A stretch of DNA of 64,000 nucleotides from an uncultured Burkholderiales bacterium (GTDB taxonomy: Bacteria; Pseudomonadota; Gammaproteobacteria; Burkholderiales; Burkholderiaceae_C): NCBI GenBank assembly GCA_903876885.1, contig CAIRBP010000091.1, forward strand, positions 1 through 64,000, in the 5' to 3' direction. The notes below the pieces were generated by a model, which had not been told where the DNA came from, made no database searches, and worked only from the letters and a program-made list of their open reading frames with translations. The translations under genes were made by a program, and so were the position numbers. Each line of letters starts with the position of its first letter. Position 1 is the stretch's first letter. Positions 1-64,000 of the stretch are shown piece after piece.

Positions 1-296
1 AGTGGTGCTGTGGCTACGGGTAGTTTGTTCCACCAACGCAGGTTAAGAAACGCAACTGATCCTAGAACTAATGCGCCAGATGCGGGATCACGTCTTGGGA
101 CTAGATCCATCTGTGTAGGCTTTGCTCCCAAAACATACCCCATGATCCAATGAGTGGACTCATGTAGTAGGGTAGAGCCCCACCACAAGATGATATATGC
201 ATATACGTTCTTTTTTATCAATCGAAATATTAGATAAAGCCCGAAAAGAGCTCCTATTTTTAAGGCTATGTTCGCATCTGTAGTTAGGACATCCAT
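1..296 (-). CDS. Partial membrane protein with HExxH motif (M50-like?), truncated by window edge
   Basis: An open frame reads leftward from an ATG at 294-296 and runs off the window at base 1, giving about 98 residues with no stop. The protein begins with a hydrophobic segment (around residues 10-25) and a second one near residues 33-42, followed by HESTHW at residues 45-50. HExxH next to membrane segments is typical of zinc metalloproteases such as site-2-protease (M50) relatives. The second metal-ligand motif would lie beyond the edge, so the family is not proven. No clear ribosome binding site precedes the ATG, and the frame stays open upstream to about 359, so the start is uncertain. Confidence 0.5.
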   Translation of the reverse strand, partial: MDVLTTDANIALKIGALFGLYLIFRLIKKNVYAYIILWWGSTLLHESTHWIMGYVLGAKPTQMDLVPRRDPASGALVLGSVAFLNLRWWNKLPVATAP

Positions 297-445
297 ATGA
301 ATACTGGCTAGTTTGAGTAGGATACATACTAAATTTGCTTGTAGTGTTTGAAGAAAAAGTTACAAGGCTTTATTACAATCCCGGGTATATCTAATTTAGA
401 AATTAATTTCAATTCAAAAAATGTTAGCATGATGGGGTTTTGGTG

Positions 446-480
446 TTAACCCTTATTCTTAGCGCTTCGAATTGGGTTAA
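446..480. promoter_or_regulatory. Inverted repeat upstream of iorA-like gene
   Basis: TTAACCC (446-452) and GGGTTAA (474-480) form perfect 7-bp arms with a 21-bp spacer, 39 bp upstream of the iorA-like start codon. The geometry suits a regulator site or part of the promoter region. No regulator gene is adjacent, so the role is a guess. Nothing else is clear in 297-519. Confidence 0.3.
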
Positions 481-519
481 ATTAATCTTTTTATGTTGTA
501 TGTACCAATAGGAGATGTC

Positions 520-984
520 ATGAGCGTAACTTTTCAGTTAAATGGTAAGACTGTATCAGCCAAGGCTGAAACGGATACCCCTCTTTTGTGGGTTATCAGG
601 GATGAGCTGGGGCTAACAGGCACCAAATTTGGCTGTGGAGCTGCGCTTTGTGGGGCTTGTACTGTGCAAGTAAATGGACAAGCTGTGCGTTCTTGCCAAA
701 CGACCCTGCAATCTGTTGCGGGTCAGAAAGTAACTACGATTGAGAGCTTGGGCAAGGATAATAAACATCCTCTGCAGGTTGCTTGGATCAAGCACGATGT
801 CCCCCAATGTGGCTATTGCCAATCGGGGCAATTAATGAGCGCCCATGCACTGCTAACTGTTAACAAAAATCCTACTGATGCTGAGATCGATGCTGCGATG
901 AGTGGCAACGTTTGCAGGTGCGGTACTTATTCGCGCATAAAAGCAGCTATCAAAGAAGCCGCTCAAGTAATGCGTAGTGCGTAA
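520..984 (+). CDS. iorA: (2Fe-2S)-binding subunit of an IorA-type molybdenum hydroxylase
   Basis: This is the small iron-sulfur subunit of a xanthine-dehydrogenase-family enzyme of the isoquinoline 1-oxidoreductase type. It relays electrons from the molybdenum site. The start at 520 is chosen because GGAG at 511-514 lies 5 bases upstream; an upstream in-frame ATG at 493 lacks a binding site. The 154-residue protein has a plant-type ferredoxin cluster (C39, C44, C47, C59) and a second helical cluster domain with CGYC and CRC motifs in the C-terminal half. It lies 24 bases before the large subunit, so the two are surely cotranscribed. The natural substrate cannot be read from the sequence; aldehydes or N-heterocycles are known for the family. 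Confidence 0.88.
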   Translation: MSVTFQLNGKTVSAKAETDTPLLWVIRDELGLTGTKFGCGAALCGACTVQVNGQAVRSCQTTLQSVAGQKVTTIESLGKDNKHPLQVAWIKHDVPQCGYCQSGQLMSAHALLTVNKNPTDAEIDAAMSGNVCRCGTYSRIKAAIKEAAQVMRSA

Positions 985-1008
985 TTAAATTACTAAAGGA
1001 ATAAGACC

Positions 1009-3177
1009 ATGACAAAAAATATCAATATTCAAAGCAACGAAAACACTGTTGCACTCTCACGCAGGACTATGCTCAAGGCCTCAGCTTATACTGCTGGTGG
1101 ACTCTTAATGGGTGTCTCCTTGTCCACAAGCTACACCGCAGATGCTGCAGGACTTCTTCACACTCCAAACGCCTGGGTGCACATAGCAGACAACAATACG
1201 ATTACACTCATTTCTGCAAGATCAGAAATGGGTCAAGGTGTATACACCTCTATGCCAATGTTGATTGCAGAGGAACTTAATGTTGATTTAAATAAGATTA
1301 AAGTCGCATTTGCGCCTCCTGACGCAAAGTTATACGTCAACTCTCTTTTGGGTGTGCAGATTACGGGTGGTTCCACCTCAGTTCGTGATGGCTGGGAGAA
1401 GTTAAGGATAGCCGGTGCGCAGGTCCGAGAGATGCTTTTGGCCGCTGCTGCGGCTAAATGGAATGTCCCCGTTGCACAGTTAACTGCGAAAGACGGTGTT
1501 ATTACAGGACCTGGCGGTAAACACGCAACTTACGGTCAACTTGCAGATGCTGCATCCAAGTTGCCGGTCCCAGAGAAGCCCTTCATAAAGGACCCTAAGG
1601 ACTTTAAGATTGTTGGTAAATCGACCCCACGTCTAGATACTCCTGCAAAAACCAACGGTACTGCTGAGTTTGGTATCGACGTAGTTCTGCCAGGTATGGT
1701 TTACGCAGCGCTAGAGCAGTGTCCAGTCATCGGGGGCACAGTTAAGAGCTTTGACGCAGCAGTAGCCAAGAAAATGCCTGGTGTTGTCGCAGTTGTTCAA
1801 ATTCCTGACGGTGTTGCAGTTGTTGCAGACACTTGGTGGCGTGCAAACAAGGCTAGAAAGACCCTTAATATTGTTTGGGATGAGGGCGCTGGAGCGAAGC
1901 TCAACAGCAAAGCCATGATGGAGGGTACACGAGCCGCTTCTGTGTCTGGTAAACCGCTTGGCATGGTCGCAGTTGGTAAACCACTTGATGTCATTGCATC
2001 CTCTAAACAAGTCGTCAAAGCAGAATACACAACACAGTTGCTTTCTCATTCACCACTAGAGCCCATGAACTTTACTGCTTCTTATAAGAACGGAAAGGTT
2101 CAACTCATAGGCCCAACCCAGTGGCAAGACGGCGCACAAGGCACAGTTGCGAAAATTTTGGGTATCAAACCTGAGGACGTCTCATTGCGCACAACATTCT
2201 TGGGCGGTGGATTTGGTCGACGCCTGGATTTGGACTTTATTGTTCAGGCCGCACAAATTTCTAAAGAGGTCAATAAGCCGGTAAAGCTTTTATGGACTCG
2301 TGAAGACGATATGACGCACGACTTTTATCGTCCTCACTCTGTTAATACCTTGGTTGCAGCGGTTGGTGCCGACGGCAAACCAACAGCGTTGACACACCGT
2401 GTTACGTCTCAGTCAATTACCGGGCGTTTATTTGGTTTGCCTGAAGCCGACGCAGATGCGTTTATGGCTGAGGCCCTGAATTCTCCCTATCAAATTCCGG
2501 CGACACAGTACGATTCGGTTAAGTATGATGCTGGTTTGAGAGTAGGTTATTGGAGATCCGTGAGCCATTTGATGAATACTTTCGCAAACGAGAGCTTTAT
2601 CGATGAGTTAGCTAAAAAAGCAAATGCAGATCCAGTTGCTTATCGTTTGTCCATGTTGAGTGACAAGCCCAGGTTTGCTAATGTTCTCAAAACTGCTGCA
2701 GACAAGGCTGGATGGGGTAAACCACTTGCCAAAGGTCGTGCAATGGGCGTAGCCTTGATGGAGGGCTACGATACCTACATGGCACAAGTTGTTGAAATCT
2801 CAATGCAAGACGACGGCAACGTTAAGGTACATAAAGTAACTGCTGTTGCTGATCTGGGTTATATGGTCAATCCCGATACAGTTCAAGCACAGATCCAGTC
2901 AAGCATCATCTTTGGTATGGGGGCAGCACTCATGCAAGAGATCACGGTTCAAGATGGGCGAGTGCAACAAACTAATTTCCATCAATTCCCACTTGTGCGG
3001 ATGAATCAGACCCCAGAGTTTGATATCACGCTTGTGAAGAGCACAGAAAAGCCAGGGGGTATTGGTGAGCCGGCAACTGCAATCATTAGCCCAGCTATTG
3101 CTAACGCGGTTGCAGCATTAACGGGTAAGCGTCTGCGTCAACTCCCAATGACTGCTGCTGCAATCAAAAGCGCCTAA
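1009..3177 (+). CDS. iorB: Exported molybdopterin-binding large subunit, IorB type
   Basis: This is the catalytic molybdenum-cofactor subunit (722 residues) that pairs with the preceding iron-sulfur protein. It starts with a twin-arginine signal (SRRTMLK, R18-R19, then a hydrophobic stretch and ADAAG), so the folded complex is probably sent to the periplasm together with the signal-less small subunit. The motifs GGGFGRR (around residue 400) and GIGEPATA with the presumed catalytic Glu687 are typical of the family. AAAGGA at 995-1000 supports the ATG at 1009. No FAD subunit is encoded nearby, as usual for IorAB enzymes that pass electrons to a cytochrome or quinone. No dedicated cytochrome gene follows; a terminator hairpin closes the unit. 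Confidence 0.88.
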   Translation: MTKNINIQSNENTVALSRRTMLKASAYTAGGLLMGVSLSTSYTADAAGLLHTPNAWVHIADNNTITLISARSEMGQGVYTSMPMLIAEELNVDLNKIKVAFAPPDAKLYVNSLLGVQITGGSTSVRDGWEKLRIAGAQVREMLLAAAAAKWNVPVAQLTAKDGVITGPGGKHATYGQLADAASKLPVPEKPFIKDPKDFKIVGKSTPRLDTPAKTNGTAEFGIDVVLPGMVYAALEQCPVIGGTVKSFDAAVAKKMPGVVAVVQIPDGVAVVADTWWRANKARKTLNIVWDEGAGAKLNSKAMMEGTRAASVSGKPLGMVAVGKPLDVIASSKQVVKAEYTTQLLSHSPLEPMNFTASYKNGKVQLIGPTQWQDGAQGTVAKILGIKPEDVSLRTTFLGGGFGRRLDLDFIVQAAQISKEVNKPVKLLWTREDDMTHDFYRPHSVNTLVAAVGADGKPTALTHRVTSQSITGRLFGLPEADADAFMAEALNSPYQIPATQYDSVKYDAGLRVGYWRSVSHLMNTFANESFIDELAKKANADPVAYRLSMLSDKPRFANVLKTAADKAGWGKPLAKGRAMGVALMEGYDTYMAQVVEISMQDDGNVKVHKVTAVADLGYMVNPDTVQAQIQSSIIFGMGAALMQEITVQDGRVQQTNFHQFPLVRMNQTPEFDITLVKSTEKPGGIGEPATAIISPAIANAVAALTGKRLRQLPMTAAAIKSA

Positions 3178-3260
3178 TCTAGTTTTAGAAAATGTGCGCT
3201 CATTAGGGCAAAAACCGCCAGAGTTTGACGTGTTTTAAAATTGTACCTACGGTTTAATAA

Positions 3261-3316
3261 AGACCTGCGCTAGAACTCAGATGCATATCTGGGATCTAGC
3301 TACCAGGTCTTTTTTT
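3261..3316 (+). terminator. Rho-independent terminator after iorAB
   Basis: AGACCTG (3261-3267) pairs with CAGGTCT (3304-3310). An inner stem GCTAGA/TCTAGC and a central CAGAT/ATCTG helix extend the hairpin, and a run of six T follows. It lies about 80 bases after the iorB-like stop codon. Confidence 0.8.
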
Positions 3317-3366
3317 ATGTTTGTTTAAGATCAAACTCCCTAATTAGCTAATAAGCTCATAGTCTG

Positions 3367-4053
3367 ATGAATAAAACTATCAATACTGTTCTCTTTGATT
3401 TGGACGGTACATTGGTTGAAACCGTTCATGAGATCTCAGACGCGACCAACGACACGCTTGAAGAGATTGGTGTTTCTCAAGTTTCAGAGGACCAGGTTCG
3501 CAGCTGGATAGGACACGGTACGAGAGAGCTTTTAATAAATGCGTTGGCTCATGTTAAACAAGTGCCCGAGCTTGAGATCCGTCAATCGAAAGGTTTAAAT
3601 GACATATTTAAAATTTTTGATGATTTTTATTTGATGCGCTGCGGTACCCGGAGTCATCTATACCCTGGGGTCAAGGAGGTACTAGATAGCTTTAAGTCTG
3701 CGGGCTTAAAGATGGCCGTGGTGACCAACAAAGAATCTCGATTTACTAAAGCTGTAATGAAATCCCACGGACTTGATACATATTTCAAAATCGTTGTCAG
3801 CGGAGATACTTTAACGACTAAGAAACCCGATCCACAAGGAATATTCTTTTGTTTGGAGAAGTTGAGTGCAAGCCCGTCTCAGGCTATCTTCATAGGAGAC
3901 TCCCTGGTTGATGCTAAAACGGCTCAGAACGCAGGGCTGGCTGTATGGCTACTCCCTTACGGGTACAACATGGGTCAGCCTTTGCAAAATGCAAATGCTG
4001 ATCTTATTCTTGATAGTTTTAATGATCTACTTAAACTTTTGAATATTGTTTAA
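3367..4053 (+). CDS. HAD-superfamily hydrolase, phosphoglycolate phosphatase-like
   Basis: This is a 228-residue phosphatase of the haloacid dehalogenase superfamily, the size and layout of Gph or beta-phosphoglucomutase relatives. Motif I is DLDGT (residues 11-15, nucleophile Asp11 and acid/base Asp13), motif II is VVTNK, motif III is the lysine in KKPDP, and motif IV is GDSLVDAK with Asp178. The helical cap between motifs I and II is typical of phosphoglycolate phosphatase. The gene stands alone between the iorAB terminator and the convergent HU gene. There is no strong ribosome binding site before the ATG. The exact substrate is open; 2-phosphoglycolate is the default guess. Confidence 0.8.
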   Translation: MNKTINTVLFDLDGTLVETVHEISDATNDTLEEIGVSQVSEDQVRSWIGHGTRELLINALAHVKQVPELEIRQSKGLNDIFKIFDDFYLMRCGTRSHLYPGVKEVLDSFKSAGLKMAVVTNKESRFTKAVMKSHGLDTYFKIVVSGDTLTTKKPDPQGIFFCLEKLSASPSQAIFIGDSLVDAKTAQNAGLAVWLLPYGYNMGQPLQNANADLILDSFNDLLKLLNIV

Positions 4054-4111
4054 ACTGCTTTTTTAGATCAACTGTCATAAAACCTTAGTAGCCAACAAAA
4101 ACCTATTCAAT

Positions 4112-4141
4112 AAAAAAGCCCAAGGAGGTAAGCCTTGGGCT
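4112..4141 (-). terminator. Terminator of the HU gene
   Basis: AGCCCAAGG (4117-4125) and CCTTGGGCT (4133-4141) form a perfect 9-bp stem with a 7-base loop. On the minus strand it is followed by a run of T (the A run at 4112-4116), so it ends transcription of the HU gene. It may also stop readthrough from the HAD gene on the other strand. Confidence 0.8.
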
Positions 4142-4189
4142 GATTGTCTAGCTATCTAAAGTGAATGGGCAAATCGCCCAAATTCAGTA

Positions 4190-4468
4190 TTAGCGCTTGT
4201 TGACGCGGTCTTTAAGGGTCTTACCAGCGCTGAAGCGAACAACTTTTGAAGCTGCGATTTTAATAGTTGCACCTGTGGAAGGATTGCGGCCAGCGCGGGC
4301 GGCTCTCTTCTTTTGGCTAAATGTACCAAAGCCAACTAAAGTAACTGAGTTGCCTTTTGTTAATGATTTACCCACATTCTCGATAAAAGAGGCGAGAGCT
4401 CTTGAGGCTGCAGCTTTAGAGATGTCTGCATCAGCTGCCATGTGTTCAATCAGTTCAGTTTTGTTCAT
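4190..4468 (-). CDS. hup: HU-family DNA-binding protein
   Basis: This 92-residue nucleoid protein matches HU over its full length. It has an N-terminal helical dimerisation region ([11 protein letters not shown]), the core [13 protein letters not shown], the arm motif GRNPSTG with the intercalating proline, and a C-terminal KTLKDRVN helix. HU bends and compacts DNA as a dimer. AAGGA lies 7 bases before the ATG on the minus strand. The gene is single, with its own terminator, as expected for a highly expressed housekeeping gene. HU beta is the closer guess over IHF because the N-terminus begins MNKTELI. Confidence 0.95.
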
Positions 4469-4773
4469 TTATGGTCCTTTTTAAAAATTTTATTGTATAC
4501 GTTTGTACAACGGGATTTATTCTATACCAATTAAATTGGGTGTTACCTTGGCTTGTGTTAGTACTACGGTACTTTCTTTAGGGTTATACCCTGAAAAATT
4601 CTAACAATTTCAAAGTGATAAGTATTGAATAAGTATTGAATTTGCCAGCCTAAATGCTATGCTCTACCACCTTGGTGGAATTAAACAGTAAATTCGACTC
4701 CCTTAAACATACTTTAAGCTTATCACCGCGATAGGTTTTATTTTAAGATACTCTAAATAGATAAATACTTTTT
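4469..4773. other. Intergenic region upstream of HU and downstream of the molybdenum hydroxylase block
   Basis: These 305 bases hold no convincing gene. They contain the HU promoter, but I could not fix a single -35/-10 pair in this AT-rich stretch. An 11-bp unit AAGTATTGAAT is directly repeated at 4620-4641, and a small hairpin CCACC-TT-GGTGG lies near 4667-4678. No clear terminator is seen for the minus-strand gene ending at 4774. Confidence 0.6.
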
Positions 4774-6933
4774 TTAGTCTGCGTTTTCTATCGTTTTCAT
4801 TACATTCTCTGTTGTAAAAGGCATGTCTCTGAATTTAATGCCAAGCGCATGGGAGAGTGCATTGGCAAGCGCTGCTGCGGTCGGACCGGCTGCGACCTCG
4901 CCTGCACCAAGACTTGGATCCCCAGGGTTTTCAATCAATTCGATTTCAATTTCTGGTATTTCATCAAACCCAAGGATCGGATAATTCTCCCAATCTGCAG
5001 TTGTGATCCCGTTTGTATCCCATCCGATTGATTCTTTAAGGGTCCAGCTAAGCGACTGGATAATCCCGCCCTCAATTTGGTTAAGAAGACCATCTTTGTG
5101 AACAACGGCACCTGCATCCACACAGGCCCAGACCTTTTGAACAACTACTTTGTGAGTGACTTCGACTCTTACGGCAACAGCGCAGTGACCTGCGTGATTT
5201 TTGTACTGTGAGTAGGCTAGTCCTATCCCAACTGAATTTCCTGGTATCCCTCTGTTCTCCCAATCACACATCTGCGCAACTTTAAGGATAACGCCTCTAG
5301 CCCTGACATTGGGTAGATTTTTGAGTCTTAATTCGACCGGATCCATTTGAATTTGCTCAGCCAACTCATCCATGAAGCTTTCAATGGCAAAGACATTTGC
5401 ATGAGCGCCCAGTGAGCGAAGGGCTGATACTCGAACAGGAGACTTTTCGACAAAGTGATGCTCTACCCTTAGAGCATCAGTTGAGTAGGGTGGTACTATG
5501 TTTCTAAGTCCACCGCCCGTTGGTAGTGGAACATCTTTAGGAGTTGGTATGTGTTCGTCACCAAAGGCGCTCCAATAGCCTAGGAGTTGAACGCCGTCAC
5601 TCCATCCCGGCCTGTTGAGGTGAGTGTTTGACCAGACCTGTGCATTCCAATTAGAAATATCCCCCGTGTTCGTTATTTGTGCGTTAAGTTCTACAAGACT
5701 TGCTGATCCCATAGGGGATTGTGTCATCTCATCCATCCTGGTCCAAACTACACGAACGGGTATGCCGAGGGACTTGGCGATAAAAGCCGCATCGAAAACC
5801 ACATCATCTGCTCCGTTATGACCGTAGCAACCTGCACCCGGTGAGTGAATAATTCTGAGCTGAGTGGGGTCGAGTTTGAGTGCTTTACAAATTTGTTCCT
5901 TAAGCTTAAAAACTCCTTGACTGTGTGACCACAGGGTTAAAACTCCGTGTTGATCAGAGCTTTCCGCGGGTTGGGCGAGTGCGCATACGAGACCGATTGA
6001 AGCGTGGGCTATGTACGGCCTTGTATAGCGCTGAGTAAGGTTTTTTGTTGAACCGACGGATAAGCTTGAACTCTTAGAGACTTCATTTGGCGTTTTTTGA
6101 TCGACAACTAAAGTGCTTCTGCACTTTGCTGCAGTGAACAGATCCGCGGTTGATCCGTAAACCAGCGTATTTGGTTTGCTCCAAGAGATTAGTTTTTGCG
6201 CTTTAGCCAATCCTTGTATAACGCGTTCTTCGTTTCGGCTGAGCAAGGCAATAAAATTATTTTGAACAAAAACCCGCTCTACATCGACCGATGATTCAAG
6301 GCTCTTTATGTCTAGATTCAAAGGTTTGCACTCAGGGTGCGGGCCCCTTACAACTCTGGCATGCCACAAACCAGGTAAGTCTATGTCGTGGATGTAGCCC
6401 GCTTGGGTAAATTTACCGAGCAAGTCCAAACGCTCCACATCAACTAACTCTGGCAACGGGTCCACTAATATATTTGACAAAGCATCATCAACGCGAATAT
6501 TTTGTAAAGGCAGTTGGGTTGAAATTTCTTTGTAAGAAAGATTAATATTGTTCGAATGAAATTTTCCATTAGAAATTTTTAGTTCGTGAGGTTTGCAGCC
6601 ATGCTTGGCAGCCGCAAATTCTGTGTATCTGCTCCTAATGATTGCACAGGCGTGTTTGACGGCGAAAACCCCCACTTCAACGGATTGGCTACCAGCGGTA
6701 TAGCCCTCATCGGGCGAGTGCTCGGTATCTCCCGCGATCAATATAACGTCTGTGGGGGTGAATCCCAATTCACAGCATACAGTTTGGATCAGTGCTGCTG
6801 AGATTCCTTGACCGAGCTCTACTTTGCCACTTCTTAGAATAACTTTTGAATCTGAAGTAAATTCAATCCATTGGCTAGCCAGCGGATAAGCTGACAAGCT
6901 TGGGGATAGGCTAGGTGGGAGTGGATGAGACAT
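4774..6933 (-). CDS. Cytoplasmic xanthine-dehydrogenase-family molybdopterin-binding subunit, NicB-like
   Basis: This is the second molybdenum hydroxylase large subunit in the window, 719 residues. It begins directly with the enzyme fold (GKVELGQG near the N-terminus) and has no twin-arginine signal, unlike the one at 1009. Family motifs include VRVSALRSLGAHANVFA in the middle and GAGEVAAGP near the C-terminus with the presumed catalytic Glu679. Together with the FeS subunit encoded just upstream it resembles nicotinate dehydrogenase NicAB, but the cytochrome c part of Pseudomonas NicB is absent. It likely hydroxylates a carbon next to a ring nitrogen or oxidises an aldehyde. It is the last gene of the long minus-strand catabolic block. 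Confidence 0.82.
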   Translation of the reverse strand: MSHPLPPSLSPSLSAYPLASQWIEFTSDSKVILRSGKVELGQGISAALIQTVCCELGFTPTDVILIAGDTEHSPDEGYTAGSQSVEVGVFAVKHACAIIRSRYTEFAAAKHGCKPHELKISNGKFHSNNINLSYKEISTQLPLQNIRVDDALSNILVDPLPELVDVERLDLLGKFTQAGYIHDIDLPGLWHARVVRGPHPECKPLNLDIKSLESSVDVERVFVQNNFIALLSRNEERVIQGLAKAQKLISWSKPNTLVYGSTADLFTAAKCRSTLVVDQKTPNEVSKSSSLSVGSTKNLTQRYTRPYIAHASIGLVCALAQPAESSDQHGVLTLWSHSQGVFKLKEQICKALKLDPTQLRIIHSPGAGCYGHNGADDVVFDAAFIAKSLGIPVRVVWTRMDEMTQSPMGSASLVELNAQITNTGDISNWNAQVWSNTHLNRPGWSDGVQLLGYWSAFGDEHIPTPKDVPLPTGGGLRNIVPPYSTDALRVEHHFVEKSPVRVSALRSLGAHANVFAIESFMDELAEQIQMDPVELRLKNLPNVRARGVILKVAQMCDWENRGIPGNSVGIGLAYSQYKNHAGHCAVAVRVEVTHKVVVQKVWACVDAGAVVHKDGLLNQIEGGIIQSLSWTLKESIGWDTNGITTADWENYPILGFDEIPEIEIELIENPGDPSLGAGEVAAGPTAAALANALSHALGIKFRDMPFTTENVMKTIENAD

Positions 6934-7000
6934 ATTTCTGAAGAATTGCTCGGTAAGGCGGTAGGGTGAAGTATTGAGCGGGGTGTACGGATTGAGTTAA

Positions 7001-7465
7001 TTACTGGTTTGCTATTTGATTACGCGCTAGTTTGGCTGCTTTAAATATTCTCAAGTGTGCACCGCATCTGCACAAATGACGAGTAAGGGCCTCAGTAATT
7101 TGATTGTCGGTAGCGTTTTTGTCTCGTTTAAAAAGACCCGTCAACCGCATCATAATACCGTTTATGCAGTAACCGCACTGCGCTGCTTGTTCGCTTAGAA
7201 ACGCATCTAAGACTATTCTCCCAACTGGGTCTTGTAGTAGACCACTTGGCGTTGTTATCACAGCATTTTCAACAGACCAAGAGGGCGTACTGCAAGAGTT
7301 CTCTGCCTGTCCGTTTACTAAAACTGTACACGCACCACAGTGACCGCTTCCGCATCCGAACCTAACGGATGCGTCTTTACAAGTATCTTTCAATGCGTGA
7401 TAGAGTTGAGCGTTCGGGCTTGAGTCAATGGATTGTTGCTTATCGTTGTGCTGAATGTTGATCAT
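7001..7465 (-). CDS. (2Fe-2S)-binding subunit, NicA-like
   Basis: This 154-residue iron-sulfur subunit carries the plant-type cluster ligands C38, C43, C46 and C58 (FGCGSGHCGACTV) and a second cluster domain with QCGYCING and HLCRCG. The CGYCING wording and the AHLRIF tail resemble NicA, the small subunit of nicotinate dehydrogenase, more than the IorA-type protein at 520. It lies 67 bases upstream of the large subunit in the same direction and 30 bases after the dehydrogenase at 7496-8386. A medium-chain FAD subunit is missing, so electrons probably leave through an external acceptor. Confidence 0.85.
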   Translation of the reverse strand: MINIQHNDKQQSIDSSPNAQLYHALKDTCKDASVRFGCGSGHCGACTVLVNGQAENSCSTPSWSVENAVITTPSGLLQDPVGRIVLDAFLSEQAAQCGYCINGIMMRLTGLFKRDKNATDNQITEALTRHLCRCGAHLRIFKAAKLARNQIANQ

Positions 7466-7495
7466 TGAACTTAGATTCGTAAAGTCATTAGCGAA

Positions 7496-8386
7496 TCAAG
7501 ACTTTTTAGCATGCTTTAACCACCACGCAGCTAATTGAGTACCGTCTGCGTCCCCTTGGCCCGCAGAGGACGCTGCGTTAAATGACTCCAAAGCCGCAGC
7601 AGTCGTCGGTAGTGCATACCCAATCGTTTCTGCTTCTTCGATCATAGTTCGCAAATCTTTCCTAATCGAGTCGAGATTAAAGTGAGCAGGCTCGGCGTGC
7701 TTGCCCTCAAGTGCCGCTACAACTGCTGATGAGCGCATTTTCATAATGGCGGGAGTTCCGGATGTATCAGACAAAATATCCATGATCTTCTCAGGCGCTA
7801 ATCCAGACTTTTGAGCCAGTGCGAGTGCCTCACCAAGCGCTTGCCAGTAAACCAATAGCGGTAAATTGATAGCTAACTTCATACTTGCTCCGCTACCCAC
7901 AGGCCCAACGTGCTCGAGTCTTCTACACATTTGTAAAAGGATTGGTTTGGCCCTCTCAAAGTCTGCTTGCGTGCCACCAGCAAGCCCTAGTAACTTACCG
8001 TCTCTTGCCGGGCCAACCGTTCCCCCAACTGGGCATTCTACAAAGGAGGCTCCAGCAGCGGTGACTTTTAAGCCGAGATCAATACCCGTTTTAGGTCTGA
8101 CGGTGCTCATATCAATGAAGAGCTTTCCAGCGACGTTTGTGCTCAAAGCTCCCTTGTCGCCGTGATAAGCGCCATCAATCGCTTTAGCATCAGTCAAAAC
8201 AGAGATGATTGCATCGCTATTTGCAACAGCTTGTGCGGGTGTGTCTGCGTGCGAAGCTCCCCGTTCAGTTAGTGCCTTAGTCTTAGATGCTGTCCGGTTC
8301 CAAACTGTTAAGGTATGTCCTTGGTCGAGCAAACGCTCACCCATTGCGCTACCCATACGACCTGTTCCTAAAATTGCAATTTTCAT
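7496..8386 (-). CDS. NAD(P)-dependent beta-hydroxyacid dehydrogenase (3-hydroxyisobutyrate dehydrogenase family)
   Basis: The 296-residue protein has the Rossmann motif GTGRMGSAMG at residues 7-16, the substrate-binding stretch CPVGGTVGPA near residue 120, and the catalytic-lysine region GSGASMKLAINL near residue 165. These define the 3-hydroxyisobutyrate / tartronate semialdehyde reductase family, enzymes that oxidise short beta-hydroxy acids or reduce semialdehydes. Its place between an amidohydrolase and a molybdenum hydroxylase suggests it handles a small acid or semialdehyde formed late in the pathway. Upstream of its ATG lies a 9-bp triple repeat and no obvious Shine-Dalgarno sequence. 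Confidence 0.85.
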   Translation of the reverse strand: MKIAILGTGRMGSAMGERLLDQGHTLTVWNRTASKTKALTERGASHADTPAQAVANSDAIISVLTDAKAIDGAYHGDKGALSTNVAGKLFIDMSTVRPKTGIDLGLKVTAAGASFVECPVGGTVGPARDGKLLGLAGGTQADFERAKPILLQMCRRLEHVGPVGSGASMKLAINLPLLVYWQALGEALALAQKSGLAPEKIMDILSDTSGTPAIMKMRSSAVVAALEGKHAEPAHFNLDSIRKDLRTMIEEAETIGYALPTTAAALESFNAASSAGQGDADGTQLAAWWLKHAKKS

Positions 8387-8390
8387 AAGC

Positions 8391-8417
8391 TGAATTGACT
8401 GAATTGACTGAATTGAT
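8391..8417. repeat. Three-copy 9-bp tandem repeat
   Basis: The unit TGAATTGAC occurs three times in a row (the last copy ends in T) directly upstream of the start codon at 8386 on the minus strand. It sits in the short leader between the amidohydrolase and dehydrogenase genes and could vary in copy number by slippage. Confidence 0.75.
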
Positions 8418-8434
8418 TAATGGTTGAAGTGAGG

Positions 8435-9652
8435 TTATTTAATCTTAAAGATTTTCATTGCGTTTCCACCTTCGATGAGTTTTCTGTCCTCTGCTTTGAG
8501 TTTTGAGACCTCAGCGATTAAGCCCCTAGGATCATCCTCTCCCATGTCATAAGGATAATCTGTTCCGAGCATAACGTGATCTGATCCGTAGCGATCGATC
8601 AGATTTTTAAGCATTCTTGGATCAAAAGTGATGGTGTCAAAGTAGAACTTCTCCAGATAGCTAGAGGGCTTCTTTTTAATCACTGTTCTTGTATCGGGTC
8701 TTGCGCGCCAAGCATGGTCCATTCTTGCCCAGTAGTGGGCGACAAATCCGCCGCCGTGAGCGGCAATGAATTTGATTTTCGGGTGGCGAGCTACAACACC
8801 GTCAAATATGAGGTGGCTGACCGCAATGGTCGTATCTAGTGGATTACCAATCACATTGTTGAAGTAATGGTTAGTCAAACGCTCACCTTGCGTAAAACCT
8901 AACGGGTGCATAAAAATCACTGTACCTAGCTCATTTGCTTTAGCAAAGAACTTCTCTAAACCAAGACGTGGATCGGTTAGGTTCATACCATTGACGTTGG
9001 TGTTTATCTCCACACCACGCAGGCCTAGTTTCTTCACAGCGTACTCAAGCTCTTGGACAGCGAGCTCAGGGTTTTGAAGGGGTACAGAGCCCATTCCAAC
9101 AAACCGGTCTGGATGGTCTGCAACCAAACTGGCGATACCTTCGTTTACTTCTCGGGCAAGTTCAGCACCATATGCTGGCTCGGTAAAATAAAAGTAGTGA
9201 TAGGGTGCTGGACAAACGGCCTGAATATCCACTCCCATTTTGTCCATATCTTTTAAACGCTCAGTGATACCAGTTAACTTAGGTGCACGCGTTTTCATCT
9301 GTGCAATATTGGTGTCATTCGTGAGCTTATTTGCATAAATAACAGTTGGATCGTACTGCGCAGCATTTAGGTGAGCGGTTTTTTGGTTAACAACTGGATT
9401 TAAGTAGTGGCAGTGAATATCCACAACCTTGTGTTTTCCTTTTGAGTTTTTAACAACCACTTTGCTTGATGGTTTTACCTTAACTGAGGCCTTGCTACTT
9501 GCTGATTTTTTGGTTGCAAGCGCTCTTGAAATGCCTTCATCTGATCCATCATTCAAGTAACCAGCCTCTTGCTCGTCAGTGCGGGACATACGAGCATTGG
9601 CCGAGTGGTTGTGAGAGGGATCTGAGCAAGTGGGGAGACATGTAAAAAACAT
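8435..9652 (-). CDS. Amidohydrolase-2 family metal-dependent hydrolase/decarboxylase (ACMSD-like)
   Basis: This 405-residue TIM-barrel enzyme belongs to the amidohydrolase-2 group that includes aminocarboxymuconate-semialdehyde decarboxylase. The metal ligands are visible in VDIHCHYLNP (HxH), in FMHP, in AAHGGG, and in the acidic GTDYPYDMGEDDP motif near the C-terminus. The barrel only begins around residue 75; before it is a low-complexity Ser/Lys-rich extension. The start at 9652 is supported by AAGGA a few bases upstream, but a start at the ATG for Met22 is possible. In this operon it fits a decarboxylation or hydrolysis step after ring oxidation. It follows the LivF gene. Confidence 0.82.
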   Translation of the reverse strand: MFFTCLPTCSDPSHNHSANARMSRTDEQEAGYLNDGSDEGISRALATKKSASSKASVKVKPSSKVVVKNSKGKHKVVDIHCHYLNPVVNQKTAHLNAAQYDPTVIYANKLTNDTNIAQMKTRAPKLTGITERLKDMDKMGVDIQAVCPAPYHYFYFTEPAYGAELAREVNEGIASLVADHPDRFVGMGSVPLQNPELAVQELEYAVKKLGLRGVEINTNVNGMNLTDPRLGLEKFFAKANELGTVIFMHPLGFTQGERLTNHYFNNVIGNPLDTTIAVSHLIFDGVVARHPKIKFIAAHGGGFVAHYWARMDHAWRARPDTRTVIKKKPSSYLEKFYFDTITFDPRMLKNLIDRYGSDHVMLGTDYPYDMGEDDPRGLIAEVSKLKAEDRKLIEGGNAMKIFKIK

Positions 9653-9712
9653 AGTTGTCCTTGGTAATTAAATTGGTAGGGATGAATTGAAAACTTGGAA
9701 AGATTTGTATTT

Positions 9713-10426
9713 TTAAAAAATACCTAAATGTTGTGTCGCTAAATCTGGCTTGGCATCAACCTCGGACGCTGTGCCTTTGAAAGCAACTCGTCCCGTATTG
9801 AGAATGACAAAATCATCAGCTAGAGATTTTGCTACAGAAAAATTTTGTTCGACAAGTATGATGGAGAGACCTTCGTTTTTAAGCTTTGAAATTGAATGGT
9901 TGACCTCTTGAACAATCAGCGGTGCTAAACCTTCAGATGGTTCATCGAGTAGCAAAACGCTTGGATTTCCCATAAGCGCTCTACCGATTACGAGCATTTG
10001 TTGCTCGCCCCCCGATAGAGTTGACGCTCGCTGGTTCTTCTTGGGTTGAAGCGCAGGGAACATTGAATAGATCTTAGATAGATCCCACTTAGAGCGATCT
10101 TCCGTTTTTTGCTCCGCAACGATTAGATTCTCCTCAACGCTTAAACTGGCGAACACTCTTCGCCCTTGAGGCACCAAACGAATACCGCTCTTGGCAATTG
10201 ACTCGGGGGACTGATGTGCAAAGTTCTTACCCTTAAGTCGCATCTCGCCAGAGCTGACCGCGAGCAAGCCAGAGATGGTCAGTTGTGATGTAGTTTTTCC
10301 AGCGCCGTTTCGCCCCATCAGTGCAAGAAGGTGACCCTCCTTCAGCTCAAAACTGACGTTGTGTAAGACGTGACTGTCACCGTAGTGGACATTAAGCTCA
10401 TGTATTTCAAGAATATTAGTGGCCAA
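9713..10426 (-). CDS. livF: Branched-chain amino acid-type ABC transporter ATPase, LivF
   Basis: This 237-residue ATPase has Walker A GRNGAGKTT, the signature LSGGEQQML and Walker B LLLDEPSEGL. The SEGLAP wording and the length are characteristic of LivF. It works with LivG to power uptake through LivH and LivM. Its start overlaps the end of livG by 11 bases. Within this catabolic block the transporter more likely imports an aromatic or organic acid than leucine, as many Burkholderiales Liv-type systems do. Confidence 0.92.
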   Translation of the reverse strand: MATNILEIHELNVHYGDSHVLHNVSFELKEGHLLALMGRNGAGKTTSQLTISGLLAVSSGEMRLKGKNFAHQSPESIAKSGIRLVPQGRRVFASLSVEENLIVAEQKTEDRSKWDLSKIYSMFPALQPKKNQRASTLSGGEQQMLVIGRALMGNPSVLLLDEPSEGLAPLIVQEVNHSISKLKNEGLSIILVEQNFSVAKSLADDFVILNTGRVAFKGTASEVDAKPDLATQHLGIF

Positions 10427-11156
10427 GGTAAATCTCCTTGGTTTTAGGGTGATTGACCACGGTATCTCTGTCTCCCTCGACGATCAATGTACCGTAGTGA
10501 AGGAGTGATATTTTCTCGGCAAACGCAAGTGCTACATCCATATCGTGTTCAATCATGACAATCGTTGTCGATCTGGGTATGGAAGCAATTAGATCCTTAA
10601 TCCAAAGCCGCTCGTCGTGGGAGAGTCCAGCTAGAGGTTCATCTAGCAGAAGTAGCTTGGGCTTTTGGGACATGGCAAGGCCAATCTCAATTCTGCGTTG
10701 TTCCCCGTAAGACATCTCACCCACTTTACGGGTTGCACTGCTTGATAAATCAACGCTTTTCAAAATCTCGAGTGCCTGCTCATACAACTCGTCTGTGACA
10801 GAGAGTTTTCTAAAGGCGTTAAACCTTTGACGACTAACGCCAAGTAAAGCGAGCACAACGTTGTGTGCAGCTGTTTCGTGGTTAAAAAGATTGATAATTT
10901 GAAAAGTTCGGCTCAAACCCATATGAGGGCGAGCCTGAGGGGGTAAGTACGTTACGTCTTTACCGTAGACCTCGACCGTTCCTGAGCTGGGGAGGAGCTC
11001 GCCAGTGATTTGGTTGAAAAGGGTTGTCTTGCCAGCTCCGTTTGGTCCAATAATCAAGCGTCGCTCACCGCTCTCAATTTGTAAATTGATATTGTTTGTG
11101 ACGGCAACCCCGCCGAATTTTTTACAAAGATTTTTAACTTCTAGGGCGAATGTCAT
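10416..11156 (-). CDS. livG: Branched-chain amino acid-type ABC transporter ATPase, LivG
   Basis: This 246-residue ATPase has Walker A GPNGAGKTT, signature MSYGEQRR and Walker B LLLLDEPLAGL, with the C-terminal EGD-V-NHP-EIYLGH tail typical of LivG. It overlaps the permease gene upstream by 4 bases and livF downstream by 11, showing tight translational coupling. Confidence 0.92.
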   Translation of the reverse strand: MTFALEVKNLCKKFGGVAVTNNINLQIESGERRLIIGPNGAGKTTLFNQITGELLPSSGTVEVYGKDVTYLPPQARPHMGLSRTFQIINLFNHETAAHNVVLALLGVSRQRFNAFRKLSVTDELYEQALEILKSVDLSSSATRKVGEMSYGEQRRIEIGLAMSQKPKLLLLDEPLAGLSHDERLWIKDLIASIPRSTTIVMIEHDMDVALAFAEKISLLHYGTLIVEGDRDTVVNHPKTKEIYLGH

Positions 11157-12097
11157 GATTTCTTGCCCGCCTTTGATTTTAAAAAGTTTAAGTTAGAAGA
11201 TACGATTCCTTTGGGTAAGAAAATCACAATGAACAAGAAAACAAATCCAAGCAGCATATTCCAACGCTCTATGTAAGCAGATGCATAATTTTTCAGAATA
11301 ACTACCAAGATAGCCCCAAACACGGGTCCGAGTAAGGTGCCTGAGCCTCCTGCGATCACACAAAGCAAGGACTCTGCGGACATGGTGATTGCCATTACGC
11401 TTGGATGTATGAATTTATGGAAGTACACATACAAAAGTCCCGCCACAGCGCCAAAGAACGCGGCTGCGACATATGTGAACCAACGAATTGCCCAAACGTT
11501 ATAACCCAAAGCTGTCATTCGCCTTGGCTGGTCCCTTGTCCCTTTGATTGAGGCTCCGAACGCAGACTGCACAATCTGGCGAATCAGGCCCAAACACACA
11601 AGGGTGATGAGAAGGGTGAACCAAAAGAAATGACTACTAACCTCCAAGTCAATGCCAAAGGGTGAAGGACGCGTAAGTCCTGATAATCCGTTGTCTCCAT
11701 TCGTGACAGCTACCCACCTGTAAGCAAGCCCCCAAACAATTTGGGAGAGGGCTAATGTCAGCATTAAAAATCCGAGTCCAGTTGCACGAAGTGCAATCCA
11801 CCCGAATACCATGCCAATAAGAGTAGTGAGTAAAAGTGCTGCCGGTGCAGTAACCGCATGCTCAAGTCCAAGGTTAATACCCATCCAGGCTGATAAGTAT
11901 GCAGCAAGCCCAAGAAAACAAGCATGGCCAAGCGAGGTAAGGCCTGCGTAGCCAACCAAAAGATTCAAGCTTGATGCAAAGATAACAGCAATTAGCGCTT
12001 GACTTGCGAGGTTTACAAAGTATTCATCTCCGTAAAGAGGGAGCAGTGCCAGCACAAAAACCGCACAGAGAATAAGTAGTTGACGCCAGTTTTTCAT
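11153..12097 (-). CDS. livM: Branched-chain amino acid-type ABC transporter permease, LivM
   Basis: This 314-residue inner-membrane protein has about nine hydrophobic segments and the LivM hallmarks NLLVGYAGLTSLGHACFLG near residue 45 and AGGSGTLLGP near residue 250. It forms the channel with LivH. It starts inside the last codons of livH (ATGA overlap). Confidence 0.92.
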   Translation of the reverse strand: MKNWRQLLILCAVFVLALLPLYGDEYFVNLASQALIAVIFASSLNLLVGYAGLTSLGHACFLGLAAYLSAWMGINLGLEHAVTAPAALLLTTLIGMVFGWIALRATGLGFLMLTLALSQIVWGLAYRWVAVTNGDNGLSGLTRPSPFGIDLEVSSHFFWFTLLITLVCLGLIRQIVQSAFGASIKGTRDQPRRMTALGYNVWAIRWFTYVAAAFFGAVAGLLYVYFHKFIHPSVMAITMSAESLLCVIAGGSGTLLGPVFGAILVVILKNYASAYIERWNMLLGFVFLFIVIFLPKGIVSSNLNFLKSKAGKKS

Positions 12098-12954
12098 GTG
12101 ATCACACGTCCAAAGAGACCTTGAGGTTTAAACGCGATAACGATCACCATAGGTAAAAACAAAATTACATACGCAAGATCAGGTACAAGTGCTATGCCAA
12201 ATGTATAAATAAAACCAACAATGAAACTTGCAACAAAAGTGCCGAAAAGACTTCCCACGCCACCAAGAATTACAACAATTAACGCCAGGGGCAACATGTC
12301 CGCGTCCAGTCCTGGGTAGGCATTAAAAATAGGGCCACCGAGCGCTCCGCCTAAGCCGGCCAGGCCCGCGCCTAAACAAAATACAGTTGTGAATAAAAAA
12401 GATGCCGGTATGCCCACAGCCCTGGCCATGTTCATATCATCAACGCCCGCCCTGATCATTGCCCCAATTTTTGTTCGCTCGATCAGTAGATACAAAAGCG
12501 TGGCAATGATTACAGCAATTGTTAAAACGACCAGCCGATATGTCGGGAAACTCAAATCCAACAAATGAATAGGTGTTTGAAACATCACAGGAGTTGAGAC
12601 CGGAATGGGGTCACCTCCCCAAGCCATTAAACAAAAATCTGCAGCTATAAAGGACAGTCCCAATGTTGCAAGAACCTGACCTTGGGAGTTACCAGATAGA
12701 CGTCTCAAAATAAAACGTTCAATCAACCCCCCTAAAACTGCAATGCTGAGCATCGCTGCAATGTCGGCGAAGAATAGGCTAGTCCCATTCCTCACCAACA
12801 CCGCAGTAATGTAGGCGCCAATCATAAATAAAGCGCCGTGCGTTAAGTTAGCTATACGCATTAATCCGAAAATCAGTGCAAATCCAGAGGAAAGCATAAA
12901 GAGCAATCCCCCTAGTGATAGGCTATTTAACGTTTGGATAATCCAGATTTGCAT
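12094..12954 (-). CDS. livH: Branched-chain amino acid-type ABC transporter permease, LivH
   Basis: This 286-residue permease has the LivH hallmarks GLMRIANLTHGALFMIGAY near residue 30, GAMIRAGVDDMNMARAVGI near residue 165 and VVILGGVGSLFGT in the last third. It is coupled by a 4-base overlap to livM and starts 10 bases after the binding-protein gene. A second, distinct LivH is encoded at the right end of the window. Confidence 0.92.
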   Translation of the reverse strand: MQIWIIQTLNSLSLGGLLFMLSSGFALIFGLMRIANLTHGALFMIGAYITAVLVRNGTSLFFADIAAMLSIAVLGGLIERFILRRLSGNSQGQVLATLGLSFIAADFCLMAWGGDPIPVSTPVMFQTPIHLLDLSFPTYRLVVLTIAVIIATLLYLLIERTKIGAMIRAGVDDMNMARAVGIPASFLFTTVFCLGAGLAGLGGALGGPIFNAYPGLDADMLPLALIVVILGGVGSLFGTFVASFIVGFIYTFGIALVPDLAYVILFLPMVIVIAFKPQGLFGRVIT

Positions 12955-12964
12955 GGTTTTATTC

Positions 12965-14206
12965 TTAAGATTCCAAATTCTTCGCGGGTGGCCAATCTCT
13001 TGAATACACAGGGTTTGCCAAGAACTGCTTTTGATCGTAAGTCCAGAACTGGCTTATGTTGGGGTACGTTCTCACAATGGAGTTGACCAATCGACCATCT
13101 TTTCTCTCAACCTCGCGGATATAGACGTCCCCCACCACATTGCCCAGTGAGTCAAAGGAGAGGGGGCCACGAGCGGTTTGAATATTTGTTTTGCGAAGGG
13201 CGGCCATCAGCGCAACGCGGTCAGTGAACTTTCCTTTTACTGCCTCAACTGCAGCCTCAAGCACTGAGCCGTTTACATAGGATCCTGCAGCGTAGTAACC
13301 AGGATCATAGCTAAATGCTTTTCTAAATGCAGGAGCAAATTTTGCGTTAATAGGATTTTTCAGCTCAGCTGAGTACCAACATACAGTTTGAATGCCAAGT
13401 GCTTCATCGCCCATATTTCTGAGCACGGATTCATCAAGTGCAGTCATTCCGCCGATCAGAGCCATTTTGTTTTTAAGACCGTATTCATTGAACTGACGCA
13501 CAAACCTAAATCCGTTAGAGCCAGCAAAGCCTAGGAAAATTCCGTCTACGTTAGTCTTGAGTTGTGCAAGGAAACTCCCGTAATCGGGAGTAGTGAGCGG
13601 AGAGAAAATCTTTTGAACAATCTTGCCACCACCCTCCTCAAAGACACGTTGGAAACCTGCGTTCATTTCATGACCATATGCAATGTCATCTGCAATCATG
13701 GCCATACGTTTGAATTTAAGATTTTTGATGCAGTGGTCTGCCATCACGTGCGCAGATTGCGCAGAAGAGGAGGTCGCTCTAACAAACCAGGGATTGGCTT
13801 TGCGTTGGGTCATATCCTCAGCTGCTGCAACGGAGAGGGTCGGGATTTTATTGGCCTTGATGTAGTCATCAATCGCAAGCGCCTCAAACGCCGCCAGTGG
13901 TCCTGTTAAAACATGTATTTTGTTCAGCTCATAGAGCTCTTGAATTTTTGACTTAGCTGTAGCAGGTACCCCCCCTGTATCTGCAACAAAGAGTTGCACT
14001 TTCTTGCCAGCCATCATATTGTTTCGCTCACTTAGATACATGGTGAGCGCGCGCTCCATGTCAATACCGCCTGAGGCAAGTGGTCCCGTTTTGACAGTTA
14101 AGAGTCCTAAGCGCAGCACATCATCATCTGCTGCGTTAGCCTGTGGAAAGGCCATGGCAGCGCCTGCGGCCGCTGTGGTTTGTATGAAATTTCTTCTAGT
14201 TGTCAT
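12965..14206 (-). CDS. Liv-type ABC transporter substrate-binding protein
   Basis: This 413-residue periplasmic binding protein has an N-terminal export signal with TTRRNFIQTT followed by a hydrophobic stretch and ANAAD, which looks like a twin-arginine signal. The mature part begins LRLGLLTVKTGPLASGG, the usual start of type I LivJ/LivK-like binding proteins, and continues with the two-lobed fold. AAGGAG precedes the ATG by 5 bases. It determines the ligand of the LivHMGF system downstream; the ligand is unknown but should match the pathway of the surrounding enzymes. Confidence 0.88.
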   Translation of the reverse strand: MTTRRNFIQTTAAAGAAMAFPQANAADDDVLRLGLLTVKTGPLASGGIDMERALTMYLSERNNMMAGKKVQLFVADTGGVPATAKSKIQELYELNKIHVLTGPLAAFEALAIDDYIKANKIPTLSVAAAEDMTQRKANPWFVRATSSSAQSAHVMADHCIKNLKFKRMAMIADDIAYGHEMNAGFQRVFEEGGGKIVQKIFSPLTTPDYGSFLAQLKTNVDGIFLGFAGSNGFRFVRQFNEYGLKNKMALIGGMTALDESVLRNMGDEALGIQTVCWYSAELKNPINAKFAPAFRKAFSYDPGYYAAGSYVNGSVLEAAVEAVKGKFTDRVALMAALRKTNIQTARGPLSFDSLGNVVGDVYIREVERKDGRLVNSIVRTYPNISQFWTYDQKQFLANPVYSRDWPPAKNLES

Positions 14207-14242
14207 GATGTCTCCTTGAGTGTTTTAGGATTTACTGAACGC

Positions 14243-15994
14243 TTATTTTTTTGGAATTACTGGAATTAACAAATAGTTCTGCATTTCTTTTGAAAAATGC
14301 AAGCTACTTTGTCCTGCAAATACTTTTGATGGACGATCCCTTGGGTCATCGTGTAAGAAAGGTCCACATCCCAATAACTCATTTTTAAAGTTAGAGAGTT
14401 TGAGTCCCGTTTTCTTAGAATAAGTGTAGTCCTTACCGCGCACACTTAAACCAATTCTGTAGCCCTTAGGGATAACGATAGATGTGGGCCATATCTCTAC
14501 GTCCAGCTCAACAGGTTGACTCGGGACTAAAGGCTCGGGTGATTTGTGAGTGTGGTAAGGACGATAAGGGCGTGTTAGCGCTTTATCCAGCGCTCTGTGT
14601 GACGCTCTGAGCCAGCCTTGTGCGACAGGTGTGTGCGGGTCAATAGCGCCTGCAAAAGTTACCTCGCGTAGATCGGGTGTGAAAATCCTTACTACTAAAA
14701 AGACATCTGCATCACTTGTCGTTGAGGATACCCAAAGCTTTGCGGCCATCGGGCCTGTGAGCTCAGTCTGCTCGTCAAGAGGTTTGGATAAGAAACTAAG
14801 TCCCTCTCCTTGAGCATCAAAAGACAGAATACGGTTTTCATCACCCCTTGCAACTTCTTGCTGAAGACCTTGTTGGGTAGGCTCTAGGTAGAGACGTGTC
14901 CATTTGGTTTGGGGGAGTGGCCAGTCGGTCTCGGTGCGGTCTTCAAAATGATCCACATGCCTTACTTGCAATCGAACTGAGGGCTCTTTGTCCCACCCAT
15001 TGTTCTCACCTTTTAGAAAATGTGCAAAAAAGCGTTTTTGAAGTGAGACTCCGTAGTCGGTATAAAAATGAGTCCAGTGCTCTAAACCGTGCATCTCTAG
15101 CCACTTGTTTTTTGATGCGGCTCTCATAAAGGACTCACTGTTTCCCCTCAGATGAAGACCTTGTCCGCCCCAGTTACCTGCTGACAAAAAGGGCACAGTG
15201 ATTTGGTCCCAATGTGCAGATCTAGCTCTGTGATACTCATCATCAAGCGGGTGAGCCAAAATATCATCACCAAAGGAACACCTGTTTTTTAGGAGTGTCT
15301 TGTCGTCCAACGTTTCATCCCCGCAGACGAGTGTTCCTGTTGCTTTATTTTTGGGCCCGCGTTCTCCCAGGCCGTATTGGACTGTTTTTACCTGCATGTC
15401 ATACCAATTAGCCCAAAAGGTGGATAAGATTCCACCGTGGTGAGTCATATCTCTGTACCAATCGGATGCGCCTTCCCAGATGCACATTGCCGCTAGGTGA
15501 GGCGGGTTTAGACCCGCAACGTGCCACTGATTGATACCAAAGTAGGACACACCGCTTAGACCTACTTTGCCGTTACTCCAGTCTTGCACACCCGCCCATT
15601 CGATGCATTCATAAAAGTCCTGTGTTTCCCGTGGGGAAAAGTGATCGATAAATCCGGGGGAACGTCCACAGCCCCTTGAGTCAACTCTCACACAAACATA
15701 CCCATCAGGAACCCATTTCTCAGGATCAACGACTTCCCAGTTTTGGTAAAGATTGCTAGACCCATAAGGTACATCAGGGTGCTCAGTGATCATCTTTTGC
15801 CAAGCACTGGGGTAGCCCTCTTGAAACGCCAATCCCTTTGCATAGGGGCCATAGCTAAGTAGGACGGGGTATTTGCCGGGTGTCTTTGGTCGGAAGACAT
15901 CTGCGCGCAGTGTGAGCCCATCGCCCATATCTATGGGTACATCCCAGTCTATATGCATGTAAGAGGGTGTCTTAGATTGAGATAGCTCGTTCAT
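14243..15994 (-). CDS. CocE/NonD-family serine hydrolase
   Basis: This 583-residue alpha/beta hydrolase belongs to the X-Pro dipeptidyl-peptidase (S15)/CocE family of esterases and amidases. The N-terminal domain carries the nucleophile motif SGVSYFG and the oxyanion-region DSRGCGRSPG. After an inserted helical cap it ends in a jelly-roll X-Pro C-terminal domain (residues about 340-560, including ELDVEIWPTS and GYRIGLSVRG). Relatives hydrolyse esters and amides such as cocaine or cephalosporin esters. Here it probably opens or de-esterifies the imported compound, because it sits just upstream of the transporter and downstream of the flavin monooxygenase. It has no signal peptide. Confidence 0.82.
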   Translation of the reverse strand: MNELSQSKTPSYMHIDWDVPIDMGDGLTLRADVFRPKTPGKYPVLLSYGPYAKGLAFQEGYPSAWQKMITEHPDVPYGSSNLYQNWEVVDPEKWVPDGYVCVRVDSRGCGRSPGFIDHFSPRETQDFYECIEWAGVQDWSNGKVGLSGVSYFGINQWHVAGLNPPHLAAMCIWEGASDWYRDMTHHGGILSTFWANWYDMQVKTVQYGLGERGPKNKATGTLVCGDETLDDKTLLKNRCSFGDDILAHPLDDEYHRARSAHWDQITVPFLSAGNWGGQGLHLRGNSESFMRAASKNKWLEMHGLEHWTHFYTDYGVSLQKRFFAHFLKGENNGWDKEPSVRLQVRHVDHFEDRTETDWPLPQTKWTRLYLEPTQQGLQQEVARGDENRILSFDAQGEGLSFLSKPLDEQTELTGPMAAKLWVSSTTSDADVFLVVRIFTPDLREVTFAGAIDPHTPVAQGWLRASHRALDKALTRPYRPYHTHKSPEPLVPSQPVELDVEIWPTSIVIPKGYRIGLSVRGKDYTYSKKTGLKLSNFKNELLGCGPFLHDDPRDRPSKVFAGQSSLHFSKEMQNYLLIPVIPKK

Positions 15995-16018
15995 GTTTTT
16001 GGATTGACTAATGCGCTG

Positions 16019-17107
16019 TTATTTGATTGCCGCATTTACTCTTGGCATAACTTCGGTTGCGAAGAGTTCCATAGAGCGTTTAGCAAGCTTTGGATCCATC
16101 CAGTCGTGGCAAGCATAAACGAGTTTGCCAAAGTCACCAATATGCTCACGAAACGCAAGAATTTGGTCTACAACAGAGTTAACAGTTCCGGCTAATACTA
16201 ATTTTTTGGTCACATAATCGGCTGTTATCTCGGAGTCGGGCATACTTTGATCTGTTTTGAATAGATTACTTCTACCGCCACCGGTGACTAGTTTGCGAAC
16301 CAGTTGTTTGAAATAAAAGTGGTAAGGCCCGCCTTCTTCGATTGCGTAGCGCTTTGCGGTTGCCTCATCATCTGCCACGAAGATGCTCTTTGCAACGCGC
16401 CAGTCAGCAGTGGATGGCACTGCGCCAACTGCCTCGCGACCCTCGACGTACTTAGGCCAATGCGTCTTGACCCACTCTGGCATCAAGAAGTTTGCAGATA
16501 TGGGGTACCAACCCCGCTTGGCCATTTCAGCCACACCGTTAGAAAAGGGCGCTACTGCAGTGCCTACGATAGTTGGGTAGGGTTTTTGGTAAGGCTTCAT
16601 GATAAAGCCTTGACCGATTTCTGGAATCATTGTTTTCTCAACTGAGATATTCCAGAATTGGCCCTGAATGTTGTAGGGAGGCTCACTATCCCAGATTTTC
16701 AGGACTGTGTTGATGCACTCTACAAACATCGCGTTACGATCTTTCCCAAAGCTCCCAAAGACCTCTGCGTCTGACATGAGGCCTCCTGGACTGATGCCCA
16801 TTATCAATCGCCCTTTAAGGAGGTGATCCAACATTGCAACGTGAGACGCAACCGCAGCTGGGTGGGAGTTGGGTAGGTTAAGGGTACCTGTGCCAAGCAT
16901 GATATTTTTAGTCTCGCTCGCAAGCGTTGCCAAGAAAATCATACTAGACGTCACCGTTTCTGCGGCATCCGTCACGTGCTCACCCACAAAAGCTTCACTA
17001 AAGCCAAGCTTGTCACCCAAAATAATAGCTTCTCTGTCCTCTTGAAGAGATTCAGTGACGTTCCTACCTGGGGGATGAAGAGGCATCATGAACATACTGT
17101 GTTTCAT
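16019..17107 (-). CDS. Luciferase-like (LLM class) flavin-dependent monooxygenase
   Basis: This 362-residue TIM-barrel protein matches bacterial luciferase-like monooxygenases that use reduced FMN and oxygen. It contains GFSEAFVGEHV near residue 35, NIMLGTGTLNLPNSHP near residue 90 and GRLIMGISPGG near residue 120, all typical of the class. The next gene upstream encodes a flavin reductase, so the two form a two-component monooxygenase. Such pairs hydroxylate rings, cleave C-S or C-N bonds or do Baeyer-Villiger reactions; the pathway context favours oxidation of a ring or side chain. It is cytoplasmic. Confidence 0.88.
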   Translation of the reverse strand: MKHSMFMMPLHPPGRNVTESLQEDREAIILGDKLGFSEAFVGEHVTDAAETVTSSMIFLATLASETKNIMLGTGTLNLPNSHPAAVASHVAMLDHLLKGRLIMGISPGGLMSDAEVFGSFGKDRNAMFVECINTVLKIWDSEPPYNIQGQFWNISVEKTMIPEIGQGFIMKPYQKPYPTIVGTAVAPFSNGVAEMAKRGWYPISANFLMPEWVKTHWPKYVEGREAVGAVPSTADWRVAKSIFVADDEATAKRYAIEEGGPYHFYFKQLVRKLVTGGGRSNLFKTDQSMPDSEITADYVTKKLVLAGTVNSVVDQILAFREHIGDFGKLVYACHDWMDPKLAKRSMELFATEVMPRVNAAIK

Positions 17108-17186
17108 ATCTTTATTCCTTAATTAATATTCTTGGTGTGATTGAGTTCGGGGTTTTACTTTGTGGGAGAGGTCCTAGAACTTGTGT

Positions 17187-17687
17187 TTAAGCTACTGCTA
17201 ACTCTGAGCCCTGCATGTATTTGCCTTTGCAAAACATGAGCGTTGGATGATCCTGGTGGTCAAAGGCCTGTACTTCGCCCAAGTACAGAATATGGTCCCC
17301 AGCTTCGATACGTTGGTGAGTTTTGCACTGAAAAGATGCTACGCAGTTATCGATCAAGGGCAGTCCTGCGATCCCTTCGCTGTAAGCCACAGTACTGAAC
17401 TTGTCAGGTATTGGGCTTGCAAAACGCTTGGATAAATCTGTTTGAGTAAGGGCTAGGACATTGATTACGAATCGACCGCAATGATCGAATGCATCCAAGC
17501 TTGGAGAGGTCTTTTTTAAGCTCCACAAGACGATAGGGGGTTCCAAGGACACGGAGCTAAATGAATTGGCAGTGACCCCAACCAATTGACCTTCTTTTGA
17601 TACTGTAGTGACCACCGTTACGCCAGTAGCAAAATTGCCAAGTGCTTTTCTAAGGTCAGTTGTTAAAAATTGATTTTTAGTGTTCAT
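17187..17687 (-). CDS. Flavin reductase, partner of the luciferase-like monooxygenase
   Basis: This 166-residue protein belongs to the HpaC/NtaB flavin reductase family. It has LGNFATGVTVVTT near the N-terminus, the flavin-binding GVTANSFSSVSLEPP and the core FVINVLALTQTDLSKRFA. It supplies FMNH2 to the monooxygenase 80 bases downstream. A 9-bp inverted repeat and an FNR-type box lie immediately upstream of its ATG, so this gene likely heads a regulated transcript within the block. Confidence 0.88.
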   Translation of the reverse strand: MNTKNQFLTTDLRKALGNFATGVTVVTTVSKEGQLVGVTANSFSSVSLEPPIVLWSLKKTSPSLDAFDHCGRFVINVLALTQTDLSKRFASPIPDKFSTVAYSEGIAGLPLIDNCVASFQCKTHQRIEAGDHILYLGEVQAFDHQDHPTLMFCKGKYMQGSELAVA

Positions 17688-17688
17688 T

Positions 17689-17724
17689 TGATCACTTGTA
17701 AGTTTTATGTATTTGAAGTGATCA
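17689..17724. promoter_or_regulatory. Inverted-repeat operator candidate upstream of the flavin reductase
   Basis: TGATCACTT (17689-17697) and AAGTGATCA (17716-17724) are perfect 9-bp arms with an 18-bp spacer, starting one base upstream of the flavin reductase ATG. A TACATA -10-like hexamer lies between the arms on the minus strand. The TetR-family gene directly upstream is the obvious candidate ligand. Confidence 0.6.
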
Positions 17725-17725
17725 T

Positions 17726-17739
17726 TTGATCTATATCAA
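17726..17739. promoter_or_regulatory. FNR/ANR-type box
   Basis: TTGAT-CTAT-ATCAA exactly matches the FNR/ANR consensus TTGAT-N4-ATCAA. It lies 2 bases beyond the inverted repeat, in the gap between the TetR gene and the flavin reductase. Its distance to a plausible -10 puts it nearer the -35 region, so repression under low oxygen is as likely as activation. That would suit an oxygen-requiring pathway. Chance occurrence cannot be excluded. Confidence 0.5.
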
Positions 17740-17773
17740 TCAGTAATTTCCCTAAAACTATAAATAGCAGCGT

Positions 17774-18553
17774 TTATTTGGAAACTGGCGTTGTTGAGCC
17801 AAGAATCTCAGGGATAACTGTGATGGCACCGGCCATGAAGTGAGAGATGGTTTGCCGAATTAGGTCGTCCAAATTGTCTTCAACGGGTACATCAAATATC
17901 CACTGCCTTTGACCAAAATAAAAAACTCGCGCATTGATGCTCCAAACTAGCTCTATTTCCGCAGTTTTAAGAGGAATTGAGTCCACGCTCGGAAGTCCCA
18001 ACTCGTGACGCAACTCCGTAGCAATTGGCTCTAATATCCTGGATTTAAGGATATTGAGGTATTTACGGTTTATGTCTTCTCCCCTTAGGCCAGAAAACAT
18101 GAAAATTCTTACCCAGTCCCGGGTAAGCGCAGCTTTGGCATATTCAATGTAGAGTCGTGTAAGGCGATCTTGGAGTGTGATTGTTCTATCCCTGATGACT
18201 GTTTCCCAAAACGGGTTCCATCTACCTAGATAGACCTCTTCAAAGACTCTGTTTATCAATGCTTCCTTGTTGGGGAAGTATTTATAAAGGAGCGACTGCG
18301 TTACCCCTAATCGTTGTGCGAGTTCGCGCGTGTCACCTCCAAATCCAACCTCCGCAAAGTACTTTACAGCCTCTTTTGCAATAAGTTGCTCGCGCTCTGG
18401 CCCGCTTAGCCGTTTAGTCGTTTGTGTTGCTTTATCCGGTTTTGTAGCTTTTATAGGTTCGAGTTGGAGCGAGCTTAGGGATGAATCATCTCGGACCCGG
18501 CTAATTTTTTTTAAAGAAACCTTTTTTTGAGGGTTCGCTTTGGGTATGTTCAA
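17774..18553 (-). CDS. TetR-family transcriptional regulator
   Basis: This 259-residue regulator has a TetR helix-turn-helix at residues about 55-105 (ELAQRLGVTQSLLYKYFPNKEAL). It is preceded by an unusual basic, Ser/Lys-rich extension of about 48 residues, and followed by an all-helical ligand and dimer domain. It lies between the Gfo/Idh gene and the flavin reductase, all in one direction, and the 9-bp inverted repeat downstream is its likely operator. It probably senses the substrate or an intermediate of the catabolic block. The long N-terminal arm may be a start-site artefact, but no better start with a binding site is evident. Confidence 0.88.
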   Translation of the reverse strand: MNIPKANPQKKVSLKKISRVRDDSSLSSLQLEPIKATKPDKATQTTKRLSGPEREQLIAKEAVKYFAEVGFGGDTRELAQRLGVTQSLLYKYFPNKEALINRVFEEVYLGRWNPFWETVIRDRTITLQDRLTRLYIEYAKAALTRDWVRIFMFSGLRGEDINRKYLNILKSRILEPIATELRHELGLPSVDSIPLKTAEIELVWSINARVFYFGQRQWIFDVPVEDNLDDLIRQTISHFMAGAITVIPEILGSTTPVSK

Positions 18554-18569
18554 CTAACTTCCTCCTACT

Positions 18570-19622
18570 TTAAGAAGTTACCGTAGAGCCTTGAACTAAT
18601 TCAAGTTTTTTGCTTTTGGCAGACTTCATTACTGCCTCCAACGCAGCTACATTCGCTAGCATCTCTGCGCTCGTGACAGGGTAAGGTTTGACACCTTTTA
18701 TGCCTAAAGCAAAGGCTTCCAAATTTGCAAGAACAGTTGGAGACGAAGGCGCAAATCGTGTCACAGGATCTTGGCCTCTTATAACTGTCTTTATATCCCA
18801 TCCCGTAGGATTCTCTGGGTGAGTGCGGTCCCTGATCTCAACCCATCCTTTAGAGCCGTACACGGCAAATCTTCCTTCAAAGGGTGTTGCGAGCACGGCT
18901 GAAATCATTGCATTAGCACCGCTTTTAAACCCCATCATGATGCCAAGAGTGTCGCCGTTTTCAAAATCAGATCCCAAAGTAGCTAGTCTTGCCCAAAGTT
19001 CCTGGCAAGGTCCTAATATTGCGATACTCAGATCTACCAGATGGATCCCCGTCGCCGTTAAAGGACCTACAGGCGCAAATTCGTTCGACAGTCGCCAATT
19101 GTTTTTGGGTAGCGCAAAGAACTTGTCTTGACTGAAATTGGCCTCAATTTGTAGTATTTCGCCTAAAGTGCCTGCTGCAATCATCTCTCTAAGACGAACT
19201 ATTTCAGGCTCGAAACGCCTTTCATGGCCAATACCCAACACCAAATTATTCTCACCGCAGATTGATATCGCTTGTTCTGCGTCCTTTAGGTTAAGGCAAA
19301 GAGGTTTTTCGCAAAACACATGTAAGCCGCGTTTGGCAGCCTTCACGATTTGGGCAGCATGCTCTAAATGCGGTGTACACAAAATCACGGCTTCAAGGTC
19401 TGCTTGATTTATGAGGGAGTCAACGCTATCGTGTATTTGGACATTTTGCAGCGAAGCTTCATCAGCCATTTGAGTTCGTATTTCGCCCGATACCTCGGCA
19501 ACGCCAGTTAATTTGAGTAAATTAGAGTTTCCCAATTGACGCGCAATCGTCTTCCCCCACCAGCCAAAACCAACCAAGCCAACTTTTACTGGTGCAATAG
19601 TGTTATTTACGGAAGTCATCAC
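18570..19622 (-). CDS. Gfo/Idh/MocA-family NAD(P)-dependent oxidoreductase
   Basis: This 350-residue protein has the Rossmann motif GLVGFGWWGKTIA near the N-terminus and the family signature CEKPLCLN near residue 100. Next come GIGHERRFEPEI and the C-terminal alpha/beta substrate domain with a conserved ATGIHLVDLSI stretch holding the catalytic His. It probably oxidises or reduces a hydroxy or cyclic intermediate. It is the first gene of the minus-strand block. GGAG lies 8 bases before an in-frame GTG (19623-19625) and 11 bases before the ATG used here, so the true start may be 3 bases upstream. Confidence 0.85.
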   Translation of the reverse strand: MMTSVNNTIAPVKVGLVGFGWWGKTIARQLGNSNLLKLTGVAEVSGEIRTQMADEASLQNVQIHDSVDSLINQADLEAVILCTPHLEHAAQIVKAAKRGLHVFCEKPLCLNLKDAEQAISICGENNLVLGIGHERRFEPEIVRLREMIAAGTLGEILQIEANFSQDKFFALPKNNWRLSNEFAPVGPLTATGIHLVDLSIAILGPCQELWARLATLGSDFENGDTLGIMMGFKSGANAMISAVLATPFEGRFAVYGSKGWVEIRDRTHPENPTGWDIKTVIRGQDPVTRFAPSSPTVLANLEAFALGIKGVKPYPVTSAEMLANVAALEAVMKSAKSKKLELVQGSTVTS

Positions 19623-19888
19623 GTGAGCAGCTCCAAGATGATAAGGAAATTTTCACGAGTTTAACTGAAAATCACAAATAAGAGATCAAATGAACACCAG
19701 ACTAAGAGTTTGTCCCAGGCCCAAATTTATATAAATTTACCGTGAGTTGGGGTGAATTCTTAGAATTCCTAAAATCCGCTGGGCTATCCATAGGTCGCCC
19801 CTAGGCTTGGAAAGTCACAACAAAGTAAGAAAGCGGAGCTAAAGTTATCAAAGATAGTTCCGATTCATAAACCGTGGACTTATGAGCT
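19623..19888. other. Promoter region upstream of the minus-strand catabolic block
   Basis: This gap should hold the promoter of the Gfo/Idh-TetR-led transcript. An AT-rich palindrome AAATTTATATAAATTT lies near 19722-19737 and may mark a binding site or a core promoter. I found no sigma-54 pattern on either strand and no hairpin terminator. Confidence 0.4.
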
Positions 19889-20110
19889 ATGGCTTATAGG
19901 TTTAGTTATTCGTTCAACTCTCAACTTCATTACTTACGCTTAAATTTACGGAATATAGACGCTATGGGATATATATTCGCTTTCTTCTTAGGAGTCTTTG
20001 TAGCGACTGTGGGCGTGAGCAATACTGCTATGGTTATTGATAATGCGGTTAAGAAGGCTCAGGTCTATATGGTTGAGTCTACAAAAGTCAATACAAGCTC
20101 TAATCGTTGA
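19889..20110 (+). CDS. Small hypothetical membrane protein
   Basis: This short reading frame of up to 73 residues contains one strong transmembrane segment (YIFAFFLGVFVATVGVSNTA) followed by a polar tail. A start at the ATG at 19964 would leave a compact 48-residue single-span protein and may be the real start; neither ATG has a strong ribosome binding site. Its stop overlaps the convergent CvpA-like gene by 11 bases. I do not recognise a family. It could be a genuine small membrane protein or a chance frame. Confidence 0.4.
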   Translation: MAYRFSYSFNSQLHYLRLNLRNIDAMGYIFAFFLGVFVATVGVSNTAMVIDNAVKKAQVYMVESTKVNTSSNR

Positions 20111-20567
20111 AGATAACAAAATTTAAGAAATCTAATGTCTTAGCCGACAAGTCGTATTCAATAGAATTTGTCCACCAATCATCTTGCCTGAAATGCGTCA
20201 AGTCAATGACTTGACCTAAAAATACAAGTAAGAAATAACTGATTAAGAAGCCCAGAAAAGCCCCAACCACCTGGTGACCGGGGACATCATCTACTTTCTC
20301 AAAAACTGCACTATGTATCTTTCTTACGCCCCAAAAAACAAAAAGCAAGAAAACAAAGGCACCTTCAAGATGGACTATTTTCTGAGTTTGAGGGTCTAAC
20401 TCAGGCAAAATCACGAATAAAAAATCACCGTGGCTGATTTTTCTGAAAAACACGTAAAAAACAGCAACAAATAGTAAATAGTAGAGTTGGGATAACCATC
20501 CCTTAAAGGATCCGTTGGCGGTACCTATCAATATTATGAGTATAGAAAAATAATTGAGGTAGGTCAT
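20100..20567 (-). CDS. CvpA-like inner-membrane protein
   Basis: This 155-residue protein has four predicted membrane spans. Its plan resembles the colicin V production protein CvpA: an N-terminal NYFSILIILIGTANGSFKGW segment, a later GAFLGFLISYFLLVFLG helix and a C-terminal WWTNS motif, recalling the CvpA W-x-x-S pattern after the last helix. It is not next to purF, which CvpA often precedes, and its sequence is divergent, so the assignment is by layout. The function of CvpA in membrane stress and colicin V release is poorly understood. Confidence 0.6.
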   Translation of the reverse strand: MTYLNYFSILIILIGTANGSFKGWLSQLYYLLFVAVFYVFFRKISHGDFLFVILPELDPQTQKIVHLEGAFVFLLFVFWGVRKIHSAVFEKVDDVPGHQVVGAFLGFLISYFLLVFLGQVIDLTHFRQDDWWTNSIEYDLSAKTLDFLNFVIFND

Positions 20568-20742
20568 TCATCAAATAATGGTCATTTTCGTAATTCTAAG
20601 AGAAAATTATTGAAAAATAAATTTATCTCCTTCTTTGTTAAGCGCTAACGCCTTGCTCATGTAAATATGTTGGTAAAGAGCGTCTAACCCTCTAATTTTC
20701 GGGAATCCAAATTAACCTGTTTAAAGGATTCGATCGCACGAG

Positions 20743-20773
20743 GAAAAAAGGAGTGAAAATCCCACTCCTTTTA
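20743..20773 (-). terminator. Terminator after the aldo/keto reductase gene
   Basis: AAAGGAGTG and CACTCCTTT form a 9-bp stem around a 7-base loop, and on the minus strand the stem is followed by further T residues. It lies about 50 bases after the stop codon of the aldo/keto reductase. Confidence 0.75.
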
Positions 20774-20819
20774 ATTAGAAACTAACCAATTTAATAATAT
20801 CCAAGAATCAGATTTGAAG

Positions 20820-21857
20820 TTATTCCTTAGTTGGTGCGTTTGCTCGGTATTGGCTTTGCATCGTGATCATCCAATTTGGGTACTCAACAGGTAACTCGCT
20901 CACAGAATTAAGCAAAGATAGATCATCTGAGTCCAAGACCAATTGGGTAGCGCTGATATTATCTTGTAATTGCTCGAGTTTTCTGGCTCCAACAATAATC
21001 GTTGAGACCGCTTTATTAGACAGTATCCAGGCCAACGCAATTTGAGCTACAGATACTTTGTGTTTTTCTGCGATTGGCCTCATAGCATTGATACATTGAT
21101 TTGCTCGATCTTTATTCAGAGGTGGAAAATCAAATGTTGAGCGCCGAGCGTTATCAGGGACTGACTCATTAGTGCTAAATTTGCCTGATAAGTAACCGCC
21201 AGCCAGTGGGCTCCAAATCATAAGCCCTAGGTTTTGGTCTTGTACTAGTGGAATTACATCTCGCTCAAGGTCTCTCGCAGCAATTGAATAATAAGATTGA
21301 ACGGATTTGAATTCCTCCAGTCCTCGAGCTCTAGAAACACCAAGTGCCTTCATAATTTGCCACGAGGCCATATTACACAGACCGATGTAACGAATTTTAC
21401 CCGCTCTAACTAGATCAGTCAGCGCTCCAATAGACTCTTCAAAGGGGGTGAGTGGATCAAATCCATGGAGCTGATAAAGGTCAATATGTTCAACTTGAAG
21501 TCGCTTAAGGCTTGCATTAACCTCGTTGAAGATATGGTACCTGGACTGTCCGCGCGCATTAGGTAGTTTATCTTCCATGATGCCAGTAGATTTAGTGGCT
21601 ATAACGATCTCTTCTCTGGGAAGGCCAAGTTTTTTAATCGCCGATCCTAAGAGAGATTCGGACTCACCTAGGGAATAAACGTTTGCTGTGTCAAAGAAGT
21701 TTATACCCTTGTCAAACGCTTCTTTTACTAGAATATTAACTTCAGGTTGTTTTAACCCACCCATAACAGCCCAAAATCCCTGTGCTCCAAATGTCATTGT
21801 GCCAAGACATAATTCTGAAACATATAAGCCAGTATGACCGAGTAATCTGTATCGCAT
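20820..21857 (-). CDS. Aldo/keto reductase
   Basis: This 345-residue NADPH-dependent oxidoreductase has the full catalytic tetrad in context: DTANVYSLGESE (Asp and Tyr), ATKST (Lys) and DLYQLHGFD (His). The C-terminal IIVGARKLEQLQDN motif binds the coenzyme. It resembles the YajO/YghZ-like groups that reduce aldehydes and ketones. It is divergent from the old yellow enzyme gene and both may share a control region, which suggests a joint role in detoxifying reactive carbonyls. Its terminator makes it a single-gene unit. Confidence 0.9.
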   Translation of the reverse strand: MRYRLLGHTGLYVSELCLGTMTFGAQGFWAVMGGLKQPEVNILVKEAFDKGINFFDTANVYSLGESESLLGSAIKKLGLPREEIVIATKSTGIMEDKLPNARGQSRYHIFNEVNASLKRLQVEHIDLYQLHGFDPLTPFEESIGALTDLVRAGKIRYIGLCNMASWQIMKALGVSRARGLEEFKSVQSYYSIAARDLERDVIPLVQDQNLGLMIWSPLAGGYLSGKFSTNESVPDNARRSTFDFPPLNKDRANQCINAMRPIAEKHKVSVAQIALAWILSNKAVSTIIVGARKLEQLQDNISATQLVLDSDDLSLLNSVSELPVEYPNWMITMQSQYRANAPTKE

Positions 21858-21986
21858 GGTTGGTTCACTCCAAAAAAAATATTCTGTGTATCGTACTGAT
21901 TTTTGTCTAAATTGTCCAAAGTACTACACTGTGACCTTAGTCAAGAGCGGGAATTTATAATTCGATAAACTTAAACGTTATTCAAG

Positions 21987-22008
21987 GATTCAAACCCAAA
22001 TTTGAATC
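21987..22008. promoter_or_regulatory. Palindromic operator candidate upstream of the old yellow enzyme gene
   Basis: GATTCAAA (21987-21994) and TTTGAATC (22001-22008) form perfect 8-bp arms with a 6-bp spacer, 32 bases upstream of the ATG. This is a strong dyad in the divergent region between the aldo/keto reductase and the old yellow enzyme. No regulator gene is adjacent. Confidence 0.5.
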
Positions 22009-22040
22009 TACTCTAAAACTATTACCGAATTGGACTATTT

Positions 22041-23114
22041 ATGTTGTTTGATACCTATACCGCACGTCATTTGGTGCTAAAAAATAGAGTTGTAATGTCT
22101 CCAATGACAAGAAGCCGTGCTATCACTGCTAACACGCCAAACGATTTGATGCGTGAGTATTACGCTCAAAGGGCTAGCGCTGGTTTGATTGTGACAGAGG
22201 GTACGTCCCCCTCTCCAAACGGTTTAGGGTATGCAAGAATTCCTGGAATTTTTAACCAAGCTCAAATAGATGGTTGGAAGCATGTAACCAAAGCCGTGCA
22301 TGAGAAGGGCGGCAAAATTGTTATCCAGCTAATGCATACTGGACGTGTAACGCACGATTCAAATCTGCCTTTGGGTGCAGAGGTTTTAAGTCCTACCAGC
22401 GAGGTTTGCCCTGGAGAGATGTATTCGGACTCCAAGGGTATGCAGCCCCACAGCACTCCTCGCGCAATGACGCAGGCTGATATTTCAAATGCAGTAAAAG
22501 AATATACCCAAGCCGCAGTAAATGCTATTTCAGCGGGCTTTGACGGAGTGGAAATTCACTCAGCGAATGGATATTTGATCGAGCAGTTTTTAAATGCAAA
22601 CGTGAATAAAAGAACTGATGCGTACGGCGGGTCCAGTGCCGGAAGAAATAAATTCGCAATTGAAATTATTGACTCAATAACCCAAGCAATTGGTGCTGAC
22701 AAAACGGGTATCCGTATATCCCCTTTCGGTGCTTTCAACAGTACGGGAGAGTTTCCTGGTTTGGAGGACCAATTCTTAGATTTGGTGGCGCACTGCTCGA
22801 AGCGCGGACTTTTGTATTTACACGTGCTTGATCATTCAGCTATGGGGGCGCCAGCTGTACCGCAAGAATTCAAGCTCAAATTACGCCAAGCTTTCAAAGG
22901 ACCATTTATTCTTGCCGGTGGATTTGAGAAAAACTCAGCAGAAAAGGCGATTAATGAAAACGCTGCAGACTTGATTGGATTTGGTCGTCCCTTTATCTCA
23001 AACCCAGACTTAGTCAAACGCATGCAAGAGGGAATTGCCTTAACACCTCCTGATATGAACACTTTTTATACTTCAGAAGCTAAGGGCTATACAGACTATC
23101 ATTTCGCTACTTAA
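22041..23114 (+). CDS. Old yellow enzyme family ene-reductase
   Basis: This 357-residue FMN-dependent TIM-barrel enzyme matches classical OYE/NemA proteins. It has NRVVMSPMTRSRA at the N-terminus, IQLMHTGR with FMN contacts, the substrate-binding pair in EIHSANGYLIEQFL (His and Asn), NKRTDAYGGS, and the phosphate-binding AGGF and GFGRPFISNPDLV near the C-terminus. Such enzymes reduce activated C=C bonds, nitroesters and quinones with NAD(P)H. The gene stands alone, with a candidate operator upstream. Confidence 0.92.
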   Translation: MLFDTYTARHLVLKNRVVMSPMTRSRAITANTPNDLMREYYAQRASAGLIVTEGTSPSPNGLGYARIPGIFNQAQIDGWKHVTKAVHEKGGKIVIQLMHTGRVTHDSNLPLGAEVLSPTSEVCPGEMYSDSKGMQPHSTPRAMTQADISNAVKEYTQAAVNAISAGFDGVEIHSANGYLIEQFLNANVNKRTDAYGGSSAGRNKFAIEIIDSITQAIGADKTGIRISPFGAFNSTGEFPGLEDQFLDLVAHCSKRGLLYLHVLDHSAMGAPAVPQEFKLKLRQAFKGPFILAGGFEKNSAEKAINENAADLIGFGRPFISNPDLVKRMQEGIALTPPDMNTFYTSEAKGYTDYHFAT

Positions 23115-23133
23115 GCGGGGTATCAATATAGAC

Positions 23134-23931
23134 TCAAGGTATCAACGAGATAAATTCTCGGGTCTTTTTCAGCATCTTATCCACGAGCTCAGGTTCTGGA
23201 TAGGATGCATGGCTCCCGAGTGCATTGAGGTCCTCAAGTGTTTTAGTGCTTAGCGAATAAATCATCCAATCAATGCTTTTTTCTGTATCTTTAATTGATG
23301 CATTTGGATTCGATGTTATTTTATTAATGATCTCTAATAACTTGAGTTGATCAACGTGATGAAATAAATACCCATTATTGGAAAGTGAACAGGCTTTAAT
23401 TTCTAGGGAAATACACAATAATTCCTTTAGTCTGACGTCTTGGATGCTGTCAGCGTAAATTTTATTTATATTATTTTTCGTTTGTAAATCAATTAAAAAT
23501 AATTGATTAGAAGGTTTTTGATTGCTCTTTACCAATTGCCAAGCTTCACTGGGGCAAAGCTTGTTATTTGGGTCTAAGATAATTTTTGGATTCATCTCAA
23601 ATGGATATATTCTGCAAGTTAGGGGTCTTGACTCATAAATAGTGCAGTTTTGATTTAAATCTAAATTCGGACACCCGTCGCTAAAGTAGCCAACTAGAGT
23701 TACCATGACTCTTATTGAGAGTTCGCCGCTCACTCCCTCAAAAGTCATTGACTCCTTGCGCATCAATACTTCATCTGTCGATGAGTAACCCTTAACCCAA
23801 GGTATCGCCTCTGTCAAAATTTTAATTTTATGGCCTCTAGACAACCATTCATGCGCCTCACGAACAGATAGCGGAATATGTAGGTTATGGCAACACTTTC
23901 CACACTGTGTGCAATTAAAAGCAGTATCCAT
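23134..23931 (-). CDS. YkgJ-family cysteine cluster protein
   Basis: This 265-residue protein carries the zinc- or iron-cluster pattern of the UPF0153/YkgJ family. It has FNCTQCGKCCHN at residues 5-16 and CPNLDLNQNCTIYESRPLTCRIYPFE near residue 95, eight cysteines in all. The function is not established. The C-terminal half is helical and has no recognised domain. It is unlinked to its neighbours and convergent with the old yellow enzyme gene. Confidence 0.85.
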   Translation of the reverse strand: MDTAFNCTQCGKCCHNLHIPLSVREAHEWLSRGHKIKILTEAIPWVKGYSSTDEVLMRKESMTFEGVSGELSIRVMVTLVGYFSDGCPNLDLNQNCTIYESRPLTCRIYPFEMNPKIILDPNNKLCPSEAWQLVKSNQKPSNQLFLIDLQTKNNINKIYADSIQDVRLKELLCISLEIKACSLSNNGYLFHHVDQLKLLEIINKITSNPNASIKDTEKSIDWMIYSLSTKTLEDLNALGSHASYPEPELVDKMLKKTREFISLIP

Positions 23932-24085
23932 TCAGTTGGTTGAAGCTCAAATAAACAATGCTAATTCTACGGCATCTAAATTAATGGTGTTGGAAGTTAA
24001 GTTAAGAAAATAAAAATCTATATTTCTAGTATTCAAGGTTGGTTATTAAGACTATTTTTATCTGTATCAATTAAATTTCTATAGT

Positions 24086-24733
24086 TTAAAAATTTAAATT
24101 GGAGAGATATAAGGCTACGGCTCGGGCTTGTTGGTCGTTAATATTATGAATAATTTGCTTCATAACTTGCCCCCTTGGGCGATCATCTGTAGTTTGGAAT
24201 ATTAATATTTGTTTATATAAATAGTTGTTGTGCTGTCCTGCAAGTCTAGGGATATCAGCCGCACCGAGCGCATCTTGGCCGTGACAACTGCTACAAGATA
24301 AAACTTGTTGTAAGGGTAAGCCATTTTTAAAAATCGATTCGCCTAAAATTATCTCTGGGCCTTGCGCTTTAGTACCTCTCATTGCTGGTTGTGTTGCAAA
24401 ATATGAGGCTAACTCATCAATTTGTTTTGTAGTTAAGTTTGTCATTCCCCACATGTATTGAGTGCCGTTGATATCCTTTCTAAGATGACCTTTGAAGTCC
24501 GTCAATTGGGCTCTAAGGTATGACTCTTGTTGGCCAGCGAGTTTGGGAAATTGTTGGGAAGTGGATTGTCCTGTAATTCCATGACAATTCGAGCAAGATT
24601 GAATTGCAATTTCATTCCCCTTTAGTGACGGATCGTTCAAATTTCTTCCCTTATCAGGACTTACGCAGGCTACTAACGCTATGCTTATAAGAAGGGTAAA
24701 AATAAATTTGAATTTGTGGAGTTGTTGGTTCAT
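24086..24733 (-). CDS. Diheme c-type cytochrome lipoprotein (cytochrome c4-like)
   Basis: This 215-residue exported protein begins with a lipoprotein-type signal ending LVAC (Cys near residue 23). It has two heme c motifs, CSNCH near residue 50 and CSSCH near residue 148, with downstream LAGQ and MWGMTN methionine-ligand regions in each half. The duplicated layout is that of cytochrome c4, an electron carrier to terminal oxidases or reductases. It lies 15 bases downstream of the CxxCH-barrel protein, so both are cotranscribed from the FNR-type promoter. It would be anchored in the membrane facing the periplasm. Confidence 0.88.
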   Translation of the reverse strand: MNQQLHKFKFIFTLLISIALVACVSPDKGRNLNDPSLKGNEIAIQSCSNCHGITGQSTSQQFPKLAGQQESYLRAQLTDFKGHLRKDINGTQYMWGMTNLTTKQIDELASYFATQPAMRGTKAQGPEIILGESIFKNGLPLQQVLSCSSCHGQDALGAADIPRLAGQHNNYLYKQILIFQTTDDRPRGQVMKQIIHNINDQQARAVALYLSNLNF

Positions 24734-24748
24734 GGCGTTGACTCCTTT

Positions 24749-26215
24749 TTAAAATGCAACCCATGCATACAGATATGCTGAGTTGTTATCTGACGCATTT
24801 CTATTTTTGCCGTCATAATTGGTTGGAGTACCTAAGTACTGTGTGAATACGTTGTATTGGAGTCCAAGACGTAGATTTTGAACGGGTAGCCAAAATATTT
24901 CAGGCGTCCAAAGTTTTGTGTCTGGAGTGTTACTATTACTTGACCCTGAACTAGGCGATGGTGAGGCAGGGGGAGCGTTAGTGTTTGTGTAACTTGCATA
25001 AGCGGTGGAGTCTGGTGAACCGTTGATACTGCGATAAGCAATGTCAGCGCCGTATAGATTCCTGTAGGTGTAGGTGATTTTTGCAAATATTGAATTTGTA
25101 CGCGATGGACCTACATAACTTTGTCCAGTATCGTCATTTATATTTTCTCGAACAAACCGTAAATGGGCTGAAACTGTGTGTGGATCGAGTAAATACTGAT
25201 ATTGAGCATCAATCCCCTTATCCTGATAGTGAGTCGATGGTCCAAATTGTGGCAGATTTGTTATTGGATCTAAAGCATAAACGTTTGCGTTCATCGCTAT
25301 CAAGCCGATCATTATATTTTGCTCATTCCAATCATGTGTGTAGGCAACGCGCAGGTATGGACTTATTCCCTGGGTATAGGTTAATGGATGATTAGGGTCA
25401 CCAATTTTGTTGCCTTGACTTAAAAATTTCCAGAAACCTGTAGCAGTTTGGTACCCAGTCAGCTCAATATAAATTGCCTTATTTAAATATGCATATGCCC
25501 CCGCACCGGCTACTTGAGTAGAGAATTTTCCATCTAATATTGTTGAAGCAGGCAGCCCGTTAAATCCACTTGCATTACCAGAGGGTGCAACGTACGGATA
25601 CCCCCAGGCTGATACGCTATTCCAGACATCTTGAACCCCGGGATTGTTGTTAACGCTTAACCCTACTATAAGATCATTGTTGCTTGAGATAAAACGATTT
25701 GCGTATCTAAGATCCGTATTATCAGAACCCAGATGGCCTTGCCAAGTATTCGCGTTTGAGTCTTGTTTGTCGTAAACTGAATAAGTTATCTGTACAAAGC
25801 CACCTAAATTATCTGTTACCTTACCTGCAATAAATCCACTGCCGTAATCAATAATTGGTAAATTATTTAAAGGTGCAATTGTCGTATTGGATGTTGAATC
25901 GGTATTCGACTTATTTTTCGTTACGTCTGCAACTACCATCGCAGCAAAGGGGTTACCCTGGGTGCCTATGGTATAGCCAGTTAACTTGAAAATTCTGCCA
26001 TAAGGGGTTAACTCTGGGAATTGACCTCCCGCGTGACAGGCTACGCAACTTTGTCCTGTTTGTCGTGCAAAGGCCGGGAGCGCCTTAGTATGTCCGACTA
26101 ATCCAAAGTAAAGAAGAGCGGAGATAACGATAAAAGTCTTGTTCAGGGAGATTCTAAAATTTTGTGAATCTTTATTTTTTCGAACTCTTGTTGAGCCATA
26201 AGAATATTGTCTCAT
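24749..26215 (-). CDS. Outer-membrane-barrel-like protein with one N-terminal heme c motif
   Basis: This 488-residue exported protein has a signal sequence ending near residue 47, a single heme motif CVACH shortly after it (QTGQSCVACHAG), and then about 400 residues rich in alternating polar/aromatic strands. It ends YLYAWVAF with a C-terminal phenylalanine, as in outer-membrane beta-barrels. GGGAGA lies 7-8 bases before the ATG. It is cotranscribed with the diheme cytochrome downstream. I infer a heme-bearing porin-like protein that may move electrons at or across the outer membrane; similar unassigned cytochrome-like proteins occur in Burkholderiales. The barrel prediction is by eye. Confidence 0.72.
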   Translation of the reverse strand: MRQYSYGSTRVRKNKDSQNFRISLNKTFIVISALLYFGLVGHTKALPAFARQTGQSCVACHAGGQFPELTPYGRIFKLTGYTIGTQGNPFAAMVVADVTKNKSNTDSTSNTTIAPLNNLPIIDYGSGFIAGKVTDNLGGFVQITYSVYDKQDSNANTWQGHLGSDNTDLRYANRFISSNNDLIVGLSVNNNPGVQDVWNSVSAWGYPYVAPSGNASGFNGLPASTILDGKFSTQVAGAGAYAYLNKAIYIELTGYQTATGFWKFLSQGNKIGDPNHPLTYTQGISPYLRVAYTHDWNEQNIMIGLIAMNANVYALDPITNLPQFGPSTHYQDKGIDAQYQYLLDPHTVSAHLRFVRENINDDTGQSYVGPSRTNSIFAKITYTYRNLYGADIAYRSINGSPDSTAYASYTNTNAPPASPSPSSGSSNSNTPDTKLWTPEIFWLPVQNLRLGLQYNVFTQYLGTPTNYDGKNRNASDNNSAYLYAWVAF

Positions 26216-26276
26216 TCGTGTTCTCCCTGATTTTCTAGCTAATCAGGTCATAGTACACATGGTTTCAAGTGCTAGA

Positions 26277-26290
26277 TTGATTAAAGTCAA
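26277..26290. promoter_or_regulatory. Degenerate FNR-type box, class II position
   Basis: TTGAT-TAAA-GTCAA matches nine of ten FNR consensus positions. Its centre lies about 41 bases upstream of the start point implied by a TACTAT -10 hexamer at 26250-26255 on the minus strand. That is exactly where FNR/ANR sits in class II activated promoters. Confidence 0.6.
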
Positions 26291-26325
26291 GCCTCTAACC
26301 TCATAAACACTTGAATAGTTTCTTA

Positions 26326-26339
26326 TTGATCTAGATCAA
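26326..26339. promoter_or_regulatory. Perfect FNR/ANR-type box
   Basis: TTGAT-CTAG-ATCAA is a perfect consensus box, centred 49 bases further upstream than the degenerate box, at about -90 of the cytochrome promoter. Tandem boxes at about -41 and -90 are a known arrangement for FNR-family control of respiratory genes. Confidence 0.65.
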
Positions 26340-26445
26340 TAAGGTTAAATTTCTATACTGCGCATCATATTTAATGCGGATTTATCTCTGTAATGAAGTG
26401 CTTTATATAACAAAAAAATATATATTTATAGTAAAAATTAAAAAT

Positions 26446-26481
26446 CCTGAATACTACTTGGTTGTATCAGTAGTATCCAGG
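26446..26481 (-). terminator. Terminator of the small MGMKIGS protein gene
   Basis: CCTGAATACTAC and GTAGTATCCAGG form a 12-bp stem with one mismatch or wobble and a 12-base loop. Read on the minus strand it is followed by a T-rich tract. It lies 37 bases after the stop codon at 26518. Confidence 0.75.
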
Positions 26482-26517
26482 GTCTAAAACTTTTCATTTA
26501 AAGGATTAGTACGATTC

Positions 26518-26709
26518 TCAGGCGTAGGTGTTTACATTATTCCCTTGTGTTAATGAAGCAAGAAGCTGCTGGGCAACTGCGGGTGCAGGAGTTGTTTCAG
26601 CTGCAGCTGGCGCAGGAGTTGCTAATGATGCTTGCTGCCATTGAGCTACGCTACTTTGGACTGCTTGCGCCATAGCAGCGCCGCCACCAGAACCAATTTT
26701 CATACCCAT
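26518..26709 (-). CDS. Small Ala-rich protein with MGMKIGS N-terminus (possible peptide precursor A)
   Basis: This 63-residue protein begins MGMKIGSGGGAAMAQ, passes through an Ala/Pro/Thr-rich centre and ends QGNNVNTYA. The ATG at 26709 is chosen because AAGGAG lies exactly 5 bases upstream; a GTG two codons earlier would overlap that site's spacing. It has its own terminator and an optimal binding site, so it is probably a real, well-expressed gene. Its first seven residues match those of the 147-residue protein at 30183 except K/R at position 4. There is no signal peptide and no Cys. I do not recognise a family. A leader-core precursor for the neighbouring ATP-grasp enzyme is one hypothesis. 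Confidence 0.72.
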   Translation of the reverse strand: MGMKIGSGGGAAMAQAVQSSVAQWQQASLATPAPAAAETTPAPAVAQQLLASLTQGNNVNTYA

Positions 26710-26732
26710 GTTCACTCCTTGTTACGAACGAG

Positions 26733-26765
26733 CTCTTATCAAGATTTGATGAGTAAACTCTTATC
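26733..26765. repeat. Direct repeat upstream of the small protein gene
   Basis: CTCTTATC occurs at 26733-26740 and 26758-26765 (GATAAGAG on the minus strand), a 25-bp period. It lies 24-56 bases upstream of the small protein's ATG, in the divergent region shared with the ATP-grasp gene, so it may be an activator or sigma-factor recognition element. Confidence 0.4.
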
Positions 26766-26867
26766 GTGGTCTTACAATCGGATCAAGTAGCAAAAACTTT
26801 AGCCTCTAAATAATTAAAAATTGATGGAATTTACGAAAATAATTAATAAAAAGGGAAATATAAATAT

Positions 26868-28118
26868 ATGGCACATCTTTTAATTATCGACCTTCCAGGC
26901 GGGAATGATACTGATATATTTAAAGCAGCTAAGAGCAGGGGAGATAGTTTCACTTTTTTAACCTCTGATTTGAATTTGTATCTTAGCCAAGAGCTAGTGA
27001 AAAACTATTTGGATGATGCCTACCAACTTATAGAGGTGAAGGACTTTGTATTTGAGTCTGTGTTAGCTAGAGTACTTGCTGTTCATCAAAATGCGCCAAT
27101 ACAAGCTGTGGTGTGCCTAATTGAAATTAGACTTCTCGAGGCCTCTAAATTAGCAACCGTGTTAGGGGTTCAATATCTAAACCTAAATACTGCTGTTCTT
27201 TTGAGGGATAAATATAGCGTTCGTCGACGCTTGGCGGAAAAAGGAATCGTGCAACCTGAGTTTGCGTTGGCAACGACGACAGATGAAATTAAGTTAGCAG
27301 TCAAAGAACTAGGTCTTCCGCTAATTATCAAGCCTTCTGATGGGTATGGGTCTCAAAATGTAGTTGTTCTGCAAACTGAATTAGATCTAGATCCTTTAAT
27401 TAGCCCTGTAGAAATTATGCTCCCAAGCCGAGCTGATTACGGCTTAGGAGTAAAAGCTAACGATAGAATATTAGTTGAACGTTATATCAAAGGTGATTTT
27501 ATTGGCGTTGATACCTTAACTCTGAATGGTGTTCACAAGTTTTTGGGTATTAATGTTAAAAAGATGTTTTCACCCCCATCATTTGCAATTCAAGGGGGAA
27601 GTTTTACACCTAGAAATGACACACATGTTGAACTTGAGAGATACGTTTTTGAAATTTTGGACGCTGTTGGTTTTAATTGCGGCGCAACTCATATTGAATT
27701 GATGTTAACTACAGATGGTCCAAGGTTAATTGAAATTAACCCGCGACTAGTTGGCGCTAAGATTGCTCGTTTGGTTGGTTTTGCAATGAGCCGTTCTTTA
27801 CACTCTGACCTAATTGACATTCATTTGGGTAGATGGCCCGTAGGACTTGAGAATACAGACCGCAACCAAGTTGCTGTTTCCAGGTGGTTTACCTCTCCTG
27901 TTTCAGGAACTATTAAGAGTTTAGTTCTCCCGAATTGGACAGATCCAAACATAAAGTGTGTCGAGTTTTTGAAGAAAGAGGGAGATAGTGTAATGCCTGC
28001 CTTTGAAAATGCAGAGAGGTTAGGATATGTTATGGCTTGTGGAAAAAATGAGGAATCTGCTATTGAACTTGTTGACAGATATATAGAAGAAACAGATATC
28101 TTCATCAATCAAGTATGA
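26868..28118 (+). CDS. ATP-grasp ligase (L-amino-acid-ligase-like)
   Basis: This 416-residue ATP-grasp enzyme has a pre-ATP-grasp N-terminal domain to about residue 105. Then come the ATP-binding segments LLRDKYSVRRRLAEKGI and GLPLIIKPSDGYGSQNV, and the metal/ATP motif THIELMLTTDGPRLIEINPRL. The EINPRL wording resembles carboxylate-amine ligases such as L-amino acid ligases. These activate a carboxylate as acyl phosphate and join it to an amine. The gene is divergent from the small Ala-rich protein and convergent with the WD40 gene. A role in making an isopeptide, ester or dipeptide bond on or from the small proteins is possible but unproven. Confidence 0.82.
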   Translation: MAHLLIIDLPGGNDTDIFKAAKSRGDSFTFLTSDLNLYLSQELVKNYLDDAYQLIEVKDFVFESVLARVLAVHQNAPIQAVVCLIEIRLLEASKLATVLGVQYLNLNTAVLLRDKYSVRRRLAEKGIVQPEFALATTTDEIKLAVKELGLPLIIKPSDGYGSQNVVVLQTELDLDPLISPVEIMLPSRADYGLGVKANDRILVERYIKGDFIGVDTLTLNGVHKFLGINVKKMFSPPSFAIQGGSFTPRNDTHVELERYVFEILDAVGFNCGATHIELMLTTDGPRLIEINPRLVGAKIARLVGFAMSRSLHSDLIDIHLGRWPVGLENTDRNQVAVSRWFTSPVSGTIKSLVLPNWTDPNIKCVEFLKKEGDSVMPAFENAERLGYVMACGKNEESAIELVDRYIEETDIFINQV

Positions 28119-28134
28119 ATTAAATAGATTTATT

Positions 28135-29826
28135 TTAATTTGCAGCGAGCCTATACATTTCACCGTCGTACGAGCCGGCTATAAAATACTCCTTTAAGTG
28201 ATCCCATGCAATTGAGGAAATTCCCGAACTAGTAGGGCGTGCGGTTTTTATCCAAGCTTTCTTATTTAAATCGAATAAGCTGAGCGTTCCCCCGTAACTC
28301 CCGGTCAATATAACTGTTCTGTCACTATTGATACCAATACATTTAACTGAATTTTTATGAGGAGTTACGTATGTGGATGACTCAGTACCCTCCCAAATAC
28401 GAAGTTTAAGATCACGGCCAACACTTGCAAATTTATTTTTGCCGATAGCACAGCATGCATTGGTTATCTTTTCATGAGCATTTTCTTTCGTATTTATAAG
28501 CTTCCAGTCGTAAACTGAATACCAAGAAATTTGCGTTGAAGCACAAACACTAAAAAGCAATCCATCTGAAAAACTAAGTCCCTTGACTGCATTTACAAAT
28601 GCTTCAATCGTATGCACAAACTGAATTTGGTTGTTCTGTAAAATTCTGAAAATTATTATCTCGCCTGTATAAGAGCCAATAGCAATATGATTAGAACCAC
28701 CAATATCAAAAGAAATTCCGCAGTTTAGTGGTGAGTGGTGGCTATAAAGAACTTCACCAGTGCGTGCGTTAAATAATCTACCCAACTGTCCACCAGTTAT
28801 TAATAACTTCCCGTTAGATATAAGAAAATTACAAAGACTCCCCATTTCATGCGTAGCCTCGCCATTTATATGAACTATGCCAGAATCTCCAACCGAGTAA
28901 ACTTGCCCATCTACCATTTGGACCGCATTTATAGCTTTACCTCCAGCAACTCCTTTAGTATCCCAGGTTTGCGATTGCAAGTCATATAAAGCATATGTAG
29001 ATCCAAATGTCCCGGTAGCAATCTTACCGTTGTCCATAATGCACGCAGCTCTTGCCCATACTGAATCCGGATAAGTTGTTCTTGATAACTCTCTTAGTGA
29101 CAAGTCCTCGTTAATATGCCAAATCGCCATAGACCTGTCATAGCTTAGCGATACAATTTTTTTTGCTAGAAAATCAACTACTAATTTCTTGATGCCAGCA
29201 TGGTGGGCTTGAAAAAATTTAACATCTTTCCCATTGATTACAGAAATTCTTCCTAGATCATCTCCAGCGAAAAGTGTCCCATTTAGATCTACTTCTACAC
29301 TGTCAGTTCTTACGTCTAAGTTAGTGGTTTGAACCAGCTCTCCAGTATTTGCGTCCCAACGTCGTATGGTTCCATCAACACTGGATGAGATCACAAACTG
29401 GCCATCTTTAGACCAAGATACACTTAAAACATTTCCCGTATGGCCAGCCATGGTGAGTAAACAACGTCCATCGACACTGAATATTCGAACAAGCCTGTCT
29501 AGAGAGCAAGTCGCAATTTTGAGATCATCGGGCGAGAAAACTGCCATATCTACATCATCTCCGTGACCCGGTAAAACAGTTTGAAGTCGCATAGAGGGAA
29601 TTGACCATAGTCGCGCGGAATAATCGCTACTCGCACTTATTAGCCATTTACCGTTGTTGCTAAAACGACAGTCATTTACTAAATGATCATGACTGCCCTT
29701 TGCTATGGCAGTTCTATTCTGGATATCCCAAAGTATTACTTGATTGTCATACCCTGCGGTTGCTATCCAATTACCTTTGGAAGCTAAACCAGCTATTGGA
29801 CCTTTATGTTGAATCATTGTTTGCAT
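28135..29826 (-). CDS. WD40-repeat beta-propeller protein
   Basis: This 563-residue protein is built almost entirely of WD40 blades. Clear repeats in the first 190 residues include VILWDIQ, ARLWSIP, VRIFSVDG and IRRWDANTG, each preceded by an xGH or xDH dipeptide. Later blades are degenerate (ISWYSVYDW, LRIWEGTE, LSLFDLNK). The length suits two seven-bladed propellers. There is no signal peptide or enzymatic domain, so a protein-interaction scaffold in the cytoplasm is the best guess. It is convergent with the ATP-grasp gene, with only 16 bases between the stops, and divergent from the MGMRIGS protein. Confidence 0.88.
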   Translation of the reverse strand: MQTMIQHKGPIAGLASKGNWIATAGYDNQVILWDIQNRTAIAKGSHDHLVNDCRFSNNGKWLISASSDYSARLWSIPSMRLQTVLPGHGDDVDMAVFSPDDLKIATCSLDRLVRIFSVDGRCLLTMAGHTGNVLSVSWSKDGQFVISSSVDGTIRRWDANTGELVQTTNLDVRTDSVEVDLNGTLFAGDDLGRISVINGKDVKFFQAHHAGIKKLVVDFLAKKIVSLSYDRSMAIWHINEDLSLRELSRTTYPDSVWARAACIMDNGKIATGTFGSTYALYDLQSQTWDTKGVAGGKAINAVQMVDGQVYSVGDSGIVHINGEATHEMGSLCNFLISNGKLLITGGQLGRLFNARTGEVLYSHHSPLNCGISFDIGGSNHIAIGSYTGEIIIFRILQNNQIQFVHTIEAFVNAVKGLSFSDGLLFSVCASTQISWYSVYDWKLINTKENAHEKITNACCAIGKNKFASVGRDLKLRIWEGTESSTYVTPHKNSVKCIGINSDRTVILTGSYGGTLSLFDLNKKAWIKTARPTSSGISSIAWDHLKEYFIAGSYDGEMYRLAAN

Positions 29827-30182
29827 CTTAAATTTAGTTATGGTTTGGCTTTGGTTTCAAACGTTTTATTACAGCAATATCTACACCATTAAGAAAATTA
29901 CCCTTAATTGAGAAAATCGGCTATTGATCGCCATACAGGCAGAGTAATACTGTGTAAGCGGCAATCTTTGGCCGTTGGTACAACTTAGGACAAATTAAGT
30001 ACTATCTTAGGAAATATAAAAAATATTAATTAAATCAACAATTTAACTCATTTAAATCAAGAATGAATAAGCGGTCTTAAGCTCAGACTCATCTGGCTTG
30101 AAATATGCATTGATTTAAAAGATTTCATACAAGCCTTTGGATGACAAAGAGGTTAATTAAACGAATAACGAAGGAGTTTTAT
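29827..30182. other. Intergenic region between the WD40 gene and the MGMRIGS protein
   Basis: This 356-base AT-rich gap holds promoters for both flanking genes. CTTAGGA is repeated at 29984-29990 and 30006-30012 (22-bp period). A sigma-54-like element occurs at 30094-30109. A reading frame that starts at 30141 is simply an upstream extension of the MGMRIGS gene without its own binding site. Confidence 0.5.
30094..30109 (+). promoter_or_regulatory. Weak sigma-54-like promoter
   Basis: TGGCTTGAAATATGCA has the essential GG-N10-GC spacing and 9 of 12 positions of the sigma-54 consensus, with the TGGC and TGCA blocks intact. It would start a transcript near 30121, about 60 bases before the MGMRIGS start. 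The match is too weak to stand alone. Confidence 0.3.
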
Positions 30183-30626
30183 ATGGGAATGCGAATCGGA
30201 TCAAGTGATGTTATGGCTATGCAAAGCACTGCTATGAATCAAACAAGTCAAAAGCAGCAACATGTTTCTAATCTATTTTCTGCTTTAGATTCTGGAGATT
30301 TAGCAAGCGCGCAAAAATCATATTCAGCGCTTGGCTTAAGCTCAGGTACTACCGGAATGAATTCTCCTTTAGCTCAAATCGGAAAAGCCCTGGATTCAGG
30401 AGACCTAGCAGGAGCTCAGAAAGTTGCTAAATCAATGAAGAGCAAAGACACCTCGGCTGTATCTGAAGCCACAGCAACAACAACAGCGACCAATATCGGG
30501 AATACAAAACCAGCTACTCAATCTGCTCCTTCCGCATCTTCAGACTTAGCAAGTGAGTTGCTTTCAGATTTTTCATCTGCATCTTCAGTTTTGGGTCTCG
30601 GAGGATTGGTAAATAAATTGGTTTAG
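30183..30626 (+). CDS. Small MGMRIGS protein with internal duplication (possible peptide precursor B)
   Basis: This 147-residue protein begins MGMRIGSSDVMAMQS, nearly the same as the protein at 26518-26709. The start at 30183 is set by AAGGAG 6 bases upstream. An internal duplication repeats ALDSGDLA at residues 34-41 and 69-76, each followed by x-AQK, with a 35-residue period. The C-terminal third is Ser/Ala/Thr-rich and ends in a hydrophobic LGLGGLVNKLV tail. There is no Cys and no signal peptide. It lies 51 bases before the flavin reductase-like gene and is probably its operon partner. I do not recognise a family. Confidence 0.75.
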   Translation: MGMRIGSSDVMAMQSTAMNQTSQKQQHVSNLFSALDSGDLASAQKSYSALGLSSGTTGMNSPLAQIGKALDSGDLAGAQKVAKSMKSKDTSAVSEATATTTATNIGNTKPATQSAPSASSDLASELLSDFSSASSVLGLGGLVNKLV

Positions 30627-30677
30627 TAAATCAAGGCATTTATTCAGTGTCTTGTTTAAATCATATGGCTAGATTAA

Positions 30678-31250
30678 ATGAAAAATGTATTATTTTTATC
30701 AGGTAGTCAAAGAAAGGATTCGTTTAATCGGAGACTCCTTAATAACTTAGCCAAAAGAATAGAGGGAAAAGTTGTTATTGATATGGTTAAATCTGGGGAG
30801 GTAGATTTCCCTTTGTTTGATCAGGATATGGAGTTTAATCCCGAAATTCAAGAAAATGTCTTTGCATTCCATGCTCGTATTTCATCCAGTGATGCTATGG
30901 TTATTGCCTGTCCTGAATACAATGGATTAATTACCCCATTCCTTAAAAACACTATTGATTGGGTTTCTCGACTTCAATATTTGAATTCTGGATGTGCAAA
31001 TGCATTTATTGACAAACCTGTGCTCTTGGTTAGTGCTTCCACCGGATGGAGCGGAGGGGCCGTGGGTCTCCCAAGTGCTAGAACTTTATTTGGATACGTT
31101 GGTTGCCACGTAATGGGTGGCTCTATAACGATACCTAATATCAACCAACACATAAACGAATTTGAAATGGTTTTCAACTCGGATTATGAGAATTTAATCA
31201 ATTTCCATTTAAACCGTTTTATAAACGTTCTAAATGCTGTTAGTTGTTAA
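30678..31250 (+). CDS. NADPH-dependent FMN reductase-like protein
   Basis: This 190-residue flavodoxin-fold protein has the family motifs LSGSQRKDSFNRRLL near the N-terminus (FMN phosphate loop) and CPEYNGLITPFLKNTIDWVSR near residue 75. These define the SsuE/ChrR/azoreductase-type NADPH-dependent FMN reductase family. It could supply reduced flavin or act as an oxidoreductase on a partner of the neighbouring proteins. It is flanked by the MGMRIGS protein and the SUMF1-like protein in one direction, with short gaps (51 and 18 bases). Confidence 0.88.
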   Translation: MKNVLFLSGSQRKDSFNRRLLNNLAKRIEGKVVIDMVKSGEVDFPLFDQDMEFNPEIQENVFAFHARISSSDAMVIACPEYNGLITPFLKNTIDWVSRLQYLNSGCANAFIDKPVLLVSASTGWSGGAVGLPSARTLFGYVGCHVMGGSITIPNINQHINEFEMVFNSDYENLINFHLNRFINVLNAVSC

Positions 31251-31268
31251 ATAAAGAAATAATTCGCA

Positions 31269-32291
31269 ATGTCTGCTAGACAAAATATTCCTTCAGATTG
31301 GCATTGGCCTACTTTTGTTCCCTCTCTATGCGGAATGTCCGATGATCGCGAGCGCCTGGGTCTGCCTAAGCACTTCGCTTCCTTTAGGTTTGATGAGAGG
31401 CTTCCAATTTCATTCGCAAGACTAAGAGCTAGTTCTGTTGAGGAGCTTTTATGTATTGTTCAAGCTAAAAATTCACTTCTTGAAGATCGGATTGCTGCTG
31501 GGAATTTACTAGCAATCCTTGGGGATCCAAGAATTGCAGATGATACGCATAGCATGATTGATATACCCGGCGCCACTGTATCTATAGGCTTGAACTCTGA
31601 GGATATTTTGAAGGTGCTCGAAGAGTTTGACGGTCTTGGGCTGCAATCTAAGTGGATTGAAAAAGAATGTCCCAAGCATGTTGTTAAACTTAAACCCTTC
31701 AAAATGGCTAAGTATCTTGTGACAAATTCACAGTACAAGGTATTTTTAATGGATACTATGCATCCTGAGATACCGAGCAGTTGGGATTTTAGACGATATC
31801 CCTTCGAGCGAGCGAATCATCCAGTTTATACAATTTCTCCTGACTCAGCGGATGCTTACGCCAAGTGGTTAAAACTTAAAACTGGAATTCCCTACAGGCT
31901 ACCAACCGAGGCGGAGTGGGAATGGGCTGCATCTGGCCCTCATAATTTTCAATTCCCCTGGGGTAATACTTTCGATGCTAATCTTGCGAACACCGCAGAG
32001 ACGGGTCTTTTGACATCGTCTCCTGTTGGAGCTTTTGTTGGTGGGGAGTCAAGTTTCGGTATCGCTGACTTGGCAGGAAATGTAGAGGAATACGTCTCTG
32101 ATATTTACAAACCTTATCCGAACGGACATGCGGTGATTGATCATTTGGTTGAATTAAACGGTGAATATAGAGTGGCCAGAGGAGGTAGTTTCGCTAGGTT
32201 CAGAGATTTAGCTAGAACTAAGCGAAGGCATGGACATAATCCAAAATCAGCTGCTTATGCAATGGGTTTTAGACTCGCCTGTGACAATTAA
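31269..32291 (+). CDS. SUMF1/formylglycine-generating-enzyme-like protein lacking the catalytic Cys pair
   Basis: This 340-residue protein has a helical N-terminal region (to about residue 100) and a C-terminal FGE-sulfatase domain. The domain shows MAKYLVTNSQYKVFL, RLPTEAEWEWAASG, FPWGNTF, SSFGIADLAGNVEEYVSD, YRVARGGSF and MGFRLA. In true formylglycine-generating enzymes RGGS is followed by two copper-binding cysteines; here the stretch is ARFRDLARTKRR, without Cys. So it is probably another SUMF1-family activity (ligand binding, or mononuclear-iron chemistry as in EgtB relatives). Its stop overlaps the convergent chromate transporter gene by 4 bases. It is likely the last gene of the MGMRIGS operon. 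Confidence 0.85.
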   Translation: MSARQNIPSDWHWPTFVPSLCGMSDDRERLGLPKHFASFRFDERLPISFARLRASSVEELLCIVQAKNSLLEDRIAAGNLLAILGDPRIADDTHSMIDIPGATVSIGLNSEDILKVLEEFDGLGLQSKWIEKECPKHVVKLKPFKMAKYLVTNSQYKVFLMDTMHPEIPSSWDFRRYPFERANHPVYTISPDSADAYAKWLKLKTGIPYRLPTEAEWEWAASGPHNFQFPWGNTFDANLANTAETGLLTSSPVGAFVGGESSFGIADLAGNVEEYVSDIYKPYPNGHAVIDHLVELNGEYRVARGGSFARFRDLARTKRRHGHNPKSAAYAMGFRLACDN

Positions 32292-33451
32292 AACAGGTAC
32301 CCTGAGATTGCTCCAATTACTACAACCATCCAAGGCGCTAACTTCCAGTGCTGTAGCATACTGAAAAAGATAATAACTAGCACCAAGTCTTGTCCGTTAA
32401 ATACTGTATTGATCCAAACTGGATTATAAAACGCAGCGAGTAGCAATCCAACAACTGCGGCATTGACGCCAATCATTGATTTTTGGAGAGTTATGTTTTT
32501 TCTGAGTTCATCCCAAAAGGGCATAATACCAATGACCATTAAAAAAGAGGGCAGGAAAATAGCAACTAAAGCAATTGCACCTCCAATCCAACCATTAGGC
32601 GATTGACTCGAAGCTGCACCTAAATAAGCAGCAAAAGTAAACAATGGGCCGGGTGCCGCTTGAGTTAAACCGTAACCTAATAAGAAAGAATCATTGTTAA
32701 CCCAATGGGTTGGAACAACCTGAGATTGCAACAAGGGGAGTACGATGTGTCCGCCCCCGAAGACAAGCGATCCAGTTTGAAAAAAGCTCGAGAATAGCTT
32801 TATTGGGTAACTTCGAACCTCTTGAGCAACGATGGGAAGGACTATGAGTAAACTGCCAAATAATAGAAGCAGTGCTAAGCCAGTCTTTTTATTTACTCCA
32901 ACTGGTAGGTGAGTTTCAAATGTAGACGTTTTTGGGGTAAGAAATAGTATCCCCAAGATTGCGCTAGCCACAATTACTCCTACTTGGTTCAAAGAGCTTG
33001 GGACAAGTAGTATTATTGCCGTAGCTAAAACTCCCAGTAATGCACTTTTGAGGTCAGCGCAGTGGCTTTTAGACATGCCCCAGATGGCTTGCGCGATAAC
33101 TGCAGTTGCCACTAATTTAAGACCGTGTATTACGCCAGAGTAAGACTGTAAATCTAATTGTGAAATACCAAGCCCGAAGAGAATAAGTGCAATCGCAGAG
33201 GGGAGAGTGAAGCCTAGCCAGGCGGCAACAGATCCTTTAATGCCTGCGCGCATGAGTCCAATGGCCATTCCAACCTGACTGCTTGAGGGGCCGGGCAAGA
33301 ATTGACATAAGGCAACGAGATCAGCGTAAGCATTAGAACTGATCCATCTGCGTTTTTCAACAAACTCTTGTCTGAAATACCCAATATGTGCGACTGGACC
33401 ACCAAACGAAGTGAGTCCAAGTCTTAAAAATGTCATAAATACTTCACTCAT
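32288..33451 (-). CDS. chrA: Chromate transporter ChrA
   Basis: This 387-residue inner-membrane protein is a full-length (two-domain) CHR-family transporter with about ten membrane spans. The signature of each half is clear: FLRLGLTSFGGPVAHIGYFR with LCQFLPGPSSSQ in the first, and FQTGSLVFGGGHIVLPLL with LTQAAPGPLFT in the second. It exports chromate from the cytoplasm. The gene is divergent from arsR and the two may share the operator region, which would fit a metal-oxyanion resistance unit. Confidence 0.93.
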   Translation of the reverse strand: MSEVFMTFLRLGLTSFGGPVAHIGYFRQEFVEKRRWISSNAYADLVALCQFLPGPSSSQVGMAIGLMRAGIKGSVAAWLGFTLPSAIALILFGLGISQLDLQSYSGVIHGLKLVATAVIAQAIWGMSKSHCADLKSALLGVLATAIILLVPSSLNQVGVIVASAILGILFLTPKTSTFETHLPVGVNKKTGLALLLLFGSLLIVLPIVAQEVRSYPIKLFSSFFQTGSLVFGGGHIVLPLLQSQVVPTHWVNNDSFLLGYGLTQAAPGPLFTFAAYLGAASSQSPNGWIGGAIALVAIFLPSFLMVIGIMPFWDELRKNITLQKSMIGVNAAVVGLLLAAFYNPVWINTVFNGQDLVLVIIFFSMLQHWKLAPWMVVVIGAISGYLF

Positions 33452-33503
33452 TTTGCGATCTTTAATTAAGTGAGAAGCTAAGATAGTTTAACAAAAATAA
33501 TAA

Positions 33504-33535
33504 TTTCATATTTCCACTATAATAGAAATATGAAA
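33504..33535. promoter_or_regulatory. Perfect inverted repeat overlapping the arsR promoter and start codon
   Basis: TTTCATATTTC (33504-33514) and GAAATATGAAA (33525-33535) are perfect 11-bp arms with a 10-bp spacer. The spacer contains a perfect TATAAT at 33518-33523, and the right arm contains the arsR ATG at 33530. A start point about 7 bases after the -10 box falls on the ATG itself, so the arsR transcript may be leaderless. ArsR dimer binding here would block its own promoter. Confidence 0.7.
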
Positions 33536-33868
33536 AATAAAGAAGCCGTCTTAGCCTTTTTAGCTCTTGGACAAGAGTCCAGATTAAATATTTTTAGACT
33601 AATTGTTCAAAAGGGAGATACTGGTCTAACCCCAACTCAAATTAAAACGCTTTTGGCTATACCGAACGCTACATTGAGTTTTCATTTGAAAGAATTGCTA
33701 CATGCTGATTTAATACTTGTTGAGAGGCAAGGAAGAAATTTGATTTATAAACACAATCCTTCAATAATTAATAATTTAATGAGTTTCCTACTGGATAATT
33801 GTTGTGGAGGTAAAGTTTGTGGACCATTCATTAGGGGGAAGTTAAAAATTAAGGAAGTTTTAAAATGA
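33530..33868 (+). CDS. arsR: ArsR-family metalloregulator
   Basis: This 112-residue winged-helix repressor has the family core LALGQESRLNIFRLIVQKG near the N-terminus and the recognition region NATLSFHLKELLHADLI near residue 50. It ends in a Cys cluster, NCCGGKVC, near residue 94. C-terminal Cys triads bind arsenite in some ArsR proteins and cause release from DNA. The ATG lies inside an 11-bp inverted repeat, with no room for a Shine-Dalgarno sequence. The stop overlaps arsC by 4 bases, so the operon is translationally coupled. Confidence 0.9.
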   Translation: MKNKEAVLAFLALGQESRLNIFRLIVQKGDTGLTPTQIKTLLAIPNATLSFHLKELLHADLILVERQGRNLIYKHNPSIINNLMSFLLDNCCGGKVCGPFIRGKLKIKEVLK

Positions 33869-34356
33869 AAAAATACAACATTTTGTTTATTTGTACTCAC
33901 AATTCTGCTCGATCTATACTTGCTGAGGCTATAGCCAGCACTCACGAGAGTGGAAAATTTGTGGGATTTTCTGCGGGTTCAACACCAGGGGATGTTGTAA
34001 ACCCAATTGCAGCTGAATTGGCCGTGCATATGGGCTATCCAGCTGAGAAACTTAGATCAAAGACCTGGGATGAATACGGCGGTACAAATGCCCCACACAT
34101 GGATTTCATTATTACGGTTTGTGATAACGCAGCTGGAGAAGTTTGCCCATTTTGGCCCGGTAAACCTGCCAGCGCTCATTGGGGCTTTCCTGATCCATCT
34201 CTTGTACAAGGCACGGATGCTGTTAAAAGGCATGCATTTAAAGATGTGATGATAGGGCTTAAAAAGAGAATTGATTTGTTGGCCGACTTACCACTTCACA
34301 CATTGGATCATATGACCATCCAAGGTCATTTAGTTAATATACATACTCAATCATGA
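33865..34356 (+). CDS. arsC: Arsenate reductase, low-molecular-weight phosphatase type
   Basis: This 163-residue protein has the P-loop CTHNSARS (nucleophile Cys10, Arg16) near the N-terminus, as in protein-tyrosine-phosphatase-like arsenate reductases, with EVCPFWPG and a WGFPDPS general-acid region later. It converts arsenate to arsenite. A conserved partner Cys is present in VCDN or EVCP. The coupling to arsR upstream and the aquaporin downstream (ATGA overlaps on both sides) supports this over a tyrosine phosphatase role. Confidence 0.9.
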   Translation: MKKYNILFICTHNSARSILAEAIASTHESGKFVGFSAGSTPGDVVNPIAAELAVHMGYPAEKLRSKTWDEYGGTNAPHMDFIITVCDNAAGEVCPFWPGKPASAHWGFPDPSLVQGTDAVKRHAFKDVMIGLKKRIDLLADLPLHTLDHMTIQGHLVNIHTQS

Positions 34357-34997
34357 TCGCTTTTTTCAGTGAGTTCTTTGGAACTGCATTGCTGTTAGCC
34401 GTTGTTACTGGTTCCGGAATAATGGGCGAAACTCTTGGCTCAGGTAATGCTGCAGTAGCGCTTTTAGGAAATAGCATTGCTACTGGCGCGGGTCTTTACG
34501 TATTAATAACGGTAATTGGTCCAATCTCAGGTGCCCATTTCAATCCAGTCGTAAGCTTAATGTTTTGGAAACTTAAGCAGTTAGAAACAAAGTCGCTCAT
34601 TATCTACTGGATAGCTCAATTTACAGGTGCAATTGTTGGAGTTTGGGCAACTCATTTAATGTTCATCCTTCCAATACTTCAGCAATCTAGCAAATCAAGG
34701 GGCGGTGCGGGTATTTGGTTTAGTGAATGCCTTGGAACGATCATTCTGTTAAGTGTGATCAAACTTGGTTTAAAAAACTCAAAAGAAAATATTCCTATGT
34801 TGGTCGCATTGACTGTTACAGCTGGTTATTGGTTTACATCTTCAACATTCTTTTGCAACCCTGCGGTCACTTTTGCAAGAAGCTTAACAAATACTTTCGT
34901 GGGTATCGCTCAAGTCGATGTTTATGGATTTATATCAGCACAAGCTTTATCTGCTTTCTTGTTTATTTTTCTTTTATCTCCAAAATCAGATCAATAA
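34353..34997 (+). CDS. aqpS: MIP/aquaporin-family channel, AqpS-like
   Basis: This 214-residue six-span channel has the two half-helix motifs in divergent form: HFNPVVSL in the first half (NPV instead of NPA) and FCNPAVTFARS in the second. It overlaps arsC by 4 bases. In Sinorhizobium meliloti an aquaglyceroporin (AqpS) in the ars operon lets arsenite leave the cell after reduction, replacing ArsB; the same logic fits here because no arsB or acr3 gene is nearby. The transported solute is inferred from context. Confidence 0.88.
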   Translation: MIAFFSEFFGTALLLAVVTGSGIMGETLGSGNAAVALLGNSIATGAGLYVLITVIGPISGAHFNPVVSLMFWKLKQLETKSLIIYWIAQFTGAIVGVWATHLMFILPILQQSSKSRGGAGIWFSECLGTIILLSVIKLGLKNSKENIPMLVALTVTAGYWFTSSTFFCNPAVTFARSLTNTFVGIAQVDVYGFISAQALSAFLFIFLLSPKSDQ

Positions 34998-35072
34998 TAG
35001 ACTCTATACAATGTCTTCATGCTTGCGTTTATGAGCTTTTTCAAAAGTCTCAAGTGCCAAAATTAATTTTGT

Positions 35073-36050
35073 ATGAAGATTTTCCACATAGTTTTGATCT
35101 ATTTCTTCCAGTATCTAATTAACTTGCTTTTAGCATTGGCTGCAATGGCTTTGATAAGCACCGAAGCTGCATTTGCACATGGTATTGCTGGGAACCGCTA
35201 TTTTCCTGCAACTAGCACCATAGATGACCCGGCGGTTGCAGACGAGTTGTCAATCACATCTTTTCGCTTTAACGGGGTAAATGTGCAAAGTCTCGAGAGG
35301 GATTCGGCCACGAGTATCTCTGGAGCGAGACTACTCTCAACCAATTGGGCAATTGGATTTGACTATGAAAAGAGCAGTACGAAACAACTTGGAAATACTA
35401 ATCTCGATGCTAGGAGCAATGATGTTTATTTAAAGGGACTTCTTTCAAGGGATGACTTGAATGAATCTCTAGTTTCCGCATCATTAGGCTATGGTTACAT
35501 TCATAAAGACATTTCTGGCTTGGGCGTTAGTCCTCATTACAGTTTATTGCCCTCCATAACCTTTGGCAAAGGATTTGGTAATCTTGGTGAGAGTTGGGCT
35601 TGGGCTAGGCCTATAGCAATAGTTGGTGCAATCGCTGCAGATGTCCCCCTTCAACGATCCGCAAATATTAATTCAGTGTCTACAGGTAATCAGGATTTTG
35701 TAAACTCTCAGGCTCTAAACTCAAATAGCATTCACTGGGGGTTTGCAGTTGAATACAGCACTTTATTTCTAACTAACAGATTTAAATATGGTCTTTTACC
35801 AGACGAAGAACCACTTCATCAATTTGTACCATTAGTTGAATTTGCCTTTGACTCAAGTCCCGCAATTAAAACGACAGGAACAATGAATCCAGGATTGTCG
35901 TATGTTGAGCAAACTTGGCAACTAACGGGCGAGGCCGTGATACCTCTTAATCAAGGACAGTCTAAGGTTACCGGGTTTCGGGTGCAACTTATGTTTTTCT
36001 TGGATGATTTGATACCAACGTTATTTGAGAAGCCGCTATTCATTCATTAA
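35073..36050 (+). CDS. Exported protein, probably outer-membrane beta-barrel, unknown function
   Basis: This 325-residue protein has an N-terminal signal sequence (hydrophobic to about residue 30, cleavage likely after AAFA) and a mature part of alternating strands. It includes repeated aromatic-glycine stretches (GYGYIHKD, SITFGKGFG, HWGFAVEYS), consistent with a beta-barrel. It starts 75 bases after the aquaporin gene in the same direction and ends before a hairpin terminator, so it may be transcribed with the ars operon. I do not recognise a family. Similar exported proteins occur beside metal and arsenic genes in Burkholderiales, which is only suggestive. Confidence 0.65.
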   Translation: MKIFHIVLIYFFQYLINLLLALAAMALISTEAAFAHGIAGNRYFPATSTIDDPAVADELSITSFRFNGVNVQSLERDSATSISGARLLSTNWAIGFDYEKSSTKQLGNTNLDARSNDVYLKGLLSRDDLNESLVSASLGYGYIHKDISGLGVSPHYSLLPSITFGKGFGNLGESWAWARPIAIVGAIAADVPLQRSANINSVSTGNQDFVNSQALNSNSIHWGFAVEYSTLFLTNRFKYGLLPDEEPLHQFVPLVEFAFDSSPAIKTTGTMNPGLSYVEQTWQLTGEAVIPLNQGQSKVTGFRVQLMFFLDDLIPTLFEKPLFIH

Positions 36051-36108
36051 TAATTTATAGATGATATTGACTGTTTGCAAATTAAGAAAAACTCTGATTA
36101 GGAGTAGG

Positions 36109-36145
36109 GAAATAGATTGACAATAGTTTGCCAATCTATTTCTTT
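36109..36145 (+). terminator. Terminator after the outer-membrane protein gene
   Basis: GAAATAGATTG (36109-36119) and CAATCTATTTC (36132-36142) form a perfect 11-bp stem with a 12-base loop followed by TTT. The T run is short, so the efficiency is uncertain. Confidence 0.6.
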
Positions 36146-36170
36146 ACACAGGTATCAGTTTATTTTTTTA

Positions 36171-36743
36171 TTATTGTGCTTGTGCTTCTAAAGCTATATC
36201 AATTCGAACTTCATCTCCAACGTAAGGTACATATTTTCCAGCATTGAATTCGCTACGCTTGATAATAGTAAAGGCGTTCGCGCCAATAGCAGGTTTTTTC
36301 ATCATTGGGTGCACCATTGCTTGGAATGCAGTCACTGTTAAAGTAACAGGCTTAGTGACGCCCTTTATTGTTAGATTACCATCAATACTTGTGAGCTTGC
36401 CATCTGTAAAGTTAACTTTAGTAGACTTAAAAGTGGCCTGAGGAAACTTTGCTGAATCAAGAAAGTCTTCGCCTTGTATGTGTCCATTAAAATCTGTCGA
36501 TCCAGTATTCACTGATTTAATATCAATAGCAATGTCTACAGACCCATTTTGCTTATCTGCATCATAAATAATAGTACCAGTTGTTTTGTCAAATCTGCTT
36601 AACTGAGTAGAAAAACCGAAATGTGAATAAGAAAAACGTGGAAATGTGTGACCCGCGTCAATGGTGTAGTTAACAGGCGCTGCAAAAGCGGAGGCACTCA
36701 AACAAGCTGCTAGAGCAATTGCGAGACGACTAGTTTTTTTCAT
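36171..36743 (-). CDS. YceI-family periplasmic lipid-binding protein (first copy)
   Basis: This 190-residue exported protein has a cleavable signal (MKKTSRLAIALAACLSASAFA) and the lipocalin-like YceI fold. The fold is marked by DAGHTFPRFSYSHFG, SVDIAIDIKSVNTG, FPQATFKST and NLTIKGVTKPVTLTV. YceI proteins bind long polyisoprenoids or amide-containing amphiphiles. It lies 59 bases downstream of a second YceI gene, both following cytochrome b561, an association common in proteobacteria that suggests quinone-related redox work at the membrane. Confidence 0.9.
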   Translation of the reverse strand: MKKTSRLAIALAACLSASAFAAPVNYTIDAGHTFPRFSYSHFGFSTQLSRFDKTTGTIIYDADKQNGSVDIAIDIKSVNTGSTDFNGHIQGEDFLDSAKFPQATFKSTKVNFTDGKLTSIDGNLTIKGVTKPVTLTVTAFQAMVHPMMKKPAIGANAFTIIKRSEFNAGKYVPYVGDEVRIDIALEAQAQ

Positions 36744-36802
36744 AAAGATACTCCTAGGTTAAAAAATAAAGAAAAAGAAAAAAGAAAATTGAAAGGAAAA
36801 AA

Positions 36803-37381
36803 TTATTTGATTGAAACTGCTGAGATATTGAAATTAATCTGAATGTCGTTGGCTACGACATCAAACTTGGCCCAAGATCCTTCTCCAATTGAAAAGTCTG
36901 CCCTGTGCATGATTACGCTGCCAGTAAACGAGCCAGAGTTGCCTTGGGGAACGTATTTAAGTGGGAATTTAACTTCTCTTGTTTGTCCCTTTATTGTTAA
37001 ATTACCAGTGACTTCGAATTGATTACTAGTCGTAGGCTTAATTTGGGTCGCAACGAAAGTTGCTTTGGGAAATACTTTAGTATTGAACCAGGCTTTGCCT
37101 TGTGCCTCCTCATCAGCTGGTCCGCCAGTATCAATGCTAGTCAGGTCAATATCAAAAGCGGCCTTGGCGATTTGTGGTTTAGCTGGATCAAAAGAAATTT
37201 GAGCTGTAAATTTCTTGAAACTACCATCCATGCCAACGCCCATTTGCTTGTAAGTGAATCCAATGCTACTTTTTTCGCTAACTATAGATTTGTACTCAGT
37301 TGCAAAGGCGGAAGTTGATGTTAGTCCTAAAATCGATAAGCTTAGCGCAAATGATGATTTATATAGTAATTTTTTAATCAC
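36803..37381 (-). CDS. YceI-family periplasmic protein (second copy), GTG start
   Basis: This 192-residue YceI-family protein has a signal peptide ending STSAFA. The GTG at 37379-37381 is the chosen start because AAAGGA lies 6 bases upstream; a longer frame from 37408 would reach into cytochrome b561. Motifs SSIGFTYKQMGVGMDGSF, AAFDIDLTSIDTGG, FPKATFVAT and NLTIKGQTREVKFPL match the family. It overlaps the cytochrome b561 stop by 8 bases and is thus translationally coupled. Divergence from its neighbour suggests an old duplication or different ligands. Confidence 0.88.
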   Translation of the reverse strand: MIKKLLYKSSFALSLSILGLTSTSAFATEYKSIVSEKSSIGFTYKQMGVGMDGSFKKFTAQISFDPAKPQIAKAAFDIDLTSIDTGGPADEEAQGKAWFNTKVFPKATFVATQIKPTTSNQFEVTGNLTIKGQTREVKFPLKYVPQGNSGSFTGSVIMHRADFSIGEGSWAKFDVVANDIQINFNISAVSIK

Positions 37382-37934
37382 TTTGATTCCTTTTTTTTGA
37401 AAATGCAAAACTTGGTAGCATACGAATTAATATTCCGTCTTTATCAACGAAATGGTGCTTTAATGCGGCGAGAATATGTGTAGAAATGAATGCGATAAAA
37501 ATCCAATTCAGTGTTTCATGAAGATCGCGAAGCTGATTGCCAAGTTCCTTATCTTTGGAGAGTAAGTCAGGGATAGGCCAGATACCAAACCAGACTGTTT
37601 GCACTCCTTTTGCTGAACTCATAAGCCACCCAGAGAGCGGTATGGCGACACACAAAAAATACAAAGCAAAGTGTCCTAGGTGCGCTAGTAACTGCAAATT
37701 TTTATTCATTGTATTTGGAAGGGAAGGGGCGGGACGGAGTAGCCGCCAAGTTAGTCTTGCGAGTGTGAGTAGAAAAACACTTACACCAGCCCATTTGTGC
37801 CAGGAATAATATTGAAGCTTCTCTGGGGATAGCTCCATATTAGTCATAGTGAATCCGATCACAATTAAACCAAGTATCGCTGTAGCGATGAACCAATGAA
37901 GTAATTTTGCGGTAGACGAATAGTGATTGTTCAT
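37374..37934 (-). CDS. Cytochrome b561-family membrane protein
   Basis: This 186-residue protein has four membrane helices with the heme-ligand histidines expected of bacterial b561: LHWFIA near residue 13, SWHKWAGV near residue 45, LAHLGHFALYF near residue 86 and STHILAALKHHF near residue 155. It moves electrons between quinol and periplasmic acceptors, and members act as superoxide:quinone oxidoreductases. It heads a three-gene unit with the two YceI proteins. Confidence 0.9.
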   Translation of the reverse strand: MNNHYSSTAKLLHWFIATAILGLIVIGFTMTNMELSPEKLQYYSWHKWAGVSVFLLTLARLTWRLLRPAPSLPNTMNKNLQLLAHLGHFALYFLCVAIPLSGWLMSSAKGVQTVWFGIWPIPDLLSKDKELGNQLRDLHETLNWIFIAFISTHILAALKHHFVDKDGILIRMLPSFAFSKKRNQSD

Positions 37935-37983
37935 GGGTATTGAATAAATTTATTTGATTTTATTAGATATTGATATCTTGTAA

Positions 37984-38775
37984 CTATCTACTAAATGTGT
38001 AAGCATCCATAGCTAAAACGTAATCACTGATGCCTCTGTAAAAGCTACTTGCTCGTGCGTGATTACCGGCAGCCCCAAGTGCAACATAAAGCGGTAATAA
38101 ATGCTCTTCAGTTGGATGAGCACGAACTCCGTTTTTGTTAATTTTTCTGTAATTGAGTAGGGACTCAATATCTCCACTTATTAATTTTTCATTCAACCAA
38201 TCTGCAAATTCCTTCACATACTCAGGTGTTTGCCCACCTTGCCTTCTAACTAATCCGTAGTCGCTTAAGTTGTGAGTCAAATTACCACTAGCAAGGATCA
38301 AGACATTTTTCTCAGCAAACTCGCCTAACGCCTTTCCTAAGTTGTATGCATGCATAGGTCCTAAATGACTCTGCAATGAAATGGGAACAATTGGCACATT
38401 TGCCTCTGGATATATTAGACGCAAAGGGATCCATGCCCCGTGATCTAGACCCCTAATTGTGTCCTCCTCACACTCAATATCTTTGCTGGTGAGTACCTCC
38501 TTGATCTCTGAGGCGAGCTCTGGGCAGCCAGTGGCTGGGTATCTTATTTGATAGAGCCTCTCATCGAAACCATAAAAATCGTATAGTGTTTCCAAATGTC
38601 TGGCTATGCCTAGCGTGGGTATTGAGGTTTCCCAGTGGGGGCTAATGCAAAGCACTGCCCGGGGTGTTGGAAATTCTTTTGCAATCTTGGAAATTGCTGA
38701 GCCAGCTGCGCCTGGATTTAGGGCGAAGGTTGGAGCTCCGTGAGGAACAAAAAGGATATTTTTGAGTCTTGACAT
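37984..38775 (-). CDS. LigB-family extradiol dioxygenase (DODA/YgiD type)
   Basis: This 263-residue class III ring-cleaving dioxygenase resembles 4,5-DOPA dioxygenase and YgiD. Metal ligands appear in FVPHGAPT, ISPHWE, LDHGAWIPL, SGNLTHNL and AHPTEEHLLPL. It inserts oxygen into catechol-type substrates with a bound divalent metal. It is divergent from a LysR gene that probably controls it, a common arrangement for this family in proteobacteria. The substrate is not evident and no other catechol pathway genes flank it. Confidence 0.88.
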   Translation of the reverse strand: MSRLKNILFVPHGAPTFALNPGAAGSAISKIAKEFPTPRAVLCISPHWETSIPTLGIARHLETLYDFYGFDERLYQIRYPATGCPELASEIKEVLTSKDIECEEDTIRGLDHGAWIPLRLIYPEANVPIVPISLQSHLGPMHAYNLGKALGEFAEKNVLILASGNLTHNLSDYGLVRRQGGQTPEYVKEFADWLNEKLISGDIESLLNYRKINKNGVRAHPTEEHLLPLYVALGAAGNHARASSFYRGISDYVLAMDAYTFSR

Positions 38776-38830
38776 ACGATTTTTTAACTTAAAACGAACT
38801 GTATAGGTAAAATTGTTTTAAATATAGTAG

Positions 38831-38849
38831 ACAAATTGCAATTATTTGT
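38831..38849. promoter_or_regulatory. LysR-type operator candidate
   Basis: ACAAAT and ATTTGT are perfect 6-bp arms separated by TGCAATT. The dyad lies 17 bases upstream of the lysR-like ATG and about 56 bases upstream of the divergent dioxygenase start, as expected for a LysR-type regulator that controls both genes. Confidence 0.45.
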
Positions 38850-38865
38850 TGCAAAATACGAAACA

Positions 38866-39750
38866 ATGGATAAGTTCAAATTAATGCAAACCTTTGTACG
38901 AGTGGCCGAAACGGGAAGTTTTACTGCAGTTGCCACGCAAATGGGAGTGCCACGCTCACTGATTACTCGCCAGATTGCAGGCTTAGAAGCGCAGCTTCGG
39001 GTCAAACTAATGACTCGAAGCACCAGGAGTTTGTCCTTAACCACTGCAGGATCTGCTTATTTGGAGAAATGCAGGGTAATCTTGAATTTAGTGGATGCTA
39101 CAGAGTCAAACTTAGTAAATGATCAATTTGCACCTATTGGGCAAATTCGGATCAGCTTGCCGCTTAGTTTTGGAATTCAAAAGTTGATGCCAATAATGAT
39201 GGAGTTTGCAAAAGAGAACTCCGAAATAAAATTGGCTATGGATTTTTCAGACCGGCATTCCAATTTAATTGAGGAGGGTCTGGATATAGCAATCCGTATA
39301 ACTTCCAAATTAGACTCAACCGATATCGTCAGAAAATTAGGGGTTTGCAAATTATTAACGCTCGCAAGTCCTGGATACTTAAATTTACACGGGACACCCT
39401 TAACCCCTTCAGATCTAAGGCATCACGTATGTCTTGATTATTCACTGCAGCCGTCAATCTCTACTTGGAGTTACTTTCAAAAGGGTGTCTTAACCGATGT
39501 TTCCGTGGAGGGGCGATTGGTCGCCAACAATGGTGAGGCACTCGCCCAAGCAGCGTCTGTAGGACTCGGTATAGCCAGGCAACCCGATTTCATTGCAGAA
39601 AGCTTCATCAAGAGAGGAGAGCTAGTAGAGATATTGAATGATTTTCAGGGACCTGATTTAGGTATCTATGCAGTATTGCCAAGCAATAGATACATACCTC
39701 ACCGGATATCAGTGCTGATGGAATACATATCTAAATACTTAAGCTCCTGA
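38866..39750 (+). CDS. LysR-family transcriptional regulator
   Basis: The start at 38866 gives 294 residues beginning MDKFKLMQTFVRVAETGSFTAVATQ, the usual LysR N-terminal helix-turn-helix. A TTG 30 bases upstream adds residues outside the domain and is not preferred. The C-terminal co-inducer domain resembles the CrgA/YafC branch (SLPLSFGIQKLMP, DFSDRHSNLIEEGLDIAIRI). It is divergent from the LigB-type dioxygenase and likely regulates it. Confidence 0.9.
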   Translation: MDKFKLMQTFVRVAETGSFTAVATQMGVPRSLITRQIAGLEAQLRVKLMTRSTRSLSLTTAGSAYLEKCRVILNLVDATESNLVNDQFAPIGQIRISLPLSFGIQKLMPIMMEFAKENSEIKLAMDFSDRHSNLIEEGLDIAIRITSKLDSTDIVRKLGVCKLLTLASPGYLNLHGTPLTPSDLRHHVCLDYSLQPSISTWSYFQKGVLTDVSVEGRLVANNGEALAQAASVGLGIARQPDFIAESFIKRGELVEILNDFQGPDLGIYAVLPSNRYIPHRISVLMEYISKYLSS

Positions 39751-39757
39751 AGTTTCA

Positions 39758-42700
39758 TCAACTTTTACCAAATCCCCCCCCTCCTGGGGTTTGAATTTCA
39801 AAGACATCCCCGGTCTGCAGCTCAATCTCGTCAATGTGTGCAAGTTGAACTATCTCACCGTTTTTACGAATGACTCGGCAACTCCCTATCTCACCATTTG
39901 AACCGCCCGCAAGTCCAAATGCTGGGTATATTCGGCCATTGGCCAAAATACCAGCCGTCATTGGATTCAGGAATTTGATCCTTCTTGTAGATCCATTTCC
40001 ACCAACAAATTGTCCTCTACCTCCAGAACCCTCTCTTATAGAGAAGCTCTCCAGGAGGACGGGAAATCGAAGTTCAAGAATTTCAGGATCGGTGAGTCTT
40101 GAGTTTGTCATATGAGTTTGAACTACGCTTGTGCCCTCATAACCACCAATACACTTACCTTGTTGATCAAATACTCCACCAGCACCGCTACCACCTGATA
40201 AGGTTTCGTAGTATTGGTATTTGTTGTTTCCAAATGTGAAATTATTCATAGTTGGCTGGCAATTTGCCATGACTCCCAAGGCTGCAAGCAAAGTATTTGT
40301 AATACAAGTTGATGTTTCTACATTACCAGCAACCACTGCCCCTGGGAAGACTGGATTTAGCATGCTTGCCTCAGGGATCACGATCGTTAGTGGTTTTAAG
40401 CAACCGGCGTTAAGGGGTATATCATCATCAACTAGTGTTCTAAAAACATATAAAACTGCAGCTATACATACGGATTTAGGAGCGTTAAAGTTATTGTTTT
40501 GTTGATCTGAAGTGCCCGTGAAGTCAATCACTGCAGTGCCGTTTACGCGGTTAATCTTTACAGATACTTTGATTTGTGATCCATTGTCTAGAGGTGTAGT
40601 GAATTCACCATCATTCAGTTTTTTTATGGCTTGTTTGATACACCACTCACCATGGTCTTGTACGTGTTTCATGTATGCTTTAACCGTACTGAGGCCGTAG
40701 CGTTGGACAATAGAGGTCAGTTCGAGCAGTCCTTTTTCGTTTGCAGCAATCTGAGCTTTTAAATCAGCAATATTTTGCTCAGGATTTCTGCTGGGATACG
40801 TTCCACTTTTGAGGAGTTGTAGTATTTCTTCCTCTTTGAATTCCCCCTTGCTAACTAACTTAATGTTATTTATCAGTACACCCTCTTGGTCTATGGTCCT
40901 TGAATGAGCTGGCATTGATCCAGGACTTATACCCCCAATGTCAGCGTGGTGACCTCTACTTCCTAAATAAAATTGAGGGATATTCAATGAATCATCAAGG
41001 TCTTTTGAGTGCGATGTAATCTTTAAAAAAACAGGTGTAATGACGGTGATATCAGGAAGGTGAGTGCCACCGTTGTAGGGATCGTTTAAAACGAAAGCAT
41101 CCCCTGGCTTCATGGATAAACCGTGAACTTTGATCACAGCTTGAACACTATCACTCATAGACCCAAGATGAACTGGCATATGAGGTGCATTTGCGATTAG
41201 TTGTCCAGAGGAGTCAAATATTGCACAGCTAAAGTCCAGTCTTTCTTTGATATTAACGGAGTGAGCAGTGTTTTGAAGTTGAAGCCCCATTTGTTCTGCT
41301 ATGTTCATGAATAAGTTGTTGAACACTTCAAGTAGCATCGGATCAGCATGTCTAAGCTGAGGGGAGTCATCAGTTAATTCAGCATATTTTGTAGATGCAT
41401 CATTAGTAGTGATCTCTTTTCGGATCAATATAAGGTGGCTACGTTCTGAAATTTGAGCTTGCCAGCCAGGTTCGACCATGGTGGTTGATCCATCTTGAGT
41501 AATAACTGCTGGCCCTTCAACTGTCTGTCCTGGTTTTAGATCTCCTCTTTGAACGATAGCCGTTTTGCGCAATTGCCCACGCGTATAAACCTCTATGTAG
41601 TCTTTAACTTCATAAGGGGTAAAGCTTGCTATTGGGGTAACTGGCTCAGCTGGGATAGGGCTAAGTAGAGCTACTTCAACCGAAACACTCTCAATAACCA
41701 AGGGCTTACCTTTCATCAAGAAGGCAAATCTTTTTAAATATGATTCATTGAATTTATCGAAAATTTGATTGAATTGCTCTACGATTGTTTTTGTATTGTC
41801 AGCATCAATTAGAAGTGTTGTATCACTTCCGGCATATTTCAAATGTAAACGTTTAGTCAGATGAGTCTTAGATTGTGTGTGTTCAAGGAATAATTCCTTG
41901 GTGGCCTGTTCCATTAAATTATTAAATATTGGTTCTAAAGAGTTGACTTGATCGAGTTGATAATTAAGCTCAATTGTTTTCTCTTTAATTAAACTTTGAT
42001 CTGCTAATCCCATGCCATATGCTGATAACACACCTGCAAGCGGGTGAACCATGACCTTTTTCATTGAAAGTGCTTCTGCTACTAAGCATGCATGTTGCCC
42101 TCCCGCTCCACCAAAGCACTGAAGGGTGTAACTTGTTACGTTGTAACCTCTGGCTATTGAAATCTTTTTAATGGCATTTGCCATTTGTTCAACAGCAATG
42201 TTGATAAATCCCTCTGCTAGTTGTTCACAAGTTAGTCCGTGACCAGAGTGTGATTTGCGTAATTCTTCAAACTTTTCTTTTACGATTTCGGTAGAAAGTG
42301 ATTCTGTACCGGAAATTCCAAAAACCTTTGGAAACCAATCAGCTTGAATTTTTCCCAAAAAGAGATTGGCATCAGTTATGGTCAAAGGACCGCCTCTTCT
42401 GTAGCAAGCTGGTCCAGGGACGGCCCCAGCACTTTGCGGTCCAACGCGTAACCTGGATCCGTCAAAACTAAGGATAGATCCGCCACCAGATGCAACCGTG
42501 TGTATGCTCATCATTGGTGCTCTTACTCTAACACCGGCAATTAATGTGTCAAATTCCCGCTCTAGCTGGCCTGCAAAATGACTGACATCAGTTGAAGTTC
42601 CTCCCATATCAAATCCGATGACCTCTTTCTCATCAGCAATTTGTGCCGTCTTTGACATTCCAACTATACCGCCCGCTGGACCGGAGAGAATGGCGTCTTT

Positions 42701-43459
42701 GCCTTTAAATTGATTAGCCTGTACCAATCCCCCAGATGACTGCATGAAAAAAATATTTACACCAGGTAATTGCTCCTTAAGTTGATTTACATACCTGTTA
42801 AGTATGGGAGATAGATAGGCGTCCACTAAAGTTGTATCGCCCCGACTGACATATTTAATCAGCGGAGCAACTTGGTGACTAACGCTTATCTGGCTGAATC
42901 CAATTCGTTTAGCCAGGTCGAGCGCCATAAGCTCATGCTTTGGATAACGATACCCATGCATCAACACAATGGCTAGGCTAGTTATTCCCTTGTCGTAAAT
43001 CTTTTGAAGATCGTATTCGAGAGTAATTTCATCAAAAGGCACTATTTCTCTGCCGTTAATATCCAATCGCTCCTTTGCCTCTACTACTTCGGAATAAAGA
43101 AGTTCTGGAAGGATAATCTGGCGATCAAATAATCGAGGTCGATTTTGATAACCTATTCGTAGTGCATCTTTAAATCCGATCGTAACTACGAGAGCAGTTT
43201 TTTCTCCCTTTCTCTCAAGCAAAGCGTTCGTTGCAACTGTTGTCCCCATCTTGATACATTCGATAGATGAGGTTGGGAAAGCTTCGCCATGTTTTAAGTT
43301 CAAGATTCTTCGAATACCTTCAACCGCAGCGTCCTTGTATTGCTCAGGGTTTTCGGATAGAAGCTTTTTAACAATTAGTGAACCACTCGGGTCTTGTGCA
43401 ACGATATCAGTGAATGTACCGCCTCTGTCGATCCAGAATTGCCATTTTTTAAGTTGCAT
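39758..43459 (-). CDS. Fused hydantoinase A/B, 5-oxoprolinase type
   Basis: This 1233-residue ATP-dependent enzyme is a full-length fusion of HyuA-like (about 1-690) and HyuB-like (about 700-1233) parts. It begins with the ATPase motif [11 protein letters not shown] at residues 11-21 and later has [15 protein letters not shown] and the Hyu[25 protein letters not shown] and [11 protein letters not shown] motifs; the C-terminus is TPGGGGFG. The order and size match eukaryotic-type 5-oxoprolinase (OplAH), which opens 5-oxoproline to glutamate, but N-methylhydantoinase activity cannot be excluded. It is divergent from a TRAP transporter that may import its substrate. Confidence 0.9.
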
Positions 43460-43584
43460 AGGTGATTGACAAGGTTTGTGTAGACTAGTTAATATTTATT
43501 TTATGACTAAAAATTGCTGAATGAGCATTAAATGAAGATCCAAGAATTCCTATATTTTAAAATATTTGTCCAACCGAGCTCTAG

Positions 43585-43620
43585 TCACTTTTTTTAGGTA
43601 AATTGAATAAAAAAAGGTGA
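43585..43620. promoter_or_regulatory. AT-rich inverted repeat in the hydantoinase/TRAP divergent region
   Basis: TCACTTTTTTTA (43585-43596) mirrors TAAAAAAAGGTGA (43608-43620) with one extra base. It lies about 60 bases before the TRAP start and 125 bases before the hydantoinase start. It could be a bidirectional terminator-like hairpin or a regulator site. A further dyad TTGAT-TTC-ATCAA sits just before the TRAP gene. Confidence 0.35.
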
Positions 43621-43680
43621 AAAACAGTCAATATTGAATTAGTATATGGGGGTTGATTTCATCAAATAAGTAGGACGCCC

Positions 43681-44688
43681 ATGAATACTATTGTTTTTAA
43701 TACTTTTAAACGTTTCAAAGTTCCAGCATTATTATCAACACTAATATTGCCCTTGTTATTTTGCTCGCAAGCACAATCACAAGTCAAATGGGATCTTCCT
43801 GCTGCTTATCCAGCAACTAACTTTCATAGTGAAAATTTGGTTCAATTTGCCCAGGAAGTTGAACAGGCTACTGCCGGTAAATTAAAAATAACTGTTCACG
43901 CTAACGCATCCTTATTTAAATCCAATGAAATCAAGCGTGCGGTTCAAAGCGGACAGGCTGCAATGGGTGAAATTTTGCTAGTCAATTATGAAAACGAGAA
44001 TCCTATTTTTGGACTTGACGGAATTCCTTTTTTGGCGACAAGCTATTCAATGTCCAAGAAATTGGCGGATGTACAAAAACCTTACTTAGATAAGATATTG
44101 GCAGCCCAGGGACTTAAGTTGCTTTTTACTGTAGCGTGGCCACCTCAGGGCATTTTTGTTAGCAAAGAAATTAATGCTGTTGTTGACATGAAAGGTCTTA
44201 AATGGCGCGCTTATAGCCCATCAACTGCCAAGATAGCTGAACTAGTCTACGCACAGCCAGTCACCATCCAGGCAGCTGAACTATCGCAGGCCTTAGCTAC
44301 TGGCGTTGTTAATAGTTATATGAGTTCTGCATCTACGGGATTTGATACTAAAACCTATGAAAGTGTTAAATTCTTTTATGACACTCAGGCTTGGTTACCT
44401 AAAAATGCAGTCATAGTGAATCAAAAGGCTTTCGATTCATTAGATAAAACTACCCAGGACACCGTTCTTAAACTTGCCAGCCAAGCACAAGCACGGGGGT
44501 GGAAGGTAAGTCAGGATAAGAACGAATGGTATCTAAATGCACTAACTGAGCACGGGATGAAAATTCTAAAACCATCGACTAAACTAATTTCCGACTTTAA
44601 GCAACTAGGCGAAGTTATGTTGGGTGACTGGGAGAAAAAAGCTGGCTCTGACGGAGTTGCAATAGTGGAACAATTCAAAAAGAAATGA
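43681..44688 (+). CDS. TRAP transporter substrate-binding protein, DctP family
   Basis: This 335-residue periplasmic protein has a signal peptide ending near SQAQSQ and the DctP-fold mature part (VKWDLPAAYPATNFHSENLVQFAQEVEQATAGKLKITVHANASLFK). The carboxylate-anchoring region includes GLKWRAYSPSTAKIAE. It overlaps the small membrane subunit gene by 4 bases. The neighbouring 5-oxoprolinase suggests a cyclic amino acid or related carboxylate as ligand. Confidence 0.92.
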   Translation: MNTIVFNTFKRFKVPALLSTLILPLLFCSQAQSQVKWDLPAAYPATNFHSENLVQFAQEVEQATAGKLKITVHANASLFKSNEIKRAVQSGQAAMGEILLVNYENENPIFGLDGIPFLATSYSMSKKLADVQKPYLDKILAAQGLKLLFTVAWPPQGIFVSKEINAVVDMKGLKWRAYSPSTAKIAELVYAQPVTIQAAELSQALATGVVNSYMSSASTGFDTKTYESVKFFYDTQAWLPKNAVIVNQKAFDSLDKTTQDTVLKLASQAQARGWKVSQDKNEWYLNALTEHGMKILKPSTKLISDFKQLGEVMLGDWEKKAGSDGVAIVEQFKKK

Positions 44689-45221
44689 TGCGCAAGTTTC
44701 TGGATGGTTTGTACAACACAAGTGGCTTGCTAGCGGCTGCATTCATCGCTCTAATCGCTATCTTAATGATAGGGCAGAGTATTTTGAGAGAGTTTGGAGT
44801 AAGAACGGGTGCGGTCAATGACGTAGTCGCCTGGTGTTGTGCTGCAGGCTCTTTCTTTGCTATGTCACATGCATTTAAACACGGTGACTTTGTCAGGGTT
44901 ACTTTGCTTTTGGAGAAAATGAATCCCAAATGGCGTCGTATTTTCGAGCTCATATCACTCAGCGTTGCCATTGTTAGCGTATCTTATCTTGCTTACTGGG
45001 CTAACTTGTTTACCTATCAAAGCTTTATATTTGACGAGCGTGCTCAGGGCTTATTGCCAATTCCTATTTGGATACCACAATCTAGTTTTGCAATGAGCTC
45101 CGTGATTCTTTTAATTGCCGTGGTTGACGAATGGTTTATCGTATTTTCTGGTAGCAGACCCACTTACGTTGTCTCCGTAGAGGAGCGTCATGCACAAGGT
45201 GATTTCTCATCAGATGTTTGA
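44685..45221 (+). CDS. TRAP transporter small membrane subunit, DctQ family
   Basis: This 178-residue protein has four membrane helices in the DctQ layout (LLAAAFIALIAILMIGQSILREFG first, then DVVAWCCAAGSFFAMSHAFKHGDFVRV). It forms the membrane part with DctM and uses an ion gradient. It starts within the end of the binding-protein gene (ATGA) and is followed by dctM after 27 bases. Confidence 0.9.
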   Translation: MMRKFLDGLYNTSGLLAAAFIALIAILMIGQSILREFGVRTGAVNDVVAWCCAAGSFFAMSHAFKHGDFVRVTLLLEKMNPKWRRIFELISLSVAIVSVSYLAYWANLFTYQSFIFDERAQGLLPIPIWIPQSSFAMSSVILLIAVVDEWFIVFSGSRPTYVVSVEERHAQGDFSSDV

Positions 45222-45248
45222 ACAGTTCATTGTTTTTTTAATTAGGGT

Positions 45249-46565
45249 TTGAGCATGGATATATTGGCAGTTGGTGCGTTATTGCTTTTGATCATGCTTT
45301 TATTATTGGGCGGTGGCGTATGGATTGCTATGACATTAGCAATTTGTGGGTGGGTTGGTCAAGCTTTTTTTACATCCACTTCGCCTGGAAATAATTTATT
45401 CTCTTCCTTTTGGGAGAGCAATGCTAGTTGGGAGCTAGCTGCATTACCCATGTTTATTTGGATGGGAGAAATCTTATTTCGTTCTAAGCTAAGTGAGGAG
45501 ATGTTTGAAGGTCTTAGTCCATGGCTTAATAAAATTCCAGGGCGTTTAATGCATACAACCATTTTGGGTTGTGGAATTTTTGGCTCCGTTTCTGGCTCTT
45601 CTGCAGCGACTTGTGCAACGATCAGTAAAGTAGCATTGCCAGAACTTTTAAAAAGAGGGTATAGCGAAAAAATTGCTCTTGGTTCATTGGCTACAGCTGG
45701 CACGCTTGGTATATTGATTCCACCGTCAATAACCATGGTGGTTTACGCTGTAGCTGCAGATGCTTCAATCATTCGTATTTTTTTGGCAGGCTTTTTACCA
45801 GGCTTTTTGTTAATGGCTCTTTTTTCTGGTTACATCATTTGGTGGAGCCTTCGTCATCCAGAACTAGTTCCGCCCCAAGATCCTCCGACCACCTTTAAAG
45901 AAAAAATAAAAAAATCAGGGCAACTCATTCCATGCTCTGTACTGATAGTTTTCATTGTATGGGTATTGATAGCAGGTTATGCCACTGCTACTGAATGCGC
46001 TGCATACGGTGTTTTAGGATCATTAATTTTAGCGGCTTGGAGTAATTCCCTAACGTGGAAAACCTTTGTTGAGGGACTTATGGGTACCACGCGAACCAGT
46101 TGTATGATCATGTTTATCCTTGCCGGAGCAGCTTTTTTAACAAAGACTATGGCATTTACCGGGATTCCCAGAGAACTCGCCGAGTGGGTAAATGCAATGC
46201 ATCTCTCACCTTATGCACTCATAGCGGTTTTAACATTTGTTTATCTTATTTTGGGAACTGCACTTGACGGTATCAGCATGATTGTTTTAACAAGTGCTGT
46301 CGTCTTACCCATGATACAAAAGGCTGGCTTTGATCTGATCTGGTTCGGTATTTTCATTGTCCTTCTTGTTGAAATTGCAGAGGTAACACCGCCTGTTGGC
46401 TTTAATTTATTTGTTCTGCAAAATATGACAGGTAAAGATAGTAATACGATTGCCAAGGCTGCAATACCTTTTTTTGGTTGCTTAGTTCTATGTATTGTTT
46501 TGATAACAGTTTTTCCGGAAATAGTGACCTGCGTCCCTAATTGGCTAATGGGTAAAGAGTCTTGA
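45249..46565 (+). CDS. TRAP transporter large permease, DctM family
   Basis: This 438-residue protein with about 12 membrane helices contains the DctM signatures FGSVSGSSAATCATISKVALPEL near residue 115, LGILIPPSITMVVYAV near residue 155 and EVTPPVGFNLFV near residue 375. It is the transport channel of the tripartite system. It ends the operon; no T-rich terminator was found before the cyanate promoter region. Confidence 0.93.
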   Translation: MSMDILAVGALLLLIMLLLLGGGVWIAMTLAICGWVGQAFFTSTSPGNNLFSSFWESNASWELAALPMFIWMGEILFRSKLSEEMFEGLSPWLNKIPGRLMHTTILGCGIFGSVSGSSAATCATISKVALPELLKRGYSEKIALGSLATAGTLGILIPPSITMVVYAVAADASIIRIFLAGFLPGFLLMALFSGYIIWWSLRHPELVPPQDPPTTFKEKIKKSGQLIPCSVLIVFIVWVLIAGYATATECAAYGVLGSLILAAWSNSLTWKTFVEGLMGTTRTSCMIMFILAGAAFLTKTMAFTGIPRELAEWVNAMHLSPYALIAVLTFVYLILGTALDGISMIVLTSAVVLPMIQKAGFDLIWFGIFIVLLVEIAEVTPPVGFNLFVLQNMTGKDSNTIAKAAIPFFGCLVLCIVLITVFPEIVTCVPNWLMGKES

Positions 46566-46626
46566 ACTTTCAGCTACGCCAGGTTCAAGTCCTTTGAAAA
46601 AAATCCAGACATAGATACGTTAAGAC

Positions 46627-46661
46627 TTTGGTCTACGCACCAAAAGATTCTCTTACGCACC
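46627..46661. promoter_or_regulatory. Upstream activating-site candidates of the cyanate operon (direct repeats)
   Basis: TACGCACC occurs at 46634-46641 and 46654-46661, two helical turns apart. The first copy is also part of a TTTGGT-N6-ACCAAA dyad. They lie about 130-165 bases before the predicted sigma-54 start point, the usual distance for enhancer-binding activators. Confidence 0.4.
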
Positions 46662-46674
46662 TTTTTTGAACAAA

Positions 46675-46692
46675 AACACTAACCATAGTGTT
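46675..46692. promoter_or_regulatory. Dyad upstream of the sigma-54 promoter
   Basis: AACACTA and TAGTGTT are perfect 7-bp arms with a 4-base spacer, centred about 108 bases before the predicted start point. There is no T run on the plus strand after it, so it is more likely an activator site than a terminator. It does not match the NtrC consensus. Confidence 0.4.
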
Positions 46693-46765
46693 CAAAAAAT
46701 AGCATTGAGTTGCCCTAATTCGTGTTTATACAAACGTTTTAGGTAAAAACTGCATTTATCTTAAG

Positions 46766-46781
46766 TGGCACAACCTTTGCA
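46766..46781 (+). promoter_or_regulatory. Sigma-54 (RpoN) promoter of the cyanate operon
   Basis: TGGCACAACCTTTGCA matches 11 of 12 fixed positions of the sigma-54 consensus TGGCACG-N4-TTGCW with the exact GG-N10-GC spacing. The predicted start is near 46792, 22 bases before the ATG of the binding-protein gene. This places cyanate use under an enhancer-dependent, probably nitrogen-responsive, control. Confidence 0.8.
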
Positions 46782-46813
46782 AATACAAATCAGTTTCACT
46801 TCAGATTTCTCTT

Positions 46814-48220
46814 ATGCCTAATCTCTTTAATACCCAAGATTCAAGTGATGAGAAGCGTCATGATGCATATGATGAATCTCGTCCATTGTTGATGAGTTGT
46901 TCTTGTGGAAAAGGGCATACTCTAAACGACTCGACTACTTGTCATGTCTCTAGTAGTGCACGATCTGTTGAACAGACATCTATGGATTACATGGAGGCAG
47001 CCTTTGTTAAGGCTTTGTTTCCAGTAGACACTGTTCGCCGTAATTTTTTAAAAGCTGTCGGAGTCAATACGGCAAGAGCAGCAATAAGCTCAGTAATGCC
47101 TTTAGGTGCTTTACATGCAATGGCTGAGGAGCGCGGTGCTAATGAGAAGAAAGATTTAAAAATCGGATTTATTGCTATTACTTGTGCCAGTCCGCTCATC
47201 ATGGCAGATCCATTAGGTTTTTACCGAAGAGAGGGGCTGAACGTCCAGTTAATGAAGACTGCTGGATGGGCTCTGATCCGCGACAAAATGATTAACAAAG
47301 AGCACGATGCTAGTCACTTCCTCTCACCAATGCCTTTGGCTATGAGTATGGGGCTTGGGAGTAACCAAGTAGCTATGAACGTTGCTAGTATCCAAAACAC
47401 AAATGGGCAAGCAATCACCCTACATTTAAAACATAAAAATCTTAGAGATCCCAGGCAATGGAAAGGTTTCAAATTTGCTGTTCCTTTTGAATACAGCATG
47501 CATAATTTCCTACTTCGTTATTATTTGGCTGAAAACGGTGTTAATCCAGATACAGATGTTCAAATTCGCGTAACTCCGCCTCCAGAGATGGTTGCAAATC
47601 TTAGAGCGGGCAATATTGACGGATTCCTTGGTCCAGATCCTTTTAACCAAAGGGCAGTATATGACGAGATTGGTTTTATTCATATCTTGTCTAAGGAGAT
47701 ATGGGATGGCCACCCTTGTTGCGCCTTTGGCGTAAGTGACGAATTCATTAAGCAAAACCCCAATACTTTTGCATCGCTTTATCGTGCAGTGCTGACTGCG
47801 AGCTTCATGGCTAATCAAGATAAAGACAGAGAACTCATCGCAAAGGTGATTAGCCCTGCGCAGTACCTAAATCAACCAGAAACAGTCCTAACTCAAGTGC
47901 TAACAGGTAAGTTTGCAGATGGTCTTGGCGGAATTAAAAATGTACCAGATCGTGCAAGTTTTGATCCAGTTCCCTGGCAAAGTATGGCTGTCTGGATGTT
48001 GACTCAAATGAAACGCTGGGGTTACGTTAAGGGCGATATAAATTACAAACAAATTGCTGAAAAGGTATTTTTGTTGACAGATGCTAAAAAGTATATGGCT
48101 CAAGCAGGTTTTAAACCCCCAGAAGGTGCTTATAAGAAATTTAAAGTAATGGGTAAAGAGTTTGACCCCTCAAAACCTGAGGAATACACAAATAGCTTTG
48201 CCATTTCAAAAAGAGCCTAA
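46814..48220 (+). CDS. cynA: NrtA/CmpA-family ABC transporter substrate-binding protein, probably for cyanate
   Basis: This 468-residue binding protein belongs to the nitrate/bicarbonate/cyanate (NrtA-CmpA-CynA) family. Its mature part starts KKDLKIGFIAITCASPLIMADPLGFYRREGL. A twin-arginine motif RRNFLK (R75-R76) is preceded by an unusually long 74-residue segment with C29, C31 and C43 in CSCGKGH...CH. The genes downstream encode permease, ATPase and cyanase, so cyanate is the most likely ligand. A strong sigma-54 promoter lies 33 bases upstream. Confidence 0.85.
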   Translation: MPNLFNTQDSSDEKRHDAYDESRPLLMSCSCGKGHTLNDSTTCHVSSSARSVEQTSMDYMEAAFVKALFPVDTVRRNFLKAVGVNTARAAISSVMPLGALHAMAEERGANEKKDLKIGFIAITCASPLIMADPLGFYRREGLNVQLMKTAGWALIRDKMINKEHDASHFLSPMPLAMSMGLGSNQVAMNVASIQNTNGQAITLHLKHKNLRDPRQWKGFKFAVPFEYSMHNFLLRYYLAENGVNPDTDVQIRVTPPPEMVANLRAGNIDGFLGPDPFNQRAVYDEIGFIHILSKEIWDGHPCCAFGVSDEFIKQNPNTFASLYRAVLTASFMANQDKDRELIAKVISPAQYLNQPETVLTQVLTGKFADGLGGIKNVPDRASFDPVPWQSMAVWMLTQMKRWGYVKGDINYKQIAEKVFLLTDAKKYMAQAGFKPPEGAYKKFKVMGKEFDPSKPEEYTNSFAISKRA

Positions 48221-48226
48221 TAATTT

Positions 48227-49093
48227 ATGAAATCGTTACAGTTAAAGGCTAACGTTTTATCTATATTCATTTTTGTGCTTTTAATTGGTATTTGGTACGT
48301 AAGTACTTTAACTGCAGGCAGTGGATCAAGTTCCAGCTCTGCCTCTGGTATGACACCTGAGCAAATCGAATATCAAAAGCTAATGGGAAAGGATATCGAT
48401 TCACAAAAGTCTACTGGATTCCCATCTCCAGCGCAAATGATGAAAGCGATAGGCTATCAGTTATCAAATCCTTTTTATGACAACGGACCTAACGATAAAG
48501 GAATTGCAATTCAACTTGGTTTCTCGCTTTTAAGAGTGGGATTAGGATTTGTATTAGCCAGTTTAATTGCAATACCGTTTGGATTCGTGATCGGGATGAG
48601 TCCATTGCTTTTTAAGGCGTTTGATCCTTTTATCCAAATACTTAAACCAATAAGTCCTTTAGCTTGGATGCCATTGGCTCTCTACACTATTAAAGATTCA
48701 GCGCAATCAGGAATTTTTGTTATTTTCATTTGCTCAATTTGGCCGATGTTAATCAACACCGCTTTCGGAGTATCCTCAGTCAAGAGGGAGTGGCTTAATG
48801 TAGCTAGTACATTAGAGGTCAGTCCATTTAGAAAAGCTTTTTTGGTAATATTGCCGGCTGCTGCACCGACGATATTAACTGGTATGCGAATAAGCATGGG
48901 TATTGCTTGGTTGGTCATTGTCGCAGCAGAAATGCTAGTGGGTGGAACTGGAATTGGATATTTTCTTTGGAACGAATGGAATAATTTATCGCTTACGAGT
49001 GTAATTTTCGCTGTTCTACTAATAGGTATTGTTGGGATGGTATTGGACCTGTGTTTCGCCAAGTTACAAGAGTGGGTAACTTATGTTGAGTAA
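48227..49093 (+). CDS. cynB: NrtB/CynB-family ABC transporter permease
   Basis: This 288-residue inner-membrane protein has a long N-terminal segment after the first helix and then the BPD permease core. The core has LRVGLGFVLASLIAIPFGFVIG, the PISPLAWMPLALYTI motif and the ATPase-contacting loop ASTLEVSPFRKAFLVILPAAAPTILTG. It resembles NrtB/SsuC permeases. It starts 6 bases after the binding-protein gene and overlaps the ATPase gene by 11 bases. Confidence 0.88.
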   Translation: MKSLQLKANVLSIFIFVLLIGIWYVSTLTAGSGSSSSSASGMTPEQIEYQKLMGKDIDSQKSTGFPSPAQMMKAIGYQLSNPFYDNGPNDKGIAIQLGFSLLRVGLGFVLASLIAIPFGFVIGMSPLLFKAFDPFIQILKPISPLAWMPLALYTIKDSAQSGIFVIFICSIWPMLINTAFGVSSVKREWLNVASTLEVSPFRKAFLVILPAAAPTILTGMRISMGIAWLVIVAAEMLVGGTGIGYFLWNEWNNLSLTSVIFAVLLIGIVGMVLDLCFAKLQEWVTYVE

Positions 49094-49982
49094 CTCATCA
49101 GCTTCAGTTAACTCAGGGACAGCGGTGAGCTCAGATGATACGATTTCATCAAATAAAGTTATTGATTTAATTGACAGCCAGAATCGAATTAATTTCCTTC
49201 AAATTCAAGGTTTATCCAAGCATTACCTAAAAAATAAGCCAATATTTTCAGACGTTAATTTCTCAATAGATAAAGGTGAATTTGTTTGTATTATTGGACA
49301 TTCTGGATGTGGTAAGACAACTATCCTCAACGTTTTAGCAGGTTTAGACACAGCTTCATCTGGGTACGTGATTATGGATGGGCGAGAGGTTAAGGGGCCT
49401 AGTCTAGAACGCGGTGTGGTTTTTCAAAATCATGCTCTTATGCCTTGGTTTACAGTACGCCAAAATATTGCATTTGCAGTAAAGTCTCGATGGAAAGATT
49501 GGAGTAACGATAGGATAAATCAGCACGTCGAAAGATTCGTTGAAATGGTTGGGTTATCCCACTCGCTTGAGAAAAAACCGTCCAAATTATCCGGTGGTAT
49601 GAAGCAAAGAGTTGGAATTGCAAGAGCCTTTTCGATACAACCCAAGATGCTATTGCTTGATGAGCCGTTTGGAGCTTTGGATGCATTAACGCGTGGCACT
49701 ATTCAAGATGAGTTGATGGGTATAGTTAGAAGTACTCAGCAAACAGTTTTTATGATTACTCATGACGTTGATGAGGCAATACTGCTTGCAGATAAGATCA
49801 TACTTATGAAAAATGCCGTGATCAGCGGTGACTCATATACTCCTGGCGGTATTGATCAAGTTTTAAATAATCCGCTGCCACTGAACAGAAAGCGTGCAAA
49901 TCTTCACCATTTAAATGGTTATTATGATTTAAGAAACCACATTGTTGATTTCTTAATTGGGATAAAAAAAACTTTTGATTAA
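49083..49982 (+). CDS. cynD: NrtD/CynD-family ABC transporter ATPase
   Basis: This 299-residue ATPase has Walker A GHSGCGKTT, signature LSGGMKQRVGIARA and Walker B LLLDEPFGALD, with the H-loop TVFMITHDVDEA. A 30-residue N-terminal extension precedes the domain. The C-terminal tail RANLHHLNGYYDLRNHIVDFL is like NrtD. It is followed after 18 bases by cynS. Confidence 0.9.
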   Translation: MLSNSSASVNSGTAVSSDDTISSNKVIDLIDSQNRINFLQIQGLSKHYLKNKPIFSDVNFSIDKGEFVCIIGHSGCGKTTILNVLAGLDTASSGYVIMDGREVKGPSLERGVVFQNHALMPWFTVRQNIAFAVKSRWKDWSNDRINQHVERFVEMVGLSHSLEKKPSKLSGGMKQRVGIARAFSIQPKMLLLDEPFGALDALTRGTIQDELMGIVRSTQQTVFMITHDVDEAILLADKIILMKNAVISGDSYTPGGIDQVLNNPLPLNRKRANLHHLNGYYDLRNHIVDFLIGIKKTFD

Positions 49983-50000
49983 TTTATAAAGGAGCTATAA

Positions 50001-50444
50001 ATGAACCGATTAATGGTTACAGAAAAAATTATTTCCACTAAAGTCTCAAAAGGGATCAAATGGGAAGCTGTTGCAAAAAAAGTTGGGGAATCCAAGGAGT
50101 GGACAACTGCTTTATGTTTAGGTCAGATGACTGCGACTCCTGAGCAAGCTAAAGCAGTAGGTAAGATTTTTGGGCTAACCGCTGAAGAACAAAAATGGTT
50201 AATGGTTGTCCCATACAAAGGATCTCTTCCTACGGCTGTCCCTACAGATCCCCTGATCTACCGCTGGTACGAAATTGTCAACGTATACGGTACAACAATC
50301 AAAGAGTTGATACATGAAGAATTCGGAGACGGTATTATGAGCGCAATTGACTTCAGTATGGATATTGAGAGGCAACCAGACCCGAAGGGTGATCGTGTGA
50401 ACGTGGTTTTATCTGGTAAATTTTTACCTTATAAAACGTATTAA
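50001..50444 (+). CDS. cynS: Cyanate hydratase (cyanase)
   Basis: This 147-residue enzyme matches CynS end to end. It has the N-terminal POU-like helical domain (WEAVAKKVGESKEWTTALCLGQM) and the C-terminal active-site domain LIYRWYEIVNVYGTTIKELI to LSGKFLPYK. Catalytic residues Arg88, Glu91 and Ser114 correspond to Arg96, Glu99 and Ser122 of the Escherichia coli enzyme. It converts cyanate and bicarbonate to ammonia and carbon dioxide (via carbamate). AAAGGAG lies 7 bases upstream of the ATG. The preceding three transporter genes make a complete cyanate-uptake operon. Confidence 0.96.
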   Translation: MNRLMVTEKIISTKVSKGIKWEAVAKKVGESKEWTTALCLGQMTATPEQAKAVGKIFGLTAEEQKWLMVVPYKGSLPTAVPTDPLIYRWYEIVNVYGTTIKELIHEEFGDGIMSAIDFSMDIERQPDPKGDRVNVVLSGKFLPYKTY

Positions 50445-50463
50445 ATTAGTTTAACGTTTTTTA

Positions 50464-51645
50464 TTAAATAACTTGCTGATCTTTAAAAGCGTTAATCTCT
50501 ATGGGTGAGTATCCCAAGGAGGATAGAACCTCTTGAGTGTGCTCACCCAAATCAGGCGCAACACGGGTTATAGATGGCGGAGTTCTTGAGAGCTTCACAC
50601 CTTGATTTAAAAGTGTGACTGTTCCTAATTTAGGATGATCAACTGTAACGCTAATTTTTTGATCTTGAACCTGTGGGTCATCAAAAACTTCTTTTACGTT
50701 ATAAATTGGCCCGCATGGTACACCGTACTCGTTTAATTTATTAACCCAGTATTCTTTTGATTTTTTAATAAAAATACTGCCAAGAACTTCATTCAAAGCA
50801 AATCTGTTTGCTACTCTATCTTTTTCTAAAATAAAGAGTGGGTCATCTTTCATCTCTGGTTTTTCAATTGCTTCACAAAATTTTAGCCACATGGGTTCGC
50901 CTGAGCAAGCCACATTAATATAGCCGTCCTCGCATGCATAACAAGAGGTGGGCATACTTGTTGGATGATCATTGCCAACCTGCTCTGGAATGTTTCCCGT
51001 CATCAAGTACTTGACGGCTTGGAAATCCATGAGTGAGATACCGGCTTGTATTAGAGAGCCTTGAACCCACTGTCCACGCCCAGAGACCTCTCGCTCCAAT
51101 AAAGCAGTCATGATGCCAAGTGCACTTAAAAAGCCGGCGGTGAGATCCGTGACCGCTGCTCCAACTCGCATGGGTCCTCCACCTGGTGCGCCAGTTACGG
51201 ACATAAGTCCACTCAAGCCTTGTGCAGTTTGATCGAATAACGGCCTTTTACTGTAGGGACCAGTTTGTCCAAAGCCAGAGATTGAGGCTAATATGATCTT
51301 TGGATTGATAGAGCTTAATTTTGCATATCCAATTCCTAACCGCTCTTTAACGTCGGGGCGAAAATTCTCAACTACTACATCGGCGGTTTCAACTAGTTTA
51401 TAAAATATCTCTTTAGCAGCGTCTGTTTTTAGATCTAATGTTATGGACCTAGTATTTCTGTGCAGATTTTGCATATCAAAGCCCAATCTCCCCCCGGCCA
51501 TGAGCATTCCCTCGCCTAGGTGAGGAGGGGACTCAATGCGGATAACATCGGCTCCAAAGTCTGCAAATTGTTTCACACAGGTCGGACCAGCACGCGCTCG
51601 AGTTAAGTCCAATATACGAAATCTGGAAAGGGCGTTTTGAGTCAT
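50464..51645 (-). CDS. CaiB/BaiF-family CoA-transferase
   Basis: This 393-residue class III CoA-transferase has RILDLTRARAGPTCVKQFADFGADVIRIE at the N-terminus, VVENFRPDVKERLGIGYA, and the ISGFGQTGPYSKRPLFDQTAQGLSGLM region. The last includes the catalytic Asp of the family (D in LFDQTAQG). It moves CoA between carboxylic acids without ATP. It ends a minus-strand operon and likely activates the acid released by the amidase or deacetylase genes upstream. Its stop is 20 bases from the convergent cynS. Confidence 0.9.
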   Translation of the reverse strand: MTQNALSRFRILDLTRARAGPTCVKQFADFGADVIRIESPPHLGEGMLMAGGRLGFDMQNLHRNTRSITLDLKTDAAKEIFYKLVETADVVVENFRPDVKERLGIGYAKLSSINPKIILASISGFGQTGPYSKRPLFDQTAQGLSGLMSVTGAPGGGPMRVGAAVTDLTAGFLSALGIMTALLEREVSGRGQWVQGSLIQAGISLMDFQAVKYLMTGNIPEQVGNDHPTSMPTSCYACEDGYINVACSGEPMWLKFCEAIEKPEMKDDPLFILEKDRVANRFALNEVLGSIFIKKSKEYWVNKLNEYGVPCGPIYNVKEVFDDPQVQDQKISVTVDHPKLGTVTLLNQGVKLSRTPPSITRVAPDLGEHTQEVLSSLGYSPIEINAFKDQQVI

Positions 51646-51691
51646 GGTGATGTCTTTATACTTTATATTTTTTGGAATTAACGATGTTATT

Positions 51692-53071
51692 TCATGCCGA
51701 ATAAAAGTCTAGGTGTTCAGGGTAGTTTGTGTGAAAGTTTGATTTGAGTTGAATATTCTTGGCGATAACTAATATTTTCTCATCCTCGTCAGTTCTTCCA
51801 GCAATTTGAAGTCCTAACGGAAGTCCCTCTTTGTCAAATCCATTTGGAATCGAAATACCGCACATATCCAGCAAGTTCACTAGCCTTGTATAGCGAACTG
51901 GTGGTCTATCATGGTTAACCTCATCAATGGGAATCGGCGGAGTTAGAGAGCAAGGAGTTAATACTGCGTCTAAGTTAGTTATTGCGCGTTCAAATTCAAG
52001 CTTCATGCTCGCTTGATTACTAAGCGCATTAACATAGTCTGTTTCTGTTATTTGAGTTCCTGTAATGAGTCTTGGTCTTACCGAGCTATCAACTTCTTTG
52101 GTTGAGTCTAAAGCGATTTGACCATACTCTTTTGCTGCCTCTGTAAGCATGATGGTAGATGAGACCTTCGCTACTGATTCAAAAGTGAATGGCATTTTGA
52201 TTGTCTCAATTTCTGCTCCTAGACCTTTTATCAGATCAATTGAGTTTTCATAGGCATCTAAAATTTCCGGATGTACACCCCTTAGTTCATCAACATGTAG
52301 ACGTCCAAAGCGCATTTGATTTATTGGAAATTGATTATCTTGAGATTTGTGGTTTTGCACAGTGTCAGACAAAATTTGAAAAAGATCTATAAGTGGGGCG
52401 GCATCCTTAGCAAACATACCGACAGTGTCTAATGATTTACTAAGAGGAGCAATTCCTCTAGTGCTAATTCTTTTAATCGATGTTTTCATCCCTGTTATAG
52501 AGCACAGGGCTGCTGGAATTCGAATTGAACCACCGGTATCGGTACCGATTGATAACGGGACCAATCCTGCAGATACAGCAACGGCCGACCCACTACTAGA
52601 CCCCCCTGGGGTTAAATGACGCAATAGATCCCAGGGATTTTTTGGGGTATCCATATGCTCATTGTTACCCCAAGCTCCAAGTGCGAACTGAACAGTATGG
52701 GTTTTACCGATTATTATCAATCCAGCTTTTTCTAATAAATAAATAATGTCAGCTGATTGGTGTGCAACCTCTTTGTACAAAGGTGAGCCCAAGGTTGTAA
52801 CGCGGCCTTTGATATCTACTAAGTCTTTAATAGCAATAGGTATACCGTGCAAGGGGCTTAAAACTATGCCATTTTTGCGCTTTAAATCTAATTCTTTAGC
52901 TGCAGCTAATGCGTCATCCGCATACACTTGGATAAACGCATTAAGTTTTGGATTCAGTTTGTTAATCCTCTTAAGGTAATGACTAACAAGTGCCTCAGAG
53001 GTGATAGCTCCTTTAATGAGTGCAGACTGTAAATCCGAGATATTCTTATAACTTGGGGGAGGCGCGATCAT
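51692..53071 (-). CDS. Amidase-signature family amidase
   Basis: This 459-residue hydrolase has the Ser-cisSer-Lys triad of the amidase signature family: Lys82 in IPIAIKD, Ser158 in PGGSSSGSA and Ser182 in GTDTGGSIRIPA. The spacing equals that of peptide and malonamidase enzymes (24 residues between the serines). A GatA subunit is unlikely because gatB and gatC are absent and the context is catabolic. It lies one base after the SDR stop codon. It probably releases ammonia from a linear amide produced by the PuuE-like hydrolase. Confidence 0.9.
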   Translation of the reverse strand: MIAPPPSYKNISDLQSALIKGAITSEALVSHYLKRINKLNPKLNAFIQVYADDALAAAKELDLKRKNGIVLSPLHGIPIAIKDLVDIKGRVTTLGSPLYKEVAHQSADIIYLLEKAGLIIIGKTHTVQFALGAWGNNEHMDTPKNPWDLLRHLTPGGSSSGSAVAVSAGLVPLSIGTDTGGSIRIPAALCSITGMKTSIKRISTRGIAPLSKSLDTVGMFAKDAAPLIDLFQILSDTVQNHKSQDNQFPINQMRFGRLHVDELRGVHPEILDAYENSIDLIKGLGAEIETIKMPFTFESVAKVSSTIMLTEAAKEYGQIALDSTKEVDSSVRPRLITGTQITETDYVNALSNQASMKLEFERAITNLDAVLTPCSLTPPIPIDEVNHDRPPVRYTRLVNLLDMCGISIPNGFDKEGLPLGLQIAGRTDEDEKILVIAKNIQLKSNFHTNYPEHLDFYSA

Positions 53072-53860
53072 TTATTTTTGTGGTGTGCTGAAGTTTTGAC
53101 CACCGTCTACGTTAATTACCGTTCCGCTTAAATAGCCACATAAATCTGAGCATCCAAAAACTGCAAGATTTGCTATCTCATAGGGCTCTGCCATGCGACC
53201 AAAGGGAAGTGTGGTCGTAAGTTCCATCCACCGGTTTGGATCCCCTAATTTATCAGTGGCAGTTTTTTTGAGCATTACTTCCATCCTATCGCTCTTTGTC
53301 GGCGAAGGATTTATTCCAAATACTCTAACACCAGAGCGAACGCTTGCACCACCAATGGCTTGAGTAAAAGAAATAAGAGCACTGTTAGCTGCTGCGCCAC
53401 ATATATATTCATATCGTGGAGCAATACCGGCCATTCCTATAATGTTGCAAATGACACCTTTTTTCTTGCCTTGCATGGATTTCAGGTAATGCCTTGTTAA
53501 ATTGATATAGCCAAATACTTTCAGCTCCCAAGATGAACGCCATTTCTCTTCATCTATTTCAAAAATATTTCCCCCTGGAATAGCTCCTGCATTGTTAATT
53601 AAAATATCTACATCTGGATACTGTTTGTGAAGCGACGAACATGCATCTGAGAGCGACAAATCCAGGGCGACTGTCTTAATTTGGTCAGCTTTAAAGCCTT
53701 TGTCAGTAAGGTGGTTTATTGCTTTTTTAAGGTTTTCAGAGTCTCTAGAGGTGATGATAATTCTTGCGCCCTCAGCTAAAAATGATTCAGCAATAGACAG
53801 TCCTATTCCTTTGGATCCACCGGTAATTAGTACTGTTTTGTTTTGTAGATTTAGGTTCAT
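53072..53860 (-). CDS. SDR-family oxidoreductase with atypical active site
   Basis: This 262-residue Rossmann protein has the NAD(P)-binding TGGSKGIG (13-20), the NNAGA motif near residue 90 and the C-terminal VDGG. The expected Tyr-x3-Lys reads YICGAAAN, so the catalytic lysine position holds Ala. The rest of the fold is intact, and many SDR proteins in Burkholderiales share a similar lysine-less pattern. It may use another base or have a binding role. It is tightly packed against the amidase gene. Confidence 0.85.
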   Translation of the reverse strand: MNLNLQNKTVLITGGSKGIGLSIAESFLAEGARIIITSRDSENLKKAINHLTDKGFKADQIKTVALDLSLSDACSSLHKQYPDVDILINNAGAIPGGNIFEIDEEKWRSSWELKVFGYINLTRHYLKSMQGKKKGVICNIIGMAGIAPRYEYICGAAANSALISFTQAIGGASVRSGVRVFGINPSPTKSDRMEVMLKKTATDKLGDPNRWMELTTTLPFGRMAEPYEIANLAVFGCSDLCGYLSGTVINVDGGQNFSTPQK

Positions 53861-53921
53861 ATTATTTTAAAAGTTTGCTTTTTTACTTGTTTCGCCTGCT
53901 GCTGTATGTTGTGTAATGAGA

Positions 53922-54791
53922 TTAGACAGGTACTTGGTTCTTATACCAGGCGTATATCTGTTCTCCATTTTTGAAACAAACTCCTGGGGTGTTGAGCAGC
54001 AGATCTAGCATCCGCTCAAAACTATTAAAACGGTGTGGTACACCAATCAGGTGAGGGTGTAGCCCTAGAGCTAAGACTCGAGGGTATTTTAAGGACTCAC
54101 GTTGAAATAGTTCGAGAGTATTCTTAAGACGCAGAAACATCTCATCTGAAGAGTGTTTCTCAACCGCGTATATGATTGAGTCGTTAACCTCTAAGTTGTA
54201 GGGAAGTGCTAATAAAGGGCCTTTCTCTGTCGTCATCCAATTAGGTACATCATCAATTACCCAATCGCAAACGTATTTGATCCCTTGGTTTACAAGGTAC
54301 TCTGGTGTCGAGTAGGATTCTCTTAGTCCAGGACTTAACCAGCCTTTGGGTCGATTTCCAGTGAATTTTTCAATCATCTCCAGGCTACTTGCTATCAAAT
54401 CCTCCTCAGCACTAGCTTGGTTAAGTGTTTTTTGATGAATGCCGTGTCCAATGAATTCCCATCCGGCGCTGTTCATTGCCTCAGCGGCTCTTGGGTAGGC
54501 ATGAATCACTCCTGCATTAAAACTCGTAGAGGCAGGTAAACCTCTGGACTTGATCGCCTCAATTATTCTAGGAAGCCCGGCTCTCATTCCGTAATCCACC
54601 CAGCTAAAGTTGGGAATGTCTGGAATAGTCTCCTTGCCATGAGGGGGAGTAATAATTGTTCTGGGCATTGCAGCATCAAATTGCCAATGCTCAACGTTGA
54701 CCACTAGGTGAACGATGATAGAGCCTTCCACAGGCGGGGTTAGCGAAGGGCCTTCATTAGAGAAGCGATAGGGTACTCTTGGGTTAGCCAT
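53922..54791 (-). CDS. PuuE/polysaccharide-deacetylase-family hydrolase (copy 1)
   Basis: This 289-residue protein belongs to the NodB-fold group that includes PuuE allantoinase and cyclic-imide hydrolase rather than true chitin deacetylases. The first motif is LVVNVEHW, where polysaccharide deacetylases have TFDDG. The second is WEFIGHGIHQKT, and the C-terminal LGLHPHLIGVPHRF is typical of the group. It is coupled to the ABC ATPase gene by an 8-base overlap. Its likely role is opening a cyclic imide, ureide or similar C-N ring. Two paralogs are encoded at 60663 and 62274. Confidence 0.85.
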   Translation of the reverse strand: MANPRVPYRFSNEGPSLTPPVEGSIIVHLVVNVEHWQFDAAMPRTIITPPHGKETIPDIPNFSWVDYGMRAGLPRIIEAIKSRGLPASTSFNAGVIHAYPRAAEAMNSAGWEFIGHGIHQKTLNQASAEEDLIASSLEMIEKFTGNRPKGWLSPGLRESYSTPEYLVNQGIKYVCDWVIDDVPNWMTTEKGPLLALPYNLEVNDSIIYAVEKHSSDEMFLRLKNTLELFQRESLKYPRVLALGLHPHLIGVPHRFNSFERMLDLLLNTPGVCFKNGEQIYAWYKNQVPV

Positions 54792-55542
54792 GTGAACTCC
54801 GGATCATTTGGAGAATTTCAAGACGCAAAGATCTGAATATCTCAGAGGATGTATCCTCAAGACGTCTGGGGCGATCGAGGGGAACGTTGATTTTTCGATC
54901 AATCCTTCCAGGCCTGGCGGACATTACATAAATAGAATCTGCTAAAAATAAAGCCTCATCTATGTCGTGAGTCACGAAAATAATAGACGGCTTAATTTTT
55001 TGCCATACAGACAACAATAATTCTTGCATGCTGAGCCTGGTTTGCGCGTCCAGTGCTCCAAAGGGCTCATCCATTAAAAGTATTTGGGATCCAAGCGTTA
55101 GTATTCTTGCGATTCCAACTCTTTGTCTCATACCCCCAGATAGTTGAACTGGGAGGTGCTCCCTGAAATCTTCCAAGCCAACCATCCTAAGCATTTGATT
55201 TGCCCTGTGTTCATACTCATGACGTGGAATATTGTTTACTTTAGGACCAAAGATAACGTTTTCCCAAACTGTAAGCCATGGAAATAGTGCAGCCTCTTGA
55301 AAGACGACTCCTCGGTCTGGTCCAGGTGCTTTAGGTGTCTCGTTATTAACTTTTAATGAGCCAGAGGAAGGAAATTCAAACCCAGCAATAAGGTTGAGCA
55401 AAGTCGATTTACCGCAGCCTGATGGTCCCAAAAGTGCTACAAACTCGCCTGAAGCAACGCTAAGACTGATGTCTTGAAGGGCTACTACAGGGGACTTTGA
55501 GTTGTAAGTTTTACTAAGATGATTGATTTCTATATTGGACAT
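54784..55542 (-). CDS. ABC transporter ATPase (SsuB/TauB-like)
   Basis: This 252-residue ATPase has Walker A GPSGCGKST, signature LSGGMRQRVGIARIL and Walker B LLMDEPFGALD, plus the SsuB/TauB-like VFQEAALFPWLTVWENV segment. It energises the permease encoded 45 bases upstream. The substrate is set by one of the two binding proteins and probably is a nitrogenous heterocycle rather than a sulfonate, given the hydrolases alongside. Confidence 0.9.
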   Translation of the reverse strand: MSNIEINHLSKTYNSKSPVVALQDISLSVASGEFVALLGPSGCGKSTLLNLIAGFEFPSSGSLKVNNETPKAPGPDRGVVFQEAALFPWLTVWENVIFGPKVNNIPRHEYEHRANQMLRMVGLEDFREHLPVQLSGGMRQRVGIARILTLGSQILLMDEPFGALDAQTRLSMQELLLSVWQKIKPSIIFVTHDIDEALFLADSIYVMSARPGRIDRKINVPLDRPRRLEDTSSEIFRSLRLEILQMIRSSHG

Positions 55543-55587
55543 AATCGTACTGAATCGGCATAAATCAGAGGGTAGAGTAAAAGGTAA

Positions 55588-56385
55588 TTAGTGACTTTGG
55601 AGAATACGCCAACTTAAAAATTTATTCTGAATGAGAACTATGATTTGGTCGCTGATAAATCCCATAGCGCCAATAGAGGCCATATCGGCTAAAACAATAT
55701 CCATACGGCCCACATAATAGGCATCCCAAAGTACATAGCCTAGACCTGATTTGACAGCGACCATCTCCGAGACGATAACTGCAGTCCAAGAAACTCCTAG
55801 TCCTATTCTTAGCCCAGTAAATATTGATGGCGTAGATGCGGGTAATACAACTCTACGAAGTAACTGAAGCTGGCTCGCCCCCATCATCATAGCTGCTCGG
55901 ACTAAGTTCTTTTCTATATCACGTGCACCCTGAGTGGTGTTAACTACGATTGGGTAGAGACCTCCGAGGAAGATGAGAAAAATGGATCCAAAGTCCCTAA
56001 TTCCAAAGATTGCGATAGAGAATGGTAACCAGGCAGTAATTGGAATAGGTCTGAGGCTTTGTATCAAAGGATCAACTATGTTTGATACTAAACGGCTCCA
56101 TCCGATCATTAGCCCAAGCGGAATACCTATGACACAAGCCAACAAAAATCCTTGAAATACTCTGGAAGCAGAGTATGAAACGTTGGCACCCCAAGTACCT
56201 AAATATGGGTTTAATCCCATTCCTGGTTTAGCAAATATCCAATCACTCCATCCCAACAAAACTTTTGAAGGTGTTGGGAGTAAACCTGCGAGTTGGGGTA
56301 GTTCACCAAGATATTGCCAAATCAAACAGATGATAATGGGGAGTGTTAGTCCAAGTATTATTTTTTTTAATTGGGGATTGATCAT
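55588..56385 (-). CDS. ABC transporter permease (SsuC/TauC-like)
   Basis: This 265-residue permease has six spans and the BPD core: FQGFLLACVIGIPLGLMIG, PIPITAWLPFSIAIFG and the coupling loop AAMMMGASQLQLLRRVVLPASTPSIFTG. It lies 6 bases after the first binding-protein gene and works with the ATPase at 54784. Confidence 0.9.
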   Translation of the reverse strand: MINPQLKKIILGLTLPIIICLIWQYLGELPQLAGLLPTPSKVLLGWSDWIFAKPGMGLNPYLGTWGANVSYSASRVFQGFLLACVIGIPLGLMIGWSRLVSNIVDPLIQSLRPIPITAWLPFSIAIFGIRDFGSIFLIFLGGLYPIVVNTTQGARDIEKNLVRAAMMMGASQLQLLRRVVLPASTPSIFTGLRIGLGVSWTAVIVSEMVAVKSGLGYVLWDAYYVGRMDIVLADMASIGAMGFISDQIIVLIQNKFLSWRILQSH

Positions 56386-56391
56386 GAAAAA

Positions 56392-57375
56392 TTATTTTTT
56401 TAGATCTTTGACTAGAGAATCATCATATAAATCAGCTGCTTCCTTTGAAACTGACTTTTGAATAATGCCCTGTTTAAATTGAGCCTCAGCTAGGTTGAAG
56501 ATCTGCTCTTTGTTTAGGACTCCGCCAAGTTTAATAATTTTCGCTGACTCTTTAGTGACACTCAAGGGAAGACCCGTGTATTTTGAGTATGAGTCTGCAA
56601 AAAGATCATTGTTTTTTTGCAATTGTTCTTCTGCTTTCAAATAAGCCCAAAGAAAACGTTTAACGAGCTCTTTCTTTGTCGCCATCGCCTCACCAGAAGC
56701 GGCAAGCATACCTAATTCAGCACCAACTGATTTTGATTGACTGTAATCCAAACTCTTTGCAAAATAAGTATCGCCTTCTACGACTGATTGCGATTCAAAC
56801 GGCTCCCAAAGTACCATGGCATCAATATCGCCTCTCTTCATGGCTTGAACAAAAGCAGTACCACCGCCTTGAATATTAACTGGATTGAAAGTCGTGTAGG
56901 GTATATTTTTTTCGATGAGAGTCATTGCAAATTGCATCCAAACAGCGGATCCAGGTGCAATCCCAATTTTTTTGTCCTTTATATCAGCCCAAGAGTCAAT
57001 TTTTACCCCTTTGTGAACTACCAAATATTTGGCTGAGCTTCCCACTCCAGTGAGACCGATTAAGTTTTTACTCCCTTGGGAGGCTGCAACGGCTAAGTCT
57101 CCTGGAGCAACAGCAGTCACGTCAACTGAGTTGGATAACGCTGCAGTTCTAGCATCAGCGTATCGAACAAATTCAGCTCTTTTAACTTCAATATTGAGCT
57201 TCTTTAATTCCTCTTCCACGAAAAGCATCGGAGATAGATGGCCAACTTTTACATACCCAATCGTTAAAACCTCATGGTCTTTCATTGGGCTAGGTGCTGG
57301 ACCTAAGGCAAATGCGCTTGTGCAAAAGGCGAGGGATATAGTCAGGGATCTTAAGGTAAATTTTTTGGTATTCAT
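56392..57375 (-). CDS. ABC transporter substrate-binding protein (SsuA/TauA/NMT1-like), first of two
   Basis: This 327-residue exported protein has a signal peptide (hydrophobic to about residue 24, ALG) and the NMT1/SsuA fold: LTIGYVKVGHLSPMLFVEEELKKLNIEVK, IGIAPGSAVWMQFAMTLIEK and DIDAMVLWEPFESQSVVEG. It is adjacent to the permease gene and so is the most likely partner. A second, dissimilar binding protein lies directly upstream, which suggests two ligands for one permease. Confidence 0.88.
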   Translation of the reverse strand: MNTKKFTLRSLTISLAFCTSAFALGPAPSPMKDHEVLTIGYVKVGHLSPMLFVEEELKKLNIEVKRAEFVRYADARTAALSNSVDVTAVAPGDLAVAASQGSKNLIGLTGVGSSAKYLVVHKGVKIDSWADIKDKKIGIAPGSAVWMQFAMTLIEKNIPYTTFNPVNIQGGGTAFVQAMKRGDIDAMVLWEPFESQSVVEGDTYFAKSLDYSQSKSVGAELGMLAASGEAMATKKELVKRFLWAYLKAEEQLQKNNDLFADSYSKYTGLPLSVTKESAKIIKLGGVLNKEQIFNLAEAQFKQGIIQKSVSKEAADLYDDSLVKDLKK

Positions 57376-57442
57376 GATTTCCTCTTTAACGAATTGATAG
57401 TGATTGAAAACTTGGATAAAACTAATTTATGGATTAATAACT

Positions 57443-58495
57443 TTATGGCTTAATGTTAAGAGCACGGTTGTAGTATTTTGGATCGTAATATTTAAATGGA
57501 TCCTGGAGTTCTTTGTGAGGCTTTGCATATTTACTTCTTAGTTGCAGTACAGTTTGAATACCTGGAATGCTCATAGCTCCTTTTTTAAAGAATCCAGTTT
57601 TTGGATTGAGCAATTCTTGATATGTGCTCTGTGCAAGCTCAGGCGTTAGGCTAGGTACATTCGCAAGCAAAATTTTGATAGCCTCATCATGGTTCTTGGG
57701 TTCGTAAAGCCAGTCAATGGCCTGCGTATAGCTCTGTATGAAAGCTATTAATTTATCACTATTTTTTTCAGCCCAGGATCTTTTTGTCGCTGCAACATTA
57801 CCCTGGTAGTTACCAAAAACATCAATAGCTGAGGAGAGTTGGACAAAGCCATTGTTTTTTGCAAGAATATTAAATGGAGCCGATAGCATAGTTGCTGAAT
57901 GTTTTTTCTCCATTAGCGCACTAAAGCGTTGCGTCATACCACCAGCAGTTTGCACTGTGTAATCGTTCGGAGTGAGATTATTTTTTTCTAGAATCTCAAA
58001 CAGTACAAATGCATATCCAGTCGTTCTAGCATCCACTGATAAATTTTTTCCACGAAGCTCTGAGAAGCTGTTTATACCTGGTTCACAAACAAGGCTGAGA
58101 AAACTGTTGTCACTGCCCATAACAGCTACAAAATCTGGTTGAGCTCCAATAGGAGCTTCACCTTGGCCCTCTACATAAGCAACGATATTGTCAATAGCTG
58201 TCATAGCAATATCAAATTTACCCTCGGATAAATCGGTCATTTGCGCAACCGAGCCTTTAGTGCCTTGGATGTTCACTCGTAAACCGTTTGCTTTAAATAT
58301 TCCTAGGTCCTCTGCTGCGTATGCTGGCCAGTTAAAGCCACCCGGAAAAACGTTAATTGTTAATTCAGCTAGGTCTCTTGAGTGCGCGTTAAAAGCGATT
58401 AAGAAACACATTGGAAAAAGAAGTAACGACTTTTGTCTGAGCCTGAGCGTCATGATATAAACACAGGCTGAACTAAAAATATTTAATGTTTTCAC
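57443..58495 (-). CDS. ABC transporter substrate-binding protein (NMT1/THI5-like), second of two
   Basis: This 350-residue exported protein has an NMT1/SsuA-like mature part (LTINVFPGGFNWPAYAAEDLGIFKANGL, FDIAMTAIDNIVAYVEGQG). The GTG at 58493-58495 has AAGG 6 bases upstream and lies 22 bases after a predicted sigma-54 start point, so it is used here. An internal ATG at 58453 would give a more ordinary signal peptide. It is the first gene of the minus-strand operon. Confidence 0.85.
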   Translation of the reverse strand: MKTLNIFSSACVYIMTLRLRQKSLLLFPMCFLIAFNAHSRDLAELTINVFPGGFNWPAYAAEDLGIFKANGLRVNIQGTKGSVAQMTDLSEGKFDIAMTAIDNIVAYVEGQGEAPIGAQPDFVAVMGSDNSFLSLVCEPGINSFSELRGKNLSVDARTTGYAFVLFEILEKNNLTPNDYTVQTAGGMTQRFSALMEKKHSATMLSAPFNILAKNNGFVQLSSAIDVFGNYQGNVAATKRSWAEKNSDKLIAFIQSYTQAIDWLYEPKNHDEAIKILLANVPSLTPELAQSTYQELLNPKTGFFKKGAMSIPGIQTVLQLRSKYAKPHKELQDPFKYYDPKYYNRALNIKP

Positions 58496-58527
58496 TCAAG
58501 ACCTTACAAATTCGAATAAATTAGTTA

Positions 58528-58543
58528 AGCAATTACTCTGCCA
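58528..58543 (-). promoter_or_regulatory. Sigma-54-like promoter of the minus-strand transporter/amidase operon
   Basis: Read on the minus strand, TGGCAGAGTAATTGCT has the exact GG-N10-GC spacing and 10 of 12 consensus positions of sigma-54. The predicted start is near 58517, 22 bases before the GTG of the first gene. Together with the cyanate promoter it suggests common nitrogen control. Confidence 0.6.
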
Positions 58544-58610
58544 GCGAATTTTTCAGAATTCATTTGAATTACCGCTTAATTTTCAGTGGCCTTATCTTAA
58601 GGTTCTTTTA

Positions 58611-58629
58611 TGGTGCTTCAATTGCACCA
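58611..58629. promoter_or_regulatory. Palindrome in the divergent control region
   Basis: TGGTGC and GCACCA are perfect 6-bp arms with a 7-base spacer, lying about 95-110 bases upstream of the sigma-54-like start. It could be an activator site. Its arm order is opposite to the NtrC consensus (TGCACC...GGTGCA). The same bases also have GG-N10-GC spacing on both strands, so a weak sigma-54 promoter for the plus operon is an alternative reading. Confidence 0.4.
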
Positions 58630-58655
58630 AAATAGGGTATGCACTATTTTATGAA

Positions 58656-58670
58656 CTAGCAAACTGCTAG
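58656..58670. promoter_or_regulatory. Short dyad upstream of the alpha/beta hydrolase gene
   Basis: CTAGCA and TGCTAG are perfect 6-bp arms around AAC, 54 bases before the ATG of the plus-strand operon. It may be a regulator site for that operon; no matching regulator gene is in view. Confidence 0.35.
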
Positions 58671-58724
58671 ATACTAGGTAATATACTTAGTACAAATACC
58701 ATCTTTAAAAAGGAAGAACCGAAC

Positions 58725-59969
58725 ATGACAAACTCACAGAGCACTGATGTAGATAACGCCATAGAGAGAATAACTACAAATACAAGTGCTCACTTTGAAC
58801 CTTTTGGATGGCACCATTGGCCTGAATCTCCCTGGTTTTCATATCAATTTAGAAGAGGACTTGGTGAGACTCAAGAAGGCGGAGGTGCGGTAAGTGAAGT
58901 GTTCCAAGCGGCCTCTCGTATTGATCCAACCAGCGAAGAGAGCTGGCACAAAGAGTGGCTCAGAATTGCTGATCGTAATTTTGAACGAGCAACAACAGAA
59001 CAAGCCAAAGGTCACGTCAAGACTGCCATGAACTGCTTTATGAGGGCTGCCGACTATTACAGGCAAGCAGAGTTTTTCCTCCAGCCCAATGATCCCAGGC
59101 GTTTAGAAACCTTTACAAAGATGGAGCACTCTAGTCATGGGTTCCTTAAATTTTTAAATCCACCAGGAGAAGTGCTTGAAATTCCCTACGAGAATGGCGC
59201 ATATCTACCTGCTTATTTTGTAAGAGCGCCTTTCCCAGGTGCAAAATTACCCGTTTTAATTTGTATGGGTGGTTTGGATTCAATTAAAGATGAAATGTGG
59301 TTTATGCAAGCCCACGGATGTTTGCAAAGAGGAATCTCTGTTTTAATGATTGATGGTCCAGGGCAAGGCGGTGCCTTACGACGTCAAGGTCTGGTAAATC
59401 GCCCAGACACTGAAGTCCCAATCGGGTACTGTATTGATTATTTAGAAACTCGAAGTGATGTAGACACATCAAAGATTGCAGTTTGCGGTTCAAGTTTAGG
59501 GGGGTATTACGCAGCTCGTGCGGGTTGTTATGAGCCACGCTTAGCGGCCTGCATTTCACATGGTGCGGTTTTTGCTATCACCGATATGTGGGGTAATGCT
59601 CCTGAGGATCATGGTTTGGCCACACATATTAAATGGGTATTTGGTGAGCCGAGTATGAAGAAATCAATGGAGAAGGCAAAAGCTTTTACTTTAGAAGGTC
59701 ATTTAGAAAATATGAAATGTCCTTATTTAGTGATGCATGGTGGCCATGATGTGCTAACAGTTTCTCAGGCGAAAAAAGTTTATGACTACGGTATTTCCAA
59801 AGGCGTTAAATGCACTCTTAGGCTCTTAGATGCAGAGGAAACAGGGGCAGAACATTGTCAGCATGATAATCCAACAATTGGCCAAGAAATATTAGCTGAT
59901 TGGCTATGTGATCAATTTAAGATCGATCAAAGCGCTTTGCTTAAGCAATCTTTCAATCCACTAATTTAA
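58725..59969 (+). CDS. Alpha/beta hydrolase of the FrsA/2,6-dihydroxypseudooxynicotine-hydrolase type
   Basis: This 414-residue hydrolase has a helical N-terminal cap region (about 1-160) and a C-terminal alpha/beta core. The nucleophile is Ser257 in CGSSLGG, the acid Asp is in MHGGHD and the His in GAEHCQHDN. The layout resembles C-C or amide hydrolases of the FrsA/DUF1100 group, including 2,6-dihydroxypseudooxynicotine hydrolase of nicotine degradation. It heads the plus-strand operon, 9 bases before the isochorismatase-family gene, and likely cleaves a ring-derived intermediate. It has no signal peptide. Confidence 0.82.
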   Translation: MTNSQSTDVDNAIERITTNTSAHFEPFGWHHWPESPWFSYQFRRGLGETQEGGGAVSEVFQAASRIDPTSEESWHKEWLRIADRNFERATTEQAKGHVKTAMNCFMRAADYYRQAEFFLQPNDPRRLETFTKMEHSSHGFLKFLNPPGEVLEIPYENGAYLPAYFVRAPFPGAKLPVLICMGGLDSIKDEMWFMQAHGCLQRGISVLMIDGPGQGGALRRQGLVNRPDTEVPIGYCIDYLETRSDVDTSKIAVCGSSLGGYYAARAGCYEPRLAACISHGAVFAITDMWGNAPEDHGLATHIKWVFGEPSMKKSMEKAKAFTLEGHLENMKCPYLVMHGGHDVLTVSQAKKVYDYGISKGVKCTLRLLDAEETGAEHCQHDNPTIGQEILADWLCDQFKIDQSALLKQSFNPLI

Positions 59970-59978
59970 ACCATTACT

Positions 59979-60611
59979 ATGAACCTCGGTGTAGATCATG
60001 TTAAAGCTGCAATCGTTGCAATAGACTTGCACCGAGGGCATTTGGATATGGATGTGGCAACTATGCCCTCATCTCCTGAGGTTGCAAAGAGAGTCGTCGC
60101 AACGAACAAAGGTTTAATGGATTGGGCGCGACTTAAACACATTCCAGTTATTCATTTAATGACTAGGTACAGGGATGCAGATGAGATCCGAATGAATCCT
60201 TTTTGGAGAACCCGCTCAGAGGATCCGAATAACCCAAGAAAAAATGTGCTCAAACACAACATCATTGGAATGCCTGGTTGTGAAGTTATGCCCGGCTTGT
60301 TTAATCTAAAAGAAGATTATTTGGTGGATACTAAAAAAAGATACAACTGCTTTGTGGGTACAGATCTTGAGCTACTTTTAAAGGCAAAGCAAATTAACAC
60401 TCTTATTATCACTGGTGTTAACACGAATAGTTGCATACTATCTACTGTCACAACGGCATGCTCAATGGATTACTCTGTTATCGTTCCTAGTGATTGTGTC
60501 GATACCATGGATGATCCGTCTTTGCACTCAGCTGCATTGTTGTGTATAAAAACTGCATTCGGTTTTGTGATGACTTCAAAAGAACTCATGCAAATGACGG
60601 ATTTCGCTTAA
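59979..60611 (+). CDS. Isochorismatase-family cysteine hydrolase (amidohydrolase type)
   Basis: This 210-residue protein has the cysteine hydrolase triad of the family: Asp16 in AIVAIDLHRGH, a lysine in DTKKRYNCF and Cys152 in GVNTNSCILST with the cis-peptide region before it. Relatives include nicotinamidase, maleamate amidohydrolase and biuret or N-carbamoyl hydrolases; all hydrolyse linear amides. Between an alpha/beta hydrolase and PuuE-like ring hydrolases it probably removes the amide from the opened ring. Confidence 0.87.
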   Translation: MNLGVDHVKAAIVAIDLHRGHLDMDVATMPSSPEVAKRVVATNKGLMDWARLKHIPVIHLMTRYRDADEIRMNPFWRTRSEDPNNPRKNVLKHNIIGMPGCEVMPGLFNLKEDYLVDTKKRYNCFVGTDLELLLKAKQINTLIITGVNTNSCILSTVTTACSMDYSVIVPSDCVDTMDDPSLHSAALLCIKTAFGFVMTSKELMQMTDFA

Positions 60612-60662
60612 ACTCGCAAGCTCATTAATTTACTAATTTTTTAATTCAGACAATAAACATTT

Positions 60663-61553
60663 ATGACAATGATTCCAAGTCAGCGTGCCAAATATTCTGC
60701 CATCGTAGATCGTCCACCTCTTGTATTTCCTAACAAAGCCAAAGTGATTATTTGGACTATAGTTAATTTGGAGGTTTGGGATATTTCAAGACCTATGGCT
60801 AGGCAGGTAATACCTGCACCTACTGGTGTTCCGTTGTTGCCTGATGTCCCAAATTGGGCGTGGCATGAATACGGTATGCGTGTAGGTTTTTGGCGATTCA
60901 AGAAACTCTATGATGAATTAGGGATTAAGCCGACCCTTGCCCTCAACGCAAGGGTCGTTGTTGATTACCCTCGGGTTGCCCAGGCCTGTTTGGATGCAGG
61001 TTGGGAGTTCATGGGGCATTCATATGAGCAAATGCCTATTCATAAAGTAGATGATCAAAAGGCTATGATTGAAAAATCAATTCATACAATTGAGACATTC
61101 ACTGGCAAAAAACCAGTTGGTTGGCTCGGCCCGGGGTTGACCCAAACTTATGAAACACCGGACATACTGGCTGAGGCGGGAGTAAAGTATATCGGCGACT
61201 ATCCCTACGACGATGAGCCAACGGAAATTATTACTACCCACGGCCCTCTTGTTACTCTGCCCTATACAGTTGAAAACAACGACATTCCAATGATGATTGT
61301 TCAGCATCATGAGGCTGAGTACTGGACAAAAAAATGTACGGATACGTTTGATCAATATTACCTAGAGTCAAGCGAGAGACCCAAAATAATGGCGATTGCC
61401 GTTCATCCCTATATAAGTGGTCAACCATTTCGCATCAATTACCTTAAAAAAATCTATGACTATGTCAATCAATTTGAAGGTGTCGTTCACATGAATGGTG
61501 AGGAAATATACAATTGGCATATGGGTCAAAAAGCGCAGAAGGGGCATAAATGA
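60663..61553 (+). CDS. PuuE/polysaccharide-deacetylase-family hydrolase (copy 2)
   Basis: This 296-residue paralog of the protein at 53922 has IVNLEVWD in place of the NodB TFDDG motif, PNWAWHEYGMRVGFWRF, WEFMGHSYEQMPIHK, GWLGPGLTQTYETPD and AVHPYISGQPFR. It overlaps the FAH-family gene by 4 bases, so the two are translationally coupled. Its second motif (HSYEQ) differs from copy 1 (HGIHQ) and copy 3 (HGFIQ), so the copies probably differ in metal site or substrate. Confidence 0.85.
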   Translation: MTMIPSQRAKYSAIVDRPPLVFPNKAKVIIWTIVNLEVWDISRPMARQVIPAPTGVPLLPDVPNWAWHEYGMRVGFWRFKKLYDELGIKPTLALNARVVVDYPRVAQACLDAGWEFMGHSYEQMPIHKVDDQKAMIEKSIHTIETFTGKKPVGWLGPGLTQTYETPDILAEAGVKYIGDYPYDDEPTEIITTHGPLVTLPYTVENNDIPMMIVQHHEAEYWTKKCTDTFDQYYLESSERPKIMAIAVHPYISGQPFRINYLKKIYDYVNQFEGVVHMNGEEIYNWHMGQKAQKGHK

Positions 61554-62245
61554 CCGATTCAACCTATGTGTTCGCCCCTCCTGTACAACCGTCTTTGAGA
61601 GTAAACGGTTCAAATTCCAAGTTTGCTGTTCGTAGAATTTACTGCATTGGTAGAAATTATCTTGCTCACATCAAAGAGATGGGTGAGGCAGATGAGCGTG
61701 ATCCTCCCATATTTTTTCAAAAACCTACGGACTCTATTGTTGAGGAGGGTGATAAGCTTCCCTATCCGCCGGCAACAAAGGATTATCAGTATGAATGCGA
61801 GCTGGTCGCAGCAATTGGACAACAAGGCAAGTTCATTGAAGCAAAGGACGCTTTAAATCATATTTACGGATATGCTGTTGGGTTTGAGATGACCAGGCGC
61901 GACTTGCAAAAAGCAGCTGCTAAAGCTGGGCAACCTTGGGAGAACGGAAAGGCCTTTGATGCCTCGTCTCCTTGCTCTAAGATTTATCCCGTTAATGAAA
62001 TTGGACACCCTAGCTCAGGACTGATGACTTTAAAAGTTAATGGGACTCTCAAGCAAAGCACTGATCTTTCCAAACTAATTTGGAATGTCCCTGAGATAGT
62101 TGTTCAACTATCCAAGCTCTATGAGCTTATGCCAGGCGATTTGATTTACACAGGTACGCCCGACGGTGTTGGTCCGGTCGTTCCGGGGGATGTAATTGAA
62201 GGGGCTATTGAGGGAGTAGGCACCCTAAAAATGATAGTTTCTTAA
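61550..62245 (+). CDS. Fumarylacetoacetate hydrolase (FAH) family protein
   Basis: This 231-residue protein has the FAH C-terminal fold: CIGRNYLAHIKEMG, FFQKPTDSIV, the metal-binding pair in YECELVAAIG (E-x-E) and GFEMTRRDLQ, and TGTPDGVGPVVPGD. FAH enzymes hydrolyse or decarboxylate beta-diketo, oxalo or acylpyruvate acids. It is coupled to the PuuE-like gene upstream and is followed by another PuuE-like gene, so it may act on the acid backbone left after deamidation. Confidence 0.88.
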   Translation: MTDSTYVFAPPVQPSLRVNGSNSKFAVRRIYCIGRNYLAHIKEMGEADERDPPIFFQKPTDSIVEEGDKLPYPPATKDYQYECELVAAIGQQGKFIEAKDALNHIYGYAVGFEMTRRDLQKAAAKAGQPWENGKAFDASSPCSKIYPVNEIGHPSSGLMTLKVNGTLKQSTDLSKLIWNVPEIVVQLSKLYELMPGDLIYTGTPDGVGPVVPGDVIEGAIEGVGTLKMIVS

Positions 62246-62273
62246 CTCACCATTAACCTAAAACGAGAATAAT

Positions 62274-63164
62274 ATGAAACCGCTTGACCGATTGAAATAT
62301 TCACCCATCAAGGGCCGTCCCAAATTAGTCTTACCGGACGGGGCTCGCATGGCAGTTTGGGTCATTGTGAATGTCGAGGAGTGGGATATTGATCAGCCTA
62401 TGCCAAGAACTGTGCTTACACCACCTGCTGGAGGTTCACCATCACCAGATATTCCCAACTGGGCTTGGCATGAGTACGGCAACAGAGTTGGATTTTGGCG
62501 CATGCTTGAGGTTTTTGATCAATTCAAAATTCCTGGTGTACTTGCAGTTAACGGGTCTTGTTTTGATTCCTATCCAGAAATCGCTAAAGCAGCGATGGAG
62601 AGAAATTGGGAGTTTCTCGGGCACGGTTTTATTCAAAAGAACATGCAAAAAGTAGAGAATGAACTTGAGGCTATTCAAAAGACGTCTGCAGCGATCAAAA
62701 AATTCTCTGGTAAGAATCCTCGTGGATGGCTAGGTCCTGGACTTACCGAGACATGGGAAACGCCGGACTTATTGGAAGAATCGGGATTTGATTATGTATG
62801 TGACTGGGTTTTAGATGATCAACCAGTTCGTCTAAAGACTAGATCTGGTAAGAGCATTATGAATATTCCCTACACTCAGGAATGCAATGATGTTGCGATG
62901 ATGCTCATTCAGCACCACACCGCACGTGAGTATTATGATCGTGCTATGGATCAATTTGATCAACTCTATGAGGACTCAGTCGACTCAGCCAGAGTAATGG
63001 CAATTGTGATTCATCCCTACATCATGGGTGTGCCGCATAGATTAAAGTGGTTCAGAAAGATATTTGAACGTCTTAGTGCTAGAAAGGATATTGTCTTTTG
63101 GACTGGCGAGCAAATTCATGATTGGTATAAATCAGAGGAAACTCGTCTGGGATTGCATAAATAA
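62274..63164 (+). CDS. PuuE/polysaccharide-deacetylase-family hydrolase (copy 3)
   Basis: This is the third PuuE-like protein in the window, 296 residues like copy 2. It has IVNVEEWDIDQPMPRTVLTPPAGG at the N-terminus, WAWHEYGNRVGFWRM, WEFLGHGFIQKNM, GWLGPGLTETWETPD and VIHPYIMGVPHRL near the C-terminus. It lies 28 bases after the FAH gene and 26 bases before a LivH-type permease. Three copies in two divergent operons suggest successive or alternative ring-opening steps. Confidence 0.85.
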   Translation: MKPLDRLKYSPIKGRPKLVLPDGARMAVWVIVNVEEWDIDQPMPRTVLTPPAGGSPSPDIPNWAWHEYGNRVGFWRMLEVFDQFKIPGVLAVNGSCFDSYPEIAKAAMERNWEFLGHGFIQKNMQKVENELEAIQKTSAAIKKFSGKNPRGWLGPGLTETWETPDLLEESGFDYVCDWVLDDQPVRLKTRSGKSIMNIPYTQECNDVAMMLIQHHTAREYYDRAMDQFDQLYEDSVDSARVMAIVIHPYIMGVPHRLKWFRKIFERLSARKDIVFWTGEQIHDWYKSEETRLGLHK

Positions 63165-63190
63165 TCTCTACATTTTAATTAAAATAAATT

Positions 63191-64000
63191 ATGCCTTTTA
63201 GTCTTTTTCAACTTCTCAACGGACTAACGTTTGCAGCACTATTATTTATTGTTGCAAGTGGTTTTACGTTGATTTTTGGTTTAATGCGCATTGTTAATCT
63301 TGCGCATGGCGCTTTTTATCTTCTGGGAGGATATATCGCTTACGTTGCTGCCACTTGGGCGGAGAGCTTTATTTTTGGGATTTTGGTTGCCGTAGTTTGT
63401 ATTGCTCTCTTGGGTTGGTTTGAGCAAATGATTTTGAAGCTTGTGAAGGGGGTTGAGCTTCATCAAGTTTTGCTTTCCTTGGGTCTTGCTTTAATGATTA
63501 ACGATTCATCTTTGGTTATTTTTGGTGGAGACACATTTAGTATTCCAATTCCTGAGTTTTTAAAAGGGCCAATGCCCTTGCTTGGGATGCTTTATCCTAA
63601 ATACAGGTTGTTTGTTCTTCTTTGCGGTGTTGTTGTATTTATTTTTCTGTGGCTTTTGATCAACAGAACTAAGCTCGGCGCATTAATCAGAGCGGGTGTT
63701 GATGATCCCGAAACTATTGAAGCATTAGGTATAGATATTAAGAAAATTTTCGTGTTCACTTTTATGCTGGGTATGGCGTTGGCTGGAGTGGCCGGTGCTT
63801 TAGGTGGTGCTTTTTTATCTCTTTACCCAACTGCTGACTCCGAGATACTTGTTTACAGTTTGGCTATAGTCATCATTGGTGGTAGGGGGTCTTTGCCTGG
63901 CGCTGCCATTGGAAGTCTTGCAGTTGCAATGCTTGCTACTTTTGGCCAAGTTCTTTTCCCAGAATTGTCGTATTTCGTAATTTTCGGCCCAATGGCATTG
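63191..64000 (+). CDS. livH: Branched-chain amino acid-type ABC transporter permease LivH, truncated by window edge
   Basis: The reading frame starts at an ATG at 63191 and runs to the window end without a stop (270 codons). It translates as LivH: TLIFGLMRIVNLAHGAFYLLGGY near residue 28, TKLGALIRAGVDDPETIEALGI near residue 160 and IVIIGGRGSLPGAAIGS near residue 235. It is a different protein from the LivH at 12094 and presumably begins a second Liv-type transporter for the right-hand catabolic cluster. Confidence 0.9.
   Translation, partial: MPFSLFQLLNGLTFAALLFIVASGFTLIFGLMRIVNLAHGAFYLLGGYIAYVAATWAESFIFGILVAVVCIALLGWFEQMILKLVKGVELHQVLLSLGLALMINDSSLVIFGGDTFSIPIPEFLKGPMPLLGMLYPKYRLFVLLCGVVVFIFLWLLINRTKLGALIRAGVDDPETIEALGIDIKKIFVFTFMLGMALAGVAGALGGAFLSLYPTADSEILVYSLAIVIIGGRGSLPGAAIGSLAVAMLATFGQVLFPELSYFVIFGPMAL

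What the first reader, a model, noticed from the sequence alone, without database searches (positions are those of the whole stretch)
26518..32291. Candidate undescribed small-protein modification locus: two MGM(K/R)IGS proteins with ATP-grasp, WD40, FMN-reductase-like and SUMF1-like partners
Two small, well-initiated genes encode proteins of 63 and 147 residues that share their first seven residues apart from K/R. They flank an ATP-grasp ligase and a WD40 scaffold. The second is followed in the same direction by an NADPH-FMN reductase-like and a SUMF1/FGE-like gene. ATP-grasp enzymes install ester, amide or isopeptide bonds in known peptide natural products, and FMN and SUMF1 enzymes do redox chemistry on proteins. 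The conserved N-terminus could be a leader or enzyme-recognition sequence. This combination does not match a peptide-maturation class I can name. It may instead be a loose neighbourhood, so the claim is a hypothesis.
Basis: partly seen in the sequence, partly recalled or inferred. Interest (0 to 1): 0.78.

Follow-up and report, generated by a model that had tools for sequence, protein, structure and literature searches.

The report
Small-protein modification locus with toxoflavin-type enzymes
A patchily distributed gene set of Burkholderiales bacteria usually keeps one to three small proteins beginning Met-Gly-Met beside an ATP-using ligase, and often beside relatives of enzymes that build the antibiotic toxoflavin, which points to an undescribed way of chemically modifying small proteins.

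Summary
Relatives of the ATP-grasp ligase (26868-28118) were found only in Burkholderiales. Of 37 such loci, 28 encode an MGM-starting small protein within 7 kb; five of the other nine are cut by contig ends. Control stretches (371 kb) gave no such ORF. WD40 and SUMF1-like genes occur together in 15 of the 37, always with a small protein; ten also have the FMN reductase. The SUMF1-like protein is a ToxD homologue (PDB 7spq, E 1.7e-87) without FGE's cysteine pair; its WD40 partner stands where ToxC does. Four loci add a GTP cyclohydrolase II (ToxB type). So the locus joins toxoflavin-type enzymes to an L-amino-acid-ligase-type ATP-grasp enzyme and ribosomal small proteins. Family members elsewhere share the repeat and C-terminus but none of 16 begins MGM, against 29 of 32 linked: the N-terminal Gly-Met may be what the ligase recognises or modifies. 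Against this, at genome level the small-protein profile and the ligase overlap in only two of nine genomes each way. Modification itself is inference. Keyword searches of open-access papers found no description.

The parts
26518..26709 (-). smallA, 63 aa, MGMKIGSGGG...LTQGNNVNTYA; proposed substrate/carrier of the ATP-grasp enzyme (short form: conserved termini, Ala/Pro-rich middle)
   Evidence: homologues beside the ATP-grasp gene in L025, L091, L092, L094, L095, L098, L101; pooled pN/pS 0.23; SD AAGGAG
26868..28118 (+). ATP-grasp ligase of the L-amino-acid ligase type (ATP-grasp_4 + LAL_C2), divergent from smallA
   Evidence: PDB profile matches 4dim (named phosphoribosylglycinamide synthetase), then L-amino acid ligases 3vot, 30vh, 4wd3; K155, E204, E277, E289, N291, R293 invariant in the 8 aligned sequences
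28135..29826 (-). WD40 beta-propeller protein (563 aa), ToxC-type by its constant pairing with the ToxD homologue; no ToxC sequence was compared
   Evidence: with the SUMF1-like gene in the same 15 of 37 loci; set apart from five WD40 proteins of RibA/RibD contexts, support 96/99
30183..30626 (+). smallB, 147 aa, MGMRIGSSDV...GLGGLVNKLV; second small protein, with two GDLxxAQ repeats
   Evidence: SD GAAGGAG
30678..31250 (+). NAD(P)H-dependent FMN reductase-like flavoprotein (190 aa), 51 bp after smallB
   Evidence: best PDB matches 3svl yieF, 3u7r, chromate reductase 4hs4; in 13 of 37 ATP-grasp loci
31269..32291 (+). SUMF1/FGE-fold protein, ToxD-type (340 aa), 18 bp after the FMN reductase; lacks the FGE cysteine pair
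   Evidence: PDB 7spq 'ToxD', E 1.7e-87; linked sequences set apart from five others with support 93/95, below the 95 mark

Best explanation
The locus is an accessory biosynthetic module. Its ATP-grasp ligase forms an amide-type bond on ribosomally made small proteins (smallA, smallB), which therefore act as substrates or carriers. The ToxC-type WD40 protein, ToxD-type SUMF1-fold protein and FMN reductase then carry out toxoflavin-like oxidative chemistry on the attached group. The N-terminal Met is probably removed (it precedes Gly), exposing Gly-Met-(Lys/Arg); this end is what the ligase recognises and possibly acylates. The C-terminus (VNxxA) is a feature of the wider protein family. Shown: co-occurrence and operons over several families of one order, ToxD homology, near-specificity of MGM for ligase-linked proteins. 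Inferred: that the small protein is the ligase's substrate; which end is modified; that the chemistry resembles the glycine-using, N-N bond-forming step proposed for toxoflavin-type pathways.
For: Co-occurrence: 28 of 37 ATP-grasp loci have an MGM small protein within 7 kb, 14 of them two or more, 43 proteins in all (these were sought by the MGM and C-terminal pattern). The same kind of pattern gave 40 hits in 456 kb within 7 kb of the ligase, 0 in 159 kb of far flank and 0 in 212 kb of other loci, some of which overlap. All five genes in one direction in G517: small-WD40-FMN-FGE-ATP-grasp (L044); smallA-WD40-FGE-FMN-ATP-grasp in G1061, and with a Bug receptor gene in G1069 and G1077. WD40 and FGE in the same 15 of 37 loci; their trees branch alike by eye, without a formal congruence test. 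N-terminus, sought by the repeat alone: 29 of 32 linked family members have an MGM start, 0 of 16 unlinked (Fisher p 4e-10, relatedness not corrected). ToxD homology. A GTP cyclohydrolase II in the locus besides another genomic copy in G517, G1092, G1047 and, with an in-frame stop, G1040: 4 of 13 genomes with the ligase that were examined, G460 apart. Mutants of a SUMF gene (psdC) and a WD40 gene (psdE) of the pseudoiodinine pathway are rescued by 1,6-didesmethyltoxoflavin (PMC9911603, passages). Clear ribosome-binding sites on the small genes, weak or none on the enzyme genes, by eye.
Against: No modification has been observed, and no structure supports ligase-small protein binding (the AlphaFold model failed, mean pLDDT 36.9). 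Genome level: in 399 genomes of the order the ligase was found in nine and the small-protein profile (E 1e-4) in nine, but only two genomes (G000, G517) are in both lists; three more ligase genomes (G461, G549, G606) have short forms that the profile does not reach, but seven profile-positive genomes have no ligase hit. In the family sample the strong smallB matches include G080 and G067, which have no ligase hit. So the repeat family has some function without the ligase. Four ligase loci not cut by contig ends lack a recognisable small protein (L047, L048, L049, L088). Two linked, untruncated proteins do not start MGM: MEM in L091 and MRL in L104. WD40/FGE presence needs nine changes on the ligase tree, so they are not needed for whatever small protein plus ligase do; in G1047 the cyclohydrolase occurs without WD40 and FGE.
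Confidence: 0.5

Rival explanations
1. Small-molecule pathway with protein partner: ATP-grasp, ToxC/ToxD-type proteins and FMN reductase make a diffusible azapteridine- or dipeptide-like compound, and the small proteins bind, store, export or protect against it without being covalently modified.
For: ToxBCD-type genes make free small molecules in the known cases; GTP cyclohydrolase II in four linked loci; Bug-type receptor genes next to the ligase in 12 of 37 loci, picked by eye (Pfam TctC confirmed for the one in L102) and a TonB-dependent receptor near L105, suggest a compound that is taken up; several small proteins are His-rich; the C-terminal pattern is shared with unlinked family members, and such members exist without a ligase.
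Against: Thirteen of 28 small-protein loci have no WD40/FGE, so the small protein and ligase pair does not depend on the toxoflavin-type enzymes; the N-terminal Gly-Met is nearly invariant only beside the ligase, which binding or storage alone does not explain.
Confidence: 0.3
2. Carrier-protein logic as with LysW/LysX or RimK: the ligase adds an amino acid to the C-terminal carboxylate of the small protein; the group is processed while tethered and then released.
For: C-terminus [VIL][NDHS]xx[AV] in 30 of 30 aligned linked proteins, most of which were chosen with such a pattern (the 292-aa protein of L086 ends SISA and was left out); ATP-grasp ligases activate carboxylates (established knowledge); weak similarity to LysX and S6-modification structures (E 4e-4).
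Against: The same C-terminus occurs in unlinked family members (VNVLA, LNVTA, VNTSA), so it is not specific to the ligase; no acidic C-terminus as in LysW (recalled).
Confidence: 0.15
3. Loose neighbourhood without a shared function.
For: Gene order and strand vary; FMN reductase missing in 5 of 15 WD40/FGE loci; repeat-family proteins occur elsewhere too; 26 of the 37 loci are from one genus.
Against: 28 of 37 co-occurrence against none in 371 kb of control; the gene set recurs in families f1, f30, f38 and f43, in one direction in f30 and f1.
Confidence: 0.03

Closest known systems
Toxoflavin (tox) and pseudoiodinine (psd) gene clusters
   Same: SUMF1-fold protein (ToxD/PsdC) paired with a WD40 protein (ToxC/PsdE); GTP cyclohydrolase II in four linked loci
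   Different: No RibD or methyltransferase homologue in the fetched stretches of the 37 linked loci, sought with the G460 proteins; instead an ATP-grasp ligase, often an FMN reductase, and ribosomal small proteins; WD40 and FGE set apart in trees
L-amino acid ligases (BacD, BL00235, DdaF type; Pfam LAL_C2)
   Same: ATP-grasp_4 plus LAL_C2; conserved ATP-grasp residues
   Different: Scores far below the cut-offs of the named NCBIfam equivalogs; usually (28 of 37) next to a small-protein gene
LysW/LysX amino-group carrier system and RimK C-terminal ligation
   Same: ATP-grasp enzyme encoded beside, or acting on, a small protein (recalled)
   Different: The small proteins lack LysW's acidic C-terminus (recalled); the feature that goes with the ligase is N-terminal
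Ribosomally made and modified peptides (RiPPs), e.g. graspetides and pearlins
   Same: Small genetically encoded precursor next to modifying enzymes; an ATP-grasp ligase as in graspetides (recalled)
   Different: Ligase is LAL type; among gene families found near four or more of the loci I recognised by eye no LanB-like protein or peptidase (an ABC ATPase recurs near four loci); ToxC/ToxD are not known RiPP enzymes (recalled)
Formylglycine-generating enzyme (SUMF1)
   Same: FGE-sulfatase domain
   Different: No cysteines facing the C-terminal pair; far closer to ToxD

Membership tests
Toxoflavin-type (azapteridine) biosynthetic cluster | SUMF1-fold ToxD homologue | tested here: met
   7spq_A 'ToxD', E 1.7e-87 over residues 25-337
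Toxoflavin-type (azapteridine) biosynthetic cluster | WD40 (ToxC-type) partner near the ToxD homologue | tested here: met
   15 of 15 loci with FGE have it. Four of the 20 listed plasmid hits were looked at: three with WD40 and one with another beta-propeller gene, all with ribA or ribD. No ToxC sequence itself was at hand.
Toxoflavin-type (azapteridine) biosynthetic cluster | Dedicated GTP cyclohydrolase II (ToxB) | tested here: not met
   None at the window locus; one copy elsewhere in a 68% complete assembly, taken as housekeeping. In-locus in G517, G1092, G1047 and, with a stop, G1040
Toxoflavin-type (azapteridine) biosynthetic cluster | RibD-type deaminase and N-methyltransferase (ToxE, ToxA) | tested here: not met
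   tblastn with the G460 proteins (E 1e-6) found none in the 64-kb window or in the other fetched stretches, several of which are cut short
L-amino acid ligase (ATP-grasp, LAL_C2) | ATP-grasp and LAL_C2 domains above Pfam cut-offs | tested here: met
   61 bits (cut-off 27) and 43.3 bits (cut-off 29.4)
L-amino acid ligase (ATP-grasp, LAL_C2) | Dipeptide synthesis from free amino acids | not testable with these tools
   Needs enzyme assay
RiPP | Ribosomal precursor conserved next to modifying enzymes | tested here: met
   28 of 37 loci; pN/pS 0.23
RiPP | Enzyme-dependent modification of the precursor | not testable with these tools
   Needs mass spectrometry
Pearlin (PEARL) pathways | LanB-like aminoacyl-tRNA ligase | tested here: not met
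   No such domain among the Pfam hits listed for the ten window genes scanned; other genes of the window were not scanned
Formylglycine-generating enzyme | Copper-binding cysteine pair near the C-terminus (recalled) | tested here: not met
   Alignment to 8aru: the two Cys of MCHRSYC face no Cys
LysW amino-group carrier protein | Small protein with acidic C-terminal EDWGE (recalled) | tested here: not met
   C-termini are VNTYA, VNKLV and similar
Anti-phage defence system | Match to a PADLOC model | tested here: not met
   Six proteins scanned: only the WD40 protein matches, HEAT-ARM_XIII, 36.5 bits over residues 56-169 of 563

The most novel reading that the evidence does not exclude
A ribosomally encoded redox group: after Met removal, the N-terminal glycine of the small protein takes the place of the free glycine proposed for toxoflavin-type pathways, so that ToxC/ToxD-type enzymes build an N-N-bonded, azapteridine-like ring on the protein's own N-terminus, with the ATP-grasp ligase joining the parts. 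This would be a genetically encoded, protein-borne flavin-like cofactor or warhead.
Probability: 0.1. Interest if true: 0.93.

Novelty: new variant of a known kind. Interest (0 to 1): 0.74.

Why it matters
If true, it adds a class of small-protein modification that combines an amino-acid-ligase-type ATP-grasp enzyme with the poorly understood ToxC/ToxD pair, whose role in N-N bond formation is still open. The N-terminal glycine hypothesis is directly testable with two genes and a mass spectrometer. It also gives a clear genome-mining handle: MGM-starting small proteins within 7 kb of this ligase clade.

Tried and rejected
Chance: MGM[KR]IGS occurs only twice in six frames of the window; no MGM-type ORF in 371 kb of control. 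FGE function: rejected for lack of the cysteine pair and closeness to ToxD. Defence system: no useful PADLOC match. Phage or plasmid module: no relative of the ligase (query: the L027 ligase) in phages; none in viral contigs with the A2 profile; on plasmids 298 records, all under 60% identity, the 20 rows shown at 25-30%; no plasmid match to the small protein of L028 (the window's own small proteins were not tried there). AlphaFold model of the ligase from two sequences failed (mean pLDDT 36.9) and was not used. C-terminal motif as a ligase-specific tag: rejected, since unlinked members share it. Keyword searches for the combination listed no paper that describes it by title or abstract; only an open-access library was searched and the listed papers were not all opened. 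The cytochrome c/outer-membrane pair (24086-26215) as part of the system: left open; the pair is beside the ligase in the window, L091 and L105 only.

Limits: genomes are drawn samples; 26 of the 37 loci, the window included, are from the window's genus, so counts are not independent. L086 and L089 are both from G1083 and may be parts of one locus. Trees used the longest tblastn piece per locus with gaps removed; one search showed that no piece used held a stop letter. The WD40 gene of L086 and the ligase of L050 lie in two pieces, of which only the longer was used. Two WD40 rows (L054, L055) have very long branches. G460 was dropped from the 37 because its ligase is only 27% identical. 'Unlinked' means outside the ligase loci: three of the 16 ORFs (two in the window genome, one in G184) are in genomes that have the ligase elsewhere; 27 loci were scanned for these, some overlapping. 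The short forms in G461, G549 and G606 were found by a lax HMM limit or by pattern.
Full report
WHAT IS THERE. The two small proteins share MGM(K/R)IGS, a string found twice in six frames of the window. SmallA (63 aa) ends GNNVNTYA; smallB (147 aa) ends GLGGLVNKLV and has two copies of a repeat of the form 'ALxSGDLxxAQ'. Neither small protein has a Pfam or NCBIfam match above a cut-off. The ligase is ATP-grasp_4 with the LAL_C2 domain; its profile matches, among solved structures, 4dim (named phosphoribosylglycinamide synthetase) and then the L-amino acid ligases 3vot, 30vh and 4wd3. By eye the small genes have AAGGAG-type ribosome-binding sites, the enzyme genes weak ones or none.

THE LIGASE AND THE SMALL PROTEINS BELONG TOGETHER. 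Counting the window genome each time, relatives of the ligase were found in 3 of 298 genomes of its family, 9 of 399 of the order (one of these, G460, is distant), 1 of 321 of the class, the window alone, and 22 of 81 of the genus; also in 2 of 9, 2 of 32 and 1 of 12 genomes of three other families, and in one named MAG contig, uncultured Burkholderiales Kiruna_bin-05775 (L025). I took 37 loci (38 less G460). An MGM-starting small ORF with the C-terminal pattern lies within 7 kb in 28 of 37; 14 of these loci have two or more; 43 such proteins in all. Of the nine others, five (L087, L089, L090, L096, L106) are cut by a contig end next to the ligase or the gene beside it; four (L047, L048, L049, L088) are not. 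As a control, the pattern gave 40 hits in 456 kb near the ligase, none in 159 kb of farther flank and none in 212 kb of other fetched loci, some of which overlap. SmallA of eight loci has pooled pN/pS 0.23.

RESULTS AGAINST A STRICT PARTNERSHIP. In the 399 order genomes the small-protein profile (A3, E 1e-4) also hits nine genomes, but only G000 and G517 are in both lists. G461, G549 and G606 have short forms below the profile's reach; G343, G345, G388, G395, G429, G474 and G556 have profile hits and no ligase hit. In the family, 15 of 299 genomes match smallB at E 0.01; of the five with E 1e-9 or better, G000, G173 and G184 have the ligase and G080 and G067 do not. The repeat family is thus wider than the locus.

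THE WD40, SUMF1-LIKE AND FMN GENES. WD40 and SUMF1-like genes occur in the same 15 of 37 loci, all of which also have a small protein; 10 of these have the FMN reductase too. In G517 all five lie in one direction in the order small, WD40, FMN, FGE, ATP-grasp (L044). In G1061 the order is smallA, WD40, FGE, FMN, ATP-grasp, with smallB divergent (L099); G1069 and G1077 add a Bug receptor gene (L102, L103; Pfam TctC for L102). G1040, G1071 and G1092 have the window's layout with additions: a cyclohydrolase in G1040 and G1092, a third, 357-362-aa MGM protein in G1040 and G1071. In L025 only a 22-residue match (72.7%, E 7e-5) to the end of the SUMF1-like protein remains beside the ligase. At one chromosomal site (shared flanking genes) G184 and G1082 have a Bug gene where G1098 and G1061 have WD40 and FGE. 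WD40 and FGE trees each set the 15 linked sequences apart from five of RibA/RibD contexts (96/99; 93/95, the latter below the 95 mark) and branch alike by eye. On the ligase tree their presence needs nine changes, at least five forced: they come and go, while small protein and ligase stay.

WHAT THE ENZYMES ARE. The SUMF1-like protein matches PDB 7spq, 'ToxD', with E 1.7e-87; the cysteines of formylglycine-generating enzyme are absent (that these are the catalytic ones is recalled). I looked at four of the 20 plasmid homologues listed: each sits with a WD40 or other beta-propeller gene and with ribA or ribD. In the pseudoiodinine cluster, psdC (sulphatase-modifying factor) and psdE (WD-40) mutants are rescued by 1,6-didesmethyltoxoflavin; the authors propose that PsdE and/or PsdC mediate N-N bond formation with glycine and say that this step remains unclear (PMC9911603, passages). 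[quoted passage not shown] its source, Org Lett 2023, is not held). Four of the 37 linked loci hold a GTP cyclohydrolase II gene: G517, G1092, G1047 (which lacks WD40 and FGE) and, with an in-frame stop, G1040; each of these genomes has a second copy elsewhere, taken as housekeeping. The window genome has one copy, away from the locus, in a 68% complete assembly.

WHICH END MATTERS. With an HMM of the repeat alone, not biased by the N-terminus, 32 family members were found in linked loci and 16 distinct ones in 27 other loci, some overlapping. Linked: 29 have an MGM start; the three exceptions are one cut by a contig start and MRL, both in L104, and MEM in L091. Unlinked: none has MGM (MSM, MTV, MSV, MNV, MVM, MST, MSL, MGT and others). 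Fisher p is 4e-10 without correction for relatedness. The C-terminal pattern is common to both sets. So the N-terminal Gly-Met, rather than the C-terminus, goes with the ligase. That methionine aminopeptidase would expose the glycine is established knowledge, not tested here.

HOW IT MOST LIKELY WORKS. The ligase forms an amide-type bond on the small proteins, most likely at or near the N-terminus; ToxC/ToxD-type proteins and the flavoprotein then modify the attached group in those loci that have them. I give 0.5 to the small protein being the covalent substrate or carrier. The main rival (0.3) is a small-molecule pathway in which the small proteins bind, export or protect. Chance neighbourhood is very unlikely (0.03). 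The boldest reading, an azapteridine-like ring built on the protein's own N-terminal glycine, is chemically attractive but rests on analogy (0.1).

NOVELTY. The single enzymes belong to known families; the combination with MGM small proteins did not show up in the keyword searches made (open-access library, listings only). I file it as a new variant of ribosomal small-protein modification with toxoflavin-type enzymes. It fails two tested features of a toxoflavin-type cluster in the window (dedicated cyclohydrolase; RibD and methyltransferase), so I do not call it one, though it may share chemistry with it.

Noticed in passing
24086-26215 (-): A cytochrome c protein with two haem-binding stretches and a 488-aa CxxCH protein without Pfam match lie next to smallA; the same pair is beside the ligase in L091 and L105.
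   Followed up: partly
G000:C97 (L002:576-881 and 1426-1884): The window genome has two more, divergent, repeat-family ORFs away from the ligase; they do not start MGM.
   Followed up: partly
L051 (G460), 2000-15500: A toxoflavin-type cluster: WD40, SUMF1-like, RibA and, by eye, RibD, methyltransferase and PLP enzyme, with an FMN-reductase-like gene and two distant ATP-grasp genes; possible link between the two kinds of system.
   Followed up: partly
L115:1099-2637: A 512-aa ORF with many GDLxxAQ repeats ending SVNTSA lies just before a fliD-like ORF (name recalled from sequence); the wider repeat family matched no Pfam model above its cut-off in the members scanned.
   Followed up: no
L054 (Halobacillus litoralis plasmid pLDW-31): ToxC/ToxD-type genes with GTP cyclohydrolase II, FMN reductase, PLP enzyme and a DUF692 gene on a plasmid of a Bacillota.
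   Followed up: no
G1040:C51:12357-12836 (about L091:10758-11237) and L091:13312-13767: The locus copy of GTP cyclohydrolase II carries an in-frame TAG, and the repeat protein of the same locus starts MEM instead of MGM: possible decay in this branch.
   Followed up: partly
about 20000: G+C falls from about 0.44-0.48 to about 0.38-0.44 and stays lower to the window's end.
   Followed up: no
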